A stretch of 64,000 nt of DNA. Source: Scilla litardierei (lineage: Eukaryota; Streptophyta; Magnoliopsida; Asparagales; Asparagaceae). The translations under genes were made by a program, and so were the position numbers. The DNA lies in contig CM061142.1 of NCBI GenBank assembly GCA_030789695.1, forward strand, positions 45,121,375-45,185,374, read 5' to 3'. Shown in pieces: positions 1-64,000 of the stretch. Every line of letters starts with the position of its first letter. The stretch's first letter is position 1. A model generated the notes under the pieces. It worked only from the letters and a program-made list of their open reading frames with translations, did no database searches and was not told the origin of the DNA.

Positions 1-1669
1 GCTAATTCCTAATTAGCTTGCAAACTCTACCAAACAATGCGGAAATGCGGAAATGTAAATGTTAGACAACAAAGAAACAATCGCAAACAAACGATATTAC
101 TGGGTTCGGATCCACCCAAGTCTCCCTGACTTGTTCTCGGTGATCCTATATCCCAAACACCCAGATCCCCTCCGGATACTCGAGTTAGAAACCCTAACTC
201 AAGATTTCCACTATGAAATACTTGTGAAAAACCTTCACAAGTCAAATCATACACAAATGAAATTGTGACTCCCACAACCCGGGATCACAAACACACTCTC
301 ACAACCGAGAGTGAAACTTACAATATGAAAGTAAATGAAATAGAAATTCTTACCGACAAAATCATGTGCCTTGAGTAAAACTTACGATTTAGGGCAAAAC
401 GGATTTTCGGGAAGATGAAGAGGCAACAAACCCTAGCTCCAAGAAGTAGATCAGCGATGGAGAGCTATGGGGTTGTTGATGACCTAGGATCAAGCACTTG
501 GCTTGGAAGGCTCACAATCAATGAATCTCTCTTTTGAAATAAGAGTGAGGAGAGATTCAAGATTGGAAATGAATGAGCTTTGAATGAGATTGAATGCTTT
601 CTCTTTGATCTCTAAAGTTCTCTTAAACTCAGCCTTGAGTGCAATGAATGCAGCACTCCAAGTATTTATAGGTTAGAGGAAAGAGAGAGAGAAAAACGTT
701 TCAATTAAAGCTCCAACGGCTCTATTCTGAACCAAACTAGTCGGTCAAAGAACAACCACTGACCGACTAGTTCATCAACTAGTCGGTCGGTCAATCAACA
801 TGAACCGACTAAGTGGTGAACAGGGAATAGAAGAAGTTCAGACTGAATGGAACTAGTCGGTCAAAGAAGAGTTGCTGACCGACTAGTTTCACAACTAGTC
901 GGTCGGTAACTCAACTGAGACCGACTAAGAGATAAAACTAATAGTCTGAACACAAATTGAATTAGTCGGTCCAAGAACAAAAGTTGACCGACTAGTTCAT
1001 CAACTAGTCGGTCGCCAAATGAACATAGATCGACTAACGATAAACAGTAAGTTGGCATGACAGTAGAAGCTTAACTAGTCGGTCAAAGAAGCATCACTGA
1101 CCGACTAGTTCACAAACTAGTCGGTCGGTGAGTCAACGTAGACCGACTAACTGTAAACAGTAAAGAGCTATGAATTGACTGACTCAAACTAGTCGGTCCA
1201 AGAAGCTTGGCCGACCGACTAGATCACCATCTAGTCGGTTGGTTCTTCTTCTTGAACCAACTAATATGCACGAGAAGTCGCGAATCGAAGCGCGATGCTT
1301 CGGGAAAGTTTGTATGGACTTCTTACAAGATCCTATATCTAAGAAATGAGCGTTATGAAGATTTAAACCCTAAGACCTACTCAAGGCTTAACATTCTACG
1401 AAAGAAGCTTAAAAGACTATAAATAAAACTTGACGATACCGTCTTCAAAAGCTTCAATCGAATCTTCATGACTTCTAAAAATGGTCCATAAGCTTCAACG
1501 AAGATTTAGGCATACGATCACGCGTATTGAGAAGTCTCGAGACGTCGCTTTGGATGTTCATATGAATTTGGCGACGATCTCCATAACTGCGCTCACAAAT
1601 TGTTAGTTCATGATATATTTATGTTTGTTCATCATCCAAAACCAAATCCGGGGAGTTCAATATCCAACA
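1..1669 (-). repeat. Sirevirus-type Copia LTR, reversed, cut by window edge
   Basis: The reverse complement matches the 1.87-kb LTRs at 46,554 and 57,310 over nearly their whole length. It includes the LTR start (TATCCAACA on the plus strand at 1661-1669, the complement of TGTTGGATA), the GACCGACTAGT/ACTAGTCGGTC palindrome array (about 718-1260) and a TATA box (TATAAATA on the minus strand, 663-670). No polypurine tract lies next to 1669, so this is a 5' LTR or a solo LTR rather than a 3' LTR. The distal end and one TSD lie outside the window. By eye it is clearly more diverged from the two internal LTRs than they are from each other. Confidence 0.9.
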
Positions 1670-2217
1670 ATATGTGCCATAAAAGACATTCCCATGTCGA
1701 CATCATACTTCCTGATGTTGGAGCAAACCTCAGCCCAGGATTGTTTAGCACCAGATTTGTTAAACAAAATGTCTACAAGCGGCCTTTGAGGCAATCTGTC
1801 AAACACTTTACCTGCACCCAGCGACTGGGAGCCACGAGCAGTGGCATGACCTTTGTGAAACTGAGATTGATCCATTTGCCTTTGGTGAAAATTTCTACCT
1901 CTACGGAGGCCACCAGTGAGGTTCCCGGTGCCACCCATCCTTAAGCCAGCTGCACTCTTCTTTTTCAATCGTCGCCCAACCAGCTCCCAGCCATCGCTCG
2001 ATCCCGATTTGCCATCGCCAGATCCTGATTTGCCATCGCCAGATCCCGATTTGCCATCGCCTGATCCCGACTTGCCATTGCCAGAACCCTCCTTGCCTTC
2101 GCCTGAAACCGCCTTGCCATCATCAGAACTCCGGGATGAACCCCCATCATTGCTGATCTTGCACCGCCCAAATTCGACCGGATCGCCCTTAGCCTCCTCT
2201 CCGCACGAATCGGACAT
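1670..2217 (-). pseudogene. LINE ORF1-like fragment, interrupted by the Sirevirus LTR
   Basis: An open frame of about 180 codons starts with ATG at 2217 on the minus strand and runs into the LTR at 1669. The N-terminal half is Gly/Ser/Lys/Asp-rich with a 7-residue repeat (KSGSGDG). Later there is a basic stretch and a KQSWAEVCSN segment resembling the N-terminal part of plant LINE ORF1 (nucleic-acid-binding, gag-like) proteins. No zinc knuckle remains, because the 3' part is cut off by the LTR. The LINE assignment rests on this resemblance and on the LINE ORF2 tail 1.1 kb away on the other strand. It could instead be an unrelated low-complexity protein. Confidence 0.4.
2008..2096. repeat. 21-bp tandem repeat inside the ORF1-like fragment
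   Basis: About four copies of a 21-bp unit containing GATTTGCCATCGCC. The unit length is a multiple of three and encodes the KSGSGDG heptad on the minus strand, so copy number can change without frameshift. Confidence 0.8.
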
Positions 2218-2219
2218 TT

Positions 2220-3310
2220 TTTATGCATATACTCACTTTATATATGCAAAGATACATATATATGTATTCATATCCAATATTCACTCACGTAAATATATAT
2301 TCAACCACCTATACACTGCACAAATATACTTACATACAAGCCGTCAACGTCACATATATTCAATGCAGTATATATACACACACACATATAACACTATATA
2401 TATACTATAGCATAAGAATTTTATCAATACAGTATATGTATATATATACACACACACTTGTATATACCAGACATAACCATATATTAATCTTATTCACATG
2501 TTACACTCACATATCATCACATGAGATATAAATACACACCAATTTGTATAACTTGGCATACCTACTTATGTATATCTATGCACACCATTTAGTAAGCCAA
2601 TATATTTCACATACTACTTATGATACACATCCAATTGTGACTATACTCATATACACATATCTCACTATATCAATTTACACAACCACATTTATAGTATGCA
2701 TACACATATCATTATTCTTATGTATACCATTATACACTATTATACATTCAAATATACTTCCACTTATACTTATCAACAAACATCCACATACCAACACTTA
2801 TATTATAAATTAATTTACACACCCATACGTATTCACACAGATACTCCGTATATATATATACACACTCATCCATTAGACACCCGTATACAAATATATCTTT
2901 TAACATCACTTAACTGTATCATACTTTAGTATTTATACTTACAGCTCTATATACATCCATATAGTCATACATATACACCCCCAAATATAATCAAAGCATA
3001 GATTACCACATAGATAATACATAATACTCTATTGTACAGTTAATATGTCTTACACATAATTTCACTCATCAAATACTACACTCAACTCAATCCATTCAAA
3101 CAACATTACTATACACATATCTATAATATGAATTATAAGAATACACTTAAGTAGTCATACACGTATCTATATAGTATCTTATTTACAGCTATAGATATAG
3201 ACACATATCTATCTAAATACATGTGAATACACATGCAATACTTTTACATCCATGCAAACATATACCCACCCATACATATATGTATATATACATATACCCA
3301 CCCATGCATA
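2220..3310. repeat. AT/AC-rich cryptically simple DNA
   Basis: About 1.1 kb made mainly of shuffled TATA, ATAC and CACA words (tatatacaca, catatatatg and similar) with almost no G. Open frames here are compositional and encode only Tyr/Ile/His/Thr-rich peptides. There is no fixed repeat unit. It separates the two oppositely oriented LINE pieces. Confidence 0.75.
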
Positions 3311-4090
3311 TCTTTGACCCTTGGACCTGACTCTTGGTCTTGGTCCAATAGCCGGCCTTTCACCTTCAGATCGGCCTGGGAGGGATCTCGCATCCCAGGT
3401 CCCTCTTTTGTTTACTATGATATAGTGTGGTTCCCAAGACATGTCCCCAAGATGTCCCTGACTTTATTGCGAGCTATCCGCGACAAACTGCCTACCAGAG
3501 ATCGTCTCCACTCTTGGGGTATCTCGCCTGACCTACATTGTGTCCTCTGTGATGCAAATGTCCCTAAGTCCATCAGTCATCTGTTCTTTGATTGCCACTA
3601 CACCCTCTACATTATTTCCAGGGGCCTCCTCAAGTTGGGTTTCAAGGATCCCTTCCCTCTAACCCTTGAGGGGGTGTGTGATCTGTTTCATAAGAGCTAT
3701 GCTAAATCTGATCCTGTTGGTTACCTAGCTAAATCAGCACTTGCAAGCATGGTTTGGCATATTTGGATGCAGCGGAATAAAAGAATCTTTGATGGGGAGG
3801 CTAGGAGGGCTACAGAATTATTTGAGGATATATCAGCAGACCTAATTATCTCGCTTCGAGCCATGGATTTGGAGCAGGCTTCTGATTCTTCCCCATTCTC
3901 CAATTGGGGTTTCATTGATGCGGGCTAGATTATTGTTTGACACTGGTGTTTACGGTAGTTAGTTGGATGTAGTGGGTGACGGCGCATGTGCCCTATCCCC
4001 ACTCTTTCTATCGACCTCCGTAACCGGCCACTGTATTTTATTTGTATATACTTTGAGATTAATAAAGATAGCTTTTACTTGTAAAAAAAA
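3311..4090 (+). pseudogene. LINE ORF2 3' end with 3' UTR and poly(A)
   Basis: The open frame, recognisable from about 3316 to 3928, has the zinc-binding reverse-transcriptase-associated domain (zf-RVT) that ends plant L1-like ORF2 proteins: a Trp-rich start, a WFPRHVPKMSLTLLRAIRDK segment, CVLCDA, then HLFFDCHY, and a later VWHIWMQRN stretch. The polymerase itself is absent, so this is a 5'-truncated copy, as is usual for LINEs. A 150-bp 3' UTR follows (stop at 3926-3928) and ends in A8 at 4083-4090. The DNA just after the poly(A) (ACCCATGC) resembles DNA just before 3311 (ACCCATGC at about 3296-3303), a possible but imperfect TSD. Confidence 0.75.
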
Positions 4091-4260
4091 CAACTACCCA
4101 TGCTTAACCTCAAGGAGCTCTTTACATTGGGTTTCCTAATACTAGGGCTTTACCCTAAGGTTGATCACATATCCACCTTAGGATACATTTACCCCTATGG
4201 AGCATTACTCGTACTATCCTTATGCACGCCGCAGTGCAGAGACCTGCATGGGCCACCAAC

Positions 4261-4336
4261 TGTAACGACTCGTTCTCCAGGAAACCCAGGAAGTACGAAT
4301 CCGTCCCAAGTATTGGTAGATCAACGAGTGTTACAT
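4261..4336. repeat. Short fold-back, TGTAAC...GTTACA ends
   Basis: A 76-bp segment begins TGTAACGACTCGTT and ends CAACGAGTGTTACA, which are imperfect inverted repeats with one indel. It could be the end of an old LTR or a tiny fold-back element. No TSD is clear. Confidence 0.4.
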
Positions 4337-6594
4337 AGAAAGATAGAAAGGAAGAGAGCAAAAAGAATGCTGCAAGTCACCACGTACGTGCTGGGAAGTA
4401 CAAGTAAAGCTCCATCACTGATAAAACACTGAAAAATAAACAAAAGTACAATATTTCATTTTATTAATACAATGATACTTCTTTTACATACACCAGCTGA
4501 ACAATGGGGTATAAAAGAGGGAAGCTACACTGAGACAACGATAATCTTATACAACTTCAAGTCCAGTTCCAACTTCTACAACACCAACATCTTCATCCTC
4601 ACAACTCTAGGTACAAAGGTCTACCCGAAAAGAAACACCAAACGTACAAGTCTCTCATCATACCCCTCACCATCCAATCCTACAACTGATCACCAACTCT
4701 AAGGCTCCAGCCGCTATCCCCAACCTGAAAAGTAAACGGAGACACGTCAACGCATGACCCAGTAGGAACTCCTAACACTCTAGTAGGACCCAGTTTTAGA
4801 ACTGGTCTACCTATCTAGGGAGGGTGGTTTAACAAGTAAGGTTCATAGTGCATATAAAAGTATTCATGTTCCAACATGCAAACATAGATATGGGAACTTA
4901 TATAACATGCATACGTAACCAAATTATGATATGAAGATATTGAAAGAAAGTATAAGAACATGTTATCATGGGGCAGTAGCATTAAAGTAAACAAGGTGTA
5001 GATCAGTATAAGATATCAGCATTAAAGTAGCAGAGGAATAGAAGACATGAGATGACAACATTTATAAATTAAAGACAATTACTTCAAGTTGTTGATTCAC
5101 ATATTTGGTAACACGTGTAAACCGCGGGATGCTAAGGAGTTGGATTTCACCCAAGGTGAGTGAAAAATGGTACCTCAACCAGCGACACGAGCACTGGAGG
5201 GGCCTCTCGTAACTCCGTATCCAACTTGCAAGGTAGGAGTGAGACAATCTCGGTTTTTCATGGGACAAACTGAGCAAACCATCAGTTACCGTCATGGTGC
5301 ATCACGAGTACGCCAGAGGCCTCTCTATCCCTCTCAAATACCCCCTTCCGAGAGTGACACATCGGGCGAGAAATATACATCATATGTCCGCTCCTTAACT
5401 CCTATAGTTTACACGTGTTTCCTCCAAACTCACATCTAGAGTCTCACCCATTTTTAGAATGGATCGAGCACCCTTAATGTCATCACTCTGTCTCACTCTC
5501 AGCTTATGGAATAATTCTTCTTATATTCTTTTCATCGGTCTCAATACCGTATTCATATCTTTTCATACTTTCATAATTTCACCGATGTCGTGATTTAACA
5601 ACCGTCGCATTTCCATTCATACCAAGAGCATCACCATGCTCCATTCGATATAACAATTTCATGAACCATAACTTAAACTGCTAGTACAGAATAAAACATA
5701 TCAACATCCAACACTGAACTTTTGTACTCATTAACATGAGTCATTAAATGAAATGAACATATAATCACATGCATGTCATAAGGAAGCTTGATAACATCAT
5801 CATTATCACAAGGGACATGAAACTTACTAACAACTAATATATGGACATAAAGCAAGAAATGCATAGCATGATTTCCCACGTTACACAAAAACTTGATTCA
5901 TGGTATACTTGACATAAGTGGGACATGGCATGACAAGAATATGTTATATTTAAATCATGGTGAACATACTAACAATGCTATAGTAACATTACTATCATGG
6001 CATAAACATCACTATACTAGCATGGCATGGACATTTAGTATAGCAAGGCATAACACTACTATACTAATATTTCTACACTAACATTGCTATACTAACACTA
6101 CGTTACTAACATTACTATTTAACATGGCATTAGAAATGCAAGGCATTAGCATATTAGCATACTTGTCTTAATTTAAGAACATGAGTTTACAACATATGAA
6201 TAGCTTGATAACTGAAATTAAACAGAACTTAAAATAACAACAGTAAATCATGATTGTAGCATGCTACACAAATCTGTCTAAACTGTCAGTCCAGAAAGAA
6301 TGGCTCTGCAGACCTATCTACATCCAGAATTAGCCTTTAGTCCCCTTCAAAGTTGTTGATAATTTTATTCTGATTTTCGTAGTGTCCTAGATTGTATTTT
6401 TAGGATTTTTCTACTATTTTCTACGATTTTTCTAAGTCTCTGTCCTGGGGTAGGAAAATTTCCAGCAATGAATTTTTCCAACTAAAACTAGTTTTCGACA
6501 TGGTATTCCAAGATAATTTCAGAAACATAATCCTACCACTATGTCATCCACTTTATATTCATAAACATGGCATTGTATTACTAATTCAAGTATG

Positions 6595-6708
6595 AAAACA
6601 TAATGAAAACAAAGCCTATTAATCTTATTACTTAAAGTATAACATGCTAACAAAACATAATGAAAATAATGCCTACTAATCTTATTACTTAAAGTATTAC
6701 ATGCTAGC
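6595..6708. repeat. 57-bp tandem duplication
   Basis: Two copies of a 57-bp unit (6595-6651 and 6652-6708) containing ACATAATGAAAA and CTTATTACTTAAAGTAT. They differ by a few substitutions. Non-coding. Confidence 0.8.
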
Positions 6709-7309
6709 AAATTAAAGAAATCAACATGGGAACAAGATGAGAGCTACTAGGATTTAATAGGAATCATGGCATATGTTCTAGTTTAACTTACAAAGCATAA
6801 TTCCTACACAACATTTCATATAACATGCTAAATCTAATTACATCCCTAGTTCTAAAAATTGAATCCTACTAAATGTTAGAGCACCTACCTTGAAAGTCCT
6901 CCTAAAATTCTTTGGTCCTTCTTAGTCCTTGAAGAACTAGAGCCTCTCCTAATCTTCCTTCTTCAAGCTCCAAACTTTCCTTCCAATTGTTGGATTTTGG
7001 TGAGAGTTTTTGGGATGAAATTGGTGTTAAAAGGATAAGGGAAGAGGGTGGTGTTCTTGGTGCTGCAAGGGTGGTGCTGAGAGACAGTGAGAGATGAGAG
7101 AATGAGGGATTTTTTTTTGTTTTTTGTTTCTCTTTTTGGTTTTGTTTTTCCATTTTCTTTCTTTTCTTTCTTTGAAAATTCCTACATCTTACGCCTCACT
7201 CCTGAAGATCCTCATCAAAAGACACCTAGCTTGAAGGTAGGTGTAATGTAACATGGTAATGACACCTCATGGTGAGTTAGGTAAGATTAAATCTCCATAT
7301 GACACATAA

Positions 7310-7492
7310 CTTAATGAGGTGGCATTGCATGACAAATTTGGATTTTTATTTTTTTTGTAAATAAGAATACTTGTCTTAATTCTAGGTACCATCCATTATA
7401 CTTAATGAGGTGGCATTACATGACAAATTTGGATTTTTAATTTTTTTGTAAATAAGAATACATGTCTTAATACTAGGTACCATCCATTATAC
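7310..7492. repeat. 91-bp tandem duplication
   Basis: Two adjacent copies of a 91-bp unit starting CTTAATGAGGTGGCATT and ending near TACCATCCATTATA (7310-7400, then 7401-7492). They are nearly identical. Non-coding. Confidence 0.85.
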
Positions 7493-9536
7493 ATGTATTC
7501 ATTCATGTATACTTCATTTAATAATTCCAAAGGATGAGTTAAAATCATTTAAAAATAATTTCTTCACCACAAAAATTAAAGAAAAATATGTAAGGTGCCC
7601 AAAAATTATACGCACGAATATACTCCCAAAAATACGTACATATACACGTATATATGGATACTAGATATTACATAATATGTATTTTAATACGTATATTCGT
7701 ACGTATATGCGTAAAATATGTGTATATTAACATTCATAATATGGGTTTTTAATCTAAAATTCATAATAAATTGCACAGGTGTCAGAAAATTACAAGACCA
7801 GACTAAGAAAATCAGAAATGACGAAACGGACTCATTGGCACTGATTTCATCGCCAAGAGGCAAGTACATTTCTCTTAGTGAATTTTTAAAGATAAAATTC
7901 AATTTGGCTACTTTCACTTATAAATTCATAGCTCAAGATTTTCACGTACACTGACGTACGAGAAAAATATATGTTGTAGTACTAAATGAGACGATCGTTT
8001 TGACCCCTTGTTGGATAAATTCCGACGTCTGATTTGTCCTAGAGAAATCTTTGAAAAATATAATGAAAAATCGTCTTGTTTTTAAATTAGTTTTGGGGTC
8101 GTATAAATTAAGAAAAATCTCCATTAATTATTTTAAGATCTTTAAAGGTGTCTACTAGTCTTAGAAAAATATTTCAAACTTATTTATCCTCATTTTCTTA
8201 ACATTTTTCATGCTCATTTCTTTAAAGTATTGTGCATTCCTATACTTCGATAATTGTGTAACTAAATCTCAAAACTGTGTAATCAGTCGAGATTGTGGAA
8301 TAGACTGATGAGACATCATACATATCTATTATGATGCAAATAAACTGAATAGACTGAATGAAAGATGGAACTCCGATATAAATGAATTGAAGATGGAACT
8401 TCAATATAAATGAATGGAAGATGGAACTTCAATTTAAATAGATAGTACACGTACTTTTGACCTGGCACTTGACTTGAACATGGGATTGGGGTAGTCTATG
8501 ATCACAAGTGTTACGGAGTGACTGGATGCACCTAACCGAATACCTCCAACAAATTACGGAGGTTAGAGCTTGACCGTCGCCCTATGGGATCGGTGAGCAG
8601 TGTCATTGATTGGCTCCCGTCACAGGGTGCATGTTGGTCATTTCTCGTACTCTTTGACATAGACTTATCACTAGAATAGATTGGTTATTAAATATTTCTC
8701 TAACCTAATCCTCCACAGTTTGCTACAGTGTTACAGTTTCATTATTAAATGTTAAATTGTTACAGGTTGCTAATAGTATTGTAAATTTCTATCAAATGAT
8801 TAAATTACTACATGTTGTAAATTGCTGCGGATGTTTAACTGCTATAATATAGTTTAAAATTAAACTTATTGCTTGCCTTTCAGTTCTGCTTGGTTTACTT
8901 AAAATAACTAACGTTTATTTTAGAGATTATCTTGTCGAGTAAACCTCGCTGACTGACATATCACTTTGTTATTTTACAAAATGTCCATCAGATCGATAGT
9001 GAGTTCTCTGAAGACACAACCGCAAGAGTTCAGCTAGTGCTCAAAGAATACTTGGAGTACTTACCTGCTGAAGATTAGACAATCACCTTCGCGACTGCAC
9101 CTTTACATTTGAAATAATGTGATTTATATTTGTTTGTATTGGTCATGCTAGGCCCAAAATGTATCTTAAATTCTGTACGCTGGAAATGTAATAATGTTGT
9201 TAGAGCTGCTTCTTAAATTTACATGCAAGGACCAGCAGTTTACATAGACGCTTAGTGTGTTTAAAATAATGAGGAAGAAAATGAATGAAAAGAAAAGAAA
9301 AAAGTACTCATCTTTATTTTAAGCACATCGCGGACCCACTCGCGTCCTCGCTTCCAGTAGAATAGGAAGCGGTGGTGATAATAATTCGCTTGAAAATTCT
9401 CATGAATGATGGCTCGGTGCGCATCCTGATGTGGAAGAAATAATAACTGCTGAAATGAATCTGTATGGATGTATGGCTCGAGCTCCACTATGCTCTGTAA
9501 GCTCTCTTCCTTGCACACATTCTTGCCATTACCAAA

Positions 9537-10500
9537 CTAAAAAACCATCAGCAGTTCACCCGATGTACTTGTACACCTCAAACTAGGGAGATGAATCTGA
9601 AGGAAGACATGTCTCATGCTCCTCAATATCATCGATCTCGCTCTCGCATTCACTTGTCTCCACCTCATTACACCATCAACATAAAAGCGCATTGTGTTTC
9701 CCACATGGTCAACACGCACCCCATCATCCATCTCCCATGGCTCATCCAAATATCGATGCCCAATCTCCTCTACTTGGCTCCAATGCACCCCCTCATCTGA
9801 TTCTCCTTGGTATTCTATAGGGTTGCATTGGGAAGAGCTCACAGATGGCTCCTCATGCTGGCTCTGGACCTGTTGGACAACATCAAGATGGGGAAATGAA
9901 TCCTGGCCATCGTCTTCATGTCTAAGTGAATGATCTCCAGACAACACAGTCCGCTCATATTCTGCAAGGCCCTCCGCTGTCTCAGGCATAATGTCAAAGA
10001 ATTCACCTCCACTCATCGTTTCTAGAAACTCCTGCATGTGCACTTGTGGTCCTTCATGGAAATAATTAAGGAGATGGACCGTGTCAATCACATGCTGTAG
10101 ACATCAAAGAAACATATCATTGAACCTCCCCCAAACTTGACTTAAAGTCTCTCCATCAAACTGAGAAAGGTTCGAACCCTGCTGCACAAATGCTTGCCTC
10201 CGCATTGCATGATTCCTAAAATTTGGAAAAAAAAATTGTTGGAATTCAGCCTGAATAGACAACCAAGTAAAAAATGAGTCATGAGGCAAAGAATTAAACC
10301 GATATATAGCATAATCTCTCAAAGAATATGGAAGTATCTAAGAAATAATCTATCGATGCATGTGCTCCCAACAAACAAAGAACGTCATGTCTTTTCAAAC
10401 TTTTGCAAATGTAAACATGGATTTTCCTCCACCATATCGTAGAAGACCGGTAGGACTTGGATCAGTCCCGAAATAAATTTTGAAATGATTGCGTTATGAT
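9537..10500 (-). pseudogene. Decayed Gypsy (Tat-like) gag fragment
   Basis: On the minus strand the order is: a segment with MDHNAIISKFISGLIQVLP and VEENPCLHLQKFE; after a frame change, YRFNSLPHDSFFTWLSIQAE and a QFFFPNFRNHAMRRQ stretch; then FDGETLSQVWGRFNDM; after one stop, a stretch with TVHLLNYFHEGP and MSGGEFFD. This order matches the Retrotrans_gag capsid region of Tat/Ogre-like Gypsy elements. At least two frame changes or stops interrupt it, so it is dead. No protease, RT or paired LTR was found beside it. The flanking DNA (9261-9536 and 10,501-11,156) has no other recognisable coding content. Confidence 0.75.
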
Positions 10501-11156
10501 CCATAATTTTTTTAATTTTTTAAAAAATTACTAAAGAAAAGAAAAATTAAAGAAAATAAAACGACCCAATAAGTGCAAAATAAAGAAATAGAAAGCCTCA
10601 TAATAAGAGATGGAACAATCTAACCAAGACTTCCAAAATCAATCAAAAATGTGAATTGTAGAAAACCGTTGTCCCTGAAAAACTCTCTTGCCTCAAAATA
10701 TTGCAACTCCCAAGTGCATGAGGTCAGAAAGTAACAAATTCCGCTGAATCGGGAGTCGTATTCCACATGGAGAATTCGCTCTACAATTTCACAAGTCTAA
10801 TTGATTATAGAAGGGTAATAGTGAGAAGAGATCTGTCTCAAGCTACAAATTGGATGGTAATGTTGGGAGGATGTGAGTGGTGATCTAGAAGTGACTAAAG
10901 TTGGTTGACCAAATGGAGTGAAGAGATTGGAGGATTTGCATGTTTTGTGGGTTCACCTATAGGATTATTGTGACTTGTGATTCCAGAGTTACGCGTGCTT
11001 TTTGGGGGAACTCCCTTCTGGGGAGTGCACTAGGGTTCTATTACTCAATCACATATCCATGATAAGGTATAAGGGTCGAAAAGTCTAACGGTCAAGCACA
11101 ATAAAATTGGCATCTTAAGTGATCATCAAACTCATGGGTTTTATATCCTATTACGG

Positions 11157-11335
11157 TAGATAATGCCTCACGACACATCACCTTATTAGGGCCCCTCGAC
11201 GGGTACTATACACGTAGACAATGCCTCATGGCACGTCATCCGTTTGGGACCCCCACATGGGTAATGTGTTTACACGTCGGTAATGCCTCACGGCACACCA
11301 TCCTCATCGAACCCATTGACGGATAATGCATATTC
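11157..11335. repeat. Three degenerate copies of a ~60-bp tandem unit
   Basis: The word AATGCCTCACGGCAC (with variants) recurs at about 11,162, 11,221 and 11,282, each followed by a CATC(C) segment and a GGGT/GGAT(A) segment, giving a period near 60 bp. It is likely part of an LTR or leader of an old Gypsy element. Non-coding. Confidence 0.7.
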
Positions 11336-11612
11336 AACACAATATAAAGTCACATAGATTTAATGATCTAAACATTAAATGATGCTATAGACAATGTAAA
11401 TCACAAATCACAATGTCCTAGATTATCCACAACACAAACAAAGAAATTTCCAATTTATTATAACAAGAAATGAAATGTTTTTACTCAAGATCATCATCCA
11501 AATCAATGTTTCAAAGTAATAAATATAAAAATACACAAGAGAGGAAAAAAGAGATTAAAACTTATGATCTTTTGGAAGAAGAAGAAATCCCTAAATCCCC
11601 TCTTGAGCTCCT

Positions 11613-12112
11613 NNNNNNNNNNNNNNNNNNNNNNNNNNNNNNNNNNNNNNNNNNNNNNNNNNNNNNNNNNNNNNNNNNNNNNNNNNNNNNNNNNNNNNNN
11701 NNNNNNNNNNNNNNNNNNNNNNNNNNNNNNNNNNNNNNNNNNNNNNNNNNNNNNNNNNNNNNNNNNNNNNNNNNNNNNNNNNNNNNNNNNNNNNNNNNNN
11801 NNNNNNNNNNNNNNNNNNNNNNNNNNNNNNNNNNNNNNNNNNNNNNNNNNNNNNNNNNNNNNNNNNNNNNNNNNNNNNNNNNNNNNNNNNNNNNNNNNNN
11901 NNNNNNNNNNNNNNNNNNNNNNNNNNNNNNNNNNNNNNNNNNNNNNNNNNNNNNNNNNNNNNNNNNNNNNNNNNNNNNNNNNNNNNNNNNNNNNNNNNNN
12001 NNNNNNNNNNNNNNNNNNNNNNNNNNNNNNNNNNNNNNNNNNNNNNNNNNNNNNNNNNNNNNNNNNNNNNNNNNNNNNNNNNNNNNNNNNNNNNNNNNNN
12101 NNNNNNNNNNNN
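11613..12112. other. Assembly gap, exactly 500 N
   Basis: A run of exactly 500 N. This is a scaffolding placeholder, so true distance and content are unknown. Open frames that cross it are meaningless. Confidence 0.99.
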
Positions 12113-12647
12113 TTTGAATAAATACGGTTATTCACAGGTCTTTCTGATGTGCCCATTGATACATCAATACGCGCACCCACAGTATTAACATACCACTTAT
12201 TTACAAGTTTACCATTGAAATTAATTATTCCGCACAACAACTTGTTTGTTGCCGAAAATACCACCACGAATGTGCGGTGAGTAAAACAGCCTAACGGCGG
12301 CCGGCGGCGATGCCGCGCCCCCGCCGACCTCCTCAGCGCACCTCTTCCTCTTCTAACCTTCCCAGCCCGACGTCTCCATCTTCCCCACAGCCCATTCCTA
12401 ACCATAGTAAATCGTCATCGGAGTCATCGTCTAAGTGTGATATTAAAGGAATGGCAAACTTGTAAATAGATGGTTGTGCACGTAGCAATTCCCATGAGAA
12501 ACAGGTTTGGTTTGTCGCAATGAAAATATGGCAAATATTGCATGCAGAAATTAATTGATTGTCAGTTTGTCGCATGCAACATTTTGACGCATGATTTATG
12601 CAAAAAACCTCTCTCTAGGCTTCACATATAGATGTGGTTTTGGGTGT

Positions 12648-12688
<41 letters not shown>
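12648..12688 (+). repeat. Uninterrupted poly-G tract, 41 nt
   Basis: Forty-one consecutive G on the plus strand, preceded by TGGGTGT and followed by ATGAGGATG. The surrounding DNA between the gap and the repeat at 12,780 shows no gene. Confidence 0.9.
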
Positions 12689-12689
<1 letters not shown>

Positions 12690-12779
12690 TGAGGATGTAC
12701 AAAAACCTTCGTCAAGTTCTTGTTCTGTTCAGTCACTTGGATCCAACCAATTCATACTTAAAAGCTCCATTGAGCTCCA

Positions 12780-13840
12780 TTGCTAAGCGTATTACATCTG
12801 TTTGCGTAAATGCATGCTTACACGTGGACCCATGTAGGTCCCACAACTTCCGAATTATTTTTTGAGTGTGTTGGTGGTGGTATGAAGCCGTGAGTTTTGG
12901 TGGGAGTTGAACCAAACATGAACCCATCTGTGTACGTTGACGACGTAAGTCGCAAGTAATCAGACTTCCAGTGGTTTGCACGTTGCAACTGCATGCTGAA
13001 AATAATCAAACATCAACAACAACAAAAAACTTGAACAAAGCACCCTTAAAATATTAAAACCAGTCAATGTATGAAAACGAGTCACTCAGACTTCTTGTGT
13101 ATAAAAACCATAAATAACACATACAAACATAGTGCTGCTGGGGCCCTTAAAACCCACACATGCAGGATGCGGGACCCGTGGACAGGATGTGTGTGCATTG
13201 ACTGGGGGTAAAATGGGAAAACGCTTGCTTTAAGTCCAAAAAACGACAGGGGAAGGGCAAACTGAAAAATCCCCAATGGCAAACTCGTAAATAGGTGATT
13301 GATGGAGAATGTTCTTGGGGATGTTACTTTGGATTAGAATGGACAATGACAAACATGTAAATAGTAGGCGTGAAATTAAGAGTGCGGTGGAACCCCATGT
13401 CGAGGGTCCATGTGGCACCCCTCCATTGTTGTCATATGCGACAAAGGGGTGTCACATGGGACAAACCCCCTCCACATAGGACAAACATCCTCATTTGTAT
13501 AATAGATATATAAACACTAGTCATAATTCATGATTATAGGTCACGGTACATTCAAAATATTTCTTTTAAAAATTCAACCTATTAATAATCTCCACCGAAA
13601 AAAAAATTATAGCATCTTCAAACTCCATTATTTAAAAATTTGCAGACACCTTCAAATTTTTTTAACCACATTCAACCTAAAATTTTGTTCGCCCAGAGAT
13701 TTAGTTCCATCTAAAAAATTTAGTCCTACCAAAGTTTAAAATTTTACTTCAATCCAGATTTAGTTCATACCAAAATTTTAATTGAAAGTTAGTTTACCGT
13801 TAGAATCCAGTTGACCATAAACATTAGTTCGCTCAAATGG
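12780..13840. repeat. Dispersed/segmental repeat, copy 1
   Basis: About 1.06 kb that aligns collinearly with 16,600-17,670 in CCR intron 1. Shared blocks include GCATGCTTACACGTGGA, GCCGTGAGTTTTGGTGGGAG, CAACTGCATGCTGAAAATAA and AATAGATATATAAACACTA. Small indels separate the copies. Neither copy has a coding domain. Either this is a non-coding transposon present twice, or it records a local duplication involving the CCR intron. Confidence 0.8.
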
Positions 13841-13849
13841 GTTCATGTA

Positions 13850-14440
13850 CCTTTAGATTCTCTAAAAGATAATGAAATTAACCCTAAGAACCCCTATTTA
13901 TACTGTCCTAAACCCCTCTTGATCTCCACCGTTGATCACACGATCTGACGGTTCCAAGTCCTTTGGGTTCGGCTGAAATCGCGTCATTATTCGCTAGGAA
14001 GGAACATCATCAAACGTCTGGAGAAAGATCTCCAGACGGTTGATGCTGCTGACTTGGCGAGCTTTAAGTTGAGCAGATCAGACGTCTGGAGAAGGCCATC
14101 CAGACGTTTGGTTGCTTGGAGACTCCAGCTTGGGCTGCCTTAATCAGCCGTCTGATTTGGAACGTCCAAATGACTAGCGCATCCGATTGTCAGTCGCTTG
14201 ATTTCCCAGACGGTTGGCTGATCTTCTTCAGACGGCTGGATGGCTTTGGGCGTAATTTCTTCCAAACTGTTTGTTTTTGTGTCATCTTGGAGTCGACTGA
14301 ACAACCGTATGATGGGAAGTATCAGACAACTGAACCTCAATGACCAGACATCTGCTTTGATGCATCCAAATGTCTGGTTGCCTGTGGTGCTATCTTCTTC
14401 CAGAAGTTGTAGAAGGTGCTCCCGAGCTCCTAAAAATTTG
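13850..14440 (-). repeat. Probable reversed LTR (U3/R part) with palindrome array
   Basis: On the minus strand there is a TATA box (TATAAATAGGGG; 13,895-13,902 on the plus strand) with an array of inverted ACGTCTGG/CCAGACG words about 90-500 bp upstream (13,990-14,370). Examples are CGTCTGGAGA...TCTCCAGACG at about 14,018-14,039 and ACGTCTGG...CCAGACGT at about 14,087-14,107. This is the same layout as the three proven LTR families in the window. I could not define both ends, a TSD or a partner LTR, so the LTR call is by analogy. Confidence 0.45.
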
Positions 14441-15260
14441 CAAAAATAGTCGTTGGACCCGTAAGAGGACCATCTTCACTATGAAAATATGAGAATACAT
14501 AAATGAGCTATAAAAATTATGTTTTGTGGATAAATAAGTGATATGCTCCGATATTTCAAGATATTCATATAATGCATGCATCGGAGTTGAATTGAATATA
14601 AAATATGCACAAAATGCACATGAATGAGAGGGATAAATATGCAATATTTCACTGGAATCAAAACGCTAGGAGTGTTTGGCGTCGAATTTGAGTTCTTAGA
14701 GTGATCATGGATCGTGTGGGATTTCATCATCAAGGTGAAACTACTATCACGCTAGTTGATGAGAAGATTGGAGAGATCCACCGAAGTTTCTGGAGAGCAG
14801 GTATCACATAAGATATCCTTTAAAAGTATGTTTTTTATTCATCAGCTTTATGAATTCTGTAGCTTCTTGGGGTTTTTTGCTCTGAATAATTTTTTTTTTG
14901 AAATTTACTGTTTCCTCTTTTTCTAATTTGATTAGAACTCCTAGTCATGTAGAGTTACAGGCTAAACAATATAGATAAGGATTATGGCTCGACTTGGCTA
15001 GTAGTGTGCTTGGTAATGAGGTCATCCTTGAACACTTTTGTATGCTTGAAGAACATGATCAACACTTCATTCATTCATTGAACATTGGGGTTTCTTTATA
15101 TCTTAGAGGGCCAAGGTTGAAGGGTTATACGAACTCTCTGCATGGCTTCAATTGAGTTGGGAAGCCCTTTGACTCACACTTAGGCTATTCTAGGTAGACT
15201 TTGATATAGGTGATATAACTGGCAAGAAATTGAGGGTGAGAAGAGAATCTTCTTCACTTA
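14441..15260. other. Non-coding DNA upstream of the CCR promoter
   Basis: No gene, domain or paired repeat is recognisable. Open frames are short and AT-biased. Confidence 0.6.
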
Positions 15261-15749
15261 GGGCCTGTTCTTTTCTCAACAAGTTGGGAGAGAAAGTTGA
15301 AATGGTTACTGTTTATACACTCAGCTGCGGTTTTGAGGAATCCTTGATTGGTTTTTTTTTTTTTGCGTTCTTTTGCATCTGAGAATTGGGAAAGGCTGAT
15401 GTGGCAGTGTGGTTTTTTTTCCCCTCCGCAAAAGCCGTGGAATACAAAAGAATCCACACGCGAGTGGGACCCTTGCTCTCTTGTGCCAATCGCTGCGCTG
15501 CGTTTTTATTTTTTTATTTTTTTTCTGATTTTGTTGCAACTCAGCCAAACAAAATGGTGGGCCCCCTACACCACTTTCCACTTCCAACAAAAGAACACAC
15601 TACACGGAGTGGACCCCACCTCAACTTTCCAACTTCACAATTCAACCCTACTTTTCAACAAAAGAACACACCACACCAAATTTCTCTCTCATCAGAATCC
15701 ACACTTCTCAACTTTCCCACTTTATACTTTCTTGCAAAAGAACAGGCCC
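15261..15749. mobile_element. Tourist-like (PIF/Harbinger) MITE
   Basis: A 489-bp non-coding element with perfect 14-bp terminal inverted repeats, GGGCCTGTTCTTTT at the left and AAAAGAACAGGCCC at the right. It is flanked by direct TTA duplications (15,258-15,260 and 15,750-15,752), the 3-bp TSD expected of PIF/Harbinger. Internally it has several AACAAAAGAACACAC repeats. It ends about 330 bp upstream of the CCR start codon, immediately upstream of the AC-I motif, so it lies in the proximal promoter. Confidence 0.9.
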
Positions 15750-15777
15750 TTAGCTAGCCACATCTGAACGGTATCTC

Positions 15778-15784
15778 ACCTACC
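15778..15784 (+). promoter_or_regulatory. AC-I element (ACCTACC)
   Basis: Exact ACCTACC, the AC-I motif bound by R2R3-MYB regulators of phenylpropanoid and lignin genes. It lies about 180 bp upstream of the TATA box of the CCR gene. Function is inferred from motif and position. Confidence 0.6.
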
Positions 15785-15890
15785 AATATGGGCACAAAGC
15801 CCCAAGTCAAGAGTTTCTTACTATCCCAAACGTAGGCACACAACCGAACGCAGACTCCCAATGGGAAAAAAACAAAGGACCAGTCATCCC

Positions 15891-15897
15891 ACCAACC
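15891..15897 (+). promoter_or_regulatory. AC-II element (ACCAACC)
   Basis: Exact ACCAACC, the AC-II motif, about 65 bp upstream of the TATA box. Together with AC-I this is the arrangement seen in promoters of lignin-pathway genes such as PAL, 4CL and CCR. Function is inferred. Confidence 0.6.
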
Positions 15898-15962
15898 CCC
15901 TTTCCCTCTAAAATACCCTCTCACCTCGCTTTCACAAAGCTAACAACCCCCCCTTTTTTCCC

Positions 15963-15969
15963 TATAAAT
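15963..15969 (+). promoter_or_regulatory. TATA box of the CCR gene
   Basis: TATAAAT 111 bp upstream of the ATG at 16,080, after a CT-rich stretch. This is a plausible distance for a leader of about 80 nt. Confidence 0.6.
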
Positions 15970-16079
15970 TCAAGCTATCGCTAGAACCCTGCAGGCCAAG
16001 TACTAGCAATCATCACAGCGTTTGTCATTTTCAAATATTTCCCTTTTTTTTTTGTTGGTCGGGGGTTTGGGTTGCGAGA

Positions 16080-19000
16080 ATGCCAGTCTACGCGTCGTCG
16101 GTCACCGGCAGCGGCGAGGTTGTGTGCGTCACCGGCGGGGGCGGTTTCATTGCTTCCTGGCTGGTGAAGCTTCTGCTTGAGAAAGGGTACGCCGTTAGAG
16201 GGACCGTGCGTGACCCAGGTTGGTTGATTATATACATCACTGGCGTGTTGTTTTCCGTTAGAATGCATTCATCATGAAATTGATTCTGTGTTGGCATTTG
16301 TGAAGTTGATCAACATTTTGTTTATAGCGGAGTGAAGGTAAAATGATGGTCCACTTATATTAAATCTCAAATGGTTTATATATTGTTTGTATTTTTTTAA
16401 CGTAAGAGAAGTTGAATGAGCTTTGCTAGAATAGAGCCATGAATATGGGTCTTTTCCTGATATAATATGAATGATCAAACATTGAGAGTTTTGAACAAGG
16501 ATTTCAGGTCGAAGAGCTCTCACATGTTCCAATAGATCAGGTGACAAGAAATAAAAAAGGTGGAAAGTATAAGCCCCTACATAAGCTTATACTTGGCTCC
16601 GGAAGCTTCAATGACAAGCGTCTGTTTGCATAAATGCATGCTTACACGTGGATCCCTGCAGGTCCCACAGCTTGTTGGGTGGTGGTCAATGGAGCCGTGA
16701 GTTTTGGTGGGAGTTAAACCAAACATGAACCAATCTGTGTACGTTAACGACGTAAGTCTCAAGTAACCAGACTTCTTGTCGTTACACGTTGCAACTGCAT
16801 GCTGAAAATAATCAAACATCAACAACAAAAACATCAACAACGTACCCTTAAAATATTAAAAACAGTCAATGTATGAAGACAAGACAAGCCACCGGACTCC
16901 TTATATGTATGTAGCCTCAAACATGATAAACAGCCAATGTATGAAAACGAGTCACTCTAGACTTCTTATGTATAAAAACCATACATAACACGTACAAACA
17001 TAGTGCTGCTGGGCCCCTTAAAAAACCACACAGGCAGGATGCGGGACCCGTGCACAGGAGCAAAGAAGAGAGCAGAGAGAGAGTGTGTGCAGTGACTGTG
17101 GGTAAAATGGGAAAAGGATTGCTTTAAGTGCAAAAACAACGGGGGAAAAATTCCCAACGACAAACTCGTAAAAGGGGAATGATGGAGAATGTTTTTGGGG
17201 ATGTTACTTGGGATTTGAATGGACAATGACAAACATGTAAATAGTTTGTGTGAAATTAAGAGTGAGGTGCAACCCCATGTCGAGGGTCCATGTGGCACTC
17301 CTCCCTTATTGCCACATGCGACAAAGGGGTGCCACATGGGACAAACATCCTTCTTTCTATAATAGATATATAAACACTAATCATAATTCATGATAATAGC
17401 TCACGGGACATCCAAAGTATTTCGTTTAAAAAATTCCACATATTCATAATCTCCACTGAAAAATTATAGCCTCTTCAAAATCCATTCTTAAAAAATTTGT
17501 AACCACATTCAAACTAAAATTTAGTTCACCTAGAGATTTAGTTCCATCTAAAAATTTCATTCCGCCCAAAGTTTAAAATTTTAGTTCATTCCAGATTTAT
17601 TTCGTACCAAAATTTAAAATTGAAAGTTAGTTTATCTAGAGAATCCAGTTGACCATAAACTTAGCTCAAAATTTAGCTAACCCGAAATTTATTTCCATCC
17701 ATATTTAGTTTATCCCAAAATTCCAAGTGTTTTACCCTAAAATTTTACCCCAAAAATTTTAGAGGTTTCCCCCAAAGTTTTTACATTTATACCCATTTAT
17801 TCTTCAAGATTTAATTTCAGCCGTCTTTCGTCCAGCCATTTTGTCTTAGCCAGCAACTCTATTCAAAATCAGCATTCAACTATATTATATATATAATGGT
17901 ACCACTAGTCCAAGGTGGTTTGCATTTTTGTTTGGCAACACCTATATACATCCCCTACTCATAGGGGTGTATGCAACTTTAGTTTCAAAATTTGGAACAA
18001 TTATAAAATTATTGGCCAATTTAATTGCTTTCTTTTCCATTTTAAGGAAAATTGGGCATACAAAGCTACATACACCCCTACTCATAGGGGTGTATTTAGC
18101 ACAAATCTTTTGGTTATGTTTTTGTTTGGAAAATACTGCATGCACCTTGAAGAATGAGGTGCATGTACTTAATATTTCCTTAAAAAGTAAATGTGTCATC
18201 TCATAAATTAAAATCAGGTTCTTTCTCTTTTCCAATTAGCAAAACTTGACCCTGAATCCTATATGCACCTCATTTTTTTTTAAGTGCATTTAACAATTCT
18301 CTGTGTTACATTGACAACTTGACGGACACGTAATCGAGCATTGAAGTGGTTAAAGTCACATCTGCATGCAGAAAGTAATCAAAAATTACTATAAAACACG
18401 AAACCCGTAAAATATTGTAAACAGTGAATGTTTGAAAGACAAGCCAACCTACCCACCAACGTGTAGCTCAACCGGCCAGGGGGTTGTGCTAGCTTCTAGG
18501 AGGTCTCGAGTTTGAGTCCTCCTGGATGCAGCTGCGTTAAAAATTGGTGAGGGAGAGCTTTGGCCGCCCTATGCGGGTCCTACCCGGCTCGAGCCGGATT
18601 AGTCGTCGTCCAATGTGGTGTCCAGAAACCGGTGGTTAAATACCAAAAAAAAAAGACAAGCCAACCTGACTTCTTATTTAAATTTATTTATTTATCTGTA
18701 TACTGTTAACAACATTTCGAGAGAGATTCCACAAAGTCATGCGACGCTATTTGGACGCCTCTTAATCATTCAGTTTACAAATTTCTCTTTAAACGTCCAT
18801 GGACATTAAGTGTACTACAATGCAACACTATTTTGACCACTAGTCAATACTATTCAATTATTATTTGATCCTATGATTCCTATTTGAACAGTCTCAAAAA
18901 TTAATAGCGGTCTATGTGGCTGGACGTATCAATTCTCTCACACCATTAGTCACCACATTCGTTAACAGGCTTGCTGGATTTTCTTTTGTATAGATCTTTA

Positions 19001-21130
19001 CTAGTCTAATCACATGTTGATCCATTATCTCGTGTATATAATGATAATGAATGTTGATATGTTTTGCGTGCAGGCGATATATTGAATTCTTGCTCAAATC
19101 TAATTCGCGCTAACTGTCACAATCTACATTGCACGCATTTTGCTTGATTCCTAGACCTCGGAGAAATCGCTTTAACCACAATATTTTCCTACTAATTTTT
19201 GTGAGTGAAACTTGTCGAAAGCCAGCAGCAGAACAAGAGAAATTTTGCTCGAAATGTCGATTAGGTTGACGGGTAATTACAAGAGACTTTTCTTCCGTTA
19301 TGGATATCGGAACAACTTTTGCGATCTTGACTATCAAGATAAAGCTCCTCCCACAAAAATGTAGAGAAAACATGATGTAGATTCTCGGCTATCAAGTTCT
19401 CTAGCCATATCTAAATCAATATAGCCGTCCAAGATTAGTTTAGCTCTCCCGTTGCAAAGACATATCTTTGATGTACGGCCTTGAGATATCAACGGGTCCA
19501 CTTGACTGTGATCCGAATGTGTTTTTCCAGTATTAAAAAGGAATCAAATCACCATTCCCATTGCATCGGTAATGTCAGATCTTGTACATGCCATTGCATA
19601 TAACAAGCTTCCAACCGCTTAAGAATATGGTATAAATTCCATCTCATTCATCTCTTTCTTTGATGAGAGAGGCTTGACCTCTTGCTCAACTTGAAATGAT
19701 GAAATGTTGATTGGTTTGACATGCACCATCTTGAATCTCTTAATTACTATTCAACATATAACTTCTCTTGAAGTAGTCGTTAACTTTTTATTTTTCTGAA
19801 CCATCTACATTTCCATAATTTATTGAACCAGACCTTAATCTTTCGTATCAAAAGACTTAATTAGTGCGTACATGCTTCAGCTAGCTAATCTTCGTTGCAT
19901 CTTATTTAATGACTATCTCAATATTTGAACAGATAGCAAGTTATTTTTTTGTCATACAACAGCCTGCATGAACTTCAACTCTCTATCATGTACTCCAGAT
20001 GATCCCAAGAACTCACATTTGAGGGCGCTGCAAGGAGCGGCAGAGAGACTCGTCCTCCTCAAAGCCGACCTCCTCGACTACAACAGCCTCTCCGCCGCGA
20101 TCGGCGGCTGCACCGGCGTCTTCCACGCCGCCTCCCCGGTCACCGACGACCCAGTATAGCAACCCAACCCCAACAATGGCCTCTTCCTATTTCTGAAAAG
20201 GACTCACAGTCCAAATATATGATTTGGCTGACAATTTTGATTGGCAGGAGAAGATGGTGGAGCCAGCGGTCAGGGGGGCCGAGAACGTCGTCCGTGCGGC
20301 GGCCGCGGCCGGCGTGCGCCGCGTGGTGTTTACGTCTTCCATCGGGGCGGTGTACATGGACCCGAATCGCGACCCCGACGCCGTCGTCGACGAGTCCTAC
20401 TGGAGCGACCTCGAGTACTGCAAGCGCACCAAGGTGATCAACTGACGACACTGTTAGCGCACACATTACACATTTGACACTCAAATGCTTCGACTGCGTG
20501 CATGCTTGCAGAATTGGTACTGCTTCGCAAAGACGGTGGCCGAGCAGACGGCGTGGAAGACGGCGGCCGAGCTCGGTGTCGACCTCGTGGTGGTCAACCC
20601 GGTGCTCGTCCTGGGCCCGCTGCTCCAGCCGACGGTCAACGCGAGCACCGCGCATATAATGAAGTACCTGACGGGATCGGCCAGGACTTACACGAACGCC
20701 GTTCAGGCTTACGTGGACGTCAGGGACGCGGCGGCCGCCCACGTGGCGGTCTACGAGTGGCCGGCGGCGGAAGGGAGGTACCTGTGCGCAGAGAGCATGC
20801 TGCACCGCGGCGACGTCGTGCGCATTCTTAAGAAGCTCTTTCCGCAGTACCCCGTGCCGACCAAGTAAGCAATCTGAAGAGTTTTGCTTATTCATCTAAC
20901 CGTTGCAAAAAAAGTTATGTCACGAAGAAACTGTTATACATGCAACATGTGGATTCTAATGTATGTCGAAATTATGAAATGACAGGTGCTCAGACGAGGT
21001 GAGCCCTCCAAAGAAAGGGTACGAGTTCACAACGCAGAAGATACGGGACCTGGGAGTGCATTTCACCCCTGTGAAGCAATGCCTCTACGAAACCGTCAAG
21101 AGCCTGCAGGAGAAAGGCCACCTCCACTAG
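16080..21130 (+). CDS. CCR: Cinnamoyl-CoA reductase (CCR or CCR-like), five exons, 325 aa
   Basis: Reduces hydroxycinnamoyl-CoA esters to aldehydes with NADPH, the entry step of the monolignol branch, in the cytosol. Exons: 16,080-16,218; 19,999-20,153; 20,248-20,433; 20,512-20,864; 20,986-21,130. All introns are GT-AG, phases agree and the spliced frame is open (978 nt). Visible features: Rossmann motif [11 protein letters not shown] (GxxGxxA, residues 19-25); catalytic Ser in FTSSIGAV (128/129); YxxxK in NWYCFAK (Tyr163, Lys167); the conserved [14 protein letters not shown] stretch and a typical KSLQEKGH tail. Length and five-exon structure fit the family. The signature reads NWYCFAK rather than NWYCYGK, so a CCR-like enzyme with different activity is possible. 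GC-rich exons contrast with AT-rich surroundings. The first exon sits 3.8 kb from the rest across a transposon-laden intron. AC motifs upstream suggest MYB control. Confidence 0.92.
16600..17670. repeat. Dispersed/segmental repeat, copy 2 (in CCR intron 1)
   Basis: Collinear with 12,780-13,840 (see copy 1), with small indels, including about 45 bp extra near 16,870-16,930. Same orientation as copy 1. No coding content. Confidence 0.8.
18451..18654 (+). mobile_element. tRNA-derived SINE with TSD
   Basis: About 204 bp. It starts with a Pol III A-box-like TAGCTCAACCGG (about 18,473) followed by a B-box-like GAGTTTGAGTCC (about 18,508), and ends with TACC and an A10 run. It is flanked by a 13-bp direct repeat, GACAAGCCAACCT (18,438-18,450 and 18,655-18,667), which is the TSD. 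It lies in CCR intron 1 in the sense orientation. Clean TSDs imply fairly recent insertion. Confidence 0.9.
18900..19790 (-). pseudogene. Decayed Copia (Tork-like) RT/RNase H fragment in CCR intron 1
   Basis: On the minus strand, in order from 19,770 down: [92 protein letters not shown]. This is the order of the end of RT and the RNase H domain in Tork-like Copia polyproteins. Many stops and frameshifts interrupt it and neither LTR is seen. Antisense to CCR. Confidence 0.8.
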
Positions 21131-21666
21131 TATCTCTTGTTATTTCTCTGAAACGTTTGCTACCTAATTATACCTCTTTTACTTACACTTTGGTCATCAT
21201 TAGCCCATGTCGTCTTATGGTATAGTCCCATGTAAAAAATAAGCAATTTTATTTCACGACTTGATGATTTCTACATGATATTCGATGGATATATGATTTA
21301 CACTTGGTGAGAAATTAGATCCACTTTTTTCCTTGGTTGAGCAAGGTTTGCATCAAAGCGCTGAACTTACGATAGAGGATAGCTCAAAGAAATGAAGCAT
21401 AGCTCATTCACATTGGTTAGCATGCATGGGTTTCAAACTCAAATCAACATCACCATGGTTATTTTCAGATGGCACGGTACCTCAATGCCACGCTAGCTGT
21501 ACTTTTGAACTTCTGTTTGTTATTATGAGATTATGAAGTTTGTTGTTGTGTTGTATCATAAGAATGTAGTTGTTGTTAGTCAAGTAAATGCTAGGAAACA
21601 GGTTGCAGGATTTAATAGATATAAACATACCAATGAATCACATCGTTTAGTTTCATACTTAATAAT

Positions 21667-22372
21667 TGTGGAAGTTGGTTCGATTGAGTCATCGAAAAAA
21701 TATTGAAGACGTGCAGACCAGCTATCTTGTGCATGGATAGCTCGCTTGTGCTCGGGAACCTTCCTATCTGGCTCTGCACAAGTCAGATACGTGGATTCCG
21801 AGCTACTGGACTTCTTCAGTCATGGATTCTCAAGTCGGAGAATCAGCGGCTCATAGCTCGGAAACTCTACATGCAGTCCATGTTTCGGATAGCTCGGCTT
21901 GACACTTCGTCTGCTTGGTCTTCGGCTGGGAGCTCGACATCACGAAGAGGACGACCATGGGATGCATCTTCTTATTTAAAGTAGAGTTGTGATTGGATTA
22001 AAAACTCAATTTGAGTCGAAATTCCAGTCAAATAGGAATTTATCTTCTATTATTGTGCCCTATGCTATATAAGGGGTGTATAGTTGAGAATTTTTCGAGA
22101 TCGATCGTGTGCATTGCGATATTGAGAGTTGTGAACCGCCATTGTTGAGAGCCAACTTTGAGAGATTGTTTTTATAAGTTTTTGAGAGGTCTTGAATGCT
22201 TCTTCCTCATTCGTGAAGGTAGAATATTTGTACTTGTTCTCCCTTTCGTAATAAAACTTATTGGTGTTTCCTAGGCCGGTCTACGGCCTAAAGTTCCAAT
22301 CTTTCTCTATGCTCAATTGATTGTTGCTCGCTAATCATCACGGATCTTCGACGATCCAAGTTTTCACTGATA
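21667..22372 (+). repeat. 5' LTR of the outer Copia element (ends approximate)
   Basis: Runs from TGTGGAAGTTGG to about TTCACTGATACA, just before a degenerate primer-binding site. A TATA box (TATATAAGG, 22,066-22,074) lies inside. Upstream of it the word TAGCTCGG and its complement CCGAGCTA recur (about 21,738-21,900). The partner LTR is not in the window, so the ends are estimated. Confidence 0.6.
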
Positions 22373-22382
22373 CAAAACAAAC

Positions 22383-22394
22383 CGGTATCGGAGC
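22383..22394 (+). promoter_or_regulatory. Degenerate initiator-Met tRNA primer-binding site
   Basis: CGGTATCGGAGC differs at two positions from TGGTATCAGAGC, the usual Copia primer-binding site, which is present intact at 48,430. It lies about 30 bp before the gag start. Confidence 0.65.
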
Positions 22395-22427
22395 TTACGG
22401 TTTTGGTGATCTTCGTAGACGGTGACG

Positions 22428-22770
22428 ATGTCAACAGCGACACCAACGACACTTCGAAGGCATCAACCTCTAAGAGAATGCTCTAGCGGTCATTCTCGAG
22501 CGGCTGCACGTACTATCGTGTCTTACACGAAGTTTGAAATTGAGAAGTTTGATAGGAAAATTAACTTCGGTATGTGGAGATGCGAGGTCTTGGATGTTGT
22601 GAACCAACTTGGTCAAGATATCGCATTGGACGAGAAGCCGACGAGCATGTCAGACTCGGAGTGGAAAACATTGAATCGAAATGCATGTGTAACGATCCGA
22701 CTGTATTTGACGAAGGAGAAGAAATATCTTTTTATGGAGGAGACAAATGCAAAGAAGTTTTGTGATGTAC
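22428..22770 (+). pseudogene. Outer Copia gag, 5' part (UBN2-like)
   Basis: ATG at 22,428 opens a frame with FEIEKFDRKINFGMWRCEVL, LDEKPTSMSDSEWK and CVTIRLYLTKEKKYLFMEE, the N-terminal capsid region of Tork-like Copia gag. The frame is cut at 22,770 by the reversed Gypsy-type element. The same frame resumes after the duplicated TGTAC at 36,395. Confidence 0.85.
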
Positions 22771-23820
22771 TGACCGGCGCCCCGTTTACGGTTTGGACGC
22801 GGTGTCGTTTTACCGCAAGTGCACGGTTAGTGTAGGGTGCGGGTTTATCGAACTCAGGGAGGTGGATGGCTTGAATGGCTACTGCCTCGCCTAGGTTGTG
22901 TGCTAGCTACGCGGGTGATATGAGTGGAAGTGTAGAAATAAAAGAAAGAAATGAAAAAGACACGAAAAGAATCCCCGCTAACACGGGCTAGAGCATTCAT
23001 GACACTTGGCATTTGACTTGACCCAGGGTGAGACATTGCCCCAAAAGGTGGTACCTAGCGTCCATGGCCCGATATTTCGGTCGGTGCCTAGTGTGCTAGG
23101 CCTACCCGGTTCCGGACGGTGGGCATTCCCATGTCCATTAACACCTTCCGCAACCGGGAGCATTAAGTCCACAATGATACCTCCCAACATTTCGTCCAAG
23201 CCGTTCCCACGCGCGAGGACTCGATGTCAACGCTAGAGGCGTGAGCTATGGATAGGGAGTCAACCGCCAAGTTTATTCCCCTTTGGCCCGACGGTCAGAG
23301 GCGGTCTTTCTCCCGCCAATGACAATAAAACACCCCCGCGTAACCCTAATGGCCAAATAGGTCGAATGTGATTTCTAGCAATACATCAAAGCGGATCTTG
23401 ACTGGACAAGACACCGGACCCCAATCCCCAACACATCTAGTGTGTTACCGTACGAATTGGACTCAGATTGCTAGAAATCCACATTGACACATTTCATCGA
23501 ACACATGCCATGCAACCAGGCCAAATGTAAATTTCCAAGCATCAATCCTATCCTAACCCGTATTAGGGTTCATCAAACGCTACTCGATGGTGAAGAACAT
23601 GATAGAAAGCAATAATAATGACAAACAAACATTCACCATCAACCAACAAAGAAAATAACACAAAACAATAGAAAATGAGAGAAGAAAATACTCAGCTTGC
23701 AATTGAACCCATCAATCCATTACAAGGTTTATTGGAAGATAAAACCCTAATCTAACCTAACCTAAAACTCCCAAGAAAGGGGAGGGAAGCTTGCTGAAAA
23801 ATGGGAGAGAATCCTCTCCA

Positions 23821-24165
23821 CACTACTACAAAAAAACACTTGCATAACGCTTTTTTTTTACACTTGGATAGCGCTTTTAAGAGCTATCCAAGCTACCGCT
23901 ATGGTAGCTTGGATAGCGCTTTTATAAGCGCTATCGTAGTGGTTTACTAAGATAGCGCTTATAAAAGCGTTATCCAAGCTACCGCTATGGTAGCTTGGAT
24001 AGCGCTTTTTAAGCGCTATCTAAGTGGTTTACTAAGATACTTTCTAATGTTTGGACTGGCCGTGGCTAATACGCAATAGCCACAGATTGGCCGTGGCTAA
24101 TACGCATTATCCACGGCTAGTCCGTGGCTAATCCGCATTAGCCACAGACTGGCCGTGGCTAATGT
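23821..24165. repeat. CACTA left subterminal repeats
   Basis: Inverted and direct copies of GGATAGCGCTTTT/AAGCGCTATCC fill 23,868-24,020. A second motif, CCGTGGCTAAT with complement ATTAGCCACAG, recurs at 24,058-24,160. The first is the usual transposase-binding type of array; the second is a distinct family and may mark an older inner terminus. Confidence 0.8.
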
Positions 24166-24360
24166 TTAAATTTTTTAAATAAAAACAGAAAATCTTTAAT
24201 GCCAGCTCTTCAGCTTAAAACTTTCGTAAAGTTTCTTACCATCATTATCCGTTGATAAAGATTATAAATGTATCAACTTAAAACATTTCAACACCAGAAT
24301 TGTTGTTTATGTAGACATTGAAAATTATAAAGTTGGGCTTCTCTGACACAAAGTTGCAGA

Positions 24361-24540
24361 AGTGAAGGCGAACCAAGTAGTCGAATTTTGGATCCACATC
24401 AAACATCCAAGAAACATTGAAAGAGTGCATGTGCTCACGCAGATGACAATAGTGAAGGCGAACCAAGTAGTCGAATTTTGGATCCACATCAAACATCCAA
24501 GAAACATTGAAAGAGTGCATGTGCTCACGCAGATGACAAT
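24361..24540. repeat. Perfect 90-bp tandem duplication
   Basis: 24,361-24,450 and 24,451-24,540 are identical. The unit is 30 codons long and lies inside a minus-strand open frame (about 24,278-24,610), so the duplication keeps that frame. The encoded peptide (with HLREHMHSFNVSWMFDVDP) is not recognised. Confidence 0.9.
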
Positions 24541-26175
24541 AGCTTGCAAGCAGCAAGCTCCAACTGAGAATAACACCATGAATTTTTATCATAAGAGGAA
24601 CAATTTGCAAACATTGTCATACATGTCTAGTTTCGATGAACAAAACACAACGGACACCAGACTCCCAACCGGCATGTTAAAATTCTGATGTCTTGGTGGA
24701 TTTAGTGGATTTTGATTGATGCGTTTCCATCCACGGCTCCTCTTCAACCGTCCTAAACATTGAACAACAAACAATAGAGATATGTTGATGTGATATTGTC
24801 CTTGCAGTACCGAAATTGATATAACCAGACCTAAAATAGTGGGTGTTCAGAAGTAGATGAATCAAAGGGAAATGTAAATTGAAGAAGAGAGGTTTAAAAA
24901 CTCAAAAAGTCTTGCATTCCTTCCTGCCTCAGTCAAATCGATTGATGCGTTTCCTTCGAATCGATAATTTTCTTCTCTTGTTCTGATGGTTAATAGATTA
25001 TAAATTCTTCAGCCTCAGTCAAATGAGAGGATTCCTTCCGGCCGCATTCTCACCTACATTCATCAACAAGAAAAAGAACATTACAGCCTTTTTCACAAAC
25101 AAACTATAAACAGAGGACAGATTAGATAAATATAAAAATCCAACTCAATCTATTCAATATCACCACGAAGAAATTATACTTGAAACTAAATTTCAGATAC
25201 TAAAAGCCCAAAAAAATTCAGAAAACAAGCTGAACTGAGACGCCCATGTGATAATTGCTCCAGTTCTCAGAGGATAATGGCTACATGTGTCGAAGATTGT
25301 GAGAAAGTTCAAACAAATAGAAAGATATAATCTTTCATAAACAAAACAATATGGAATTTGTTTATAATGAAAGTCAAACATCACAAGCTATAGTGCAGGA
25401 ACATGGAATGCAGCTCAATAGAAAGAAAGATGCAAGTTAATAAGGTTAATTCTGAAAACTTCCTTTGATCCAAATATGATAAACTTCAGAAATACAAGTA
25501 TGTTCAGAAATTAAAAATGTCATCATAAAATGTCATCGACAAAATCATGCACCTAAAATGAGTGCTTTTTGCTCAATTAAGCTCCTCTTGGTAGGCGTGT
25601 GGCAGGCGGTAATGTTATCAACCTACATCAACCTTCTAAATAACAAGCCAAACTGCAACATTTAATTCACATGTTTGGGCTTTTCCTCAAGCCTGATACA
25701 TTTTTTATGGCTAAAGAACACATGCTTCGTCTAATATATGAACAAGTGTGTTCTTTAGCTATTTCCTACATGTTTGCATGGATGATGTACTAATGCATGC
25801 GTACCTCTACTATTATAAAGGGGAAAAGGGTTTGTACCCCAGAGTCCCTCTGTAACCGGACTATTTTTACTTGGTTTTATATTTGGGTGAGTCCCACAAC
25901 AGTTTCCGAAAATTCGATGTGAAAATATGACAACACTAGAATAAGTACAATTTCCAGATATCAATATTTATTGTTTGTTTGTAGTGAAAAGAGGCCTAAA
26001 ATTGAAAGTTTGGAAATGTTCTTCTGGGGCTCTGGAGTTTTCTCTTTTATCATATAAAGGTGTCTCTACAAATTATGATACACATATGTTCATGCATGAT
26101 CAACATAGTTGATCAGAATGCCAAAGCATGATGTGAACCATCCAGATATGTCTGCTATCACTTATTTAATATGAA

Positions 26176-26490
26176 GTGCGTGCCAAAAACATCTACGTGA
26201 ATCCAGTAATTTTAATTTTCAAATTTTCCAGTCTTGTTCCTTTTGTAAAAGATGTTTTACTTCTCCAACCACTAGTCACATCAAATGAAAGTCCGGAAGA
26301 ATATAATCTTATCTATGCTTCATGGTCTGTAGATCATGATATGTGCCTCAGCCTGCAGGATATTCATTCGCATGCAGAAATGGCAAACTTGCTTACGTGC
26401 AAGGCAATAAAAACAGAATGGAAACTGTTGTTAGAACAAGGAGCCTACTCAGGTGTCTATCATAGGATAGCCTTAAATATTCCGCAATAA
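26176..26490 (+). other. Unrecognised open frame inside CACTA
   Basis: About 100 codons with ordinary amino-acid composition (for example ASWSVDHDMCLSLQDIHSHA) on the plus strand, opposite to the captured exons. There is no domain match that I recognise. It could be another captured exon or chance. Confidence 0.25.
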
Positions 26491-26838
26491 AGTTCAACAC
26501 ATCTAATTTCAACAAGACACTTCCTAGAATGAATTAATTAGATGTAAAAAAAGCTCAGCTACAAGCAGAGAGCAAATACTTGAATAAAGGTATGGTTCTT
26601 GTTATGCTGAAGTTATGACTAATGAGCACACTGTAAATATATTCCAATCATGTTTATCTAGAAAACTTTAACACACATATGATGGATTTCAATGAAAGAT
26701 ATAAATTAGCCAAAAATGTTCAAATCATCTAATACATTACAATCTAAAATTCCACAAAAATATCATGTTTTGATGAAATCGCAAGTGTTTATTGCAAATA
26801 AAGGAGATCAGACCAGAGCTTTTTAAAATTTAACCATA

Positions 26839-29363
26839 TTATAAAGATGGAGTAAAAGAATAATGCTCTGAATACTCACGATCCGTGGTAAAACCATCAC
26901 ATAAAGACATAAATTCAGTTTCCATGTTAGTCATGGCTTCATGGTCTGTAGTTCGGCGCTGCCCTAAGAAACTATCCACCTCGTCAATAAAAATAATAGC
27001 AGGCTGAAGCTTATATGCTAGAGTGAACACCGCAGCCACTGCACCATTCAAGAGAGGAACATTGAGCAAAGTATGGTAGACAAATCAGATAAAAGTGAAA
27101 TTTATCAGGAAACAAACATAAAATGTAAACAAATATAAGTTCAAGATCATAGCAGCATCCATAAGGATGGAAACATGCACGACGATTCCCCCCATACTAT
27201 GAAGAGCATAATGGAAAGAATTTTAATTCCCTACACAACCATCAGAAACGATACCAAAATGTCTTTTACTTACCAAGATTTTGAGCATCTCCAAAACATT
27301 TACTCATCAAATTAGATACCCTTACATTAATAAAAACAGCTCCAGATTCTCTAGCTATGGCCTTTGCCAGCATTGTTTTTCCAGTCCCTGGAGGCCCATA
27401 TAACAGAACTCCCTTTTGTGGACTAAGAAGCTTTCCATGTGAAAATAACTCAGGTCGCCTCAGTGGAAGAATAACCAATTCATATAATGCTTGCTTTACT
27501 TCATCGAGACCTCCGATAGAGTCAAACTCAACATTAATATGGTCAGGATTTATAACATCACATGCTATTACATCCTGTAATATGATAATATAAAAATGTC
27601 AACAACAAGAAATACAAACAACAAGGAGTGCTAACATACACACATCAAATCATAAAGATAACAATATTCTCATATAACAATATAACATGCTGGCCTTAAA
27701 AATATTGTGACAAGCTGCAATATAAATTATGTACAGCAGGAATAAGAACCATTCTAGGAAACAACTTCATAATTTTATTTCTTAGGTACCACCAAAACAA
27801 AAACAAAGTTGATAATTTTGGGTATTCAATTCAATAATTCAATAATGCCTAAATTCGGTTCATTACATACCTTCAACATGAGTGTCGCCATGGACGAATT
27901 CTCCTTCCACCAATACCTTCAACATGAGTGTCGTTCATGGGTTTATACTTGGAAAAAACTGCCTTAGAAAGTAACTGCTATATTTACATGACCATGGAAC
28001 TTCAAATATAACGACAATGTAAATAATTCCTGCATTTTCATAAATAGCATACCTTTGGGGAAAATTCTTCAGAGAGATAGACAGTGCTTGAATTTAGTTC
28101 AGATAATGCAAATGGAGGCTGCAGCTCTGTGTGCAAGTACCTTAGACCACGAGCAATGCCCAGTGCAATTCTCATGCGTCTAAGCCAGGATAACTGGCAT
28201 CCCCCGCCGTCTACAATAAGAAGTTGGAGTTACATCCTTCACATTCCAAAGATATCAACTATGAAGGTACCAATCAGAAGGAACAAAAATGAAAATCTTC
28301 CATATAGATCTGATATGAGTAAGAGTATTGAATTCAGGTCTTACTCTTTTTCCATATAGATCTGATGAAAAACAAATACCAAGAAAAGAAACAAATTGAG
28401 ACATCATATTATAAACAAGAGTATTGAATTCAAAAGCAAGACCCTTTAAAAAGAATAAATGATCACCACAACAATATCATAAACTTAGGCTGATCTGCAA
28501 CTGAACTCAAAGATGAGAGGGATAAATAAGCTCAAAGAAATTAGATCAATATAACATATGGTCTCCAAATTCAGGCAAGGGCTTACTCAACCAAGGTCGC
28601 TCTGTTCCCATAAATTGATTCACCATCAAAGGAGAGAATACGCCAAACTCAGGTGGAACTGAACTCCTGACATCTGCATAAACAAATACGGATATGATAT
28701 GAAACTATGTTGAAAAAAGAAAATAAAGTAAAAAAAGAAATCCATAAAACGCATAGGCAAGCCAACATTTTAAGTTATGAATGATCAGAAAGCCCTGCAG
28801 CTACCATGATGGTGTAATATTAACCAGAAAGTAAACACTCATAAAATCATTCTTCAATGAAAAGCACAATTCTCTCATGCCACTTTACATCACACATTGC
28901 TTATTTTAGCAACATAGCATACTCAAGCCACGAATTGAGTGCAAGGATTTCATAGCCAAATTAAAATCTGCTCATCGAGTTGTGACTTCATGATTGTGTA
29001 TAGGTTCACAAATTCACTCTTGTGGATACATATGCATACGCAAAGAACTAATCTCAACCAAGTTAACACATGATAACTGACTAATTCTAGATTAGGCCTA
29101 ATTCAACCCCAAGGCAGCAGGAAAGGAAAATAAAGAGCGAATTACCAGACGCCATTAGAACCGTGGATCGCTGCATGGTGAAGATTGTTAACTGGCAGTA
29201 TCTTGAACCGAGAGAGAAGACCCACATGATCCGATAACGAGCTCTTGAACCGAACAATGGCTGACCTCTCGACGATTCTAGGGCTTTGGGCGGCGGCGGA
29301 GAGAACTGAGAGGAGAAAGACGAGGGTTTTGGCAAGAAGAACCCTCGGCGACCGGCAGAGCAT
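26839..29363 (-). CDS. Chimeric five-exon ORF in CACTA: presequence-like, kinase and AAA pieces
   Basis: Minus-strand exons: 29,363-29,146; 28,666-28,587; 28,210-28,053; 27,574-27,274; 27,038 onward. All have GT-AG junctions and the frame stays open across all four joins (2, 1, 0 and 1 leftover bases). Exons 1-2: ATG, then an Arg-, Ser- and Leu-rich N-terminus like a mitochondrial presequence; protein not recognised. Exon 3: LSWLRRMRIALGIARGLRYL, the helix before the catalytic loop of an LRR-receptor-like kinase. Exons 4-5: ATAD1/MSP1-like AAA ATPase with FDSIGGL, Walker A GPPGTGKT and Walker B IIFIDEVD, lacking sensor and Arg-finger parts. If exon 5 is not spliced (donor GTGAGT at 26,879), a stop follows at 26,839-26,841 and the product is about 318 aa. 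Most likely pieces of two or three host genes captured by the transposon; expression is unknown. Confidence 0.75.
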
Positions 29364-29754
29364 TGTTCGGTGAAAACACTAACCCTGACTTATGCTCGTC
29401 TGATGCCCGAAACCCTAACCCTAGAATTTGAGAGGAACTAAAAGGGTGAGTGGCTGAAACACAAATTGCAGATGTGTGAGGGGTGTTTCAAGCTTCTCCC
29501 CTTTCGAGTAGCGACCGAAAAGCCGTTGATGAAGTAGAACGGAGACGCCGCTGATCGGAGACGCCCGGATCGATCGAACTGGACGAGGTCGGAGATGCCG
29601 CTGATCAGAGACGCCGCTGTGAGGAGGGGGAGGTCGAAGATAGCTGCGAGGAGGAAGAGGCGTGAGACGAGAGTTGGGAGGAGGGGAGGCCTGAGAGTTG
29701 GGAAATTAAGTCAGGGCTTAGAATATACGAGGGGGAATCGGGAAGGTTATTTTT

Positions 29755-30016
29755 GTTAAGCGCTATCTAAGACATATATTTTTTTAATAAATGTGCTTAC
29801 GTAACGGTTAGTACCATAACGCTATAAAAAAGCGCTATGTAAAGTATTACTTGGATAGCGTTTTAACAAAAAGCGCTATCTAAGTGATTTTTATCTTAAT
29901 TTTGATTTATTTTTATTTTCTAAAAGTACAGAAACGCTATACAAGAGTCCACTTAGATAGCGCTTTTTAAAAGCGTTATCTAAGTGGCGTTAGCCAAGCC
30001 CAAATCTATAGTAGTG
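29755..30016. repeat. CACTA right subterminal repeats
   Basis: Copies of AGCGCTATCTAAG and GGATAGCG(C/T)TTTT in both orientations, the same word as at the left end, leading to the TAGTAGTG terminus. Confidence 0.85.
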
Positions 30017-30969
30017 CCAAGTCGTGCTCCAACTCCCCTTTATAAGCCCACTCAAAACCCAACCGGTTCGGGTCCAAAACACACTCAAATCTGCTAAAAC
30101 AGGCCCACTCGATCAGGTGGAAGTTCACCCGATCGGGTGGACAGAAACAGAGACTCAAAAATGCAGAAAATGATCTCACCCGGTCGGGTGAAGTTCAATT
30201 CCAGACAGCACCCAATTTCAGCACATAGCTGCGCTCAGAAAATTCCAGAAAAAATGTAGAAAAATCGGATTTGGGCATGCGACCTATCGTTGGAAAGATA
30301 ATGACGATGCCGTCGCTAGAAAAATAAGAGATCACCCAAAACCATTCTGGAATGATAGCAGATCTTCAATGAGTGCATCAGCAGCGCGCGAAAGTGGAAG
30401 AAAAGGCCACCCGATCGGTTGAAACATCAACCGATCGGGTGAGCTGCTTGTTGCTTTGGCCATCGGGCTTCGGGAGCTTCAACCGGTCACTGAGGAGAGC
30501 GGATGGAGCCGTCGGTTCGATATTTGAGGCGATGCGGCTACAGATGAACCGATCGGGTGAGATGTCACCCGATCGGTTGGAATTCAGCTCCAAATTCCCG
30601 AGAACTCAGCTGTGTTCAACCGGTCGGCGAACCGGTCAGTTGATCTTCACTTCGCTTCAGCTTCCGTCTGGGTCGGACTCGCGTGCATCACCCGATCGGT
30701 TGGCTGTGTCCAACCGATCGGGTGGGGGCTGAAAGATGGCAATCTTGGTCGTTTGACCCCCTGGATCGCGCGTGACTCCTCCCGTTGCTCCGGGGGCTCA
30801 TGATATCTTCATTATATGTCCTAAATGCTGGAAATCTTCTGCATTCACACAAAAGACAAAGAAGTGAAATAAAACTAGAAATCACAAGAAAACGGGTACG
30901 GAACGACATAAAACAGTGGAAAATCACAAAGAAGACGTGCGTGAATATATGAAATATAAATGCACGTCA

Positions 30970-32790
30970 AAATCCCCCAAGCTAAACCCTTCCTCGTCCT
31001 CGAGGAAGACGAGTGAGAGTAGGAGCTTGAAGGGAAAAATAGAAAGAGAGAGAGAGAAAGAGAAATCAAAATCCTAAATCGCCTGTCAGAACCAACAAAA
31101 TCAAATACGCCACACTAAGCAAGCATACGACAAAACACAACACTAAACCAAGGAATGTGAGTCCAAACAAGTATCGTGGGCCCACGCAGTGAAGCGCGAG
31201 TGAGTGTGGTCGTGTGCTAGTAGACGGTGTCACTATCTACATCGTGCAATAAAGCTCCATATACCCATACCCAAAGAAAGACCCAAATATCGATTCAATT
31301 TGAAATTGCGGTGAATATTAGCTCAAGCATGCATGAGAAGAGTATAAGAATAGAAGCGTATCATGCATCGGGGATTCCACAGCTAGGGACAAGGAAATCA
31401 CCACACTATAGCCTAGATAATCACTAGAAGGTCCCTATGCCAAGTGTTTTTGAAAACCATGGAGGTTGAGAGGGTGTGGAGTAGAACACTCGGTGCAAAT
31501 TCTCGCCTTCCCTTTATTCACGGTAGATAGGAAAAATATTCACACGGGAAATTTTTGGGTTTTTGGGTATTTGTATTTTTTTTGGATTTTTGGCTATACA
31601 TATTTTTTTTCTCTTTTCTTTTCTTTTTTGGGTTTTTCTTTTCTCTCTTTTTTTGGATTTTTGGATATTGGGATATATACATGTGTACTCTCCCAAGTGG
31701 GAGAACAGTACACGACGAGGGGATTGGCACCAAGTAAAACAAAAAAGAAATCGGAATCTAAACACTTGGGCAAAGGAAATATTTCTCGCAAGTTAGAACA
31801 TGGGCTAAATGAATTATCCTAGTCCTTGTTTGTGGAATCCCGACACATGAGAATTGAAACATACGATATAAACATATAACATGCATATAGAAGCAGACAG
31901 TAGAAGCAAATACCTCATATTCAAATCGAAGCATGATAATCTAGGGGTCAACCAAGGATATGTATATAAATCAACATCACAAAGTAGAAGCACACAATAA
32001 GCTAGTCACGACACACGACTCTCATAGAAGCATAGTGAACCCACGAAGCATGAAATGCAATAGGACTCGGCTTCCTAGGGTGAGTGAATGTGATCATCGT
32101 AGCTATGCTAAGTGTGTGTGTGTGTGTGTTTTTTTTTTTTCAGTGGCAATTCATCATATGGGGTCATCTCTAGGAGAGAGAGAACGAAAGATGAGAAGAA
32201 AAAGAAAACCACGATGGAAAACGACTCAAAAACAAAGAAAAACGACACAAATGACGCACGAAGTGCGACTCCCCCCAAGCTGAAACTTGCATTGCCCTCA
32301 ATGCAATAATAGTTTATACGGGAGGGCAAAGAAAATGGGGGGAGGGTGCGCACCGACACAAAAAGTGAAAAACATGAAAAACACATGAACGAAACTAAAA
32401 AATAAAGAAAAAGAAACACTCAAATAAAAGATATAAAACACGACGAAAGAACACATAGACACAGACACACAACAACGACACTCGAAAACATGCACACAAA
32501 TCGATTCCCCCCAAGCTGAACATGACAATGCTAGCAAAATGATATGATCAATGTGATGCAGAAATACGCAAGGGGAAGATCGGAAAAGAAAAGAAAGAAA
32601 TCAAAATGCAGAAGAGATGGTGTGCTCATTCTCCTCGGAAGAGGATGTGGGGTGTGGGCGGTAGAAGCGATAGAAGGGCACGACATGATGGGTTATTATG
32701 ATGCAAAAGCAAATCCTAGATACGCTCCCCTCGCTAATGAGAGGAGACGAGATTATTCAAATCTAAACTAGAAAGCTGTAAATTTTTACA
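30970..32790 (-). other. 3' non-coding part of the reversed element with PPT
   Basis: Starts beside the LTR with the polypurine tract (minus strand AGCTTGGGGGATTT, 30,970-30,983) next to a CTTCCTCGAGGA word also found at the Athila 3' end. Two more PPT-like AGCTTGGGGGGA words lie at 32,270-32,281 and 32,506-32,517 (minus strand). A (GT)n/T run is at 32,112-32,141. No gene is seen. Confidence 0.75.
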
Positions 32791-33156
32791 CTACTGGATT
32801 AGGATACACCTGAGCATAGGCGGATCTAAGATCTGAAGTGGGGCAGGTAGCTGCTCTAACTGCTCCTTCTGTGGCTCCGCCAGTAGTGTTGTGCCACGTG
32901 TGCCAATGGACCCAAGCAATGCACCTCCAAGCATTCCTCGTAGGTGTCCACCTGTGACCTGCAAAGGACGAGGTGCATTAGTCCATGGCAAGAAATTATT
33001 TCCCAAAATAAATGTATCCCAGAGATAATCGTCAACATAAGATGGAAAAATAATAAAAGGGTGACGAATACTCCCTGAGAATGGGTCGCTATCCTCTGTA
33101 CTAGTGACGACCAAATCCTTGTTGTCCATGAGAAGTGGCTCTCCAGGTGGTAACAC
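32791..33156 (-). CDS. Second small ORF of the reversed element (121 codons)
   Basis: An open frame downstream of the zinc-knuckle ORF, preceded by a splice-acceptor-like TCTCTCACAG at about 33,194-33,203. It may be a second exon of the same transcript. No domain is recognised. Confidence 0.3.
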   Translation of the reverse strand: MLPPGEPLLMDNKDLVVTSTEDSDPFSGSIRHPFIIFPSYVDDYLWDTFILGNNFLPWTNAPRPLQVTGGHLRGMLGGALLGSIGTRGTTLLAEPQKEQLEQLPAPLQILDPPMLRCILIQ

Positions 33157-33227
33157 ACCGCAGCATACCTCAAGGGAAGTAGATCCTGTGTCCTGTGAGA
33201 GATATGGTGTGTCAAATATATATGAGT

Positions 33228-34124
33228 CTAAAGAATAGGAACTGAAAAGCGAGACTCAAAAGTGGAGTGAGAGTGAGTATGAAAATCTCCCTGAATAGGG
33301 GCAATATGCTCAAGTAGATGCTCAGCCGCAGAAGAAGTGGAGAGCGACGGTAAAGGTAGATGTGACTCCGGCTCCATGGAGTGGACCATCGTATCCAAGC
33401 CCTCATGCATATCCTCCTCGACGATATGCTCATGCTCCACCATCTGCCCGATGTCCTGAATGACATCCTCGTGGTTGACCACAGACCAAGGAAGAAGCAG
33501 CAACAGAGATGACAGTGGAGGTGGATGTGGAGCGGACCACTCGTATGTTGTCGTGGTGTCCGTGTTCTCACACACATCCTCCTCGCCAGTATGCATAAGC
33601 TCTCTGGTCTCCTCGGTGCCCTCGTAGGACTCATGTGGGGTATCCAAATCAAGATGAGAAGTCTCTCCCACAAATCCTAGAGACATCTCCCCATCCTCAC
33701 TATCACCATCAAAAAATGCTTCGTCATCCAAGTGGTAGTGTTGGAAAAATAGGGTATCGGCATAAGATTTGTCTATGGGGGCCGATGAGATGGTGGTCTC
33801 AACCATGAAAGTGGGTATATCCTCTCCTTCATCCCCTCTTCTTGGTGTATGCTCGGTGATTGGTACCATCAAGTTTTGTAATATTTGGCCTTGGTTAAAC
33901 ATGGCACTTTCAAGGAGAGACACGAGGCTTGATTCTTCTTGTGTTTGTGGAGGGGTACAAGGTTGAGGAAATGGATGGGAGGTGTTTGGGATAAGGTTGT
34001 GGGAAAATGTTTGGCCTTGGGGTAGGGGGAGGCTCTCAAGCGTAAATGGGCAATCATAATACATGTGCCCCGCCATCCCACAAGTCTCACAAACCACAAA
34101 TGAATAGGGATCATAGCCTCCCAT
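33228..34124 (-). CDS. Zinc-knuckle gag-like ORF of the reversed element (298 aa)
   Basis: Starts with ATG at 34,124. Near the N-terminus is CETCGMAGHMYYDC, a CX2CX4HX4C zinc knuckle typical of gag nucleocapsid. The rest is acidic and rich in Glu, Asp, Ser, His and Pro, with no recognisable domain. It lies about 220 bp downstream of the primer site. A full capsid domain is not evident, so this is either a reduced gag or a family-specific protein. Whether it is functional cannot be judged. Confidence 0.6.
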   Translation of the reverse strand: MGGYDPYSFVVCETCGMAGHMYYDCPFTLESLPLPQGQTFSHNLIPNTSHPFPQPCTPPQTQEESSLVSLLESAMFNQGQILQNLMVPITEHTPRRGDEGEDIPTFMVETTISSAPIDKSYADTLFFQHYHLDDEAFFDGDSEDGEMSLGFVGETSHLDLDTPHESYEGTEETRELMHTGEEDVCENTDTTTTYEWSAPHPPPLSSLLLLLPWSVVNHEDVIQDIGQMVEHEHIVEEDMHEGLDTMVHSMEPESHLPLPSLSTSSAAEHLLEHIAPIQGDFHTHSHSTFESRFSVPIL

Positions 34125-34346
34125 CTGAGCATCGAAATCTGATCTCCATATGGCAATATCAAAGATACCTGGACAATAAAAATAAGAAAACTAGAGAGGG
34201 GCGTCAATAGCACAAGAGAATAACAAAAAGATAATATAATGGTGGGGAAAAAATTTCTTTGTTATTGTATATTTTTTTAAATTTTTTTTTGGGTTTTTAT
34301 GCGTAGTCTAACGAACCCAAGCTAAGCAAATATCAAACCGAACACC

Positions 34347-34364
34347 TCCCCGGCAACGGCGCCA
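34347..34364 (-). promoter_or_regulatory. tRNA-Asp primer-binding site
   Basis: The minus strand reads TGGCGCCGTTGCCGGGGA, an exact complement of the 3' end of plant tRNA-Asp(GTC) including CCA, 6 nt from the LTR end. This fixes the element's direction. Confidence 0.92.
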
Positions 34365-34370
34365 AAAACT

Positions 34371-36394
34371 TGACCGGCGCCTCGTTTACGGTTTGGGCGC
34401 GGTGTCGTTTTACCACAAGTGCACGGTTAGTGTAGGGTGCGGGTTTATCGAACTCAGGGAGGTGGATGGCTTGAATGGCTACTAGCCTCGCCTAGGTTGT
34501 GTGCTAGCTACACGGGTGATATGGGTGGAAGTGTAGAAATAAAAGAAAGAAATGAAAAGGACACGAAAAGAATCCCCGCTAACACGGGCTAGAGCATTCA
34601 TGACACTTGGCATTTGACTTGACCCAGGGTGAGACATTGCCCCAAAAGGTGGTACCTAGTGTCCATGGCCCGATATTCCGGTCGGTGCCTAGTACGCTAG
34701 GCCTACCCGGTTCCGGACGATGGGCATTCCCATGTCCATTAACACCTTCCGCAATCGGGAGCATTAAGGCCACAATGATAACTCCCAACATTTCGTCCAA
34801 GCCATTCCCACGCGCGAGGACTCGATGTCAATGCTAGAGGCGTGAGCTATGGCTAGGGAGTCAACCGCCAAGTTTATTCCCCCTTGGCCCGACGGTCAGA
34901 GGCGGTCTTTCTCCCGCCAATGACAATAAAACGCCCCCACGTAACCCTAATGGCCAAATAGGTCGAATGTGATTTCTAGCAATACATCAAAGCAGATCTT
35001 GACTGGACAAGACACCGGACCCCAATCCCCAACACATCTAGTGTGTTACCGTACGAATTGGACTCAGATTGTTAGAAATCCACATTGACACATTTCATCG
35101 AACACATGCCATGCAACCAGGCCAAATGTAAATTTCCAAGCATCAATCCTACCCTAACCCGTATTAGGGTTCATCAAACACTACTCGATGGTGAAGAACA
35201 TGATAGAAAGAAATAATAATGACAAACAAACATTCACCATCAACCAACAAAGAAAATAACACAAAACAATAGAAAATGAGAGAAGAAAATACTTAGCTTG
35301 CAATTGAACCCATCAATCCATTACAAGGTTTATTGTAAGATAAAACCCTAATCTAACCTAACCTAAAACTCCCAAGAAAGGGGAGGGAAGCTTGCTGAAA
35401 AATGGGAGAGAATCCTCTCCAAGTCGTGCTCCAACTCCCCTTTATAAGCCCACTCAAAACCCAACCGGTTCGGGTCCAAAACCCACTCAAATCTGCTAAA
35501 AACAGGCCCACCCGATCGGGTGAAAGTTCACCTGATCGGGTGGACAGAAACAGAGACTCAAAAATACAGAAAATGATCTCACCCAGTCGGGTGGAAGTTC
35601 ACCCGATCGGGTGAAGTTCAATTCCAGACAGCACCCAATTTCAGCACATAGCCGCGCTCAGAAAATTCCAGAAAAATTGTAGAAAAATCGGATTTGGGCA
35701 TGCGACCTATCGTTGGAAATCTAACGACGATACCGACGCTAGAAAAATAAGAGATCACCCAAAACCCCTCTGGAATGATAGAAGATCTTCACTTAGTGCA
35801 TCAGCAGCGCGCGAAAGTGGAGGAAAAGGCCACCCGATCGGTTGAAACATCAACCGATCGGGTGAGCTGCTTGTTGCTTTGGCCATCGGGCTTCGGGAGC
35901 TTCAACCAGTCACTGAGGAGAACGGGTAGAGCCGTTGGTTCGATATTTGAGGCGATGCGGCTACAGATGAACCGATCGGGTGAGATGTCACCCGATCGGT
36001 TGGAATTCAGCTCCAAATTTCCGAGAACTCAGCTGTGTTCAACCGGTCGGCAAACCGGTCGGTTGATCTTCACTTCGCTTCAGCTTCCATTCAGGTCGTA
36101 CACGCGTACATCACCCGATCGGTTGGCTGTGTCCAACCGATCGGGTGGGGGCTGAAAGATGGCAATCTTGGTCGTTTGACCCCCTGAATCGTGCGTGACT
36201 CCTCCCGTTGCTCCGGGGGCTCATGATATCTTCATTATATGTCCCAAATGCTGGAAATCTCCTGCATTCACACAAAAAAGACAAAGAATTGAAATAAAAC
36301 TAGAAATCACAAGAAAACGGGTACAGAACGACGGAAAACAGTGGAAAATCACAAAGAAGACGTGCGTGAATATATGAAATATAAATGCACGTCA
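34371..36394 (-). repeat. 5' LTR of the reversed element
   Basis: 2,024 bp from TGACC to GTCA on the plus strand. Palindrome words CACCCGATCGGGTG and CAACCGATCGGGTG fill 35,508-36,150. The minus-strand TATAAA box is at 35,441-35,446, about 70 bp downstream of the array in the reading direction. At 35,418-35,425 it keeps the unbroken CTCCAAGT where the other LTR is split by the CACTA. Confidence 0.93.
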
Positions 36395-37007
36395 TGTACT
36401 CGGTGACATGTACATGAAGAAGAACATTTAAAACCAATTGTATTTGAAGAAGAAGTTTTTCGATTTGAAACTTAAGGAAGGTGTTTCTATTGAGTAACAT
36501 CTTGATTACTACAACAAGCTTCTAACCGACCTGATGAATGTCGATGTTAAGGCCGATGACAAAGATAGAGCAATGATCCTCCTCCATTCTCTATCTAATG
36601 ATTACGAGTACTCGGTGTCAGTTGTTACTAACAGTAATAACTACCTCACGTTTGAAGAAGTGTCCAATAATCTTACAAGCAATGAGTTCAAGAAGAACAA
36701 GGACACAAGAAGCCTAGCAACCGACGCTCTTACCATGGTAAGAGGTCAAAGCAATGAGAGTGGTGGAGCCCAGAAGGGATATTTTCGATCCAAGTCTTGG
36801 GACAAGAGTAGAGGCCCTCCTCATAAGAATTTGGTGAAGGGCCAATATGCCTTTTGTTGGGAGAAATGGCATTGGGTCAGAGACTGTCCAAAAGCAAAGA
36901 AGAAGCACGACACGACCTTAAACATTGTTAAATGCATTGAGGTCGAAGAGTGGGCATTAGTCTGTGCTTTAGAGGTCGTGCCGTTAGATATTGGGTGCTT
37001 GATTTAG
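36395..37007 (+). pseudogene. Outer Copia gag, 3' part
   Basis: Begins with the TSD copy TGTAC and continues gag (VLGDMYMKKN, then DLKLKEGVSIE). Stops lie near 36,430 and 36,495. The open stretch from 36,534 has MILLHSLSNDYEYSV and ends with a damaged zinc knuckle (CWEKWHWVRDC, one Cys of CCHC lost). The frame then shifts toward the protease. Confidence 0.85.
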
Positions 37008-38664
37008 GATGCTCCTTTCATATGACGCCACAGAGAGAGCACTTTACGACCATCCATAAAGTTGGTAAAAGTATTATCCTACTGAACGATGACCAAGCTT
37101 GCAGTACGGTAGGCATCGGGACAGTTTGGATGAAGATGGATGACGGTGTTACACGAGACATCGAAGAGGTGCGTTATGTTTACGACCTAAAGTGCAACCT
37201 CATATCGATGGATTCACTCGAAGCCAAGGGCTGTCGAGTGATAATGAAGAATGAAGCGTTGAGGGTGACCCGAGGAGCTATGATCATGATGAATGGGAAG
37301 CGTGAAGGCAAACTCTACTATTTGGATGGCTTGAACATGACTGGCACAACAACACTGACCCGTGAGGCTAACAAAGATGACTCGTTGCTTTGGAATATGT
37401 GATTAGGGCATGTTGGAGAGAAAGCGTTACAGAAGATTATCGAAGGAGATCGTCTAAAGGGGAGCTAAGACGGGGACGATAGAGTTATGCGAGCATTGTG
37501 TCTTTGGAAAACAGACACGTGCTTCTTTTGGAACGGTCATCCATAATACGAAAGGAGAGCTTGACTATGTTCACACCGACTTATGAGAGCCGACTAGGTC
37601 GGACTCATTACAAGGTAAATACAACTTTGTATTTTTCATTGATGATTTCTCACGTATGGTTTGGGTGTTTCCTCTGAAGTCTAAAGACCAAGTTCTGAAC
37701 AAGTTCATAGAATGGAAGAAGTTGGTCAAGACCCAGACAAGTCGAAAAGTCAGACAACTCCGGTGTGATAACGGTGGAGAGTATAGGTTGGAGCTCTTTT
37801 AAGATTTCTACAGAAAGGAAGGGATTCAGAGACACTTTACCGTCAGTGGTATGTAGAGCAGAATGGAGGAGCTAAAAAGATGAATCGAACTTTGCTGGAG
37901 AAGGTCCGATGTATGCTATCTACTGCCGACCTATCCAAGGAGTTCTGGACGGATGCCCTAGAGTATGTGACCTACTTGGTCAATCGGTTACCTTATGCTA
38001 CATTGGATGGACTGCCTCCTTTAGAGGTCTGGTTAGGAAAGCTAGTTTCCGACTATGAATCTCTACTTATATGGAGCTGTCTAAGCTAATATGATGTGAA
38101 GGAGGACAAGGTCGATGCTAGAGCCAAGAAAGCCATCTTCTTGGGCTTTAGTGATGGTATCAAAGGATACAAGATGTGGTGTCTGAGACAAAGGAAAGTG
38201 ATTGTGAGCAGAGACGCAAATTTTGATGAGTCATCACTATTAAAGAAGGAGCATGGACCAACGGTGGAGCCTTAAGAGACACAAATGGAGCATGTCTACA
38301 TGGAGGTGTATGAGGTTCTAGACAGCTCGACTACTGACTCTAGCTGACCTTCACTAGAGACTGCAGATGATGTACTCCAGACAGATGCTGGTAATATTGG
38401 TGATTCAATCTCAGATGGTGGAGATAGCTCATCTCCACAGATTACACAATAGGTGGATTTCATTACAGCTATGATAACAAGGCGTGAGATACAACGACAT
38501 GCACAATACACTAAGATGGTGTCATTTGCTTTCTCCATAGTAAGTATTGAAATACACACCACTTTCAGTGATGTAGAACATTCTGAAGACCAGACAGGTG
38601 GAGGAAAGTGATGAACGAGGAGATGGAATCATTGATGAAGAATGAAACATGGGATCTAGTAGAG
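36970..38664 (+). pseudogene. Outer Copia protease-integrase-start of RT
   Basis: Protease: WVLDLGCSFHMTPQRE with the catalytic Asp, where the usual DSG reads DLG. Next come the pre-integrase LLWNM-stop-LGHVGEKAL and integrase fragments (YVHTDL, FFIDDFSRMVWVFPLKSKDQ, LRCDNGGEY, then TLLEKVRCMLSTADLSKEFW). The last piece, NEEMESLMKNETWDLVELP, is the conserved lead-in to reverse transcriptase. Several in-frame stops and shifts make it non-functional. It is cut at 38,669 by the Athila element; the next residues of RT follow at 62,834. Confidence 0.85.
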
Positions 38665-38669
38665 CTTCC

Positions 38670-40371
38670 TGATCACTCCGTATTTTACACCTTTTTTCTG
38701 CATGTTTGCATGCACTTTAGATCGCTCAAATCGTGTTTTTCATGTTTATTCGACAATATTGCGATGCTTTTCACGATTTGTTGTTTTTGTCATATTTCAG
38801 GAGATTTGGAGCGATTTGGAGTGATTCTGAGATGCACCCACTCCAGAGTGTCACCGACAACTCTCTTGAGGGGTATTTTGCTATTGGAGAGGAGTGGAAG
38901 GAGAAAGAACGTCGCAGGAGTGACGAGGAGGCAAAAATATGAAGAATGGGCATTTTGAGCATGTCACTCGGCCGAGTGAAGGAGTCACTCGGCCGACCAT
39001 CGGAAGCCCGCTCGGCCGGCCAGATCGGACACGCAACAGAGCTAATATCAGCGTGCACTCGGCCGAGCATCGCCAATTCACTCGGCCGAACCACGGATAC
39101 CCACTCGCCCGAGTGGCATCAAGACGGCGGCAGCAAAAATCACAGACTTACTGTTTTTGTACAGTCAAATTCCGAGTCGCCGTCTGCCCGAGTGACAAAT
39201 GACGTCCGCCTGAGTGACATTTGTCACTCGGCCGAGTGAGCCACGCTGCCTGTAGCGTAAACTGCGATTTTGAGGCTGCGCAGGGGCATTTTCGTCAGGG
39301 GTTTTTGGGCGATTTTGGGGGGTATTTAACCCCAGTTTCTAACCTAGTTTAAGGAGCCTTTTTCAGAACTTTTGCAGCCTTTTTGGATTAAAAGGAATTA
39401 TATTGAGCTTTTAGAGAGGAGAGAAAAGTGAGATTTTATTGGATGATATCTTGTTCTTCATTGGTTGTCTTTCTTTCTCTCAAAAACTCCATTTTTATTG
39501 AATTATTGAATATTGCTATGAATTCCATTCATTTTACTTGCGAATTTCTATTGAATTTGATTATGAATTGTGAGTAGTTCATCGTCTTAGGGCATAGGGA
39601 TGAACCATACGAACCCAATTTCAAAATTGTGATGAATTGGTGAAACTATTGCTAGGATTGATTAGGGTTAGTTTGGGATCGCTATAAAACGAATAGCTAG
39701 GGATTCATACCGATTGGGATTTGCAAGAGATTGGATCCCAATTCGATAGGAAGCCCTAGATATTCAAATTGGGTTGCATTTGAATTTCTCCGGAATCGGT
39801 TTGCAAGAGATTGGACCAAAACTAGGGTTTTCGATTGCAATTCTATACCAATACCCGTTTGCAAGAGATTGGACGGGTAGGAACTATCCCAACCTAGGTC
39901 GTAGCTCGAGTTTGCACGAGAGTGGGCTTGAGATACGATTGAACGATGATGTTGTTCTTCACGCTAGCTTGCCTAGGTTAGGGTTTGCAAGAGATTGGAC
40001 CCTACACTAGGTTTGCTATAGACCGGCAATAGCGCGAGAGCGTGAGCTTGGTTCTATATTTAGTTGCAACTAGTCCACCCAAATTTCAAGTCTTGCAATT
40101 GTGAAACCTACGAATCACAATGACGAGATGGGGCAAGTAGCGGGGATTCCCTACCCCTAGGCGTCTTTATTAATTTGTTATTCCTTTATTACATTTGAAC
40201 GACTGTGACCGCATATTTGCGAACATTTCTCGACTTTTCCTATAGCCAGGTGATTGAAGAAGACACAGTTACTAAGCCTCCCTGTGTTCGATACCCGCTC
40301 GCCGCTACACCGTGCGCTTGCGGTAAGACTACAGTGTCGCCGCTCCGGGACGTGTATCCGGGGCGCGATCA
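38670..40371 (+). repeat. Athila 5' LTR
   Basis: 1,702 bp, TGATCACTCC to GCGCGATCA. The palindrome CACTCGGCCGAGTG (38,965-38,978) and partial copies run to about 39,240. A TATA-like TATTTAA lies at 39,323-39,329. Further on, GTTTGCAAGAGATTGGA recurs several times (39,720-40,010). Confidence 0.95.
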
Positions 40372-40377
40372 AGTTTT

Positions 40378-40395
40378 TGGCGCCGTTGCCGGGGA
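40378..40395 (+). promoter_or_regulatory. tRNA-Asp primer-binding site of Athila
   Basis: TGGCGCCGTTGCCGGGGA, exact complement of the tRNA-Asp 3' end, 6 nt after the LTR. This is the usual site for Athila/Tat elements. Confidence 0.95.
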
Positions 40396-40507
40396 GCGCA
40401 ATAGTGTTTGATTCTATCTACCTAGATATTTCTTTTTTTATCATTTCTATTTATATTTTACCCTTCTTTTGTGTTAACTATTTCTTTGAAACTCTTTTCT
40501 CCCTTGC

Positions 40508-43177
40508 ATGTACACGAGATCCTCGGCGAACCGCGAAGAAATACTATACGATCCGGAGATCGAGCGTACATTGAGGAGGATCCGAGCGGATAGGAGACTC
40601 GATACGGAAGGGAATTTTATGACTGAACCTGAGACACTCGAAGGCTTGGCGGATCGAATGGCGAGGATCATTTCCATAAGAGATAGGCTTCGGCCTAAGA
40701 CTTCCTCTACGACCTTGTCCATAGCTATGCCGGAGTTGGCGGCCGACAAAAATTTCGAATTGAAGCCCGGATTGGTGGTCCTGATGCAACAAGACCCTTT
40801 TCATGGGAACTCCCATGAAAACCCTCATTACCAAATCCAGCTCTTCTTATCAAAATGTGCCACCTTCCAGATGCCGGGCGTCTCCGTGGATGCTATCAGA
40901 CTGCGTCTCTTCCCTTTCACACTCAAGGACAAGGCATTATATTGGTTGAGGATGCAATCTGAAGGAATCTTCACCACTTGGGATGAATTGGCAAGTGCCT
41001 TCGTCGACAAATTTTACCCGTCCTCCAAGACGGTAAAGATAAGAAGTGCTCTTTTGTCCTTCAAGCAAGGACCACACGAAACTCTTTATGAAGCATGGGA
41101 GCGCTTCAAGGACTTGCAACATCAATGCCCCCATCATAGCATTGAGGATTGGGATCTTGTCCACAGTTTCTACAATGGACTCCAACCGGGGACGAAGCAG
41201 ATTATTGATGCCACGGCAAATGGAGCCATTTTGTCGAAGACTCCCGATGAAGCTACGACCTTGCTTGAGGAGATGACCTCAAACAACCAACAATGGGGCG
41301 ACGAGCGAGGACACTCTTCGTCCTCCTTGAAGCCATCTAGCATTTATGAGGCCAAGGCCGTCGCGGAGCTAGCCAACAAATTTGATTCTCTCCACAAGGT
41401 TGTGGAGAGATTGGAGAAATTCATTACGGAGCCTCAAGGAGCCCCTCCTACATCCACGCCGACAAATCATATGAGCGATTGGCAAGACCAATCCCAATCC
41501 ATGTATGTAGGAGGAGAGCAAGGAGAAGGAGCTTTGGAGCAAGTTCAATACGTCGCGGGGAATTCTGGATATTGGGCCAATCCGGCCGCTAGAAACCATC
41601 TGGGATTCTCATATGCCAATAACGATGATGCATTGAACCCCCCGCCACAACAACCTCCTCAAGATCGGGCTCCACCACCACCACAACCGAATTATCCACC
41701 AATGGGGCCATCGCAACAAAATTTCCCACCGAGGCAACAAGTGGGACCTTATAGGCCACCCGGGTATAATCAAGGGTGGAGAAATCCCAACCCTCCACAA
41801 GCTCAACAACGTTCGGATTTTGAAGCTAAGGTGGATGAGTTTATGGCGGAACAAAGAAAGATTAACGCCACTTTGAAGGCGGGACAAGATTCTCTCGCCA
41901 CCGTCGTAGCTCAAATCGGGGAGCAACTTGCTTTGCTCAATAGGAACAACCAACAATTGCCGGCTCAACCCGAGCCGAATCCACGGGCAACACCGGCCAC
42001 ATCAATGCGATCGTTGAGGTTACAATGCGAGGAGGGAAGGATACCACCCCCCTTGACTCAAATTAAGGAACCCGTGGTGGAGGATCTACAAGAGAGCGAG
42101 CCGACAATTGAAGTTGAAAAAGAGAAGGAGCCGCAAGGGGAAGTGAAGTCTAGAGAGGAAGAGCTTATTGATGAGCGCCGATTTATGCCACAGGTGCCCT
42201 TCCCTCAATGGCTAGCTAGAGCCAAGATGGAGAAACGGCTAGCCAAGTTTCTCGAGTATTTGAGAGGGGTGAGCCTTAATATCCCCTTCCTCGATGCTAT
42301 AGTGGAAATCCCATCTCACGCCAAGTTCTTAAAGGACTTGATCACGGGAAAGAAGAGGAAGGAGAAGATCATGCTCGCGGAGGAAGGGACTTGGTTCACA
42401 AAGAGGGAGAAAGAGCCCGCCAAATTTAAAGATCCAGGGAGTTTCCGGATTCCTTGCACTCTAGGCGGCGTCCCCCTACAAAAAGCATTGGTAGATTTGG
42501 GGGCTAGTGTTAGCCTCATGCCTCTCTCCATGTTCCGGAAGTTGAATACCGGCACAGATTTAAAGCCTACCGACATGCGGATTCAACTAACGGACGGGAG
42601 GATTACAAGACCGGTTGGGATCGCGGAGGACATCCCACTCCAAGTTCCAGGAGGCATATGTTTACCATGTGATTTTGTGATAATGGACATCAAGGAGGAG
42701 TGCGATACATCACTCATACTTGGACGCCCGTTCCTCGCCACCGCTGGTGTCATCGTCGATGTGCGGGAGGGGACCTTTACCTTGAACATCGGCAACATCG
42801 AAGTGGAGCTCCATATACCGAAGGCAATGAAGCACATGCCGTATCATGAGGAGCTAGATTACATGGACCTCCTTGATGAGGTCATCGAAGAGGCGATACC
42901 CCACTCCATCGGCGCACCCCACAAAGATAGCTTCGAAGAAGGCCTAGATTTGGCCGAGGAAGAGAAGATGGAGCACTCCCCCGATATCTCCATGGCAATT
43001 GATGATGGCGACGCTGATGTCGCAAGAATACGGGAGCTCTGCAAGCTCTCGAAGTTGAGGACTCCGAAGAAAGCTCCACCGATACCACGATCGGTGTCAC
43101 CGGCAAAGTCGAAGCCCAGAACAAGCTCTAGCTTGGGGGAGCCACCCCCAACATTGCCCATGACGAAGGGGCGCTGA
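40508..43177 (+). CDS. gag: Athila Gag-protease polyprotein, intact (889 aa)
   Basis: Structural capsid protein and aspartic protease of the element. ATG at 40,508, 113 nt after the primer site, and no stop for 889 codons. A Retrotrans_gag capsid domain spans about residues 130-270 (FPFTLKDKALYWLRMQSEG, LYEAWERFKDLQHQCPHHS, HSFYNGLQPGTKQ, AILSKTPDEA). It is followed by a Pro/Gln-rich linker (about 375-440) and a charged Glu/Lys-rich region. A protease is centred near residue 663 (LVDLGASVSLMPLSMF), with the DLGA form typical of Athila rather than DSG/DTG, and a later SLILGRPFLA block. No CCHC knuckle is seen. The ORF ends with a Ser/Pro-rich tail; RT should follow but is missing. An intact frame amid decayed neighbours suggests recent mobility of this reduced family. 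Confidence 0.92.
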   Translation: MYTRSSANREEILYDPEIERTLRRIRADRRLDTEGNFMTEPETLEGLADRMARIISIRDRLRPKTSSTTLSIAMPELAADKNFELKPGLVVLMQQDPFHGNSHENPHYQIQLFLSKCATFQMPGVSVDAIRLRLFPFTLKDKALYWLRMQSEGIFTTWDELASAFVDKFYPSSKTVKIRSALLSFKQGPHETLYEAWERFKDLQHQCPHHSIEDWDLVHSFYNGLQPGTKQIIDATANGAILSKTPDEATTLLEEMTSNNQQWGDERGHSSSSLKPSSIYEAKAVAELANKFDSLHKVVERLEKFITEPQGAPPTSTPTNHMSDWQDQSQSMYVGGEQGEGALEQVQYVAGNSGYWANPAARNHLGFSYANNDDALNPPPQQPPQDRAPPPPQPNYPPMGPSQQNFPPRQQVGPYRPPGYNQGWRNPNPPQAQQRSDFEAKVDEFMAEQRKINATLKAGQDSLATVVAQIGEQLALLNRNNQQLPAQPEPNPRATPATSMRSLRLQCEEGRIPPPLTQIKEPVVEDLQESEPTIEVEKEKEPQGEVKSREEELIDERRFMPQVPFPQWLARAKMEKRLAKFLEYLRGVSLNIPFLDAIVEIPSHAKFLKDLITGKKRKEKIMLAEEGTWFTKREKEPAKFKDPGSFRIPCTLGGVPLQKALVDLGASVSLMPLSMFRKLNTGTDLKPTDMRIQLTDGRITRPVGIAEDIPLQVPGGICLPCDFVIMDIKEECDTSLILGRPFLATAGVIVDVREGTFTLNIGNIEVELHIPKAMKHMPYHEELDYMDLLDEVIEEAIPHSIGAPHKDSFEEGLDLAEEEKMEHSPDISMAIDDGDADVARIRELCKLSKLRTPKKAPPIPRSVSPAKSKPRTSSSLGEPPPTLPMTKGR

Positions 43178-43585
43178 GGAAGACCTCACACCATCATGAT
43201 CTAAATCCGAGTGGTCTTCCAAGCAAGTTCGATGGGTGCATCTCGTATGCACCCAACATCAAGCGTTAATTGAAAATCAAAAAGGGGTCGAGCTTAAGAC
43301 CTTAAACGAGCGCTTGTCAGGAGGCAACCCGGCGGTTATCGCATTTTTCTATTTTAGTTTTTATTTTTTGTTTTAGACTTTATTAGTGTTTTTGAGTCAT
43401 TTGCCCGAAAAATTATGACAACGGGTCCTATTTTCTTTGACAGGAGAGGAGAACGGGATATCTATCATATGGAGGATGACCAAGGCAAAGAGGAGCGCTC
43501 TAGGAATGCGCTCGAGGCTTAGGAGAAGGAAGAAACCACCTGAAGGAAGAAAAACAGATATTAGAGCCAAAACGGAGCATCACAA
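43178..43585 (+). other. Athila spacer with conserved post-pol motif
   Basis: Contains GAGCTTAAGACCTTAAACGA and, just after, CGCTTGTCAGGAGGCAACCC (about 43,289-43,330), a motif that in Athila-type elements normally follows pol. Its position right after gag-protease marks the place where RT, RNase H and integrase have been deleted. No gene is seen. Confidence 0.55.
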
Positions 43586-43960
43586 TAGAAAACAGAGCCT
43601 CACTCGGCCGAGTACCATATCCACTCGGCCGAGCAACCAACGTCGTCCGCCCGAGTGGCCCACCAACGAGGGAAGTCTGCTGTACCCAACTCTCTGTTTC
43701 TTTTTGTGATTACAGTATAAATTGCCACTCGGCCGAGTATATATCTTCACTCGACCGAGTGAAACTGATACGCTCCTAGGGCGAGAATTGCCGAGTAGCT
43801 TGTGCCACTCGGCCGAATGGACTTTTTCCACTCGGCCGAGGGTGGCAAAGCCACTCGGCCGAGTCGTAAGAGGCGAGGCGTTTTTAAAATAATTTCATTA
43901 CGATCACTTGGCCGAGTGACATAGTCACTCGGCCGAGTCGTAACTAATCCTATATAAGCT
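43586..43960 (+). promoter_or_regulatory. Internal palindrome array and TATA box ahead of Athila ORF1
   Basis: Many copies of CACTCGGCCGAGT and near-forms (for example about 43,601, 43,621, 43,726 and 43,852), the same word as in the LTR, end about 10 bp before TATATAAG (43,951-43,958). ORF1 begins 545 bp downstream. This copies the layout of the LTR promoter and suggests an internal promoter for the accessory ORF. Function is inferred. Confidence 0.6.
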
Positions 43961-44502
43961 GACGCGGGCTCGGCGCGGAATTCGAAGCGACAAAATTTTC
44001 GATCGCCCGAACCCGCGCCTCTTCAACCCTCGCTCGCCTGCTGCGACAGTTCACTCGCCCGACCGCCGTGCCCGCCGGTCTGACCGCCGCGCCGCCGCCG
44101 GCTGACGATCGCCGCCGCTCCGACCGACCGCCGTCGACTCCCTTGCCGTTAGCCAACCTCCGGTACCCCCGATTTCGCCCATTTCTCCATTTTCTCGTAT
44201 TTTTCGACGATCCATGCACTAATCGAGCCCCTAAATCAAATTAATTTCATTATCTATCTATTATACCCCTAACCCCCATGTATTTTGAATTTTACACACT
44301 GATATCGTTGTTTGATGTGCAGGCTATCTTGGGAGCTTAAGGGAGCTTAGGGGAGCTTCCGGGCGCGCTTTTTGGCCTTGTGGAGTCGGTGTCTTCGCAC
44401 GCATCTGCTGGTTTGCTCTCGCGGCGTGTTCAGGTACCTTCGTTCCATTTATTTTAGCACGCCGCATTTTTTCCATTCGTTGGGTGATCACTCGGGGCAC
44501 AC

Positions 44503-46548
44503 ATGCCGCCCCGAACACGGCCACGCACTAGGAGAGCTTCTGCCAAGCGGAAGCGACCGGATAAGCCCGGCCCCTCCCACGAGATGGAGGACTCTCCTCC
44601 GCCTACACCACCTCACCTCACACAGCCATAGCCTGCCGATCCAGTCGACCCACAGCCACTTCCAGCCGAGCCCATCCACCCACAGCCACCACCGGCTCCT
44701 ATCGTCGGGCCACTGGGTATTACGTTTCGAGACGATGCACATCGCATCGCCCAGCGCTCGATAGTGCCCTCCAGGTTCGCACACCTTGCAGACCTAGATC
44801 GCCTGGGGGTACTCGAGGGGATGCTCACGTTGTACGACAACGTGGGTTGGTGAGATTTTCTTTCTGTGTCGGCGGACACCTACGTCCGCCCGACACTCGA
44901 GGTACTTAGCTCGATCGCCCGGACCGCTAAGGGATGCTCCTTTAGACTTATGGATCGAGAGTGTCAGATCACTCTCGATATGCTTCGAGCGTTCTTTCAG
45001 TGGCCCGCAGTCCCCACACCCGACCGAGCCTACGCCCCCACACACATCCCTCCCCCATCTTTCGATTCAAACGCCTTTTGGGCCAGGATCACGGGTTTAC
45101 CACAGGCCTTTGACCCTAGTAGGGCCAAGGCCTCAGCCATAGTCCACCCCTGCCTCTGCATAGCACAGCGCCTTATGGCGACCACCTTTCTAGCGAGGTA
45201 CGAGCCTGGGACGATGTCTACGCCTGAGCTCTATATGCTCTATGCGATGACTCGCCCCAGAGTTCTTGATAGGGATGGTGTTACGATGGTCCCCGCCGTT
45301 GAGATTGACGTCGCTAGCTGGTTTTTGGACCGCATCATCGTATCGGTGGGTGCTCGCTCCCTGATATGTTGCGGCGGCCTGATCACCATGCTTGCCCTGA
45401 TGACCGGCGAGGACCTCCCGGCCGACCTGCATCGACCTTCGGGCCCTACTTCACTTTCCATAGACGTCATGGTCCGGATGAAGATGCTTCGTCCACACGG
45501 CCAGCGGCACTGGGTTTGGTTGCACGGTCATTTCGGTGATGACTACATGATCCTACCGAGCCCTACTCGGACACACATAGGACCAGCACACGAGGACTGG
45601 CTTCCGGCGATGGATCTCCTGATCCCCGCCGCCTACGTGCTCGAGGCCGAGGAGGCTGAGCAGGCACCCCCTGCACCTGTAGACCCTGTGATCCCTCAGC
45701 CTGAGCCCGCACCTTCTGCCGCTCCCGACACCTCTGTCCACACTTCTGCCGGTGTCGGGAGTACACTTGCTGAGCCGTCCTCCACTACCACCATGCCTAC
45801 CACCATGCCTACCACCACCCCACCACTGTTATGCCCCTGTCGGTTGAGCCACTCACCTCTCTGCTACCCGAGCGTCCAACCACCATACTTGAGAGCGACG
45901 GGCCTTCTTTCACTACCGTAGTGGAGACCATGGCCAGTATGATCTCCGCTGGGCTGTCACCTTTTGGTCCATTCACTTCCTCCCCAGCGGTTGACCTTTC
46001 TGTCTCCACGGTAGCCGTCCTATCTGAGAGTGTCGTGACGTCTGTTCCCACGTCTGTGTCACTGATCTCTCTCGCTGCCTCGTCACCGATTCTGTCTTCC
46101 ACTTCCACTGCTGCTGCTTCCACCTCACACCAGCCTGCGTCCCAGCCTCGCACTGAGGCTGGGCATCCACTAGTGAGCACAGCACCCTTTCGACCCATGC
46201 CTGATGTCCCGATCACCTACACCGCCTGTATTAGACAGCCCCGACCTGCTCAGCCTAGACCTGTCCGTCCCTCTGCTCCACCACCCCCTGACGCCTTAGT
46301 TCAGAGCGTTCATTCTCTTGAGGGGGGCGATGAGTGGACTCCGGGGCGATTTTAGGGCTCTGTCTTCCACAGTCACCGCCATGCAGCACCGCCTCGAGCT
46401 ACTTCCCGGCATTCACTTTTGCCTGACCCAGATTCTCGAGCGACTGCCACGACCACCACCCACCCAGCTGACTGTTCCACCCCCACCACCACCACCACCC
46501 CCACCTCCGCCTCAGGACGGAGATGGCGCAGCACCACCAGCTTAGGCA
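44503..46548 (+). pseudogene. ATHILA ORF1-like protein gene, broken
   Basis: ATG at 44,503 opens a frame that is basic then Pro-rich, with stops at 44,629 (TAG after a Pro codon) and 44,851 (TGA). The long open part (about 44,866-45,830) contains LEVLSSIARTAKGCSFRLMD, ITLDMLRAFFQWP, STPELYMLYAMTRPRVLDRD and SWFLDRIIVSVGARSL, resembling the 'Arabidopsis retrotransposon ORF-1' (ATHILA) family. The frame shifts near 45,780-45,835, within an ACCACCATGCCT repeat, and returns near 46,318 for a tail ending in poly-Pro. The Sirevirus lies just downstream at 46,554. The function of this family is unknown. Confidence 0.7.
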
Positions 46549-46553
46549 CACCC

Positions 46554-48427
46554 TGTTGGATATTGGACTCCCCGAATTTGGTTTTGGATGATGAACAAAC
46601 ATAAATATAATATGAACTAACACTCTGTGAGCGCAGTTATGGAGATCGTCGCCAAATTCACATGAATATCAATAACGACGTCTCAAGACTTCTCAAAGCA
46701 CGTGATCGTATGCCTAAAGCTTCGTTGAAGCTTATGGACCTATTTAGAAGTCATGAAGATTCGATTGAAGCTATTGAAGACGGTATCGTCAAGTTTATTT
46801 AATAGTCTTTAAGCTTCTTTCGTAGAATGTTAAGCCTTGAGTAGGTCTTACGTTTTAATTCTTCATAACGCTCATATCTTAGCTCTAGGATCTTAGTAGA
46901 AGTCCATACAATTCTTCCCGAAGCTTCGCGCTTCGATTCGGGACTTCTTGTGCATGTTAGTTGGTTCAAGAAGAAGAACTGACCGACTAGATGGTGATCT
47001 AGTCGGTCAGCCAAGCTTCTTGGACCGACTAGTTTCTGTCAGTTAATTCTTAGCTCTTTACTGTTTACAGTTAGTCGGTCTAAGTTGACTCACCGACTGA
47101 CTAGTTTGTGAACTAGTCGGTCAGTGATGCTTCTGTGACCGACTAGTTGAGCTTTCCCTGAACATGCACATTTGAGCTTGAGCTACTGTTTATCATTAGT
47201 CGGTCTGTGCTCATTGATCGACCGACTAGTTGATGAACTAGTCGGTCAACTTTCCTTCTTGGACCGACTAGTTTAGTTTACTGTACATGCCAAATTTTTC
47301 ACCATACTTACTGTTTATTGTTAGTCGGTCTATGTTTATTTGGTGACCGACTAGTTGGTGAATTAGTCGGTCAACATTTGTTCTTGGACCGACTAAGTCT
47401 AATTCTTCTCAGACTTCAGTTTTATCTGTTAGTCGGTCCACGTTGAGTAACCGACCGACTAGTTGTGAAACTAGTCGGTCAGCTACTCTTCTTAGACCGA
47501 CTAGTTCCTTAGTCTGTACTTTGATCTTTTCTCAGTTTACTCATTAGTCGGTTTACGTTAATTGACCGACCGACTAGTTGATGAACTAGTCGGTCGGTGG
47601 TTGTTCTTTGACCGACTAGTTGGGTTCAGAAAAGAGCCGTTGGAGCTTTAATTGAAACGTTTTTCTCTCTCTCTCTCCTCTAACCTATATATACTTGTTG
47701 GGCTGCATTCATTGCTGCCAAGGCTGATATTAATGCAAGTTTAGAGATCAAGAGAAATCAATCCAAGCTCATTCAAAGCTCATTCCCTCCATTCAATAAT
47801 CTCTCCTAACTCTTACTTCCAAAGAGAGATTCATTGAGTGTGAAGCCTTCCAAGCCAAGTGCTTGATTCTAGGTCACCAACATCCCCAAAGCTCTCCATC
47901 GCTGATCTACATCTTGGAGCTAGGGTTTGGTGCCACTTCTTCCCCAAAATCATCCTTGCCCTAATTCGTAAGCAATACTCAAGGCATAGGTATTTTGTTC
48001 GGTAAGAAGTTTTTCTTATTTCATTTCATATTTGATTTGTAAGTTTCACTCTCGGTTGTGAGAGTGTGGTTGTGATCCCGGGTTGTGGGAGTCACAAATT
48101 ACATTTTGTATGATTTGACTTGTGGAGGTTTTTCACAAGTATTTCATAGTGGAAATCTTGAGTTAGGGTTTCTAACTCAAGTATCCGGAGGGGATCCGGG
48201 TGGTTGGGACGTAGGATCACCGGGAACAAGTCGGGGAGACTTGGGTGGATCCGAACCCAGTAACATCTCTTGTTTGCGTTGTTAATTTTGTGTTGTCATT
48301 CAATTTAAGCTTCTGTAAATTGATTTGGTAGTTGTTTGCATTTTAATTTGGAATTATACTCCTTATTATTTTAAAGTACTATTCACCCCCCCTCTAGTAC
48401 TTGTGCAGTAGCTTGTAGGGCATTACA
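46554..48427 (+). repeat. Sirevirus 5' LTR
   Basis: 1,874 bp, TGTTGGATATT to GGGCATTACA. The GACCGACTAGT/ACTAGTCGGTC palindrome array spans about 46,980-47,635. The TATA box (TATATATA, 47,686-47,693) follows about 50 bp later, after a CT-rich run. It also holds a fold-back CTCTCGGTTGTGAGAG at about 48,049-48,064. Confidence 0.96.
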
Positions 48428-48429
48428 TT

Positions 48430-48441
48430 TGGTATCAGAGC
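48430..48441 (+). promoter_or_regulatory. Initiator-Met tRNA primer-binding site
   Basis: TGGTATCAGAGC, 2 nt after the 5' LTR, the standard Copia site. Confidence 0.95.
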
Positions 48442-48454
48442 CAGATTCTAAGCT

Positions 48455-50707
48455 ATGTCTGCCAATGACAACAAGACCGTGCGTCCACCTTCCAACTATG
48501 ACACCTTCAGAAACCGTGAAGGAGCATCTTCGGTGATGGAAGGACATTCCTCTACGAGGCCTCCATTCTTCAACGGTACCAACTACGGGTACTGGAAATG
48601 CCGGATGGAAACCTTCCTCCGGAGTGCATCCTTATGGAGGACCACAATGAAGGAATACATCGAGCCCGAAGAAGAAGACTTCGAGAAATGGACAACCGCG
48701 GAGGTCGCCGCGGAGGTAAGCAATGCCAAGGCAATGAACGCCTTGCAATGCGCATTGGAGCCCGAGGACTTCAATAAGATATGCACATGTAAGAGTGCAT
48801 ATCAAATTTGGAACTCCCTCCTCATTCTTCATGAAGGGACGAGTCGGGTAAGAGACTCTAAACTCGTAGTTGTAAACAAAGATTACGAAATGTTTCATAT
48901 GCAACAGGGCGAGAAGATGAAGGAGTATTACGCTCGCTTCGTCGACATCATAAACGAGTTAGAGGCTCTTGGCAAATCCTACACCCAAAAGGAGAAGTGT
49001 TCGAAGCTTATCGAAGGACTTCCTTCTTCTTGGGAAAAGCGCACCTTCGCCATCGAGGAAGGTAATGACATGAACAAGTACACCGTAGTTCAACTAATGG
49101 GTACTTTAATGTCATACGAGGTACGCAAGGATAGCAAGCTCAAATTGCAGGAAAAGATGAAGTCCTATCTAAAGCAAGACGAGCCAAAGAAGAAGGCTAT
49201 TGCTTTCAAGGCCGCTCCATCCACATCCACATCAACCGATGATGAAGACTCGGAAAACGAGTTGGACTTGTAGTCCATGGCACTCATGGCCAAGAAGTTC
49301 AACCGTTTCTTCCGAAAAGGTAACTTCAAGAACAAAGCTAAATTTGGTTCTTCTAACGCTTCTTCCTCTCCTTTGTGTTTCAAGTGCAATAAGCCAGGAC
49401 ACATGAAAGCGGAGTGTCCTCTCAACAAACAAAAGGAGAAGTGGAAGGCGCCAAAATTCGATAAGTCCAAGAAGTACAAAAAGGGGTACAAGAAGGGACT
49501 TGTCGGAGCAACGTTTACCGACTCCGAGGATTCCTCAAGCGGAGAGTCGGACGATGAGCAAGTGGAGCAAGCGCACATGTGCTTCATGGCAAGAGAGGAG
49601 CATGATCAAGGATCCTCCTCTTCCGATGATAGTGATGACGAAGGCAACGATGAGGTAACTATGGATGACCTTAGGAATGCTAACTCTCAATTATGGTCAA
49701 AATACACTAAATTAGTAAATAGATATACTAAGGTAAAAGATGACCTAGCTAGCATTCAAACCTCGCCTAAGACTATCATCACCAACAACGACACCGTTGT
49801 TGAAGAGTTAAGAAATGAGATTGTTAATCTCAAATCTAAACTTGAACATGTTAGCATTGAGGATGCGGAAGAACATAAGATAGCGGATTTAACTTCTCAA
49901 AACTCGACTTTGAGTATTGAGAACGAGAATCTTAAATCTCGTGTTTATGTGCTCACATCGCAAATATCCACTTTGGATATTTCTTTGCGTTCTCTCAAAG
50001 AGAAATATGAGGACACATTGGGCCGAATCAACAAATTCAACAAGGGTGAGGGCCACTTGGATAATATCCTAAAAGACTTACTTCCGGCCAAACACCACAT
50101 TGGCTTGGGGTATATGATGGGAAATTCATCCAAGTCGGTCACTACTTTTGTAAGGCCAACTTCCGAAGCCTCAACGAGTGGGAGCAAACACTCTATTGGT
50201 AGTTCATCTACCAATGGTGCTTCCACCTCGTCCACACCCTCTTTTGGAAAGAAACCCACTTTGGGTGGAACTCCAAAGAAGGGGCATGCCTACATGTACA
50301 CTCATACCATGCCACGTAGGAACACACGTCCTACTCCACCGGCTCACACATATGATGATTTTTATGCAACACATTCACGGGCACGTGCACACCATGTGAG
50401 ACACCCTCACGCACGTGTTCCCACACAAGCATATGTACACCCACAACATCATATGAATAATTCTCATCGTGCACCATTCCATCATGTCCCGTATACCTAT
50501 CCACAACATGCATCACGTAGAAATCAACGTCGAATGCATGCACCCAATAGGATGAGGGCTCCCAAGATTTTCACAATTTGGAGCCCAACGGACACAAGCA
50601 TGGACGAAAAACAAATGTATATGAATGCTTATTTTTCGGATGTTGTGCATAGTAGAAATTATGTGGGGAAGTCTAAGTCCAATTGGACTTGGCTTCCAAA
50701 GGTCTAA
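48455..50707 (+). CDS. gag: Sirevirus Gag, interrupted by one in-frame TAG
   Basis: Capsid and nucleocapsid protein. ATG at 48,455, 13 nt after the primer site. The first part (272 codons) holds the UBN2/DUF4219-like capsid domain (FFNGTNYGYWKCRMETFLRS, SAYQIWNSLLILHEG, YARFVDIINELEALG). A TAG at 49,271-49,273 interrupts the frame, which then continues without shift to 50,707. The second part has the zinc knuckle CFKCNKPGHMKAEC (about 49,375-49,416), acidic Ser-rich stretches, a coiled-coil-like Asn/Leu/Lys region (about 49,660-50,030) and a His/Pro-rich tail. The TAG is either a CAG-to-TAG mutation or a readthrough site. The pol frame is different and does not overlap. Confidence 0.9.
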
Positions 50708-50760
50708 TCTTTTGGACCCAATGACCTTGGGTACCATGATATGAAATTCTCTATCTTTAG

Positions 50761-53700
50761 GTACTCAAGGAAAAGAAAAAGAAAAGGAGCAACAAATTTA
50801 AATTTAGCTCCAAGGGAAATTGGATACTCGATAGCGGGTGTTCAAAACACATGACGGGTGACGCTAGTTTGCTCTCCGGAGTGGTTCCCATAGCAAATGG
50901 AAACCGCGTCGTATTTGGAGGCAACGAGAGCGGAACCATCATAGGTGTTGGTAAAGTGGGTAACCCTTCTAAACCCCTAATTAGTGATGTTTATCTTGTT
51001 AGTGGTTTAAATCATAATCTTATTTCAATAAGCCAACTTTGTGACAAAGGTTACAAAGTTAGCTTTGCGAAAGGATTGTGTCATATTTTAAGAAAAGATA
51101 ATGATAAATTATTGTTTTCCGGAACTCGTCATAAAGATATTTATATTTTGGATCTTCCTAAGTCATATGAACAATGTCTCGTTGCCAACACAAGTGAACA
51201 ACACTTATGGCATCGACGCTTTGGACATGTGAACTTTGGAACACTATATAAGCTTTCAAAATTAAATTCCATTAAAGGTTTTCCGAAGCTTGTTTTTGAA
51301 AAGAAAAGTTTTTGTGATTGTTGTCAACGTGGCAAGCTTCCTAAATCTTCATTTAAACCTAAGAAAAGCATTTCTACTAAACGGCCACTAGAGCTATTAC
51401 ATCTAGACTTATTTGGGCCAACTAGAGTTGCTTCCTTAGGAAATGCAAGATATGGACTTGTCATCGTAGATGACTATTCAAGATTTACATGGGTATTTTC
51501 CTTGTGTAATAAAAATGAAGCTTTTGAAAACTTCACAATTTTTGTTAAGAAAGTACAAAATCTCTTAGGAACCACCATTGTCACTATTCGTAGTGATCAT
51601 GGAGGTGAATTTGAGAATGAGTCTTTTGAGACATTTTGTGATGAAGTTGGTATTACTCACACCTTCTCTTTCCCTCGTGCACCTCCTCAAAATGGTGTAG
51701 TTGAGAGAAAGAATAGGACGCTAGTGGAGTGTGCTCGCACTATGCTTGATGATAGCCAACTTGGCCATCAATTTTGGGCGGAAGCGGTACACACCGCTTG
51801 CTATGTGTTTAATAGAATACTTTTGAGGCCCGGCACTAAACAAACTTGTTATGAATTGTTGTTTGGTAGGTTGCCTCAAGTTAAACATTTTCGTGTCTTT
51901 GGTTCGAAATGTTTTATTAAGAACACGTATGGTAGTTTGGACAAATTCGATCCAAGATCCGATGAGGGGATTTTTGTTGGATACTCTTCGCGTAGCAAAG
52001 CCTACCGGATATTCAACAAACGAACCTCAACGATCGAGGAGTCGCTTCATGTCTCTTTTAATGAAGGATTTGTTCCAACTAGAATTTCAAATGATAATGA
52101 TTCTATGGATGTTTTGTGTGATTCATTTGATAATTCTAAGTCTAATGATTCTATTGATTCTATTGAGACTAACCCAACTAACGAAGTTGTTGAGAATGTT
52201 CCTAGTGATCAAGGTATTCCCAAACGGCTTTATACCGTTCGTGACCATCCTCATGAGCAAGTCATTGGCAATATCTATGATAGTGTCAAGACGAGATCGC
52301 AAGTGAACTACTTCGCTCATTGTGCCTTTGCCTCCTCGATAGAGCCAAAGAATATTAATGAAGCATGCGAAGATAGCGCTTGGATCTTAGCCATGGAGGA
52401 GGAGCTCATTCAATTCGAGAGAAATGAAGTTTGGGAGCTGGTTCCATTGCCATCGAAGAACCACACCGTCATAGGGACAAAGTGGATCTTCAAGAACAAA
52501 ACCGACGAAAACCAAGTCGTCGTCCGGAACAAAGCTCGGTTAGTTGCTCAAGGCTATCGACAAGAGGAAGGTATTGATTTCGAAGAATCCTTCGCTCCGG
52601 TAGCTAGATTAGAATCAATTAGATTATTATTGTCTTTTGCATGCCATAAGGATTTTAAATTATTTCAAATGGATGTTAAAAGTGCATTTTTAAACGGAGA
52701 TGTTGTTGAGGAAGTTTACGTTTCTCAACCTCCGGGCTTCATAAATGAAAAATTTCCAAATCATGTTTTTAAACTAAAGAAAGCGCTTTACGGCTTAAGA
52801 CAAGCTCCTCGAGCTTGGTATGATCGCCTAAAGAATTTTCTTTTGGATTTGAATTTTAAAATGGGAGAAGCCGATTCTACACTTTTTGTTAAGCATGCGA
52901 ATAATGATATAATTTTAGTTCAAATATATGTTGATGATATCATTTTCGGTGCTACTAACTTTGCTCTTTGCGAAGAGTTCTCTAATGTTATGAAGGAACA
53001 ATTTGAGATGAGCCACATGGGTGAGCTCAAGTATTTCTTAGGTCTCCAAATTCACCAAATGGACGATGCAATCTTCATCCACCAAACAAAGTATACGGTG
53101 GAGTTGCTAAAGCGATTTGGAATGGAGAGTGCTTCCGGGAAAAACACTCCAATGAGCACGACTACGCATCTTGACAAGGATACGGGCGGTAAGGATGTAG
53201 ACATTCGTCTATATCGAGGTATGATAGGTAGTTTGCTTTATCTTACCGCAAGTAGGCCCGATATTATGTTCGCCGTATGCGTATGTGCTCGTTATCAATC
53301 TCAACCTAAGGAATCTCACTTAGTAGCGGTAAAGCGTATTTTTCGCTATCTAAGTTACACTTTAGATTTTGGATTACTTTATCCGAAATCTAGCACATAT
53401 GAGTTAATCTCATATAGTGATGCCGATTATGCGGTATGCAAATCCGACAGGAAAAGTACTAGTGGCACTTGCCATTTTATAGGAAATTCTCTTGTCTCTT
53501 GGTTTTCCAAGAAGCAAAATTCCGTATCACTTTCAACCACCGAGGCGGAATATATTGCCGCCGGTGCCGTGTGTGCTCAAGTTCTTTGGATGAGACACAC
53601 ACTTAAAGACTTTGGTATAAATTGTGATACTTGCCCTATCATGGTTGACAACCAAAGTGCAATATGTCTTTCCAAGAACCCGGTACACCATTCCCGTTCG

Positions 53701-53877
53701 AAACACATAGATGTCCGACACCACTTTTTAGATGATCATGTTGCTAAAAAGGACATCATTTTAGTGTACGTTGAAACCCAAAAGCAAATCGCCGATATTT
53801 TCACGAAACCCCTAAAGGAGGACTCCTTTGTGCGGTTACGTCGAGAATTGGGGATTATGGGTGAATCCGAGATATAG
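50761..53877 (+). CDS. pol: Sirevirus Pol: protease, integrase, RT, RNase H
   Basis: Open from 50,761 (after TAG at 50,758) to 53,877. The first ATG (50,851) lies inside the protease motif [14 protein letters not shown], so the catalytic DSG is upstream of any ATG and needs a Gag-Pol fusion. Approximate residues from 50,851: pre-integrase [10 protein letters not shown] (118) with CDCCQRGK; integrase Asp in LHLDLFGP (185) and [14 protein letters not shown] (248); RT lead-in [10 protein letters not shown] (527), [10 protein letters not shown] (608), [16 protein letters not shown] (644), catalytic YVDDIIFG (693); RNase [20 protein letters not shown] (853) and [12 protein letters not shown] (894). 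No internal stop. This is the only apparently complete reverse transcriptase in the window. Confidence 0.93.
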
Positions 53878-54114
53878 GATTCATGTTTCATTCAATAATT
53901 TTGCATGCTATTATATTTGGCAATATCTCTTTCATGCTAGAATTATTGGATTTTTCGGGAATTTATGTGATATTTTGATTTTTCGTTCGATTTGTGCGTA
54001 ATCGTCAAATTTTGAGTTTTCGATGTTTAATGGGGTAGTTTAGATGATTATTGAGAGTTTTGAGATATATCGTCCAAGCGTATTAAGGAGAGAAATTGAT
54101 TATCATTTTATTTG

Positions 54115-54400
54115 GACTCCTTAGTCGGTTCATGTTCAGTGACCGACCGACTAGATTGCGATCTAGTCGGTCGGTAAATGAACTGTGACCGACTAAATCT
54201 TGTCAGTAAATCTTGGATTCAGCCTCTGTTTACAACTAGTCGGTTCAAGCTCATTGACCGACCGACTAGATCGTGATCTAGTCGGTCAGTGCTTGAACTG
54301 TAACCGACTAGTTGTGCCAGGGACTGTTTGGTCTTTTGCGATTTCGACCGACTTAAACTCGATCTAAACCGATTAACTCTCACTTTAGTCGGTTGATTTT
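54115..54400 (+). promoter_or_regulatory. Internal palindrome array ahead of Sirevirus ORF3
   Basis: Copies of GACCGACCGACTAGAT paired with ATCTAGTCGGTCGGT, the same word family as in the LTR U3, about 250 bp upstream of the ORF3 ATG. No clear TATA box is seen here. It parallels the Athila internal array; a promoter role is inferred. Confidence 0.5.
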
Positions 54401-54652
54401 CTTCTCCTCCAGCTCGAAACCCCGTCCTCCCTCAAAACCCTTCGTCTTCCGATCGTTCTCCGGCCATTTTCCGGCCGTCTCCGTCGATCTCTACCGTCGG
54501 CCCCTCCTTCTAGGTGATCTCTTCTCCTTCTAGGGTTAGATTTCCTTTCCTAGAGCTAGGGCTTGCTCGGTTTTTTAGGGTTCTTAGGGTTTATCTATTT
54601 TTCGGCTAGGGCTTCTTCGTTTGATCTCCTTGTCCCGTGTCTTGCTTCGACT

Positions 54653-56338
54653 ATGGCAAGAACACGTATTCCGATCACTCCGTCTAGCCCCTCTCCGATG
54701 ACCGTTGATCCAAACCCTTCGGATCCCGAACATCCAACCCCTCCGAAACGTCGAGCCAAGACCACCCAACCTTCGTCGTCTTCGCCTCCTCTCAAGAAGA
54801 AGAGGACGACGACCGCCAAACCTAGAAGTCAACCGAAACCCAAACCCAAGTCAAAGGCCAAAATTCTTGCCTCTGCTTCTTCGTTCCATACTCCTACCGA
54901 TTCCGATACGGAGTATAACCCCGAGACCGAGACTCATATGGAACCCACTCCTCCTATCCATCCCGAGTCTAGCACCCACCCTCGTACGTCTACCCGAAAG
55001 CCTAAGGGAAAGGGTCCGATGCCGGTGGGCGGTGTCGATATTTCGTTATGTCGCGATGACCCTTTGTGTCTCGCAGCGTATAACCGTATCGAACATTGCC
55101 CTCTGCTTCTGGAGCATTTCGTCCAGTTTAGCGACTTTATAGGGTTAGCTGATCTTCTGTCGTCGTCGGGTCTCCTCGATTACCTTCGATTTGACCCGAA
55201 GGCGAATCCTCACCCCTACCCTAGATTAGTAAAGCTTTTCTATGCGAATAGGATCCGGGGTCAGTACGATCAGACCCACTCTGTTGAGACGACCGTTTTG
55301 GGGACTCCTATGGTCCTCACTGCGGAAATCTTAGGAGAGATTTTGGGTATCTCTTCGTCTGGCCTTCTTCCCTCTGATATCTCGGTTGACGATATTTCTT
55401 CTCTTGATCAGACCATCCTTTCAGAGATCTTCCATCAGATCCCTCCTGCCATGATTGGTGTGCCATCTAAATCCTTCAAGCCAAATGCGTGGGTCCTAAA
55501 TCTGATTCTGAAGTCGTGCTTGCTTCCCAAGTACGGCTCCTCATCTTTACCATCCCAGCCATTTTTGAAGCTTATCTATGCGATCTTCATGGGGAGCTCG
55601 ATTAATTGGGCTCGAATTATACTCGATAAGATTGACTCTTTCGAGTGTATTCGAAAGTCCAATAAATCGGCTCATATCCCATTTCCTTGCATGTTGACCC
55701 TCGTATTTCGTCATTTTCGTGTCACGTTGCCTTGTGACGATGAGCGTCCCCCTGGTCCTCCCCTGAATGCGACGGCCATCAAGAAATCTCTTGCGGCGCT
55801 TCGTCACGTTCAGAGGACGACACCTTCAGCGTCTGTCCCTGCCTCTGCCAGTGCCTCTGCTGCTCCCTCTGCCACCCTGGATGAAGTCCTACGGATACTT
55901 CGTCGTCACGAGTCCCGCTTGGCTCGTACCGAGGAGGTAGTCTACCGTATGGCTCGTCAGATGGGTGTTGAGCTTCCTCCTTCCGTGTCTGAGGATGAGG
56001 AGTTTGATGAGATGGCTGAGGAGGACATTGAGGAGCTCTGTCGTGCTTCGACTCGTGCCCCCGAGGGCACTTCTGCTGGTACTGCTGCTGCTGGTGATAC
56101 CTCTTCCGGTGCTGCTGTTGCTGCTACGTCTGCTGGTGCCCCCGAGAGCACACCTGTTGCCACCACTCCTATGGTGGATACTCCGACTGGTGCTCCCGAG
56201 GCCACTACGGTTGCTGCTTCAGTGGTTACCACTTCAGTCGTCGCTCCTGCTGATGCTTCGGACGTTCTTGCTGATCCAGTCACCTCCTCTGCTCCTGCTG
56301 AGCCTGCAGTTGCTTCTGGTCCTCCCGCTGCCTCTTGA
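54653..56338 (+). CDS. Sirevirus accessory ORF3 (561 aa)
   Basis: ATG at 54,653 (MARTRIPITP...). The N-terminal 110 residues are Ser/Pro/Lys/Arg-rich. A folded region, about residues 125-370, includes PLLLEHFVQFSDFIGLADLL, TTVLGTPMVLTAEILGEILG and MGSSINWARIILDKI, resembling the plant 'putative transposon protein' domain (PF20167) often found in plant retrotransposon accessory ORFs. The C-terminal 100 residues are Ala/Thr/Val/Ser repeats. No signal peptide or clear membrane segment is visible, so an envelope role (proposed for some Sirevirus ORFs) is not supported here. It is intact, in sense, downstream of pol, and behind its own palindrome array. Confidence 0.8.
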   Translation: MARTRIPITPSSPSPMTVDPNPSDPEHPTPPKRRAKTTQPSSSSPPLKKKRTTTAKPRSQPKPKPKSKAKILASASSFHTPTDSDTEYNPETETHMEPTPPIHPESSTHPRTSTRKPKGKGPMPVGGVDISLCRDDPLCLAAYNRIEHCPLLLEHFVQFSDFIGLADLLSSSGLLDYLRFDPKANPHPYPRLVKLFYANRIRGQYDQTHSVETTVLGTPMVLTAEILGEILGISSSGLLPSDISVDDISSLDQTILSEIFHQIPPAMIGVPSKSFKPNAWVLNLILKSCLLPKYGSSSLPSQPFLKLIYAIFMGSSINWARIILDKIDSFECIRKSNKSAHIPFPCMLTLVFRHFRVTLPCDDERPPGPPLNATAIKKSLAALRHVQRTTPSASVPASASASAAPSATLDEVLRILRRHESRLARTEEVVYRMARQMGVELPPSVSEDEEFDEMAEEDIEELCRASTRAPEGTSAGTAAAGDTSSGAAVAATSAGAPESTPVATTPMVDTPTGAPEATTVAASVVTTSVVAPADASDVLADPVTSSAPAEPAVASGPPAAS

Positions 56339-57309
56339 GTTTCTTCGAGGCCTCTCCTGATACTCATTGGATGATATATCTAGTTGTGAGAGATGTTGGG
56401 TAGGATAGTGTGGGTGGCTATGTATTTTGGATCATTTTGATGTTTTGTTTTGATATCTGTGCTGATGTATTTTGCATTCCGAGATGATGTATTTCTTTTT
56501 GTGATGATGTATGATGTATTTTTGTGCCCCGATCTGTCGATCGTCGGTGTGTATATCGGTGATGTACTCTGCTTCATGCATTATATATATATATATATAT
56601 CAGTTGACATTTCATTTTTTTGTGTGCAATGTATAATTTTTATGTCTCTGATGTTTGATTTCGTCGCTCGACGATATTCACTTGGTTTAATAGAAATTTC
56701 TTCTATGAAAACATAGAATTGTTTTCCATGCACTAAATTAACCAAGAAAAGTTGATATTGGGTAGTATATTCCATAACTCAATCCGTTAAATTGATTTGA
56801 GTTTTGATGATTTCGTTTTACGATTTTTCGACGTTGGTATCTTTGACACGCCTTGATTCTATTCGTATTTTTCTCTTTGGTGTCACTTGAACCTTCGTCG
56901 TATTCTACGACTCCCGTGCTGTTTAATTTGAGGCTATTATTGTTGTCGTTGTTATCCTCCCGCTCTTTTTGCTTATGCCAAAGGGGGAGAGATATAATAA
57001 TAACGAATGTGCCAAATGAAAATTTAAAGCATTTCTCCAAGAATCTAACTTGATTTGTTAGATTCAGGGGGAGTTAAGATATATAAATGGATTTTCAAAT
57101 CCGATATTTCAATAACCTTCATTTGGTATTTCAATAATTCAACAATCGATTCTCATTTAATATACTTCACTCGTCTGCTTGATGCGTATCATTTTTGTTT
57201 AAATTGGAATTAACGTGTCATCAATGCAGGGGGAGTAAGTAAATTTCATTTGAATTATTATTATTTATTATTATTTATGTTGGTTTGTCATCACCAAAAA
57301 GGGGGAGAA
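56339..57309 (+). other. Sirevirus 3' region with repeated polypurine tracts
   Basis: Non-coding. The true tract AAAAAGGGGGAGAA (57,296-57,309) abuts the 3' LTR. Further GGGGGAG words lie at 56,983-56,989, 57,067-57,073 and 57,229-57,235. Multiple polypurine tracts are a known Sirevirus trait. An (AT)n run is at 56,582-56,601. Confidence 0.8.
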
Positions 57310-59185
57310 TTTTGGATATTGGACTCCCCGAATTTGGTTTTGGATGATGAGCAAACATAAATATAATATGAACTAACACTCTGTGAGCGCAGTTATGGAG
57401 ATCGTCGCCAAATTCACATGAATATCAATAACGACGTCTCAAGACTTCTCAAAGCACGTGATCGTATGCCTAAAGCTTCGTTGAAGCTTATGGACCTATT
57501 TAGAAGTCATGAAGATTCGATTGAAGCTATTGAAGACGGTATCGTCAAGTTTATTTAATAGTCTTTAAGCTTCTTTCGTAGAATGTTAAGCCTTGAGTAG
57601 GTCTTACGTTTTAATTCTTCATAACGCTCATATCTTAGCTCTAGGATCTTAGTAGAAGTCCATACAATTCTTCCCGAAGCTTCGCGCTTCGATTCGGGAC
57701 TTCTTGTGCATGTTAGTTGGTTCAAGAAGAAGAACTGACCGACTAGATGGTGATCTAGTCGGTCAGCCAAGCTTCTTGGACTGACTAGTTTCTGTCAGTT
57801 AATTCTTAGCTCTTTACTGTTTACAGTTAGTCGGTCTAAGTTGACTCACCGACCGACTAGTTTGTGAACTAGTCGGTCAGTGATGCTTCTGTGACCGACT
57901 AGTTGAGCTTTGCCTGAACATGCACATTTGAGCTTGAGCTACTGTTTATCATTAGTCGGTCTGTGCTCATTGATCGACCGACTAGTTGATGAACTAGTCG
58001 GTCAACTTTCCTTCTTGGACCGACTAGTTTAGTTTACTGTACATGCCAAATTTTTCACCATACTTACTGTTTATTGTTAGTCGGTCTATGTTCATTTGGT
58101 GACCAACTAGTTGGTGAATTAGTCGGTCAACATTTGTTCTTGGACCGACTAAGTCTAATTCTTCTCAGACTTCAGTTTTATCTGTTAGTCGGTCCACGTT
58201 GAGTAACCGACCGACTAGTTGTGAAACTAGTCGGTCAGCTACTCTTCTTAGACCGACTAGTTCCTTAGTCTGTACTTTGATCTTTTCTCAGTTTACTCAT
58301 TAGTCAGTTTACGTTAATTGACCGACCGACTAGTTGATGAACTAGTCGGTCGGTGATTGTTCTTTGACCGACTAGTTGGGTTCAGAAAAGAGCCGTTGGA
58401 GCTTTAATTGAAACGTTTTTCTCTCTCTCTCTCTCCTCTAACCTATATATACTTGTTGGGCTGCATTCATTGCTGCCAAGGCTGATATTAATGCAAGTTT
58501 AGAGATCAAGAGAAATCAATCCAAGCTCATTCAAAGCTCATTCCCTCCATTCAATAATCTCTCCTAACTCTTACTTCCAAAGAGAGATTCATTGAGTGTG
58601 AAGCCTTCCAAGCCAAGTGCTTGATTCTAGGTCACCAACATCCCCAAAGCTCTCCATCGCTGATCTACATCTTGGAGCTAGGGTTTGGTGCCACTTCTTC
58701 CCCAAAATCATCCTTGCCCTAATTCGTAAGCAATACTCAAGGCATAGGTATTTTGTTCGGTAAGAAGTTTTTCTTATTTCATTTCATATTTGATTTGTAA
58801 GTTTCACTCTCGGTTGTGAGAGTGTGGTTGTGATCCCGGGTTGTGGGAGTCACAAATTACATTTTGTATGATTTGACTTGTGGAGGTTTTTTACAAGTAT
58901 TTCATAGTGGAAATCTTGAGTTAGGGTTTCTAACTCAAGTATCCGGAGGGGATCCGGGTGGTTGGGACGTAGGATCACCGGGAACAAGTCGGGGAGACTT
59001 GGGTGGATCCGAACCCAGTAACATCTCTTGTTTGCGTTGTTAATTTTGTGTTGTCATTCAATTTAAGCTTCCGCAAATTGATTTTGTAGTTGTTTGCATT
59101 TTAATTTGGAATTATACTCCTTATTATTTTAAAGTACTATTCACCCCCCCTCTAGTACTTGTGCAGTAGCTTGTAGGGCATTACA
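57310..59185 (+). repeat. Sirevirus 3' LTR
   Basis: 1,876 bp, nearly identical to the 5' LTR. Its first dinucleotide is TT rather than TG, a point change next to the polypurine tract. TATA box at 58,444-58,451. Palindrome array about 57,736-58,376. Confidence 0.96.
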
Positions 59186-59190
59186 CACCC

Positions 59191-61107
59191 TTGATGCCAC
59201 CGATTTTTTGTCGTTATGCTGCCCATTCTCTGCTTGGTCCTGGTGATTTTTGCCCACCCCCTCCTCCCATCACTATTTTTGTCCACATTTTGATCATATC
59301 ATTCTATATCCTTTTTCGAGAGTGAGGGAGAGTATTTTTGGTGACATACATATATCTGCATCACTCTTATCCTTGCATACATCACATTCGCATCATATTT
59401 TTCATTCTGTTATTTTTATTTCTTTTTATCATGCATGCATACCCACCCCCCACCCATTACCCGTATCTCGGTGTGCCACACTTCGTACATTGAGGACACT
59501 GTGCACTTTAGCTTGGGGGAGTGAGTTCTCACACTTTTTGCTTTTATCACCTTTTATTTTTAGTTTTTTCACGTTTTTCCACTTTTGCACCCATTTTTCA
59601 TCACTTTTTCATTTTTTTTACCATACATCACGTTTTTCTTATTTTTCTTGTGTGCTGCATTGTGAATAGTTTTTATTTTCTTTTATCTTTATTTCTTTCA
59701 TCTTTCGCTAGAGATGACTTTTCTGTGATGATGATGACGTGGTGTTAGCTTTTCTCTATATGCATGCTATATTTGTCATGTCATAGCTTTTTATTTCTGA
59801 TATCATATGCTATGTTCTGCTTTGCATTTAGAAATAGTAACCCACTCTCTTTTGCTGTATGAAAATGGATGAAATTCTATTATTAGCTGATGTCTGATGA
59901 TTCATATGTATGCTATCGTAGAAAACACACCAAGATTCACGCATTGATGCTTATATCTGGAGTACTGATTTCCTTCCTCACATCACTTCTGTTTGCATGA
60001 TTTGTACGCTTCACTTCGGGTTGATTGAATGTTTGCTAGCTTTGATAAATCTGGATTAGTTTACTTTTTGAAATTAAACTGAGTAGATTATATTACCCTG
60101 CTGAAGTTGTCATGCACGTCCTATAGAGTGAACTGAGAGATACATTTATTTCTTTCTCCACATATCTTGAACATTATTTCTCTATTTTATATTCATTGGT
60201 GAATCTCCCCTTAGCGATTCTATTATTGGCATTCCCCCGTTATTATATCACATGCTCCAAATTTCCCGAAATCCAAAGAAAAAATACTTGTATATCCTTC
60301 TCTTTGATTTGGGATCATTGTGTATATATGTTATAATAAAAAAAAGAGAAAAAGAAAAAGAAAAAGATTTGAGAATACGAAAAGAAAAGAGAAAAGTAGT
60401 TCGAAAACGATCCCATCTCATACACTTTCTCTCTTTCTTCTCTCTTTAGCTTTTATTTTTTGTTTTCTTTTACTTTTGGAGTTTCATAAAAAACAGGGAT
60501 GTAAATATTGTTTTGTATATGCCACCACGCTTATAGATAAGCTTGGGGGAGAGAATCCAATGATGTGTGAGAGAGTGACTACCTGACGGTGCATGACAAC
60601 CTAGGCTAAGTAATATTTTATACTCGGTGAGATTGCTAAAGTTTCACGAAATCCAGAAATCTACGCCTAGCATTCATTCCATGAAAACCGCACTTTTTCT
60701 ATTCTTAGTACTACTCTATCGTGTGATATCTCTTATACTCCTTATAGAAAGCATTCAATTGAAAAGTGTGTGATCTACGATATTGTATACCGTTGTAGAT
60801 TCTTCAGACGATGTTAATCTTAGAATCATTCCATTTTTCATGCTATGATTGATATTCTTGGGTTTTCTATTTCAAATGCACCATTATACTATGATATCAA
60901 AATAAAAGGCTTTGACATGTATTTTATATTCGATGCATGCTATATGAGTAAGCAAAACCCACGTCCTGAGAAAAATGATCTAGCAACTTCCCTCTTCGTT
61001 TTCTTCTTTGTTTATCGTTTTTCATTTTCCATTTTTCCATCGTTTTCTTTATCTTTATCCACCGGGTTCGCTTTTTACTCATCTTCCTCGAGGACAAGTA
61101 AGAGGTA
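59191..61107 (+). other. Athila 3' region after the Sirevirus
   Basis: The continuation of Athila past the second CACCC TSD. No domain is recognised; open frames are Phe/Ser/His-rich. AGCTTGGGGGA, identical to the core of the polypurine tract, occurs at 59,510-59,520 and 60,540-60,550 as well as at the true tract (61,108). Confidence 0.7.
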
Positions 61108-61121
61108 AGCTTGGGGGATTT

Positions 61122-62828
61122 TGATCACTCCGTATTTTACACCTTTTTTCTGCATGTTTGCATACCATTTAGATCGCTCAAATCGCGTTTTTCACGTTTA
61201 TTCGACAATATTGCGATGCTTTTCACGATTTGTTGTTTTTGTCGTATTTCAGGAGATTTGGAGCGATTTGGAGTGATTCTGAGATGCACCCACTCCTTAG
61301 TGTCACCGACAACTCTCTTGAGGGGTATTTTTCTATTGGAGAGGAGTGGAAGGAGAAAGAACGTCGCAGGAGCGATGAGGAGGCAAAAATATGAAGAATG
61401 GGCATTTTGAGCATGTCACTCGGCCGAGTGAAGGAGTCACTCGACCGACCATCGGAAGCCCGCTCGGTCGGCCAGATCGGACACGCAACAGAGCTAAAAT
61501 CAGCGTGCACTTGGCCGAGCATCGCCAAGTCACTCGGCCGAACCACGGATACCCACTCGCCCGAGTGGCATCAAGACGGCGGCAGCAAAAATCGCAGACT
61601 TACTGTTTTTGTACAGTCAAATTCCGAGTCGCCGTCCGCCCGAGTGACAAATGACGTCCGACCGAGTGACATTTGTCACTCGGCCGAGTGAGCCGCGCTG
61701 CCTGTAGCGTAAACTGCAATTTTGAAGCTGCGCAGGGGCATTTTCGTCAGGGTTTTTTGGGCGATTTTGGGGGGTATTTAACCCCAGTTTCTAACCTAGT
61801 TTAGGGAGCCTTTTTCAGAACTTTTGCAGCCTTTTTGGATTAACTTTTTAGGAATTAGATTGAGCTTTTAGAGAGGAGAGAAAAGTGAGATTTTGTTGGA
61901 TGATATCTTGTTCTTCATTGGTTGTCTTTCTTTCTCTCAAAAACTCCATTTTTATTGAATTATTGAATATTGCTATGAATTCCATTCATTTTACTTGCGA
62001 ATTTCTATTGAATTTGATTATGAATTGTGAGTAGTTCATCGTCTTAGGGCATAGGGATGAACCATACGAACCCAATTTCAAAATTGTGATGAATTGGTGA
62101 AACTATTGCTAGGATTGATTAGGGTTAGTTTGGGATCGCTATAAAACGAATAGCTAGGGATTCATACCGATTGGGATTTGCAAGAGATTGGATCCCAATT
62201 CGATAGGAAGCCCTAGATATTCAAATTGGGTTGCATTTGAATTTCTCCGGAATCGGTTTGCAAGAGATTGGACCAAAACTAGGGTTTTCGATTGCAATTC
62301 TATACCAATACCCGTTTGCAAGAGATTGGACGGGTAGGAACTATCCCAACCTAGGTCGTAGCTCGAGTTTGCACGAGAGTGGGCTTGAGATACGATTGAA
62401 CGATGATGTTGTTCTTCACGCTAGCTTGCCTAGGTTAGGGTTTGCAAGAGATTAGACCCTACACTAGGTTTGCTATAGACCGGCAATAGCGCGAGAGCGT
62501 GAGCTTGGTTCTATATTTAGTTGCAACTAGTCCACCCAAATTTCAAGTCTTGCAATTGTGAAACCTACGAATCACAATGACGAGATGGGGCAAGTAGCGG
62601 GGATTCCCTACCCCTAGGCGTCTTTATTAATTTGTTATTCCTTTATTACATTTGAACGACTGTGACCGCATATTTGCGAACATTTCTCGACTTTTCCTAT
62701 AGCCAGGTGATTGAAGAAGACACTGTTACTAAGCCTCCCTGTGTTCGATACCCGCTCACCGCTACACCGTGCGCTTGCGATAAGACTACAGTGTCATCGC
62801 TCCGGGACGTGTATCCGGGGCGCGATCA
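61122..62828 (+). repeat. Athila 3' LTR
   Basis: 1,707 bp, the same termini as the 5' LTR. The palindrome array is at 61,417-61,690 and TATTTAA at 61,775-61,781. It is directly preceded by the polypurine tract AGCTTGGGGGATTT (61,108-61,121) and followed by TSD CTTCC. Confidence 0.95.
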
Positions 62829-62833
62829 CTTCC

Positions 62834-63149
62834 TAAGGGTAAGAAGGCGATATGGTGTAAGTGGGTCTACACCAAGACGGATGAAGTTGAAGTTGGAGAA
62901 GTTCACTAGAAAGCTCACCTTGTGGTGAAAGGCTATGCACAGAGAGAAAGCATTAACTACAATGAGGTTTTCTCTTTAGTAGTGAAGCACTGCTCAATTC
63001 GGATACTATTGGCATTAGTTGCACAGCTCGATCTTGAGCTGGTGCAACTAGATGTCAAGAGGGCATTCTTCATGGAGAGCTCGAGGAGAAGATCTATATG
63101 GCTCAGCCCTATGGTTATGAGAGCTGTGATGGGCTTGTATTTAGGCTGA
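62834..63149 (+). pseudogene. Outer Copia RT, continuation
   Basis: Directly after the second CTTCC TSD the frame resumes with KGKKAIWCKWVYTKTDE, then a stop, VVKGYAQRESINYNEVFS, RILLALVAQLDLELVQLDVK and a damaged segment to GLVFRL. These are the first RT blocks of Tork-like Copia. The sequence is broken at 63,150 by a CACTA terminus. Confidence 0.85.
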
Positions 63150-64000
63150 CACTACAGGAAAATAGGTCTTTGTTGACTAGACCATTACCGACGGACAAGT
63201 TTGCCGTCAGTAAAGGTCTAATTGTACAAGGTTTTACTAACGACGCAAGAATACCATCAGCGATAGTGAACAAATGACGGTGAGATCACTCTCAATAAAA
63301 ATCAACTATCACTGACGGAACCGTCAACAAAATCAGGCAACCATTGACGGAACGTCAATGATATTTTGGCAATACGACAGATTCACTGACGGAAGAAAAA
63401 TCATCAGTGATAACTTGTCGTTAATAACAGGAGTAACCGTTAGCAAAATTTTATAATATTCTGCTAATTTCATGAATATGTCGAAGTAACTTACACTGAC
63501 GGATCCATATCTAAATGTTGGGATATTTTGTAAAAAGTTCACTGATGGCCCCATCAGTAAAGATTCGTCGTTCGCGCCTTTTCCCCTCTAAGCACGTAAC
63601 AATAACTGGCTGTAGTTTTCCTGTCAGTGATGATTGTTTTCAATGATGACCCATCAAAGAATACTCCAAATTATGTCCCCGCAATCGAGGCCACTACGCC
63701 AACTCTTTCTTATGGTCCGTCAGTGAAAGTTGACATATCTGACGGCGCGTCAGTAAACACCCTATGTTTTTGTAAGAACGGCATCAGAATCGAGGAGACA
63801 CCCAAATTCACTGACAGTACCGGTAGCATATACTACTATTGCTGACGGTACCATCAGTAATACTCCTTATAACTCCCTAAACTACTCTTTATTCTGTACG
63901 CTTTCTCACTTCTCACCACTTCCCACCCTTTCGTCTTTCTTCTACTCGTGTCGTTAACTACGGTTGATCGGCTTTCTCATCGCGCGATTGGTGCTCGTTC
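63150..64000. mobile_element. Second CACTA transposon, left end, continues past window
   Basis: Starts CACTACAGGAAAATAGG, a typical En/Spm-type terminus, inside the outer Copia RT. It is followed by a dense subterminal array of ACTGACGG and CCGTCAGT words in both orientations (63,187-63,860). The word differs from that of the first CACTA. The expected 3-bp TSD would be TGA (63,147-63,149). After about 63,870 the DNA is CT-rich and unrecognised. Confidence 0.85.

Follow-up and report, generated by a model that had tools for sequence, protein, structure and literature searches.

Five exon-like blocks lying one after another on the minus strand of a Scilla litardierei contig raise the question of whether a transposon has here assembled pieces of several host genes into a new gene. 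The blocks fall at 26839..29363 of the stretch of DNA that was analysed, which is referred to below as the window and comprises 64,000 nucleotides (contig CM061142.1 of assembly GCA_030789695.1, positions 45,121,375 to 45,185,374). The original prediction held that the blocks form one chimeric reading frame inside a CACTA transposon and could be a new fusion gene, possibly directing an AAA ATPase fragment to mitochondria. The capture of host exons proved to be real and neatly bounded, and a new mitochondrial fusion gene is not supported. With high probability, the locus is a Pack-CACTA element carrying captured host exons, in which the AAA piece is decaying neutrally as a passenger of the element.

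The CACTA element and its setting

The element spans 23821..30016 (6,196 bp) and carries the captured exons on its minus strand. Its left end starts with CACTACTACAAA at 23821, and its right end, read on the minus strand, is CACTACTATAGA, finishing at 30016, i.e., CACTA-type termini in inverted orientation. The trinucleotide CCA stands on either side, at 23818..23820 and 30017..30019, forming the 3-bp target site duplication typical of CACTA transposons. These boundaries are established because the sister LTR of the retrotransposon in which the element sits keeps the same site without the insert: CCA occurs there once, in uninterrupted sequence, which provides an empty control site 5.4 kb from the element. 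The ends are also marked by subterminal repeats of the motif AAGCGCTATCTAAGT. A scan of the whole window allowing up to three mismatches returned 18 matches, 15 of them at the two ends of the element (nine at 23838..24025 and six at 29758..29985), while shuffled sequence of the whole window gave a mean of 1.31.

Pfam listed no transposase family for 17 translations of the element, a subset of its open reading frames (for the first translation, the best 25 of 42 families were covered), and the element is therefore called non-autonomous. It is a Pack-CACTA-type non-autonomous transposon with host gene fragments between its termini. Its precise ends, the empty control site and the exons of probably three genes lying in one orientation make it a clean, well-bounded example of transposon transduplication.

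The surrounding sequence is that of a plant genome rich in nested transposons. The host of the CACTA element is an LTR retrotransposon at 22771..36394, flanked by a 5-bp duplication (TGTAC), with LTRs at 22771-30969 (the CACTA element, in this left LTR, included) and 34371-36394. Aligned in two halves, these LTRs show 27 differences over 1050 sites and 43 over 953, corresponding to Kimura distances of 0.026 and 0.047. This copy of the CACTA element must have arrived later than the retrotransposon. The retrotransposon itself seems to have landed in a Copia-like element; ORFs judged by eye to be gag and pol pieces of the latter lie on its two sides (at 22419 and from 36498).

Several other features of the window were recorded. 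Direct repeats at 46556-48427 and 57312-59185 are 99.3% identical and enclose long open reading frames resembling Copia gag and pol (48452-53877, by eye), suggestive of a young retrotransposon; at 3-1682 there is related sequence, about 85% identical, running the other way. A further pair of direct repeats, at 38670-40371 and 61122-62828 and 97.7% identical, surrounds an 895-codon gag-protease-like ORF (40490-43177) and encloses the young-looking Copia-like element just described as a nested insertion. On the plus strand, a reductase-like gene at 15912-20868 has the Pfam family PF01370 (Epimerase) on two ORFs, one at each end, and we take it to be perhaps of the cinnamoyl-CoA/dihydroflavonol reductase kind. 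Positions 11613-12112 are 500 N, an assembly gap that accounts for the X-filled ORFs nearby.

Donors of the captured exons

The GT-AG borders of the five minus-strand blocks were confirmed at 29146/28666, 28587/28210, 28053/27574 and 27274/27038, and homology searches bore out the expectation that the element holds exons of different host genes by identifying a receptor kinase and an AAA ATPase among the sources. The AAA part consists of block 4 (27274..27574, minus strand), which carries Walker A, and block 5 (26880..27038, minus strand), which carries Walker B. Among the best 120 of 7673 homologues, this part is 86-91% identical to plant records over 60-64% of the query. By homology, blocks 4 and 5 represent two neighbouring exons of a plant gene for the ATAD1/MSP1 AAA ATPase (outer mitochondrial transmembrane helix translocase). 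The join between them aligns without a gap to all 120 of these homologues, and since it restores their sequence in this way, it is regarded as the donor's own exon-exon join. In searches of solved structures, Msp1 chains were among the matches listed for the AAA part, and the matches listed for an ATAD1/MSP1 homologue were filled by chains of the Cdc48/p97 type.

Although the captured AAA piece is intact across 153 codons, it covers only positions 1-98 of the 131 in the Pfam AAA profile and stops five residues beyond the WD motif, ahead of the arginine-finger region and of the lid, the latter (PF17862) being present in most of the 120 homologues listed (best 120 of 7673). The donor's exon probably ends at 26880, where GTGAGT, from 26879, is most likely the 5' splice site of the AAA gene itself. 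The last 13 codons of the frame, REYSEHYSFTPSL, and its TAA stop come from 26839..26879 (minus strand) and probably represent read-through into the donor's intron. A similar read-through after DGFTTD is found in nine of the best 120 of 7673 plant records (eight with REY and one with REF), and at least six of the eight REY records are from one genus, Gossypium.

The same homologues bear on whether the whole series of blocks could be one ordinary host gene, the outcome that the original prediction had itself set against a fusion. The canonical exon-intron structure is what such a gene would have. However, the best 120 of 7673 homologues match the AAA part only, 60-64% of the query, and in 109 of these 120, DVIAC is immediately preceded by the homologue's own sequence, which ends in YE, whereas the window shows the kinase block at that point. 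Blocks 1-3 contain nothing of the N-terminus that the homologues have upstream of DVIAC, and the whole chain of blocks sits between CACTA termini. A single host gene is made exceedingly improbable by this coverage of the AAA part alone, and this candidate was rejected.

Block 3 (28053..28210, minus strand; phase 1 at its start and phase 0 at its end) is a receptor-kinase exon of the pseudokinase type. Its top match among solved structures, obtained with phmmer, was the maize DRIK1 pseudokinase (6cpy, E 2.1e-7), followed by BAK1, BRI1 and others; Pfam assigned no family to this short piece. Presumably, block 3 is closer in likeness to LRR kinases of the At1g63430 type. A second receptor-type fragment, absent from the original prediction, was found at 24281..24616 on the minus strand, where an 87-aa piece of an ORF matched the malectin-like domain of receptor-like kinases (PF12819 Malectin_like, E 8e-07). 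It contains an exact in-frame tandem duplication of 90 bp (30 codons) at 24361-24540. As the two copies are identical, this duplication is probably a recent event inside the CACTA element.

The malectin-like piece may share its receptor gene of origin with block 3 or stem from a third donor gene. On homology, the donors number at least two and probably three: a receptor-pseudokinase gene, an ATAD1/MSP1 gene and a malectin-like receptor kinase gene. When the frame was extended past block 5 through its probable own donor site into the malectin-like fragment, the acceptor there, one of four downstream acceptors that passed the filter, gave a frame other than malectin's. In the process that we envisage, the CACTA element would have taken up genomic fragments in which exons came together with their introns and splice sites, and the 5' segment formed by blocks 1 and 2 lies in front of them. 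If the element were transcribed, the spliceosome could join the captured exons into a chimeric mRNA, which is possible in principle because the splice sites came with the exons.

Continuity of the open frame

The single open frame over four joins held up, and its length was revised from the predicted 305 or so codons to 318 (957 nt with the stop). Neither a stop nor a frameshift interrupts the blocks of known homology, and blocks 3, 4 and 5 are read in their native frames. The long frame is less surprising for this reason and because the donor gene already supplied the block 4/5 join.

The start of the frame can be read in more than one way. Block 1 (29146..29363, minus strand), which had been described as presequence-like, is open in two frames, from an ATG at 29363 or at 29176. 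Block 2 (28587..28673, minus strand) has two possible first bases, as two AGs spaced by 7 nt can serve as its acceptor, the first giving a start at 28673 and the second a start at 28666. Using the ATG at 29176 and block 2 from 28673, with blocks 2-5 otherwise the same, an alternative open frame of 258 codons is obtained. The block 1/2 join is thus not unique, since both combinations of acceptor and ATG lead through an open frame into the same later blocks.

Blocks 1 and 2 matched no Pfam family. In the frame of the original prediction, a homologue search among proteins of about 91-288 aa returned ten candidates and none with E <= 10; in the alternative frame, a search among proteins of 170-539 aa returned one candidate and again none with E <= 10. 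The idea of a mitochondrial presequence fared poorly, given that these searches found no homologue for the two blocks and that their frame is ambiguous. A different origin would make blocks 1 and 2 the 5' end of a TnpA-like gene belonging to the element, with the host exons added behind it. Such an origin would agree with their position inside the subterminal repeats, on the 5' side of the coding strand, and with the lack of a host homologue in the two length ranges searched (about 91-288 and 170-539 aa). It is set back by the Pfam listings, which contain no transposon domain, and by the fact that a host donor of a length beyond these ranges could escape the searches. We consider a TnpA-like origin possible but doubtful.

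Chance was said to keep four joins in phase only rarely, and this argument is not supported. One of the four joins is inherited, and just two of them, 2/3 and 3/4, can be said with certainty to bring together different sources. With all intron phases taken as equally frequent, a pair of joins of this kind would be in phase with a probability of 1/9. For the 5' part, dinucleotide shuffles of 28211-29757 were made (300 per setting) and searched for splice sites by plain consensus counts, whose simple cut-offs let the real sites through and had been picked in knowledge of them. Under two settings, 45/300 and 48/300 shuffles produced a 5' extension that ran for 99 codons or more and joined block 3 in phase, so that 15-16% of the shuffles equalled or exceeded the observed one. 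The 39 codons of the alternative frame were reached or surpassed in 70% and 63%. With a stricter donor threshold, extensions of at least 99 codons were seen in 2/300 shuffles, and the real sequence then reached only 27 codons.

Altogether, the captured homologies exceed chance by far, which is not clear for the continuity of the frame. The open frame would consist mostly of exons in their native frames, together with two between-source joins that matched in phase by accident. Exon capture readily gives a long open frame without selection, and an open frame alone is no evidence of a new gene.

Fate of the AAA segment and known systems

Whether the captured AAA piece could still work was judged from its residues. 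As predicted, both Walker motifs are intact in the translation (GPPGTGKT and IIFIDEVD). The comparison set, the best 120 of 7673 homologues, is biased toward likeness to the query. Against the consensus of these 120, the piece differs at 14 of 153 residues, and ten of the differing residues were each seen in at least 5/120 homologues. The other four changes, W93C, K99N, K140E and W147C, affect near-invariant sites, and their replacing residues occur in none or one of the 120. Positions at which at least 98% of the other sequences agree number 117, and in a leave-one-out count over them the window's piece has four changes; among the 120 homologues, 96 have none, 18 have one, four have two, one has three and one has four. 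One homologue (P0093) is likewise off at four near-invariant sites (L>M, L>F, A>T and K>Q). The number of changes is therefore unusual but not unique, and it would not be decisive by itself; judged from the alignment, the weight lies in which residues were lost.

Two of these residues belong to functional motifs. The motif of pore loop 1 is given in PMC7018516 as KX1X2G with both X aromatic; block 4 has KCFG in place of KWFG, and the W is present in 119/120 homologues. The WD motif in block 5 reads CD, and its W is present in 120/120. Both new C residues are encoded by TGT. Matched by motif rather than by structural alignment, W93 corresponds to the pore-loop-1 W187 of Msp1 and W147 to the W241 of the WD motif. 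In the part of PMC7018516 that deals with these residues, W187A is reported to cause a growth defect in Msp1 and WD-motif mutants to lose activity. The arginine fingers and the C-terminal lid are missing altogether. The proposal of a working AAA fragment is not supported in view of these losses: the piece might bind ATP but would not be expected to act as an extractor.

A functional fusion gene, in which the 5' blocks target the protein and the AAA half acts, e.g., by poisoning the mitochondrial ATAD1/MSP1 hexamer, could draw on the open frame over five blocks, the canonical splice sites and the intact Walker A and B. Against it stand the loss of the pore-loop-1 W and the WD-motif W along with two more near-invariant changes, the absence of lid and arginine fingers, a C-terminus that is probably intron, and a supposed presequence without a detected homologue in a 5' frame whose openness is not unusual. 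We regard it as unlikely to be correct. Still less likely, to the point of being a very slight chance, is a more specific version in which a promoter captured at the 5' end drives transcription of the chimera, the transcript is spliced and translated, and the truncated AAA half, intact in its Walker motifs but defective in pore loop and WD motif, would bind ATP and work as a dominant negative of ATAD1/MSP1. If true, this would be a transposon-made inhibitor of mitochondrial outer-membrane quality control and, if expressed, the chimera would offer a case in which to test interference by truncated AAA proteins with the hexamer of their parent.

An action at the RNA level would not depend on a working protein, as siRNA from the captured exons could silence the donor ATAD1 or kinase genes. 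The captured coding sequence is still near its homologues at the protein level, and the relevant portion of PMC8903248 discusses how small RNAs made from Pack-TYPE elements may hit genes of similar sequence. However, a BLAST comparison of the element with the window returned only the terminal and subterminal repeats and the 90-bp duplication, with no inverted exon duplicate that could form a hairpin. Such silencing also appears improbable to us.

Neutral decay as a passenger of the CACTA element, perhaps with low-level chimeric transcripts, would be the most likely fate of the captured exons, because the AAA piece is truncated and functional residues are lost. The residue losses appear to fit relaxed constraint after capture rather than a new mitochondrial ATPase. 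The four near-invariant changes, a protein-level proxy that stands in for dN/dS against the donor DNA, point to relaxed constraint, and a young capture would look much alike, selected or not. We infer neutrality and no protein function for the chimera.

The element has good parallels. The term Pack-TYPE is used for host exons between the termini of DNA transposons in the sections of PMC8903248 and of the review PMC13317346 drawn on here. According to the same 2026 review (PMC13317346), in the part concerned, captured sequences are mostly pseudogenized or lost, with some fragments expressed. CACTA elements of Chenopodium are also described as holding captured gene fragments (PMC8978399, in excerpt). 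In morning glory, the account of the Tpn1 family in PMC5105172, as excerpted, gives CACTA-type elements with a mean length of 7,081 bp, nearly all with 3-bp target site duplications; the non-autonomous members have conserved termini, an interior of captured host genic regions and, in some cases, chimeric transcripts. The element described here resembles them in its CACTA type, its 3-bp duplication and its captured interior, which is a likeness and not a family assignment.

The closest comparison in the sources consulted is soybean Tgm-Express1, the CACTA element of the wp allele (Zabala and Vodkin 2007, PMC1947982), which is reported there to measure 5.7 kb and to contain five unrelated host fragments with usable splice sites. 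Chimeric transcripts were detected by RT-PCR, with chimeric frames of 105-418 aa, and, since the element lies in an intron of F3H, the longest chimeras include F3H exons (PMC1947982, in the passages on these transcripts). To that extent, the two elements are alike in being CACTA transposons of similar size with host fragments, splice sites carried along with them and open frames across fused exons. Unlike Tgm-Express1, with its F3H intron and RT-PCR transcripts, the present element lies in an LTR and is known from DNA alone. Chimeric open frames from CACTA-captured exons are thus already documented in soybean.

A literature search for a report joining Pack-CACTA and ATAD1 did not find the term Pack-CACTA among the matches listed. 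With respect to ATAD1/MSP1, the source of blocks 4 and 5, what the element retains is confined to the beginning of the ATPase domain, in which two functional sites have changed from W to C. Measured against Pack-CACTA and Pack-TYPE elements as described in these sources, the present one combines fragments of probably three genes with a long multi-exon frame, a combination that is not unique in view of Tgm-Express1, and it appears to be an instance of gene shuffling of a familiar type and not a new working gene.
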